DNA of 19,186 bases from Treponema sp. Its GTDB lineage: Bacteria > Spirochaetota > Spirochaetia > Treponematales > Treponemataceae. The stretch spans positions 1-19,186 of the forward strand of contig JAFLSP010000016.1 in the NCBI GenBank assembly GCA_022510885.1, read 5' to 3'. Both the position numbers and the translations under genes were made by a program. The notes beneath the pieces were generated by a model, which was given only the letters and a program-made list of their open reading frames with translations, was not told where the DNA came from and made no database searches. This document shows positions 1 through 19,186 of this stretch, in pieces (positions within the stretch are counted from its first letter, which is position 1; each line of letters opens with the position of its first letter).

Positions 1-25
1 GTCCCGCACGTCGTCTTGTGCGCGT

Positions 26-54
26 ATTATAGCACATTGCGCACGATTTGTCTT
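26..54 (-). promoter_or_regulatory. possible promoter reading out of the left edge
   Basis: On the minus strand a perfect TATAAT box (complement of 26-31) lies 17 bp from AAGACA (complement of 49-54), which shares the GACA half of the consensus -35. It would drive a gene that starts beyond the left edge. The -35 is poorer than at the other promoters of this window, so confidence is moderate. Confidence 0.4.
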
Positions 55-62
55 GCGGTTTG

Positions 63-89
63 AAAAAATATCGCCGTGCAGGATTTTTT
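63..89 (-). terminator. possible weak terminator of the nuclease gene
   Basis: Downstream of the nuclease stop codon on the minus strand, AAAAAAT and ATTTTTT can pair across a 13-nt loop and end in a run of six T. The stem is all A-T and weak, so this may be only a partial terminator. Confidence 0.25.
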
Positions 90-118
90 GGACAGACTGT
101 CAGAATCTTTCAAATTAT

Positions 119-1459
119 TCAGACAGCAAACAAAATTTTCAATCCGTTTAGTATATCATCAAAGAGAGTAGAGTTATCTTTTATATCACAATAAACCCAT
201 ATATCTTCTCTTTTTACCATATCTCCCTCTTTTTTCTGAATTTTCTCTATCACTTTGAACAATTCATCTTGTCGCGCTTTTGAGAATTTCTTTCCTTCAA
301 GCGCAACAAAACCGACTTGCCGTTCACCATTCCAATAAACCTTGGCATCTTCAAATTTGCTCGGCCAACTGTACTCTTTACTGCCATTTATTTCTAACCA
401 TTGCAGTTTCTTGTCAGGAAACGTTTTGCGAAACCTCTCCTCCATGACCTCACGGAGGGGCTCATTTCTGTTTCCCCAAAATTTTACAAAATCGTTCGCC
501 GCATCAAATTTATCCTGGCTAGAATAAATTTCCTCAATGAGTTTCTTGTCCACAGAGCTCATATACGCTTTTCCTCCTAAATGCTCAAGCAGTATCTTGT
601 ATTGGTTTATATAGACCCTTGCAATATCGCAAGACTCTTTCACATTTTGACTTTGACTTCGTTCCTGCTCCTCCTGTAGTCGTTCGCAGAGTTTTGGTAG
701 CAGGTTGTTTGCCAAACTCTTTTCGCCGTCCACCGCATACAGTTCTTTCAAAATTCCAGTCTTTTTGTCGTTCAGCATTTCTTTGTATTTTTTGAAACCC
801 TTATCAAATTCCAGTGGCGGCTTTTTCTCCTTGTCGTCAATCAATGTCAGATATACGACCGTGTATGTTTTTATGCCCAACTCCTCGTCAACATATTTCA
901 TGTAGCGGACGAGCTGGTTATCCATGTCGGGCGCGTAGTTGATTTTGTTTTCGATGATAATTGCCTGCTCGTCATTTTTTATGAGCAGGTCGATGTACCC
1001 CTCTTTTTCTCTTTGCTGCCCGTCGTTGTCAGTCCAAGCGATTTTGCCAGTCGGCTGTTCCTTTATAACTACTATAATCCCAAAGTCTTTCGTACAGTCG
1101 AACCGGTTCTCTATGTCCAAAAACTTGACAAACTCCTCCAAAAAATACTTCCTGCCAATCTCCGGGGTATCGGGATTCAATATCGTGAAAAGAATATCGC
1201 TGTGCAAATTCTCTTTTTCTAAAAAATTCTTTTTTAGTTCATCGGAAATTTGCCTGCCATTGTATTTAATAAGAGATTCAGCGACGGTCTCAAAGAAACT
1301 GAAACGCACGGTGCTGCCTATCTTGTGCTTTGCGTACAGCGCTTTTTTCTCTTGGGAATACGATTTACATGGACCATTAAGAAGCGATATGATAGCGGAT
1401 TGACTTTGGGCTAAGTTCTCTTTTACGAGATTAAGGATTGAATTTGACTGAGCGAGCAT
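119..1459 (-). CDS. PD-(D/E)XK-type nuclease superfamily protein (PDDEXK_4-like)
   Basis: A 446-residue protein with the core of a PD-(D/E)XK nuclease. Near residues 155-190, GYIDLLI supplies the catalytic Asp and AIIIENKI supplies the E-x-K pair, followed by a DNQLVRY segment in which Gln and Tyr often align in this family. The N-terminal 130 residues and the C-terminal half are helical and lysine-rich, without a motif I recognise. The gene is clearly A+T-richer than the DNA from 2463 onward and is divergent to a small HTH regulator, which suggests acquisition as a unit. An AATAAT box sits 6 nt before the ATG, but with no convincing -35. Stand-alone proteins of this type are often annotated only as nuclease superfamily members. 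A defence role is an inference, and the substrate is unknown. Confidence 0.7.
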   Translation of the reverse strand: MLAQSNSILNLVKENLAQSQSAIISLLNGPCKSYSQEKKALYAKHKIGSTVRFSFFETVAESLIKYNGRQISDELKKNFLEKENLHSDILFTILNPDTPEIGRKYFLEEFVKFLDIENRFDCTKDFGIIVVIKEQPTGKIAWTDNDGQQREKEGYIDLLIKNDEQAIIIENKINYAPDMDNQLVRYMKYVDEELGIKTYTVVYLTLIDDKEKKPPLEFDKGFKKYKEMLNDKKTGILKELYAVDGEKSLANNLLPKLCERLQEEQERSQSQNVKESCDIARVYINQYKILLEHLGGKAYMSSVDKKLIEEIYSSQDKFDAANDFVKFWGNRNEPLREVMEERFRKTFPDKKLQWLEINGSKEYSWPSKFEDAKVYWNGERQVGFVALEGKKFSKARQDELFKVIEKIQKKEGDMVKREDIWVYCDIKDNSTLFDDILNGLKILFAV

Positions 1460-1526
1460 ATCTTCATTATTAAACCATTCACAATTTTAAAAGCTTTCGC
1501 ACAGTCCATTTTAGTTTCCTAATAAT

Positions 1527-1539
1527 TTGTTAAAAACAA
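1527..1539. repeat. inverted repeat TTGTT-AAA-AACAA in the divergent intergenic region
   Basis: A perfect 5-bp inverted repeat around AAA lies between the divergent nuclease and XRE genes, on the nuclease side. It is A+T-rich and short, so it could be an operator half or chance. Confidence 0.25.
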
Positions 1540-1578
1540 CTTTTGCCTTTTCCTGTTGCGCAGAACAGCAGGTAAATA

Positions 1579-1594
1579 AAGTCTACTACGACTT
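1579..1594. promoter_or_regulatory. candidate operator AAGTC-TACTAC-GACTT
   Basis: A perfect 5-bp inverted repeat with a 6-bp spacer lies 20 bp upstream of the TATAAT box of the XRE gene, just where the -35 should be. Operators of restriction-modification controller proteins are built from GACT/AGTC-type arms, so arms of AGTC and GACT next to a controller-sized HTH gene are suggestive. The link to the regulator is inferred from position and sequence only. Confidence 0.4.
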
Positions 1595-1613
1595 CAAAAC
1601 ATGAGCAATAACT

Positions 1614-1619
1614 TATAAT
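1614..1619 (+). promoter_or_regulatory. -10 box of the XRE gene, without a good -35
   Basis: A perfect TATAAT lies 32 nt before the ATG of the regulator gene. No TTG-type -35 is found 16-18 bp upstream. That space is occupied by one arm of the inverted repeat ending at 1594. A promoter with an operator in place of its -35 would fit activator dependence. The leader has no clear Shine-Dalgarno sequence. Confidence 0.45.
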
Positions 1620-1651
1620 GTTTTTGCTTATATTTTTCTATTCTTTCTGCG

Positions 1652-1891
1652 ATGGAAATGAACTTGGCAGTTGCACAAGCCATAAAAGAACTGCGGAAAG
1701 AAAAGCATATCTCGCAAGAAAAACTGGCGGATGCCATAGATTCGCACCAAGTCTACATATCCGAAATTGAAAAAGGAAGGAAGATTCCCTCGATAACGAT
1801 TCTTTATAATATGGCGCGTTGTTTTGGGCTGTCGCTGGCAGAGTTTGCAAATATTATTGAAGAAAACTTAAACAAGCCTTTGTGCGGTTGA
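1652..1891 (+). CDS. XRE-family HTH regulator, controller-protein size
   Basis: A 79-residue protein made almost entirely of one XRE/Cro-type helix-turn-helix domain: the helix 2-helix 3 region reads SQEKLADAIDSHQVYISEIEKG at about residues 21-42, followed by a PSITILYNMARCFGL helix. Length and layout resemble the small controller (C) proteins of restriction-modification systems, which regulate their own gene and a nuclease. A divergent nuclease gene starts 192 nt away. No methyltransferase gene is visible nearby, so a classical R-M system is not shown. A second ATG two codons downstream is an equally possible start. Like the nuclease gene, it is A+T-rich compared with the rest of the window. 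Confidence 0.8.
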   Translation: MEMNLAVAQAIKELRKEKHISQEKLADAIDSHQVYISEIEKGRKIPSITILYNMARCFGLSLAEFANIIEENLNKPLCG

Positions 1892-1906
1892 GCACCGATG
1901 CTGGTG

Positions 1907-1936
1907 AGCCGTGTATACAGGGCGGGCACGGTTTTT
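1907..1936 (+). terminator. probable terminator of the XRE gene
   Basis: AGCCGTG (1907-1913) can pair with CACGGTT (1927-1933), including one G-T pair, and the right arm runs into TTTTT at 1932-1936. It lies 16 nt after the XRE stop codon, with a smaller CACC/GGTG hairpin just before it. This looks like an intrinsic terminator of moderate strength. Confidence 0.5.
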
Positions 1937-2427
1937 GACAAAGTGAAGCACGGCTTGATATTCACTCTTTGCTCGGAACGTCGTTCGTTGAGGTGAACGT
2001 GCTGTCAAGCGCGTGGTAGAGCATCCTCTGAACGTTCACTGCAAACCCCTGCTTTATCCGCTTAAAGTACGCCTGTTCCAGAACCTGTGCGGTGTAAAAA
2101 AGCGTGTCCTTCTTGCGGATGTTCATGATGATGTTCTGCGTAATGGCAGCCCGCTTGCTTACTTTACATACCAATTGCCCGTTTCCGTTTTAGGTGGTAT
2201 TGGAATTTGCAAATCGGCGGTGGCGGTGATGAAAATTTTTGTGAGATGCACGAAATACAATACCACGCGAGAAAAATTCGGAAGCTCACGAACCGTTTAA
2301 AACTCAATGTTACAGCATTTGACAGCAAATGCGCGACTTGGTATGAGTCAATTGACGAAAAGGAGAATTTCACGAATGCGGCTGTGCATGACAAAAAGAA
2401 TCAGGTCTTATATGTGTTCTGCATTCA

Positions 2428-2456
2428 TTGCCGCTCGCGCAGAATTCGGCTACAAT
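2428..2456 (+). promoter_or_regulatory. promoter of apbE, predicted leaderless
   Basis: TTGCCG (2428-2433), 17 bp, TACAAT (2451-2456), then 6 nt to the ATG at 2463. Transcription normally starts about 7 nt after the -10 box, so the mRNA should begin at the start codon. No Shine-Dalgarno sequence precedes the ATG. Confidence 0.65.
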
Positions 2457-2462
2457 ACCACG

Positions 2463-3449
2463 ATGAGACGCCGTTTCCTTTCATTCGTGCTGATACTGCC
2501 GCTTTTTGCCGCTTGTCGGAAATCCCCTGAGCCGCCGCGGACGGGGGAGGCGCTGGGGACGGTCTGCACGGTCAATGCGTTTGCGGACGGGACGGCGGCC
2601 TTGTACGACGCGCTGTTCGCGCGGCTGCGGCAGATTGACGGGATTTTCAGCGCGACGGACGCGCGGTCCGAGCTTTCTGCCGTCAACCGGGCGGCGGGCG
2701 AGCGGGCGGTCTCCGTGAGCGGCGAGCTGTTTTCCGTGGTGCAGGCCGCGCTGCGCGTTTCCGCGCTGACTGACGGCGCGTTCGACTGTACGGTGGGGCC
2801 GCTCGTCTCCCTGTGGGGCATTGCCACCGACCATGCGCGCGTTCCGTCCGACGCTGAGCGGGAGTCGGCCCGGTCGCTCGTGGGGTGGCGCGACTGCGTG
2901 CTTTCGGCGGAGGATTCGTCGGTGTTCCTGGCGAAAAAGGGCATGGCGCTGGATTTGGGCGGCATTGCCAAGGGCTATGCTGCTGACGTGCTGGCGGACA
3001 TCCTGCGCGCGCGCAAGGTGCGGCGGGCGGTCATCAACTTAGGCGGCACGATTTATGTGGTCGGCACGAAGGCGGACGGAACGCCGTGGCGCGTGGGCGT
3101 GAAGAACCCCGACGACCCGCAGGGCGAACCCGCGCTTGCGCTCGACCTGGGCGAGGTGGCGGTGGTGACGAGCGGCGACTACGAGCGTTTTTTCGAGCAG
3201 GACGGCATCCGCTATCATCACATCCTTGACCCGAAGACGGGCTTTCCCGCGCGGACGGACCTGCGCTCGGTTACGGTCGTGCATCAGTCCGCGCTGCTTG
3301 CCGACGCGCTCACCACGGCGTTTTTTGTGCTCGGCATGGACAAGTCGCGCGAACTTGCGCAGCGGCTCGGCATTGGCGCGGTCTTTATTGCGGAAAATCA
3401 CGCCGTGAGCGCGACAGACGACCTTGCACAAAATGTCGTTTTGTTCTAA
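2463..3449 (+). CDS. apbE: ApbE-type FAD:protein FMN transferase, lipoprotein
   Basis: A 328-residue protein of the ApbE family, which moves FMN from FAD onto a Ser/Thr of exported flavoproteins such as the RnfG/NqrC subunits of ion-pumping redox complexes. The N-terminus MRRRFLSFVLILPLFAAC is a lipoprotein signal, with a lipobox ending in Cys at residue 18, so the enzyme is membrane-anchored outside the cytoplasm. Family signatures are GGIAKGYAAD (about 166-175, FAD binding), INLGG (about 190-194), HHILDPKTGFPA (about 251-262) and ADALTTAFFVLG near the end. The start at 2463 is chosen because it gives the signal peptide directly and lies just after the promoter; an upstream extension to 2307 in the same frame has no such features. 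No target flavoprotein is encoded nearby. Confidence 0.93.
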   Translation: MRRRFLSFVLILPLFAACRKSPEPPRTGEALGTVCTVNAFADGTAALYDALFARLRQIDGIFSATDARSELSAVNRAAGERAVSVSGELFSVVQAALRVSALTDGAFDCTVGPLVSLWGIATDHARVPSDAERESARSLVGWRDCVLSAEDSSVFLAKKGMALDLGGIAKGYAADVLADILRARKVRRAVINLGGTIYVVGTKADGTPWRVGVKNPDDPQGEPALALDLGEVAVVTSGDYERFFEQDGIRYHHILDPKTGFPARTDLRSVTVVHQSALLADALTTAFFVLGMDKSRELAQRLGIGAVFIAENHAVSATDDLAQNVVLF

Positions 3450-3452
3450 TCT
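3424..3452 (+). promoter_or_regulatory. promoter of the 3459 gene and proAB, predicted leaderless
   Basis: TTGCAC (3424-3429), 17 bp, TAATCT (3447-3452), 6 nt, ATG at 3459. The -10 box contains the TAA stop codon of apbE. The hexamers are less perfect than elsewhere, but the 17-bp and 6-nt spacings are identical to the other leaderless cases. Confidence 0.5.
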
Positions 3453-3458
3453 TATGGT

Positions 3459-3989
3459 ATGGGGACAGATGCCATAGCGGAGTTTGTAGAGAAACGAGTC
3501 GTCGATGCGATGGGCGAGATGCTTGCGACGGACGACGTGCAGAAAGTGCGGGAGGACGCGCTGATTGTGGCCGGCGCGTTCGTGGGTGGTATTACGCGGC
3601 AGGATGAGCTGACGGCGGACGCGCGGCGGCTGTTGCAGAGTTTTCAGAAGAACATCATCCTGCTTGTGCAGAAGACTTGGGTGGAAAAGGACGACGTGTC
3701 GCTCAAGGAGCAGGTGCTGTACAAACTTGACCAGTTCTGTGCCGCCATGAAGGACAGCCACTGGACGGCACTTTACCCCCTGTTCAGAGAGATTATCACC
3801 GATGTCGTGTACCTCATGTTCGGCAGCCAGGCAAAAAGCAGGGACTTTGACGAGTATGCCCTGCGCATCGACCCCGAATTCGGCATTTTCTGGTGGTATT
3901 TTACGCAGCTTCCTGCGGCCGTGGACTGGTCGGACGAAAAGAGTTTTTACGTGCTGCTGGCGGGAATGTTCTTTTTGGCGAACTACTGA
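3459..3989 (+). CDS. unrecognised 176-residue cytoplasmic protein upstream of proA
   Basis: I do not recognise this protein. It is acidic, mostly helical by composition, with no signal peptide or membrane segment at the N-terminus and a hydrophobic C-terminal tail (FYVLLAGMFFLANY). A Trp/Phe-rich patch (FGIFWWYFTQLP) lies at about residues 142-153. It starts 9 nt after apbE and its TGA stop shares one base with the ATG of proA, so it is very probably co-transcribed and translationally coupled with proline synthesis. No motif suggests an enzyme. It may be a lineage-specific gene. Confidence 0.75.
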   Translation: MGTDAIAEFVEKRVVDAMGEMLATDDVQKVREDALIVAGAFVGGITRQDELTADARRLLQSFQKNIILLVQKTWVEKDDVSLKEQVLYKLDQFCAAMKDSHWTALYPLFREIITDVVYLMFGSQAKSRDFDEYALRIDPEFGIFWWYFTQLPAAVDWSDEKSFYVLLAGMFFLANY

Positions 3990-5260
3990 TGATTACCGAA
4001 ACCTGCAAGACATTGCGCTCCGCGCAGGCGACGCTCGCGCTGCATACGGCGGCGCAGAAAAACCGCGCGCTCCAGTGCGTTGCCGACGCGCTCAATAAGA
4101 ACCGAAACGACATCATCGCCGCGAACAAGGCGGATTTGGAGGCGGCGCGGGCGCGCGGCATGAGCGAGTCGGTGGTGGACCGGCTGCTGCTTGACGACCG
4201 GCGGATTGACGGCATTATTGCCAGCATGGGCGTGGTCATCGCGCAGACCGACCCGGTGGGCGAGGTGACGGGCGGCTGGAACACGCCCACGGGGCTTTCC
4301 ATTCGGCAGGTGCGTGTGCCGCTCGGCGTGGTGGCGATTATCTACGAGAACCGCCCCAACGTGACGGTGGATGCGTTCTGCCTTGCCTACAAGAGCGGAA
4401 ACGCCATCCTGCTGCGCGGCTCGTCAAGCACGCTCAACTCGAACCGCGCGATTCTTGCGGCGATACGGCAGGGCTTGCGCGCGGCGGGCGCGGACGGCGT
4501 GGCGGACGCGGTTGCCCTGTGCGAGCCGCAGGCAGACCACGGCGACGTGGCGCAGATTCTGAACGCGGTGGGGCAGATTGACTGCGTGCTTCCGCGCGGC
4601 GGCGCGACGCTCATTCAGCGCGTGGTGCGCGACGCGAGAATCCCCGTGATTGAGACGGGCGCGGGCGTGTGCCATCTGTTCGTGGACGAGAGCGCGGACG
4701 TGGACATGGCGGCGGCAATCGCCGAAAACGCAAAAATCCAGCGGCCGAGCGTGTGCAACGCGCTTGACTGCATTCTGGTGCACGAGCGGTGCGCGGAGTC
4801 CTTTTTGCCCAAACTGCTTGCCACGTTCGCCGGGCGCGTGGAAATCCGGGCGGACAAGGTTGCTTATGACATCCTGCACGGCGCGCCGGGCGCGGACGGC
4901 ACACGGCTCGTTCCCGCGCAGGAAGGCGACTTCGGCTATGAGTTCTTGGACCTGATATGCGCCGTTAAAATAGTCGGCTCTCTTTCCGAGGCGATTGCCT
5001 TCATCAACGCGCACAGCACGCACCACAGCGAGAGCATCTGCACGAACGACCGCGCCCATGCCCGCGCGTTCCAGGCGCAGGTTGACAGCGCGTGCGTCTA
5101 CGTGAACGCGAGCACGCGCTTTACCGACGGCGGCGAATTCGGCTTCGGGGCGGAACTGGGCATCAGCACGCAGAAACTGCACGCGCGCGGGCCGATGGGC
5201 ATCAGCGCGCTGACCACGACCAAATTCCTGATTGACGGCGACGGGCAGGTGCGCGCGTAG
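3989..5260 (+). CDS. proA: gamma-glutamyl phosphate reductase (ProA)
   Basis: A 423-residue aldehyde-dehydrogenase-fold enzyme that reduces gamma-glutamyl phosphate to glutamate-5-semialdehyde with NADPH, the second step of proline synthesis from glutamate. Signatures are IYENRPNVTVDAF and GNAILLRGSS for cofactor and substrate binding, RPSVCNALD with the catalytic Cys at about residue 256, HSTHHSESI, and the C-terminal RFTDGGEFGFGAELGIST typical of ProA. Length matches the family. The start at 3989 (MITETCKT) overlaps the previous stop as TGATG and suits the family N-terminus; a longer frame upstream lies inside the previous gene. It is followed 12 nt later by proB. Confidence 0.96.
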   Translation: MITETCKTLRSAQATLALHTAAQKNRALQCVADALNKNRNDIIAANKADLEAARARGMSESVVDRLLLDDRRIDGIIASMGVVIAQTDPVGEVTGGWNTPTGLSIRQVRVPLGVVAIIYENRPNVTVDAFCLAYKSGNAILLRGSSSTLNSNRAILAAIRQGLRAAGADGVADAVALCEPQADHGDVAQILNAVGQIDCVLPRGGATLIQRVVRDARIPVIETGAGVCHLFVDESADVDMAAAIAENAKIQRPSVCNALDCILVHERCAESFLPKLLATFAGRVEIRADKVAYDILHGAPGADGTRLVPAQEGDFGYEFLDLICAVKIVGSLSEAIAFINAHSTHHSESICTNDRAHARAFQAQVDSACVYVNASTRFTDGGEFGFGAELGISTQKLHARGPMGISALTTTKFLIDGDGQVRA

Positions 5261-5293
5261 CGGGGATTCGGCATGGCGGGGGAATCGGCAATG
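5260..5293 (+). repeat. tandem near-duplicate of ribosome-binding site plus start codon before proB
   Basis: The 16-nt unit GCGGGGATTCGGCATG (5260-5275) is followed at once by the 18-nt unit GCGGGGGAATCGGCAATG (5276-5293). Each has a G-run and an in-frame ATG, so proB has two equivalent starts six codons apart. Confidence 0.5.
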
Positions 5294-6118
5294 ACCATCA
5301 AGGCGACCATCGCGCGCGCGCGCAAAATCGTCATCAAAATCGGCTCGAACACGCTGGCAAAGGCGGACGGCACGATTAACTTCGACTTCCTGCAAAATCT
5401 TTCGGCCTCGTGCGCCGCGCTGATGGGGCAGGGCAAGCAGATTGTCATCGTGTCGTCGGGCGCGCAGGTGGGCGGGCTTTCCACCATAAGCGGCTGGGCG
5501 CGCCGCAAGGACATCCACTACCGGCAGGCCTTGTGCGCAATCGGGCAGGTGGAGCTGATTGACAAGTGGCGCGAGGCTTTCAACGCGCACGGCATCCACA
5601 TCGGGCAGCTGCTGCTCACCAAGGACGACTTCGAGAACGACCACCGCTCGCTCAATATCCGCAACACGCTGTTCACGCTGGTGGACGAGGGCGTTGTCCC
5701 GGTCATCAACGAGAACGATTCCGTTTCCATCGACGAATTCACGATTGGCGACAACGACAACCTGAGCGCGCAGACGGCGATTCTGTGGAGCGCGGACGTG
5801 CTGATTCTGTTCAGCGACATTGACGGCGTGTACACGGACAACCCCAAGACGAACCCGCAGGCGCGCATCATCGAGACCGTGCATGACATTTCCGCGCTGC
5901 GCAAGGAAATCCACATCGGCGCGACCAACGACTTCGGCACGGGCGGCATCGAGACCAAGCTGCAGGCCGCCGAGAAGGCCGCGGGCTTCGGCATTCCCAC
6001 GATTCTCGCGAACGGCGGCAAGCCGGACATCGTGACGCGCCTTGCCGACGGCAGCGAGCAGGCGACCCTCTTCCTTGCCGACGAGGACTGCCTGCGGCGC
6101 GTGCTCGGCAAGGCGTGA
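5273..6118 (+). CDS. proB: glutamate 5-kinase (ProB), short form without PUA domain
   Basis: A 281-residue amino-acid kinase that phosphorylates glutamate at the gamma carboxyl, the first and feedback-controlled step of proline synthesis. Motifs are KIVIKIGSNTLA near the N-terminus, SSGAQVGG, VPVINENDSV, GDNDNLSAQTA, SDIDGVYTDNPKTNP and GTGGIETKLQAA. It ends soon after the kinase domain, so the C-terminal PUA domain of E. coli-type ProB (about 367 residues) is absent; short forms are known in other bacteria. Two in-frame starts, ATG 5273 and ATG 5291, each follow a G-rich ribosome-binding-like stretch. The second gives MTIKATIARARK, which begins close to the kinase fold. The order proA-proB is the reverse of the common proBA. 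Confidence 0.94.
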   Translation: MAGESAMTIKATIARARKIVIKIGSNTLAKADGTINFDFLQNLSASCAALMGQGKQIVIVSSGAQVGGLSTISGWARRKDIHYRQALCAIGQVELIDKWREAFNAHGIHIGQLLLTKDDFENDHRSLNIRNTLFTLVDEGVVPVINENDSVSIDEFTIGDNDNLSAQTAILWSADVLILFSDIDGVYTDNPKTNPQARIIETVHDISALRKEIHIGATNDFGTGGIETKLQAAEKAAGFGIPTILANGGKPDIVTRLADGSEQATLFLADEDCLRRVLGKA

Positions 6119-6157
6119 TTTCGCCGAAAACCCGTCCGGCGTGGGGCTTTGGCGTTG

Positions 6158-6186
6158 TTGCGGAATTCCGGCGCGCGGTGTATACT
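6158..6186 (+). promoter_or_regulatory. promoter of the PL10 pectate lyase gene, predicted leaderless
   Basis: TTGCGG (6158-6163), 17 bp, TATACT (6181-6186), 6 nt, ATG at 6193. There is no Shine-Dalgarno sequence, since the 6 nt before the ATG are TTTTCC. Confidence 0.7.
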
Positions 6187-6192
6187 TTTTCC

Positions 6193-7425
6193 ATGAGACG
6201 AATGCTTTTTTGTGCGTTTTGCGGGGCGGTTTTGGTGGTGGCGTGTACGCCGCCAGACTTGGACAGCCGGAAGAACGAAACGAACGATGAATGGCGGGCG
6301 CGGAACGAAGTGGCGTATGAGCCGATTTCCTTGCGGCCGTTCGATGATGCTATCAACCATGCGCGGAAAGAGTACAAGAACCACGTTCCGCCCTATCCGC
6401 TGTATGATGAAAGCCAGATTGTGGGCATTGCGGAGAACATGCTGTGGCTGCAAAATCCTGACGGCGGGTGGAAGAAGAACTACGACTGGGCGCGCAAGTA
6501 TGTTCGCAATGAGCTGACGGGGCAGCACAAGTCCTTGCAGCGCGTCCCGCCGCTCGGCTATGAGCTTAAGACGAACGGCCAGCAGAGCACGCTCGACAAC
6601 CGCAACGTGTACGCGCAGATTACCTACCTCGCGCAGGTGTACCGGCAGGTGCCCGACCCGCGTTACAAGGCCGCCGCCGCGCGCGCCTTCGACTGGATTT
6701 TGGGCGCGCAGCACCCCGTTTCCGGCGGGTGGACGGGCGCGGACGTGTACGGCGTAACCTACAACGACGACGTGATGAGCGGAACGATGGCGACCCTGCG
6801 CGCCATTGCTGACGGTGACCCATTGTATGCCTTCCTCGGCAGAAAGGCGCGGAAACGCGCGCGCGCCGCCTACGACCGCGCCATTCAGTGCGTCATCAAC
6901 ACGCAGATTCGCATACCGCAGGCAGACGGCACGGAACTGCTGACCGCCTGGTGCCAGCAGCACGACCACGAGACCTTGCAGCCGATGTGGGCGCGGGATT
7001 TTGAGCCGCCGTCAGTCACGACGAGCGAGAGCGTGGAGTTGGTGCTGATGCTCATGGAGGACCCGAAGCCCTCCGACGCGCTCAAGCGGAGCATCGCCGC
7101 CGCCTGCGACTGGCTTCTGCGCGACGACATCGTAATCCGCGGGAAGAAAATCGTGCGCGAGCGGCGTGAGGGCGAGGTCTCGTCCGCCGGGCAGTACACC
7201 GACTACGAGCAGGTTATGGTGGACGACCCGGCCGCGCCCGACCTGTGGGCGCGCATGTATGACGTGCAGACCATGCGTCCTGTTTGGTGCGACCGCGGCC
7301 GCAAAATCTGTGCGGAATTCAACGACATGAGCAAGGAACGGCGCAACGGCTACGCCTACACGGGCACTTGGGTCAAGAACATCCGCGAGCCGTACAGCGC
7401 ATGGAAAGCGCGGTTCATGCCGTAG
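6193..7425 (+). CDS. PL10-family pectate lyase, lipoprotein
   Basis: A 410-residue protein resembling polysaccharide lyase family 10, which cleaves polygalacturonate by Ca-dependent beta-elimination. The N-terminus MRRMLFCAFCGAVLVVAC is a lipoprotein signal with its Cys at residue 18, so it should be anchored in a membrane facing out of the cytoplasm. Family-like segments are ENMLWLQNPDGGWKKNYDW, STLDNRNVYAQITYLAQVY, WCQQHD, ARDFEPPSVTTSESVELV, DLWARMYDVQTMRPVWCDR and ERRNGYAYTGTW, which carry the aromatic, acidic and Arg residues expected of the helical-toroid fold. The start is set by the signal peptide and the promoter, not the longer frame from 6115 that overlaps proB. Its last 11 nt overlap the end of the convergent acyltransferase gene. 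Confidence 0.88.
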   Translation: MRRMLFCAFCGAVLVVACTPPDLDSRKNETNDEWRARNEVAYEPISLRPFDDAINHARKEYKNHVPPYPLYDESQIVGIAENMLWLQNPDGGWKKNYDWARKYVRNELTGQHKSLQRVPPLGYELKTNGQQSTLDNRNVYAQITYLAQVYRQVPDPRYKAAAARAFDWILGAQHPVSGGWTGADVYGVTYNDDVMSGTMATLRAIADGDPLYAFLGRKARKRARAAYDRAIQCVINTQIRIPQADGTELLTAWCQQHDHETLQPMWARDFEPPSVTTSESVELVLMLMEDPKPSDALKRSIAAACDWLLRDDIVIRGKKIVRERREGEVSSAGQYTDYEQVMVDDPAAPDLWARMYDVQTMRPVWCDRGRKICAEFNDMSKERRNGYAYTGTWVKNIREPYSAWKARFMP

Positions 7426-8386
7426 CCCAAAAGTCGAAAAAATTGTACCACTGGTACGGGTGTTGCAGGCAGTGCTCTTCCAGTTCGTGCGCAAAGGCGG
7501 CAATCGTCTGGCGGATGCGCTCCTCGCGTTCCTTGCGGCCGCACCCGAACGAGACGGGGTTCTTGCGCGCATAGAAATCATACTGCGGGGCAAGGCTCAC
7601 GTCCTTTTGCCGCAGCCCGAAGACAAAATAGGTCGGCACGTCGAGCAGCGCGCACAGCAGGTAGGCGCCATAGGCGAACGGCGCAGGCTCGCCCAGAAAA
7701 TCCTGCGTCACCACGCGGTTCTGCGTGTTCGCGCTCGTGCGGTCGCCGGCAATCACCACCATCTCGCCGCGCGCCACTTTCTCTTGCAGCATGAGCATCG
7801 TGTCGGGCGTGATGTCGCTCGCGTTGATGACGTTCAGCGTCGCGTCCGCGTTCACTTTTTTGAGCAGCGCGTTGAATCCTGCCGTCACGTGCATGTCCAC
7901 AATCGAGTTGACGACGAATGGCTTGGTCACGCCCGTTTCGTGCGCGTTGGCAAGTCCGCGCAGAAGCTCGCTGTTGCCCAAATGCGCGATGAACAGCATC
8001 ACGCCGCGTCCGTTCTCCAGGTTCTGCACCAGGTCGCCGATGTCGTCGTCCTGAAAATGAATCTGCCGGAAAGAGAACGTGCCCGCCCACACTTCCAGTT
8101 TTTCGGTCAGCGCGATGGCAAAGGAGAGGACGTGCCGCAGCGTGCTGATTTTGACCGGCGGCATACCGCGTTCGGCGCGCGTGGCGTTCACGCGGCGCAG
8201 GTAGGCTTTGCTCACGGCGCGCGTCTTGCTTCCGAACAGCCAGTAGAAAAATCCCACGGGAAAGGCGATTGCCCGCACCGCGACCGGCGGCAGCAGTTTG
8301 AGCAGGCCGAACGTGAGCGCAAGCCCGAGCGCGTGTCGCTTTTCTTTCATCTCGTGCCAGCGTTCTGCCGGCTGTTTGCCGCTCAC
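7415..8386 (-). CDS. LpxL/HtrB-like lipid acyltransferase (ApeJ C-terminal-half-like)
   Basis: A 323-residue membrane-associated acyltransferase of the LpxL/HtrB type, which transfers an acyl chain from acyl-ACP to a lipid or sugar acceptor. The HX4E catalytic motif is AHLGNSELLR (H135, E140). A hydrophobic N-terminal segment (LGLALTFGLLKLLPPVAVRAIAFPVGFFYWLFG) anchors it. I chose the GTG at 8386, which overlaps the TGA of the glycosyltransferase as GTGA, because it retains the ERWHEMKEKRHALG stretch that matches the W...ER start common in relatives. ATG 8350 would give 311 residues. In APE clusters glycosyltransferase and acyltransferase are often one fused protein; here they are separate. 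The gene is last in its operon and converges on the PL10 gene. Confidence 0.87.
   Translation of the reverse strand: MSGKQPAERWHEMKEKRHALGLALTFGLLKLLPPVAVRAIAFPVGFFYWLFGSKTRAVSKAYLRRVNATRAERGMPPVKISTLRHVLSFAIALTEKLEVWAGTFSFRQIHFQDDDIGDLVQNLENGRGVMLFIAHLGNSELLRGLANAHETGVTKPFVVNSIVDMHVTAGFNALLKKVNADATLNVINASDITPDTMLMLQEKVARGEMVVIAGDRTSANTQNRVVTQDFLGEPAPFAYGAYLLCALLDVPTYFVFGLRQKDVSLAPQYDFYARKNPVSFGCGRKEREERIRQTIAAFAHELEEHCLQHPYQWYNFFDFWATA
7437..7457 (-). terminator. terminator-like hairpin inside the end of the acyltransferase gene
   Basis: On the minus strand GTACC-AGT-GGTAC (complement of 7445-7457) is followed by AATTTTTT. This has the form of a short intrinsic terminator, but it lies about 20 nt before the stop codon of the acyltransferase, so it is coding. 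The stem is only 5 bp. Confidence 0.25.
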
Positions 8387-9129
8387 GGCGCGCGCTTGCG
8401 GCGGACGGTTTTTGCGAGCAGGACGGGCAGCCGCAGCAGCATTCCCGCGCAGAGTTTGGTGTAGACCCATGAAATCCGCGCGTTGTCGCGCAGCACGTGG
8501 AAATTGCTCACGCCGTCGGCGGGATAGGTGACGCGCACGGGGAAGAACTGGCACGGAACGCCCCGCCAAATCAGCCGGATGAGGATGTCGATGTCGAAGC
8601 CCATGCGCCGGTCGCAGCGGCCGCGCGAAAGCAGTCGGTGCGTCGGCTCGACGGGGTACACGCGGAAGCCGCACATGGCATCGGCGATGCCGCTTTCAAA
8701 ACTGACGATTTTTGCCCAGTTGTTGGCGAATTTGCGCCCGTTCTTGCGGTGCGCGGGCACGGTCTCGTCGTATTCGGGATAGCCGCAGATGAGCGCGTGT
8801 GGATTTGCCGCCGCCTGCGCAAAGAAAAAAGGCGCGCGCGTCAGGTCGTGCTGTCCGTCCGCGTCGATTTGCAGGGCGTGCGTCCAGCCGAGGCCGTGCG
8901 CCTTGGCAATGCCCGCCGCGAACGCCCCGCCTTTGCCCGTGTTCTTTGCGAGCGTGATGAGCGTTACGGCGGGATGGTCGGCGGCAATCTGACGCAGGTA
9001 CGCCTTGGTCTCCGCGCCGTTGCCGTCATCCACCAGAATGATAGGATAGCCGTACTGCGACAGCCCGTCCACCACGGCGACACAGGCCTTGCCGTGCTTG
9101 TAGACGGGAATGATGATGCCTCCGGTCAT
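8383..9129 (-). CDS. family 2 glycosyltransferase (ApeJ N-terminal-half-like)
   Basis: A 248-residue GT-A fold glycosyltransferase of family 2, resembling the dolichyl-phosphate-mannose-synthase group. GGIIIPVYKHG opens the Rossmann-like domain, VDDG is at 33-36, NTGKGGAFAAG at 63-73, and the metal and nucleotide-sugar binding DADGQ at 89-93. Later segments ADAMCGFRVYP and RRMGFDIDILIRLIWRGV are typical of this group. No clear membrane helix, although the C-terminus is basic and amphipathic. It begins 11 nt after the 151-aa gene and its stop overlaps the acyltransferase start. Together they probably glycosylate and acylate an acyl product or lipid carrier. The sugar donor cannot be told from sequence. 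Confidence 0.9.
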   Translation of the reverse strand: MTGGIIIPVYKHGKACVAVVDGLSQYGYPIILVDDGNGAETKAYLRQIAADHPAVTLITLAKNTGKGGAFAAGIAKAHGLGWTHALQIDADGQHDLTRAPFFFAQAAANPHALICGYPEYDETVPAHRKNGRKFANNWAKIVSFESGIADAMCGFRVYPVEPTHRLLSRGRCDRRMGFDIDILIRLIWRGVPCQFFPVRVTYPADGVSNFHVLRDNARISWVYTKLCAGMLLRLPVLLAKTVRRKRAP

Positions 9130-9140
9130 GGCAGGCGCGC

Positions 9141-9596
9141 CTAGCGTTCGGAGGCTATTTCGTGCGATTCAGAGAAATTGTAGAGGAGATTTCCGTCGCG
9201 GTCGGCTTTTTTTTTGTAGGTGATAACGAAGTCGCTGCCGTTCCTGCCGTCCATCAGCGCGAACAGCTGGTCGTTCGCCTGCTCGAACGTCGCCTCGTCG
9301 TCCACCAGCTCAAAGCGGACAAGGTGCGTCTGCGCGTCGGTCTCGATGACGTGAACCGTGCCGGCGAACGAGTCGTCGCTGTGTTCCGTCGCGTCCGCCG
9401 CTTCCGGGCGCACCGGCTCAACGACAAGCGCCGTCTCGTCGGGCTTTTTTTCCTTTGCCTTTTTGCGCGGCGTATCGACCACCGCCGTGTCCATCTTGTA
9501 CTCGCCCTTGACGAAATACGGCACGACGCCAATCCCCATAATCAGCAGGAGAACGACGATGTACGAAATGAACAGAATGCGTATTCTCGGTTCCAT
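9141..9596 (-). CDS. unrecognised membrane-anchored protein in the APE-like operon
   Basis: A 151-residue protein with one N-terminal transmembrane helix (about residues 8-29, ILFISYIVVLLLIMGIGVVPYFV), a charged Lys/Glu/Pro linker to about residue 75, and a small C-terminal domain (GTVHVIETDAQTHLVRFELVDD onward) that should lie outside the cytoplasm. No catalytic motif is evident and I recognise no family. It occupies the place where other APE-type clusters carry thioesterase, LolA-like or exporter genes, but does not look like any of them. The start at 9596 has a good GAGGT Shine-Dalgarno sequence 6 nt upstream and its own promoter, so it opens a second transcript that also includes the glycosyltransferase and acyltransferase. 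Confidence 0.8.
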   Translation of the reverse strand: MEPRIRILFISYIVVLLLIMGIGVVPYFVKGEYKMDTAVVDTPRKKAKEKKPDETALVVEPVRPEAADATEHSDDSFAGTVHVIETDAQTHLVRFELVDDEATFEQANDQLFALMDGRNGSDFVITYKKKADRDGNLLYNFSESHEIASER

Positions 9597-9614
9597 AGCT
9601 TACCTCAATGCTCT

Positions 9615-9643
9615 AGTATACCACAAATCGGGCAGTTTGACAA
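9615..9643 (-). promoter_or_regulatory. internal promoter for the 151-aa gene, glycosyltransferase and acyltransferase
   Basis: Reading the minus strand: TTGTCA (complement of 9638-9643), 17 bp, TATACT (complement of 9615-9620), predicted start near 9608, a 12-nt leader with GAGGT, and ATG at 9596. The -35 begins just after the stop codon of the upstream fusion gene. Confidence 0.7.
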
Positions 9644-9644
9644 A

Positions 9645-11945
9645 TCATTCCGTCAGATATATGCCGCTCGCGTAGGTGATTGTCCCGCCCGCGTCCTGCA
9701 CCGTGAAGGCGACGCTTTTTTTTGCCGCGTCATGCGTCAGGTGGACGACGACTTCCGTGTCGGGCAGGATTTTTTCCGAGAACTTGCAGCGCTTTACGTG
9801 CGCGACCGTGCGCGGCGTGCCGAAGTACCGCTGTGCGAACAGGGCGACCAAATCGACTTGCGCGACGGCGGGCAGCAGTTTGAAGGCGGGGAAGTGCCCG
9901 TCAAAGTATTCGCTCGCGGCGGGAATCCTCACCGCGAGGTCCACGGAGTCGTCCGTGCGGCGCAGGACGCGCTCTGCGGGAATGCCGTGCGGGTTTTCGG
10001 GCGCGAACAGTGCCTGAATGTCCTCTTTGTGCTTTTTGCCCTGCGCGTCTGCCGGGAGCGCGTCAAGGTAGCGCCATTTTTTTGGCAGCACGACGTTCTC
10101 AAAGAACTGCATGAGGTAGTCGTGGAAGTGGCGGTTGACGAGGTATTTTTCCGTGTCGGCGAACTTTGCCTTGCCTGCGGCGTTCAGCACGACTGCGGCG
10201 GCAAGGTACTGGCGGCGGTCGCTCATCGCCACCACGCACACGTCCTGCACCAAGCCCGACTGCACGAGGCGGTTCTCCACTTCCGTGAGCGAGATGCGCT
10301 TTTCCTCAATCTTTACGATGCTGTCCGCGCGCCCTTTGAGCAGGAACCGTCCGTCGGCGAGGATGTCCACCAGGTCACCCGTGGCAAAGCCTGCGGGGTC
10401 TTTGATGTAGGGCGAGGCAATCACGAGGCAGCCGTCGTCGTTCTTCCAGATGTTCGCGTTGTCGAACGGCGTCCATTCCAGGCCGTTTTTGCTCTGCCGG
10501 TAGGCGATGCCGCTTGTCTCCGTGCTGCCGTACACTTCCACCGGCCAGAAGCCGAAGGTGCTGTCGGTGTCCTTTGCCACTTCGGGCGTGAGCACGCCGC
10601 CGCTCGTGAAAATCCACGGGTCGGAAAGCGGAAGCCGCTGTCCCGCGTAGTCGGCGCAGGCGCGCTTGAGGAAGGCGGGCACGGCGATAATCATGTAGGG
10701 CGCGTCGTCAAGCCGCTCAAACGCCTCGGGCTGCTCGATTCTTGTGCGGCGGAACGGCACGGCGGCGGTGAAGGGCAGCATAATCGTGAAGAGCAGGCCG
10801 TAGATGTGGTGCTGGCTGACGGTTGCGCACAGCTTGCGGCGCAAAAATTCCTCGCCCCATTTGCCGAGCACGAAGGCGTTGTCCATTTCGAATTCGGTCA
10901 GCCGCTGCCGCACCGCCTTGGGATGCCCCGTCGAGCCGCTCGTGTACAGGATGATGCTCGTGTCGTCCGCGCTGATTGCGGGCGTTTCGCTCGCGTCCGT
11001 GTCCGCCGTCCGCGCGAGGATGTCCGGCACGAAGTCGCTGTCGGCAATCGTCTTGTCGGTCAGAAAGCGGATGCCCGGCTCGCTGCGGATTTCCGCGATG
11101 AAGCTGGGCGAGACGTTCGCCGTGAGCAGGATTTCCTTGCCGCATTGCAGCAGCGCGACGAAGGTCACCAGAAAATGCCAGTAGTCCTCGCAGTGCAGAA
11201 TCCACCGCTGTGCGTCGTGCGTGCGGATAAAGGCGCGCATGGTCGCGCTGTCGCGCAGGAAGTCGCTCCAGGTCAGGTAGATGCCGTCCGTCCACCGCCG
11301 CTCGTAGCACAGCACCGTGTCCGCCGCGCGCGAGTCCGCGCGGAACCGAGAAATAGGAATTGCTTTGGGCATATGTGCGTTCACCACCTTTCTGACTATG
11401 AATTCTCCGGCAAAGAGCGCTCCCATGAGCGCGTATGAGATGCCGCCGTTGTATGCCGACCACAGGACGTCGTTCTGCGCGAGGACGGTCGCAAGGGCGA
11501 CCGCGCCGTTCAGCGCGAAAAAGACGCACCACACGGCCGTCACTTTCGTGCAGTATGATTCGATTCGTTTTTCCGCGAGCGAACCGGCAATCGACTTGTC
11601 CATCATCGTGGCAAAGCGGAAGACCATCGTCGGCCGCTCGAACAGCGTGTACCCGAACGCGCACAAAAACAGCGCGCTGATGACCACGGGATAGCATTTG
11701 AGGAACAGCGGGCTTCCCGTCACCAGGCAGATGACCCCCGCCGCGAGCAGCACGCCCGACGAGACGAGCAGCCGCATCGTCTTTTTTTGACGGTGCTGTG
11801 TCGCCGCAAGAAAATACGCCGCCGCCACCGCAATCACGAACAGCGAGAATATCCGCACCGGCACGTGCAGCAGCACCAAACAGGCGAATACGAGCACGGG
11901 ATACAGGGCTGATAAAACATAAAAAATCGGTTTGGGCAACCGCAT
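9645..11945 (-). CDS. three-domain fusion: COG4648-like membrane domain, AMP-ligase, ApeI-like hotdog dehydratase
   Basis: A 766-residue protein. Residues 1-190 hold several hydrophobic helices and resemble the membrane protein that precedes the ligase in aryl-polyene clusters. Residues about 195-645 are an adenylate-forming acyl:ACP ligase: ILYTSGSTGHPKAV (332-345, phosphate loop), VYGSTETSG (471-479), TGDLVDI (522-528), GRADSIVKI (538-546) and a Lys-rich GKKHKED end (636-642). Residues about 655-766 are a hotdog dehydratase-like domain with FDGHFPAFKLLPAVAQVDLV (681-700; H684, D698). In APE pathways these parts are separate genes (apeG, apeH, apeI order) that load an aryl or acyl acid onto an ACP and dehydrate the hydroxyacyl-ACP. 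The start codon overlaps the preceding ACP stop by one base. Confidence 0.88.
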   Translation of the reverse strand: MRLPKPIFYVLSALYPVLVFACLVLLHVPVRIFSLFVIAVAAAYFLAATQHRQKKTMRLLVSSGVLLAAGVICLVTGSPLFLKCYPVVISALFLCAFGYTLFERPTMVFRFATMMDKSIAGSLAEKRIESYCTKVTAVWCVFFALNGAVALATVLAQNDVLWSAYNGGISYALMGALFAGEFIVRKVVNAHMPKAIPISRFRADSRAADTVLCYERRWTDGIYLTWSDFLRDSATMRAFIRTHDAQRWILHCEDYWHFLVTFVALLQCGKEILLTANVSPSFIAEIRSEPGIRFLTDKTIADSDFVPDILARTADTDASETPAISADDTSIILYTSGSTGHPKAVRQRLTEFEMDNAFVLGKWGEEFLRRKLCATVSQHHIYGLLFTIMLPFTAAVPFRRTRIEQPEAFERLDDAPYMIIAVPAFLKRACADYAGQRLPLSDPWIFTSGGVLTPEVAKDTDSTFGFWPVEVYGSTETSGIAYRQSKNGLEWTPFDNANIWKNDDGCLVIASPYIKDPAGFATGDLVDILADGRFLLKGRADSIVKIEEKRISLTEVENRLVQSGLVQDVCVVAMSDRRQYLAAAVVLNAAGKAKFADTEKYLVNRHFHDYLMQFFENVVLPKKWRYLDALPADAQGKKHKEDIQALFAPENPHGIPAERVLRRTDDSVDLAVRIPAASEYFDGHFPAFKLLPAVAQVDLVALFAQRYFGTPRTVAHVKRCKFSEKILPDTEVVVHLTHDAAKKSVAFTVQDAGGTITYASGIYLTE

Positions 11946-12187
11946 TACAGGGAGATTGGTTCGAGGATACGCACCACGTCGGCGAGCGTCTTCGTGGACT
12001 TGAACGCCGCCGGTTCGATTTTTGCCGTCAGGTAAGGCTTCATCTTGACAATCAGTTCCACCGCGTCGATGGAGTCCAAGTCTAAATCCGTCGCGATGTT
12101 CGCCTCCGGCGTTATCACCGCCTCGTCCAGGTCGAATTCGCGAATCAGCACGTCCTTGATTTTTTCAAACAGTTGTTCCTTCTGCAT
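11945..12187 (-). CDS. acyl carrier protein 2 (ApeF-like)
   Basis: An 80-residue acyl carrier protein. DLDLDSIDAVEL at about residues 31-42 carries the Ser that would receive the 4'-phosphopantetheine arm. The start at 12187 (MQKEQLFEKIKD) is chosen over an in-frame ATG 39 nt upstream because it fits ACP length and follows AAAGG. Its first 23 nt overlap the end of the preceding ACP gene in another frame, and its TAA overlaps the ATG of the ligase fusion. A likely substrate carrier for the fused ligase and dehydratase. Confidence 0.88.
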   Translation of the reverse strand: MQKEQLFEKIKDVLIREFDLDEAVITPEANIATDLDLDSIDAVELIVKMKPYLTAKIEPAAFKSTKTLADVVRILEPISL

Positions 12188-12452
12188 CGCCTTTGAGTCC
12201 TTTTTCCGTAGCGATAAACTCTGCAAGCGCGTTGACGGAGGCGAAATGCTTTTTGTTGTCCGCGCTCTCCGCGTTGAATTTCACCCCGAATTTCTTTTTG
12301 AGCGCGACTCCCAGCTCCAGCGCGTCGATGGAATCAAGCCCCAGACCCGCGCCGAAAATCGGCTCGTCGTCAACGATATTCTCCGGCGTGATGTCCTCAA
12401 GCTCCAAGGACTGCACGATAACTTCTTTAATCTGTCGTTTCAGTTCGTCCAT
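12165..12452 (-). CDS. acyl carrier protein 1 (ApeE-like)
   Basis: A 95-residue acyl carrier protein with GLGLDSIDALELGVAL at about residues 36-51; the Ser in DSID is the phosphopantetheine site. It is longer than ACP 2 and differs clearly from it, as the two ACPs of APE clusters do (one for the starter, one for chain extension, a role split known for that family and not shown here). Its start lies 26 nt inside the end of the Gdt1-like gene, and its end overlaps ACP 2 by 23 nt, so translation of all three is probably coupled. Confidence 0.88.
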   Translation of the reverse strand: MDELKRQIKEVIVQSLELEDITPENIVDDEPIFGAGLGLDSIDALELGVALKKKFGVKFNAESADNKKHFASVNALAEFIATEKGLKGDAEGTTV

Positions 12453-13137
12453 GGCAGGCAGTATAGCGGTTTTTGAGCAGAATGACAATGCAGAGCACCG
12501 CAAAAACGACCGCCGCCCCCGCCATGACCGGCACGAGGTGCGCGCGCGCGCCGAGCGACGTGACGACCATGTGCAGGTTGATGAAGCCGAACGCCGCGAA
12601 GACCGCAAAGGCGAGCAGCTTGAAGAGCGCGTCGGGAGTCTTTCCGTGCAGGATGAAGGCGAGCGCAAGCCCAAGCATGTCGGCGGCAAAAAAACCGACG
12701 GACGCGGCAAGCCACACGAAGAACAGCCCCGCGTTCAGCCCGTTGGTCGCCCCAAAGGTGATGGCGGACAGCTGCGTCTTGTCGCCCATTTCCGCGATAA
12801 AAAAGATGCAGAACACGGCGAGCGCGGCAAACTGAATCTTGCTTTCGCCGCCCGTTTCCTCCTCCGCGTCCTTTGCAAGCGAGGTGAGCGAAAAATAGAA
12901 GAAGGCGAGCGTGGCAATCAGTTTGACAATCCACAGGTGCGCCTTGAGGAATTCGTTGAGCAGCCCGCCCGCGCAGACGGACGCGCCGTTGATGAGCAGA
13001 ATCGCCGCCGCCGTGCCGAGCACAATCGAGCGGATTTTGTACTTTGCGGTAAGCGCGAACAGCATGAGCTGCGTCTTGTCGCCCATCTCCGCCACGAAAA
13101 AGGTCAGCAGAATTGTCAGGAATGTGGCTAGTGTCAT
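12427..13137 (-). CDS. Gdt1/TMEM165 (UPF0016) family cation transporter
   Basis: A 236-residue integral membrane protein with about six helices in two similar halves. Each half bears the family signature: VAEMGDKTQL (residues 15-24) and IAEMGDKTQL (in the second half), whose acidic residues bind the cation. Relatives export Mn2+ in bacteria (MneA) and move Mn2+/Ca2+ in the Golgi. The gene begins by an ATGA overlap with rlmB, with AAGGAGGA ahead of it, the strongest Shine-Dalgarno sequence in this operon. Its 3' end overlaps ACP 1. The exact ion is not decided by sequence. Confidence 0.92.
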   Translation of the reverse strand: MTLATFLTILLTFFVAEMGDKTQLMLFALTAKYKIRSIVLGTAAAILLINGASVCAGGLLNEFLKAHLWIVKLIATLAFFYFSLTSLAKDAEEETGGESKIQFAALAVFCIFFIAEMGDKTQLSAITFGATNGLNAGLFFVWLAASVGFFAADMLGLALAFILHGKTPDALFKLLAFAVFAAFGFINLHMVVTSLGARAHLVPVMAGAAVVFAVLCIVILLKNRYTACHGRTETTD

Positions 13138-13910
13138 CGGAATCCTCCTTGCCGGAATCGTTCGTACAGCAGCACGCCCGCCGCCACGCTCACGTTCAGG
13201 CTGTCAATCTTGCCGCAGGTGGGAATGGAGACCGCGCTGTCGCACTGCGCGCGCAGCAGCCGCGCAATGCCCGCTCCCTCGCTGCCCATGACGAGCGCAG
13301 TCTGCGCCGCGAATGCTATGTTCTGCACGCTTTCGCCGCCTGCGTCCGCGCCGTACAGCCAGAAGCCCGCGTCCTTGAGCTGCTGTGCTGCCCGGACGAG
13401 GTTTGCCACGACCGCCACGGCGACCCAACTGCTCGCGCCCGCGCTTGCCCGCGCGATGATTTCGTTTGACGCGACGTCGCTCGCGCCGCGCCGCTGGGGC
13501 ATCACCACCAAATCCGCGCCGAACTGGTCGCAGGAGCGCAGGATTGCGCCCACGTTGTGCGGGTCGGTGATGGAATCCAACAGCAGCACGGTCTTGCGCG
13601 TTCCGTCCGCACAGGCGGCGACCCACTGGTCAAAGTCCACGGCGTTCTGCGTCCGCTCGCCCCGCGCAATCAGCACGATGCCGCGGTGGTCGCGCGCCAC
13701 GGGCGGCAGGTGCTGCACAAGCGCGTCGAGCGCGCGGTTGTCCGTTGCCAATGCGGGAACGCCCGCCGCCTTTGCCCGCTCAAGGATTTTTTTCACGCGC
13801 GGTCCGACCGTGCCGTACTGAATGGAAAGCCCTTCGGTCGCGCCGTTTTCCGCCGCCCGCCGAATCCGCTCCTCCACCGCGTGAAAGCCGGTGATGATGT
13901 GGTCAGGCAT
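13134..13910 (-). CDS. rlmB: SpoU-family 23S rRNA 2'-O-ribose methyltransferase (RlmB/TrmH group)
   Basis: A 258-residue SPOUT methyltransferase. The three SpoU motifs are present: [21 protein letters not shown] (motif 1, Asn and catalytic Arg), [16 protein letters not shown] (motif 2) and [24 protein letters not shown] (motif 3, trefoil knot and S-adenosylmethionine site). The N-terminal [13 protein letters not shown], with the following RNA-binding domain, suits RlmB, which methylates G2251 of 23S rRNA. Other TrmH-group targets cannot be excluded. The ATG follows the ychJ stop with no gap (TGAATG), and the TGA overlaps the Gdt1-like start. Confidence 0.9.
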
Positions 13911-14411
<501 letters not shown>

Positions 14412-14417
14412 GGACGC

Positions 14418-14446
14418 AGTATAGCAGAAAAAAGACCGATTTACAA
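14418..14446 (-). promoter_or_regulatory. promoter of the ychJ-rlmB-gdt1-ACP-ligase operon, predicted leaderless
   Basis: On the minus strand: TTGTAA (complement of 14441-14446), 17 bp, TATACT (complement of 14418-14423), 6 nt, ATG at 14411. There is no Shine-Dalgarno sequence. Its -35 box shares five base pairs with the -35 box of the divergent ptsI promoter. Confidence 0.72.
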
Positions 14447-14468
14447 TTCCCCCGCCTGCTGATATGAT
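14440..14468 (+). promoter_or_regulatory. promoter of ptsI, predicted leaderless
   Basis: TTTACA (14440-14445), 17 bp, TATGAT (14463-14468), 6 nt, ATG at 14475. The -35 overlaps that of the divergent ychJ promoter, so the two RNA polymerase sites exclude each other. Confidence 0.7.
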
Positions 14469-14474
14469 GTCGGC

Positions 14475-16151
14475 ATGGACGTATTCTTTGGGATTTCGGC
14501 TTCGCCGGGCATCGGGCTTGGCAAGGCATTCGTCATTCCCGCCGCACAGTCGCGCACGATTCCGCAGGGGCAGATTTCTGCGGACGACCACGCGGCGCAC
14601 TGGGCGCGGTTTCAGGCTTCGCTTCGGAACGTGTCGGCGCAGGTGGAGCAGGATTTGGCGGCGGTCAAGGGCGACAAGGTGCAGGGCGAGATTTTTGAGA
14701 CCTATTTCCTGATGCTCAACGACCCCGAGTTCCTGGGCGACGTGGAAAAGACCTTCCGCGCGGGCAGCCGCCCGATTGAGCGCGTCCTGCACGAAAAGAC
14801 CAATGAGTACGCCGACAAACTGCGCAACAGCGGCAACGACTACCTTGCCGAGCGCGCGCAGGACATCTGCGACATTTTCGGGCGCGTGCTGGATGACCTG
14901 CTCGACTTTCATCCGTTTGACATCAATCAGGTGCCCGACGGCGCGGTGATTGTGGCGCAGGCCATGGCACCGAGCGACACGATAATCCTTTCCAAGCGGC
15001 ACATTGCCGGCCTTGCGCTTGAGGAAGGCGGCGTGTCGAGCCACGTGGGAATCCTCGCGCGCAACTACGGCATTCCCGCCGTGTTCGCCCTGCACCAGAT
15101 TTCTCAGCACGCGCGGACGGGGCATACGGTCGTGGTGGACGGGCTTGCGGGCGAGGTCGCGCTCAATCCCGACGGCGAATCCCTTGCCGACTACGAGCGC
15201 AGCATTGCCGCCTATCGGCAGCGCGGTGCGGAGCTTGCGGCGTTCCGCACGAAAAATGCCATGACCGAGGACGGCACGCACATCGCCATGCTGGCGAACA
15301 TCGGCACGGTGGAGGAAGCCGCGCTTGCGCTGGAGGAAGGCGCGGACGGCATCGGTCTGTTCCGCACGGAATTCCTCTTTATGAGCGAAAACACGTTCAG
15401 CGAGGAGGCGCAGTTCGCCGCATACAAGGCGGTGCTTCAGACGATGGGCGAAAAGCCCGTCACCATCCGCACGCTGGACGCGGGCGGCGACAAGCTCGTG
15501 CCGATGAAGGATTTGCTCGTGCACGGCGAGAAGAATCCGCTCATGGGGCAGCGCGCAATCCGCCTGAGCCTTGCCCACCCGCAGCAGCTCAAGACGCAGT
15601 TGCGCGCATTGTACCGCGCGAGCGTGTTCGGCAACCTCAAAATCATGCTGCCGCTCATCACCGACCTTTCGCAGGTGCGGCGCGCGCGCGACATTGCCCG
15701 CGAGGTGCGCGAGGCTCTCCGCTCCGACGGCGTTCCGTTCAGGGAGGACGTGCCGATTGGAATCATGGTGGAGACGGCGGCGGCGGCGGTTACGGCAGAC
15801 CTGCTTGCGAGCGAGAGCGACTTCTTTTCTATAGGAACGAACGACCTGACGCAGTACACCCTGGGCGTTGACCGCGAGAATGCCACCGTCGCGCCGCTGT
15901 ACGACGAGCGGCACGTTGCCGTCCTGCGCCTTGTCCGCGAGACGCTTGCGCATGGAACGGCGGCGGGCATTCCCGTGAGCGTGTGCGGCGAGATGGCAAG
16001 CCGCCCGGACGGCGCGAAAATCCTTGTCGGCCTGGGCATCCGCTCGCTGAGCATGAGTCCCAAACTGATAAGCGCCACCAAAGCCCTCTTCGCCCGCCAC
16101 ACCCTCGCCGAACTGGAAGCCTTCGCCGCGCAGTCGCTGCAAACGTCATAG
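14475..16151 (+). CDS. ptsI: PTS enzyme I (phosphoenolpyruvate-protein phosphotransferase)
   Basis: A 558-residue enzyme I, which takes phosphate from PEP onto its own His and passes it to HPr. [12 protein letters not shown] carries the active His (H190). The PEP-binding barrel shows [13 protein letters not shown] (291-303), [11 protein letters not shown] (330-340), [13 protein letters not shown] (354-366), [21 protein letters not shown] (from 449) and VCGEMASRP with the catalytic Cys at 504. Length is normal for the family (about 570) and there is no N-terminal GAF domain, so it is not PtsP. No HPr or sugar permease gene is adjacent; in treponemes PTS proteins are known to occur without permeases and to serve regulation, which may apply here if the host is one. 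Confidence 0.95.
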
Positions 16152-16171
16152 CGCGTCCTGCCACTTTTTCC

Positions 16172-16200
16172 TTGTGCATTCGGCGGTTTGGCTTTAAAAT
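16172..16200 (+). promoter_or_regulatory. promoter of the beta-CASP nuclease gene
   Basis: TTGTGC (16172-16177), 17 bp, TAAAAT (16195-16200), predicted transcript start at 16207. The coding ATG at 16227 follows a 20-nt leader with AGGGGG as ribosome-binding site. Confidence 0.65.
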
Positions 16201-16206
16201 AAAAAC

Positions 16207-16236
16207 GTGATGGTGCAGGGGGTCGTATGGCGGTAA
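16207..16236 (+). other. possible 9-codon leaderless upstream reading frame
   Basis: GTG at 16207 lies exactly at the predicted transcript 5' end, 6 nt after the -10 box, the same spot where the leaderless genes of this window place their ATG. It opens a frame of nine codons (GTG ATG GTG ... CGG) that stops with TAA at 16234-16236, overlapping the start of the nuclease gene. It could couple or tune translation of that gene, or be chance. Confidence 0.3.
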
Positions 16237-17642
16237 CGGTGCATTCGCTTGGCGCGGCGCAGGAAGTGACGGGGTCGAAGCATGTCTTTGACATTGACGG
16301 GCGGTCGTTCATGGTGGACTGCGGCGCGTTTCAGGGCAGGCGGCAGGAGAGCGACGAGAAGAACCGCACGTTCAACATTGCGCCGGACACGGTGGAGGCG
16401 GTCATTCTGACCCACGCGCATTATGACCACTGCGGTCTGCTGCCCGTGCTTGCGCGCAAGGGCTTTAACGGCAACATCTACGCCACGCCCGCCACGCGCG
16501 ACCTTGCCAATCTGATTATGATGGACAGCGCGCGCATTCAGGCGCGTGACGCGGAATATCTGCGCAAGCAGGCGGCGCGCAAGGGCGAGAAATTCACCTG
16601 GCAGCCGCTGTTTGACGAGGCGGACTGCGTGAAGGCGGCGGACCAAATCGTCACGCTCTCGTACAACCGGAAGATGCAGATTGCGCCCGATGTCTCGCTG
16701 GTCTTTTACGACGCGGGGCATATCCTCGGCTCGGCCTTTGCTTCCGTGACGATAACGGGGCAGGGCGCGGACGAGCTGCGCATCCTCTTTACGGGCGACC
16801 TGGGGCGCAAGGGCAAGCCGATTATCCGCGACCCGGCGACGAATGTTCCCGCCCCCGACTATATCTTCATCGAAAGCACCTACGGCAACCGTCTGCACGA
16901 GGACACGGAAATCGCCATGGAGGAACTGTGCCGCGTGGTGCGCCATGCCATCGACAAAAAAGGGAAGATTATCATCCCCTCGTTCGCCATTGAGCGCACG
17001 CAGGAACTGGTCTACTATCTGCACCTGCTCGTTGACAAAAAGAAAATCCCGCAGCTGCCCATTTACGTGGATTCCCCCATGGCGGTGAACGCGACGGGCA
17101 TTTACCAGGTGCATCCCGAATGCTACAGCGCCGCCGTGCACGAGGGCTTTTTGAAGCACCACAAGAATCCCTTTGGCTTCGGCGCGCTCTCATTCGTGAC
17201 GAGCGTGGAGGAGTCGAAGGGGCTGAACGAGAAGAAAGGCCCGATGATTATCATCAGCGCGGACGGCATGTGCGAGGCGGGGCGCGTCCTGCATCATCTT
17301 GCCAACGGCATCTCGGACCCGCGCAACACCGTCCTCATCGTGGGCTACATGGCGGAGAACACCTTGGGCCGCAGAATCCGCGACGGCGAGAAAGAGGTGA
17401 AGATTATGGGCGACTGGTACGCCGTGCGCGCGGACGTGGAGACCATCAACGCATTCAGCGCGCACGCCGACTACAAGGAATGCATTGACTGGCTTGATGC
17501 CATAGACACCCGCCGCCTGAAAAAAATCTTCATGGTGCACGGCGAGCAGGACGCGCAGGACGCATTCCGCCAGCACCTTGCCGAGCGCGGCTACAAGGAC
17601 GTGCAGGTGGTCAAGTACGGCGAGACCTACACGCTTGCCTAG
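16227..17642 (+). CDS. metallo-beta-lactamase-fold beta-CASP RNA nuclease (CPSF/YSH1-like)
   Basis: A 471-residue cytoplasmic protein of the beta-CASP group, zinc-dependent nucleases that process or degrade RNA. Metal ligands are HAHYDH (63-68), H165 in DAGHILGSA, and D191 in FTGDLGRKGKP. The beta-CASP part has IESTYGNR (215-222), PSFAIERTQEL (251-261), SADGMCEAGRVLHH (344-357), and the C-terminal FSAHADYKE (410-418) and MVHGE (436-440). Size and motifs match the bacterial proteins related to eukaryotic CPSF-73 (COG1236), distinct from RNase J. The start at 16227 is supported by AGGGGG 4 nt upstream and by MAVTVHSLGAAQEVTGS, the usual beginning of the family. Confidence 0.92.
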   Translation: MAVTVHSLGAAQEVTGSKHVFDIDGRSFMVDCGAFQGRRQESDEKNRTFNIAPDTVEAVILTHAHYDHCGLLPVLARKGFNGNIYATPATRDLANLIMMDSARIQARDAEYLRKQAARKGEKFTWQPLFDEADCVKAADQIVTLSYNRKMQIAPDVSLVFYDAGHILGSAFASVTITGQGADELRILFTGDLGRKGKPIIRDPATNVPAPDYIFIESTYGNRLHEDTEIAMEELCRVVRHAIDKKGKIIIPSFAIERTQELVYYLHLLVDKKKIPQLPIYVDSPMAVNATGIYQVHPECYSAAVHEGFLKHHKNPFGFGALSFVTSVEESKGLNEKKGPMIIISADGMCEAGRVLHHLANGISDPRNTVLIVGYMAENTLGRRIRDGEKEVKIMGDWYAVRADVETINAFSAHADYKECIDWLDAIDTRRLKKIFMVHGEQDAQDAFRQHLAERGYKDVQVVKYGETYTLA

Positions 17643-17655
17643 GCGCGCTTTTTGA

Positions 17656-17684
17656 TTGCGGAATTCACCGACGCGCTATATAAT
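17656..17684 (+). promoter_or_regulatory. promoter of the PL1 pectate lyase gene
   Basis: TTGCGG (17656-17661), 17 bp, perfect TATAAT (17679-17684), predicted start at 17691, then a 37-nt G+C-rich leader with GGAGGTG before the ATG at 17728. Confidence 0.72.
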
Positions 17685-17727
17685 GAAAGAAAAGCGCGGC
17701 GCGGCGCGCCGTATGCGGAGGTGTAGT

Positions 17728-18999
17728 ATGCAGAAACGAACATGGGTATTGCCGGCAATCCTGCTGTTTGCGGCGGCAGTGTGTGCGCAGGGCGCGGGCA
17801 AAGGCACGATTTCCCTGACGGACGAGCCGATTGGCTATGCGGGTCTGGGGAAGTACGCGACGAGCAAGGGAAAAACGGTGTCCACCAAGCAGGAGCTGGT
17901 GAGTGCCGTTAAAAGCGGCGGCGTGATTATCATCAACGGCATGATTGACATGTCGGAGGGAATGTTGGTCGCGGAGGGGGGCAAGTCAACGGATTCCACG
18001 CCAGCACTGGATGCCTTCGTGAAAAAACAGACGAGTGGCAAGTACGAGACCTACGAGGCATGGATAACGGCCTATTCCGAAGCCTGCAAACTGTCCACCG
18101 ATGATGACAAGCCTGGCTCGGGGAACAGCAAATTGCAAGGTACGATGAAAACGCTCAATAACGCATACGGAAAGACGATACGGCTTGACGTGCCGTCAAA
18201 CACCACGGTCATCGGCGCGGGACCGAATTGCGGTATTCGCGGCGGCACGTTCCAAATCAACGGCAAGTCGAACATCCAAATCCGCAACCTAACTATAATA
18301 GACCCGTTCGACCCGTTTCCGCATCATGAGGAAAACGACGGCTACAACGCGCAGTGGGACGGCATAAACATACAGGGAACGTGCAAGAACCTTTGGATTG
18401 ACCGCGTAACTTTCGAGGACACCATCTCGATTGGCTACGTGAAGACGGCGGGAAAAACCACGGAAAAATGGCAGACCTATGACGGTCTGTGCGATTTGAA
18501 GAACGACACGACCAACGTCACGATTTCAAACTGCCTGTTCCGCAACCACGACAAGACCATGCTCATGGGTTCAAGCGACAAAGACGGTAACAAGTCCAAA
18601 CGCTTTATCACGCTGTACGGCAACTATTTCTACAACTGCGGTCAGCGACTGCCCTTGGTGCGCAACACGACCCTCCACATGCTGAACAACTATTTTGATG
18701 CCGACAGCAACGCGCCGTACAAGCAGAACTATGCGGTCAGCTGCCGCAAGGATTGCATCATCTACGCGGAGGGCAATTACTTCGGCCCGGGCATTCAGTA
18801 CAGTTTTAAAGACAGTGACGGCGCGTTGTATGCCTCGGGCAATACCGATAAATCGTCCAAAGGGGCGAGCCGCAAAACAACGGGCACAACGCTGTTCAAG
18901 GATGCGGTAGGCAAGTATGACTATACTGCCGTCTCTGCGGACGAGGCAAAGACGAACGCCGAGAAAAACGCCGGCGCGGGCTACACGCTGAACCTGTAG
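17728..18999 (+). CDS. secreted PL1-family pectate lyase
   Basis: A 423-residue protein with a signal peptide (MQKRTWVLPAILLFAAAVCAQG) and the right-handed beta-helix signatures of polysaccharide lyase family 1. Signatures are TVIGAG (160-165), WDGINIQG (210-217) and YDGLCDLK (251-258), with Asp residues matching Ca-binding positions. NVTISNCLFRNHDKTMLMGSSD (263-284) has the conserved Lys (K276), and QRLPLVRN (306-313) has the probable catalytic Arg (R307). The usual WIDH is WIDR here (223-226). It should cleave polygalacturonate outside the cytoplasm. The start at 17728 is chosen for the GGAGGTG site and the signal peptide; the in-frame extension to 17656 includes the promoter. Cys 19 is preceded by Val, a poor lipobox, so it is probably soluble. 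Confidence 0.93.
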   Translation: MQKRTWVLPAILLFAAAVCAQGAGKGTISLTDEPIGYAGLGKYATSKGKTVSTKQELVSAVKSGGVIIINGMIDMSEGMLVAEGGKSTDSTPALDAFVKKQTSGKYETYEAWITAYSEACKLSTDDDKPGSGNSKLQGTMKTLNNAYGKTIRLDVPSNTTVIGAGPNCGIRGGTFQINGKSNIQIRNLTIIDPFDPFPHHEENDGYNAQWDGINIQGTCKNLWIDRVTFEDTISIGYVKTAGKTTEKWQTYDGLCDLKNDTTNVTISNCLFRNHDKTMLMGSSDKDGNKSKRFITLYGNYFYNCGQRLPLVRNTTLHMLNNYFDADSNAPYKQNYAVSCRKDCIIYAEGNYFGPGIQYSFKDSDGALYASGNTDKSSKGASRKTTGTTLFKDAVGKYDYTAVSADEAKTNAEKNAGAGYTLNL

Positions 19000-19018
19000 C
19001 CTCTGCGTTGCTTCCTGC

Positions 19019-19059
19019 CTCCCGGCGGTGGTTTCGAGTGCCTCAACCACCGCCGGGAG
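19019..19059. terminator. perfect 15-bp G+C-rich hairpin after the PL1 gene
   Basis: CTCCCGGCGGTGGTT (19019-19033) and AACCACCGCCGGGAG (19045-19059) are exact inverted copies around an 11-nt loop, 20 nt after the stop codon. The flank is TCTTGGG and not a T-run, so it is either a terminator without a U-tract or a 3'-end stabiliser of the lyase mRNA. Confidence 0.6.
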
Positions 19060-19116
19060 TCTTGGGATGTCCCCGCTTCGCAAGTAGAGGGGTTGTCCCT
19101 CCCCAAGGCGTATGAG

Positions 19117-19145
19117 TTGCGCGATTGCATGTTATGGTGTAAAAT
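19117..19145 (+). promoter_or_regulatory. promoter of the gene at the right edge
   Basis: TTGCGC (19117-19122), 17 bp, TAAAAT (19140-19145), predicted start near 19152, a 21-nt leader with AGGAGA (19162-19167), then ATG at 19173. Confidence 0.68.
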
Positions 19146-19172
19146 AGAGAAACGTTACTTTAGGAGACGATT

Positions 19173-19186
19173 ATGAAGATTTCGAC
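19173..19186 (+). CDS. start of a gene cut by the window edge
   Basis: ATG with AGGAGA five bases upstream and a promoter ahead of it. Only MKIS and part of the next codons are visible, so the product cannot be named. The MKI beginning would suit a signal peptide, but this is not evidence. Confidence 0.6.

Follow-up and report, generated by a model that had tools for sequence, protein, structure and literature searches.

Does a run of genes that resembles the middle of an aryl-polyene (ape) cluster, without a ketosynthase beside it, form a pathway of its own or a part of a larger one? The question is raised by a 19,186-nucleotide stretch of DNA (hereafter, the window), which is the entire contig C68 of a Treponema MAG assembled in 336 contigs. 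On the minus strand, between positions 12452 and 7415, we find two acyl carrier proteins (ACPs), a 766-aa fusion protein, a 151-aa protein, a family-2 glycosyltransferase (GT2) and an LpxL-like acyltransferase, a gene order that corresponds to apeE-F-GHI-J (Table 1). The original prediction, made from the letters of the window, had described the ACPs, the membrane/ligase/hotdog protein, the GT2 and the acyltransferase in ape order, flanked by rlmB and ychJ on one side and by a convergent PL10 gene on the other, with no ketosynthase alongside. This description holds: the genes lie where they were placed, a GDT1-type gene stands between the ACPs and rlmB/ychJ, and no ketosynthase is present on the 19-kb contig, which ends with the window. 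The prediction offered two explanations, namely elongation genes at another locus or a reduced pathway acting on a ready-made acid, and considered the block a candidate for an undescribed system. The first of these is borne out, as the genome carries the elongation genes on four further contigs. Since the missing genes exist elsewhere in the genome, the locus represents a known system in broken-up form and not a new one; we conclude that the window block very probably supplies the loading and lipid-attachment steps (apeE-F-GHI-J) of an aryl-polyene pathway scattered over five contigs.

Table 1. Location of the window genes, their neighbors and the remote ape-like genes of the same genome
Feature	Location	Strand	Observations
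Acyl carrier protein 1 (apeE-like), 95 aa	12165..12452	-	PF00550; DSI motif at residue 40
Acyl carrier protein 2 (apeF-like), 80 aa	11945..12187	-	PF00550; DSI motif at residue 38
Membrane/AMP-ligase/hotdog fusion, 766 aa	9645..11945	-	AMP-binding and ApeI-like matches; hydrophobic N-terminus
N-terminal membrane part of fusion (apeG by position only)	11376..11945	-	Hydrophobic segments at residues 5-50, 56-102, 134-157
AMP-forming ligase part of fusion (apeH-like)	9996..11285 (limits approximate)	-	PF00501 64.8 bits; PF13193 28.9 bits
C-terminal hotdog part of fusion (apeI-like dehydratase half)	9645..9968	-	GHF at residue 683
151-aa protein	9141..9596	-	Single N-terminal hydrophobic segment; no Pfam match; absent from the original prediction
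Family-2 glycosyltransferase (first half of apeJ)	8383..9129	-	PF00535 50.3 bits; DADGQ motif
LpxL-like acyltransferase (second half of apeJ)	about 7415..8350	-	PF03279 28 bits (cut-off 22.3); HLGNSE motif
GDT1-type cation antiporter (neighbor, not an ape gene)	12427..13137	-	PF01169 90 bits
Convergent pectate lyase (neighbor)	6115..7425	+	PF09492 206 bits
apeB-C-D-like	contig C279		
apeK-L-M-like	contig C266		apeM read in two frames
apeN-O-P-Q-like	contig C270		
apeR-like	contig C53 (3.9 kb)		Adjoins aromatic ammonia-lyase

The individual proteins of the block fit their places. The first ACP reaches 89.2 bits against the NCBIfam model PRK09184 (cut-off 70) and shares 67-92% identity with the ACPs that precede the ligase in related genomes. 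Ordinary fatty-acid loading is ruled out by this match and by the fatty-acid synthesis (FAS) genes, which form their own set on contig C307. The second ACP could also start at a TTG farther upstream, at 12226. Within the fusion, the membrane part matches PF04279 weakly (residues 14-183, 21.1 bits, under the cut-off), the ligase part carries the motifs YTSGSTG, YGSTE and TGD and a KKHKED lysine region, and the hotdog part scores 27.2 bits against the ApeI-like family PF22818, just short of the 28.5 cut-off, and matches PDB 6qsr_A over residues 676-747 (E 5.1e-5). The 151-aa protein is a lineage-specific member of the block, found directly after the ligase in five other genomes (G084, G101, G064, G137, G124) with 37-65% identity. 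The reading frame of the LpxL-like acyltransferase stays open upstream to 8674. As for the flanks, the GDT1 gene is the same neighbor in G084 and G101, and in G124 (locus L114) a homologue of the pectate lyase stands between apeJ and apeK-L. Because 1301 of the 7996 candidates scored are homologues of the ligase at E <= 1e-3, and because the order of the block is kept in relatives, the arrangement in the window is not due to chance.

The genome-wide search that the original prediction had called for recovered ApeO-, ApeR- and ApeC-type synthases, an ApeQ-type reductase and an MMPL exporter, together with the thioesterase, LolA-like protein and ApeP-like dehydratase that it had listed as missing; all lie on the remote contigs. 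Locus L003 has the order DUF3261-KS-DH-KR, which is that of apeN-O-P-Q; locus L054 has methyltransferase, Ketoacyl-synt_2 and acyltransferase; and locus L052 has thioesterase, LolA and MMPL. The best PDB matches of four remote proteins are published Ape proteins: 6qsp_A/7f28_B for the ApeO type, 6qsp_B/7f28_A for the ApeC type, 4ewg/7f27 for the ApeR type (465 and 441 bits, the next being 247), and 7caw/6nrp (ApeQ) for the ApeQ type (298 bits, followed by 7czc at 297, 4iiu at 275 and others at <= 200). This places the genes in the known aryl-polyene pathway, and the suggestion of an undescribed system is not sustained. Profile matches are more uneven. The ketosynthase of locus L002 scores 588.7 bits against PRK09116 (cut-off 470), and the transport proteins ApeL, ApeM and ApeN (PF03548, PF03176, DUF3261) are all above cut-off. 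The ApeO-type ketosynthase is below the cut-off of its model PRK09185 (374.9 versus 407), as is the ApeP-like protein for the Pfam ApeP-like profile (20.5 versus 27), with a weak best PDB match to 6qsr_B (E 0.015). As the MAG comprises 336 contigs, some single contigs may be contaminants, although the same loci recur in relatives.

The genes thus lie apart, on five contigs here, and relatives with longer contigs are split likewise; a single cluster is usual for ape systems and needless for the mechanism. Among the 91 genomes of the genus that carry both the ligase and an ApeO-type ketosynthase, the two are within 20 kb in 39, not within 20 kb in 52 (in some through fragmented assembly alone), and on different contigs in 45. 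The small contig C53 alone could not have shown a split. The scattering is nevertheless real, since the genes are also split on single contigs in genomes assembled into one or two contigs (G143, G156, G100); together with the same split and the same flanks on the longer contigs of G084 and G101, this rules out an assembly artefact as its sole cause. In several other relatives the ape set is contiguous, with the loading and elongation parts together, so that the comparison of synteny proposed at the outset gives a kept block order and, in some relatives, a full set at one place. In a ligase tree of 27 rows from the Treponema order and two outgroups with very long branches, labels set by hand (of which split_or_unknown also covers rows truncated at the end of a contig) change six times between split and contiguous, at least four of these changes being forced by well-supported branches, so the splitting does not appear to have happened just once. 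When the genes are ranked by their identity to the window species, the ranks correlate (0.80 for ligase-KSO, 0.71 for ligase-KSR and 0.71 for KSO-KSR, from a part of the rows entered by hand, 40/91, 39/90 and 38/87 pairs), which mostly reflects species kinship. Genome mining that works by clusters recognizes an aryl-polyene producer by its contiguous cluster. With no ligase-ketosynthase pair within 20 kb in 52 of 91 genomes, it may underestimate the number of producers or count one pathway twice.

Dispersal over five contigs could also be read as decay, that is, a system no longer working in this species, and the apeM gene, which is divided between two ORFs in different frames, points the same way. 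We consider this unlikely. The frame change in apeM is either an assembly error or real damage, and of seven relatives searched, six have the gene as a single open frame (in the seventh, a genome 61% complete, it was not found). The window proteins and five remote ones (ApeO, ApeR, ApeQ and ApeP types and the lyase) have open frames with the motifs sought, the exception being one of two patterns absent from the ApeQ-type reductase. Both the ligase and the ApeO-type ketosynthase are retained, on different contigs, in the window genome and in G084, G101, G064, G137 and G124. Nor did we find a decayed duplicate: the genome has one ligase of this kind, and its only other match is remote (E 2e-4).

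The ammonia-lyase beside apeR bears on the starter unit. It is present in 68 of 100 genomes with a core gene and in 2 of 46 without one (p 3e-14). As it was not found in the remaining 32, among them G003, G004 and G013 (> 90% complete), it cannot be the only source of the starter. A role in histidine degradation (Hut) is ruled out by the lack of urocanase in all 146 genus genomes, the window genome included (5 of 14 control genomes were positive, 4 over the cut-off). A lyase of Treponema socranskii is a proven tyrosine ammonia-lyase (TAL), according to the accessible part of PMC8750797. The same gene would suit a flexirubin-type pathway, in which the polyene acid is made alike and is esterified to a dialkylresorcinol rather than built into a glycolipid: a lyase (FlxA) starts flexirubin in Chitinophaga (PMC3992019, available portion), the methyltransferase is nearest to FlxJ and the LolA protein is nearest to LolA2_flexi. 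However, all three models stay under their cut-offs (FlxA 347.7 versus 700, FlxJ 434.6 versus 560, LolA2 69.5 versus 125 bits), and the E. coli ape cluster, as given in the accessible part of PMC8253772, has the same local orders B-C-D, E-F-G-H-I-J, K-L-M and N-O-P-Q. We regard a flexirubin as quite improbable.

Another reading is a reduced, self-contained pathway, in which a ready-made aromatic or fatty acid would be loaded on an ACP and turned into an acylated glycolipid with no elongation. That idea drew on the absence of a ketosynthase from the window contig, and the many genomes with ligase and ketosynthase on different contigs would agree with it. Yet this genome also contains the elongation genes, and the contiguous clusters of relatives hold both parts, so that the block is a piece of an almost complete ape set. 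Among 146 genus genomes, ligase and ApeO-type ketosynthase are both present in 91, both absent in 47, and found alone in 6 and 2, respectively (Fisher p 5e-29, which partly reflects shared ancestry); the 6 ligase-only genomes, out of 97 with the ligase, are all < 90% complete. These counts exclude three ligase-like rows (G083, G136 and G009, N-terminal half only, 36-42% identity), which lowers the ligase genomes from 100 to 97, and count genomes with two ligase pieces (G016, G033, G082, G110) at one position, as was done for two lyase pieces. The reduced pathway is accordingly very unlikely. It is hardly conceivable that the window module serves the separate type-II synthase set on contig C332 (ACP, KS-KS fusion, KR and FabA-like DH): one genome contains both sets, but an ACP, a KR and a DH already belong to the C332 set, and the family, order and co-occurrence of the ape-type synthases tie them to the window module.

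On the gene content, order and co-occurrence described above, protein families suggest the following scheme for the aryl-polyene pathway, in which starter, product, lipid anchor and each reaction are predicted. The ammonia-lyase beside apeR would deaminate tyrosine to 4-coumarate, which the window ligase would load on the first ACP. The ApeR- and ApeO/ApeC-type synthases, the ApeQ-type reductase and a dehydratase (the window hotdog and the remote ApeP-like protein) would extend this starter to a conjugated polyene, and the FlxJ-like methyltransferase may tailor the ring. The GT2, LpxL-like and PlsC-like acyltransferases would then anchor the polyene on a membrane lipid distinct from lipid A, and the MMPL, LolA-like and DUF3261 proteins would carry the product to the outer membrane. 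We infer priming from tyrosine via 4-coumarate and a carrier lipid other than lipid A: no UbiC match over the cut-off and no LpxC were found in the 146 genus genomes, the window genome included for LpxC (4 of 14 control genomes LpxC-positive). The lyase thus offers a testable route to an aromatic starter where UbiC was not found, and a working pathway in a genus lacking LpxC would show that the aryl-polyene anchor need not be lipid A, a possibility already raised in the accessible part of PMC8253772. It is conceivable, if doubtful, that a tyrosine-primed aryl-polyene glycolipid with its own MMPL/LolA/LolB-like export is a regular outer-membrane lipid in this two-membrane genus without lipid A, and that the cluster could be broken up repeatedly without loss of function because the pathway became housekeeping rather than a mobile specialized trait.

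Among known systems, the closest description is the ape cluster apeA-apeR of E. coli CFT073 (PMC8253772, as far as accessible). Of its functions, 17 of 18 are matched here by family and place, with apeG by position only and apeA outside the comparison, and the local orders are the same. There the genes form one 15.5-kb cluster, whereas here they occupy five contigs, with GHI in one frame, J in two genes, an ammonia-lyase beside apeR, and a genus without LpxC and without UbiC over the cut-off. In the available portions of PMC8041823 and PMC8358021, ApeI of Acinetobacter baumannii is fused to the C-terminus of ApeH, the same joining as here, so the fusion is not a novelty; for the remote genes, the two top-ranking PDB matches include the A. 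baumannii ApeO-ApeC, ApeR and ApeQ structures. The window differs from A. baumannii in its scattered genes and in a membrane part in the same frame, which was not seen in eight non-treponeme loci checked of 28 (554-623 aa versus 766 aa) and is a small variation. Chitinophaga pinensis flexirubin (PMC3992019, same portion) would have the tyrosine ammonia-lyase start in common, and the flexirubin models are the nearest NCBIfam models of the methyltransferase and LolA, yet below cut-off. In the accessible literature on Treponema and Spirochaetota aryl polyenes and TAL (subscription papers and preprints outside its scope), scattered ape genes are not described and the lyase is not linked to ape genes. 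Automatic predictions of aryl-polyene clusters have already been published for Treponema and other Spirochaetota, namely for Treponema_D sp900541945 (PMC8863827, PMC10904984) and for camel-rumen Spirochaetota (PMC9177762), and Treponema abundance in swine gut correlates with arylpolyene clusters (within PMC8863827, PMC9964075, PMC10904984, PMC9177762, PMC9769736, PMC12918008 and PMC8750797), all as far as these texts are accessible. These clusters are of the same class as the window pathway, in gut treponemes, and the two separate arylpolyene entries given for one bin in PMC10904984 would fit a split cluster.

The gene block originally predicted for the window was present and open throughout. 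On the minus strand, a GDT1 antiporter gene is followed by two ACP genes, a 766-aa membrane/ligase/hotdog fusion, a 151-aa protein, a GT2 and an LpxL-like acyltransferase; neighbours overlap or sit at most 50 bases apart, and a motif check found the expected motifs in the ACPs, ligase, GT2 and acyltransferase. The 151-aa protein directly follows the ligase in our genome and in five others (37-65% identity) and is absent from the remaining loci compared. With few exceptions, the named relatives from the protein search belong to Treponema or to other Spirochaetes; goat and yak forestomach is the source of some of them. One match (P0035), whose ligase is 60% identical, lies on a 996-kb contig with the source label Bacteroides/Prevotella, reflecting either gene transfer or a misnamed bin. 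The window itself encodes two pectate lyases, each from a different family (see table), which would be fitting for a pectin-degrading gut species.

Coordinates of features in the window (G000:C68), elsewhere in its genome (G000) and in two relatives (G020, G124)
Feature	Contig (locus)	Coordinates	Strand
446-aa protein with PD-(D/E)XK nuclease domain (PF14281)	G000:C68	119-1459	minus
Pectate lyase (PF09492)	G000:C68	6115-7425	plus
151-aa protein, no Pfam match	G000:C68	9141-9596	minus
Pectate lyase (PF00544)	G000:C68	17656-18999	plus
apeM (MMPL type)	G000:C266 (L052)	908-3408	minus
Separate type-II synthase set with ACP, KS-KS fusion, ketoreductase and FabA-like dehydratase	G000:C332 (L001)	1-6978	
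Three ACP genes, plus an additional gene for a PlsC-like acyltransferase, ahead of the ligase	G020:C20 (L032)	7496-9148	
Pectate lyase gene between acyltransferase and thioesterase-LolA pair	G124:C38 (L114)	7600-10159	

The proposal that this block might be a reduced, undescribed lipid system without a ketosynthase (KS) fails, as the synthase, reductase and exporter genes lie on other contigs of the same genome (2.0 Mb in 336 contigs, 88% complete, the window being all of contig C68). A genome search gave five ketosynthase matches on four contigs. Contig C307 holds an ordinary FAS set; C270 carries a DUF3261 protein, KS, dehydratase and ketoreductase; C53 carries a KS (588.7 against the PRK09116 cut-off of 470) and, facing it convergently, a gene for an aromatic amino acid lyase; and C332 carries a separate synthase set. 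Additional searches located a methyltransferase-Ketoacyl-synt_2-acyltransferase block on C279 and a thioesterase-LolA-MMPL block on C266. By the E. coli gene table of PMC8253772, we read the blocks of this genome as counterparts of apeB-C-D, apeE-F-GHI-J, apeK-L-M, apeN-O-P-Q and apeR, with G assigned by position only and lipoprotein A outside the comparison. On this gene content, we take the system to be a scattered variant of the aryl-polyene pathway. The apeM on C266 is split into two ORFs in different frames; it is a single open frame in six of the seven relatives searched and had no match in the seventh, whose genome is 61% complete. The synthase set on C332 also has FMN reductase, PlsC, patatin and LysE, and its 804-aa KS-KS fusion, whose second half is without the active-site Cys, resembles a KS plus chain-length factor.

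Solved structures agree with these assignments. The window hotdog and, weakly, the C270 dehydratase match the two chains of 6qsr, which we take to be the ApeI-ApeP pair; both dehydratase profiles score slightly under their cut-offs. The C270 synthase matched 6qsp_A and 7f28_B best (both ApeO), the short synthase on C279 matched 6qsp_B and 7f28_A (both ApeC), and the C53 synthase matched 4ewg (465 bits) and 7f27 (441 bits), both ApeR, the next scoring 247. The reductase matched 7caw and 6nrp (ApeQ, 298 bits) best, followed by 7czc (297), 4iiu (275) and others at <=200 bits. The papers on 6QSP, 7F28, 7F27, 4EWG, 7CAW and 6NRP confirm them as these Ape proteins.

Our first comparison set comprised regions from twenty relatives. 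Unbroken runs from ACP or ligase to the ApeO-type synthase occur in relatives (e.g., L030, L035, L036, L039, L041, L046, L048), most of them extending to the ketoreductase (on the opposite strand in L035) and the ApeR type; in L115 the genes from B to Q are contiguous apart from a single additional gene. The two closest relatives (G084 and G101, first ACP 87% and 82% identical) keep the order of the window block, its ychJ-rlmB-GDT1 flank and its convergent pectate lyase, and their apeN-O-P-Q and lyase-apeR blocks lie mid-contig elsewhere with the same neighbours as in our genome. The arrangement in G124 is likely an intermediate of cluster break-up.

Among 146 genomes surveyed from the genus, we found the ligase in 100 (E <= 1e-60; 97 once three weak matches of half length were left out), the ApeO type in 93 (E <= 1e-50), the ApeR type in 92 (E <= 1e-75) and the lyase in 70 (E <= 1e-60). 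Ligase and ApeO type occur together in 91 genomes, ligase only in 6 (G023, G117, G127, G133, G135, G141; all <90% complete), synthase only in 2 and neither in 47; for the ApeR type the counts are 90, 7, 2 and 47. In the 91, ligase and ApeO type lie <=20 kb apart in 39, further apart on one contig in 7 and on different contigs in 45. Part of these 45 must reflect fragmented assembly; splitting is nevertheless real, since gaps of 36, 28 and 95 kb are seen in genomes of one or two contigs (G143, G156 and G100). A ligase tree suggests several break-ups, but its labelling lumps genuine splits together with contig ends. ApeO and ApeR types are <=20 kb apart in 56/87 genomes, and lyase and ApeR type in 12/62; the latter two are neighbours in four genomes, ours included (first coordinates 1.3-1.8 kb apart).

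The lyase is present in 68/100 genomes with any of the three core genes and in 2/46 without. Histidine degradation is unsupported as its role, as urocanase was found in 0/146 genomes; nor is an E. coli-like 4-hydroxybenzoate source supported, UbiC exceeding its cut-off in 0/146 (one weak match has stops; among controls it was found only in E. coli). A Treponema socranskii lyase, chosen as a PAL and carrying the selectivity pair Phe-His, made p-coumarate from tyrosine (PMC8750797). Of our lyase and its 120 listed relatives, 117/121 carry Tyr-His at this pair and 4/121 Phe-His, and the ASG triad is in 121/121; no NCBIfam lyase model exceeded its cut-off for our lyase. Because of the co-occurrence, the lack of urocanase and of UbiC above cut-off, and the T. 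socranskii activity, 4-coumarate would be the likeliest starter, and the pathway is probably primed by tyrosine. The 32 genomes with no lyase match would need another starter source, unless the gene is missing from the assembly.

LpxC was found in 0/146 genomes (4/14 controls, E. coli included), and therefore lipid A is an unlikely substrate of the LpxL-like acyltransferase. Its probable role, by analogy with ApeJ (glycosyltransferase/acyltransferase in the E. coli table), is to finish the polyene lipid; the same source gives lipid A, or a derivative of it, as a possible anchor and cites a solved lipid from Xenorhabdus doucetiae (PMC8253772). The window's genus is likely Treponema_D, and published predictions of aryl-polyene clusters already exist for gut Treponema_D and for rumen Spirochaetota (PMC8863827, PMC10904984, PMC9177762).
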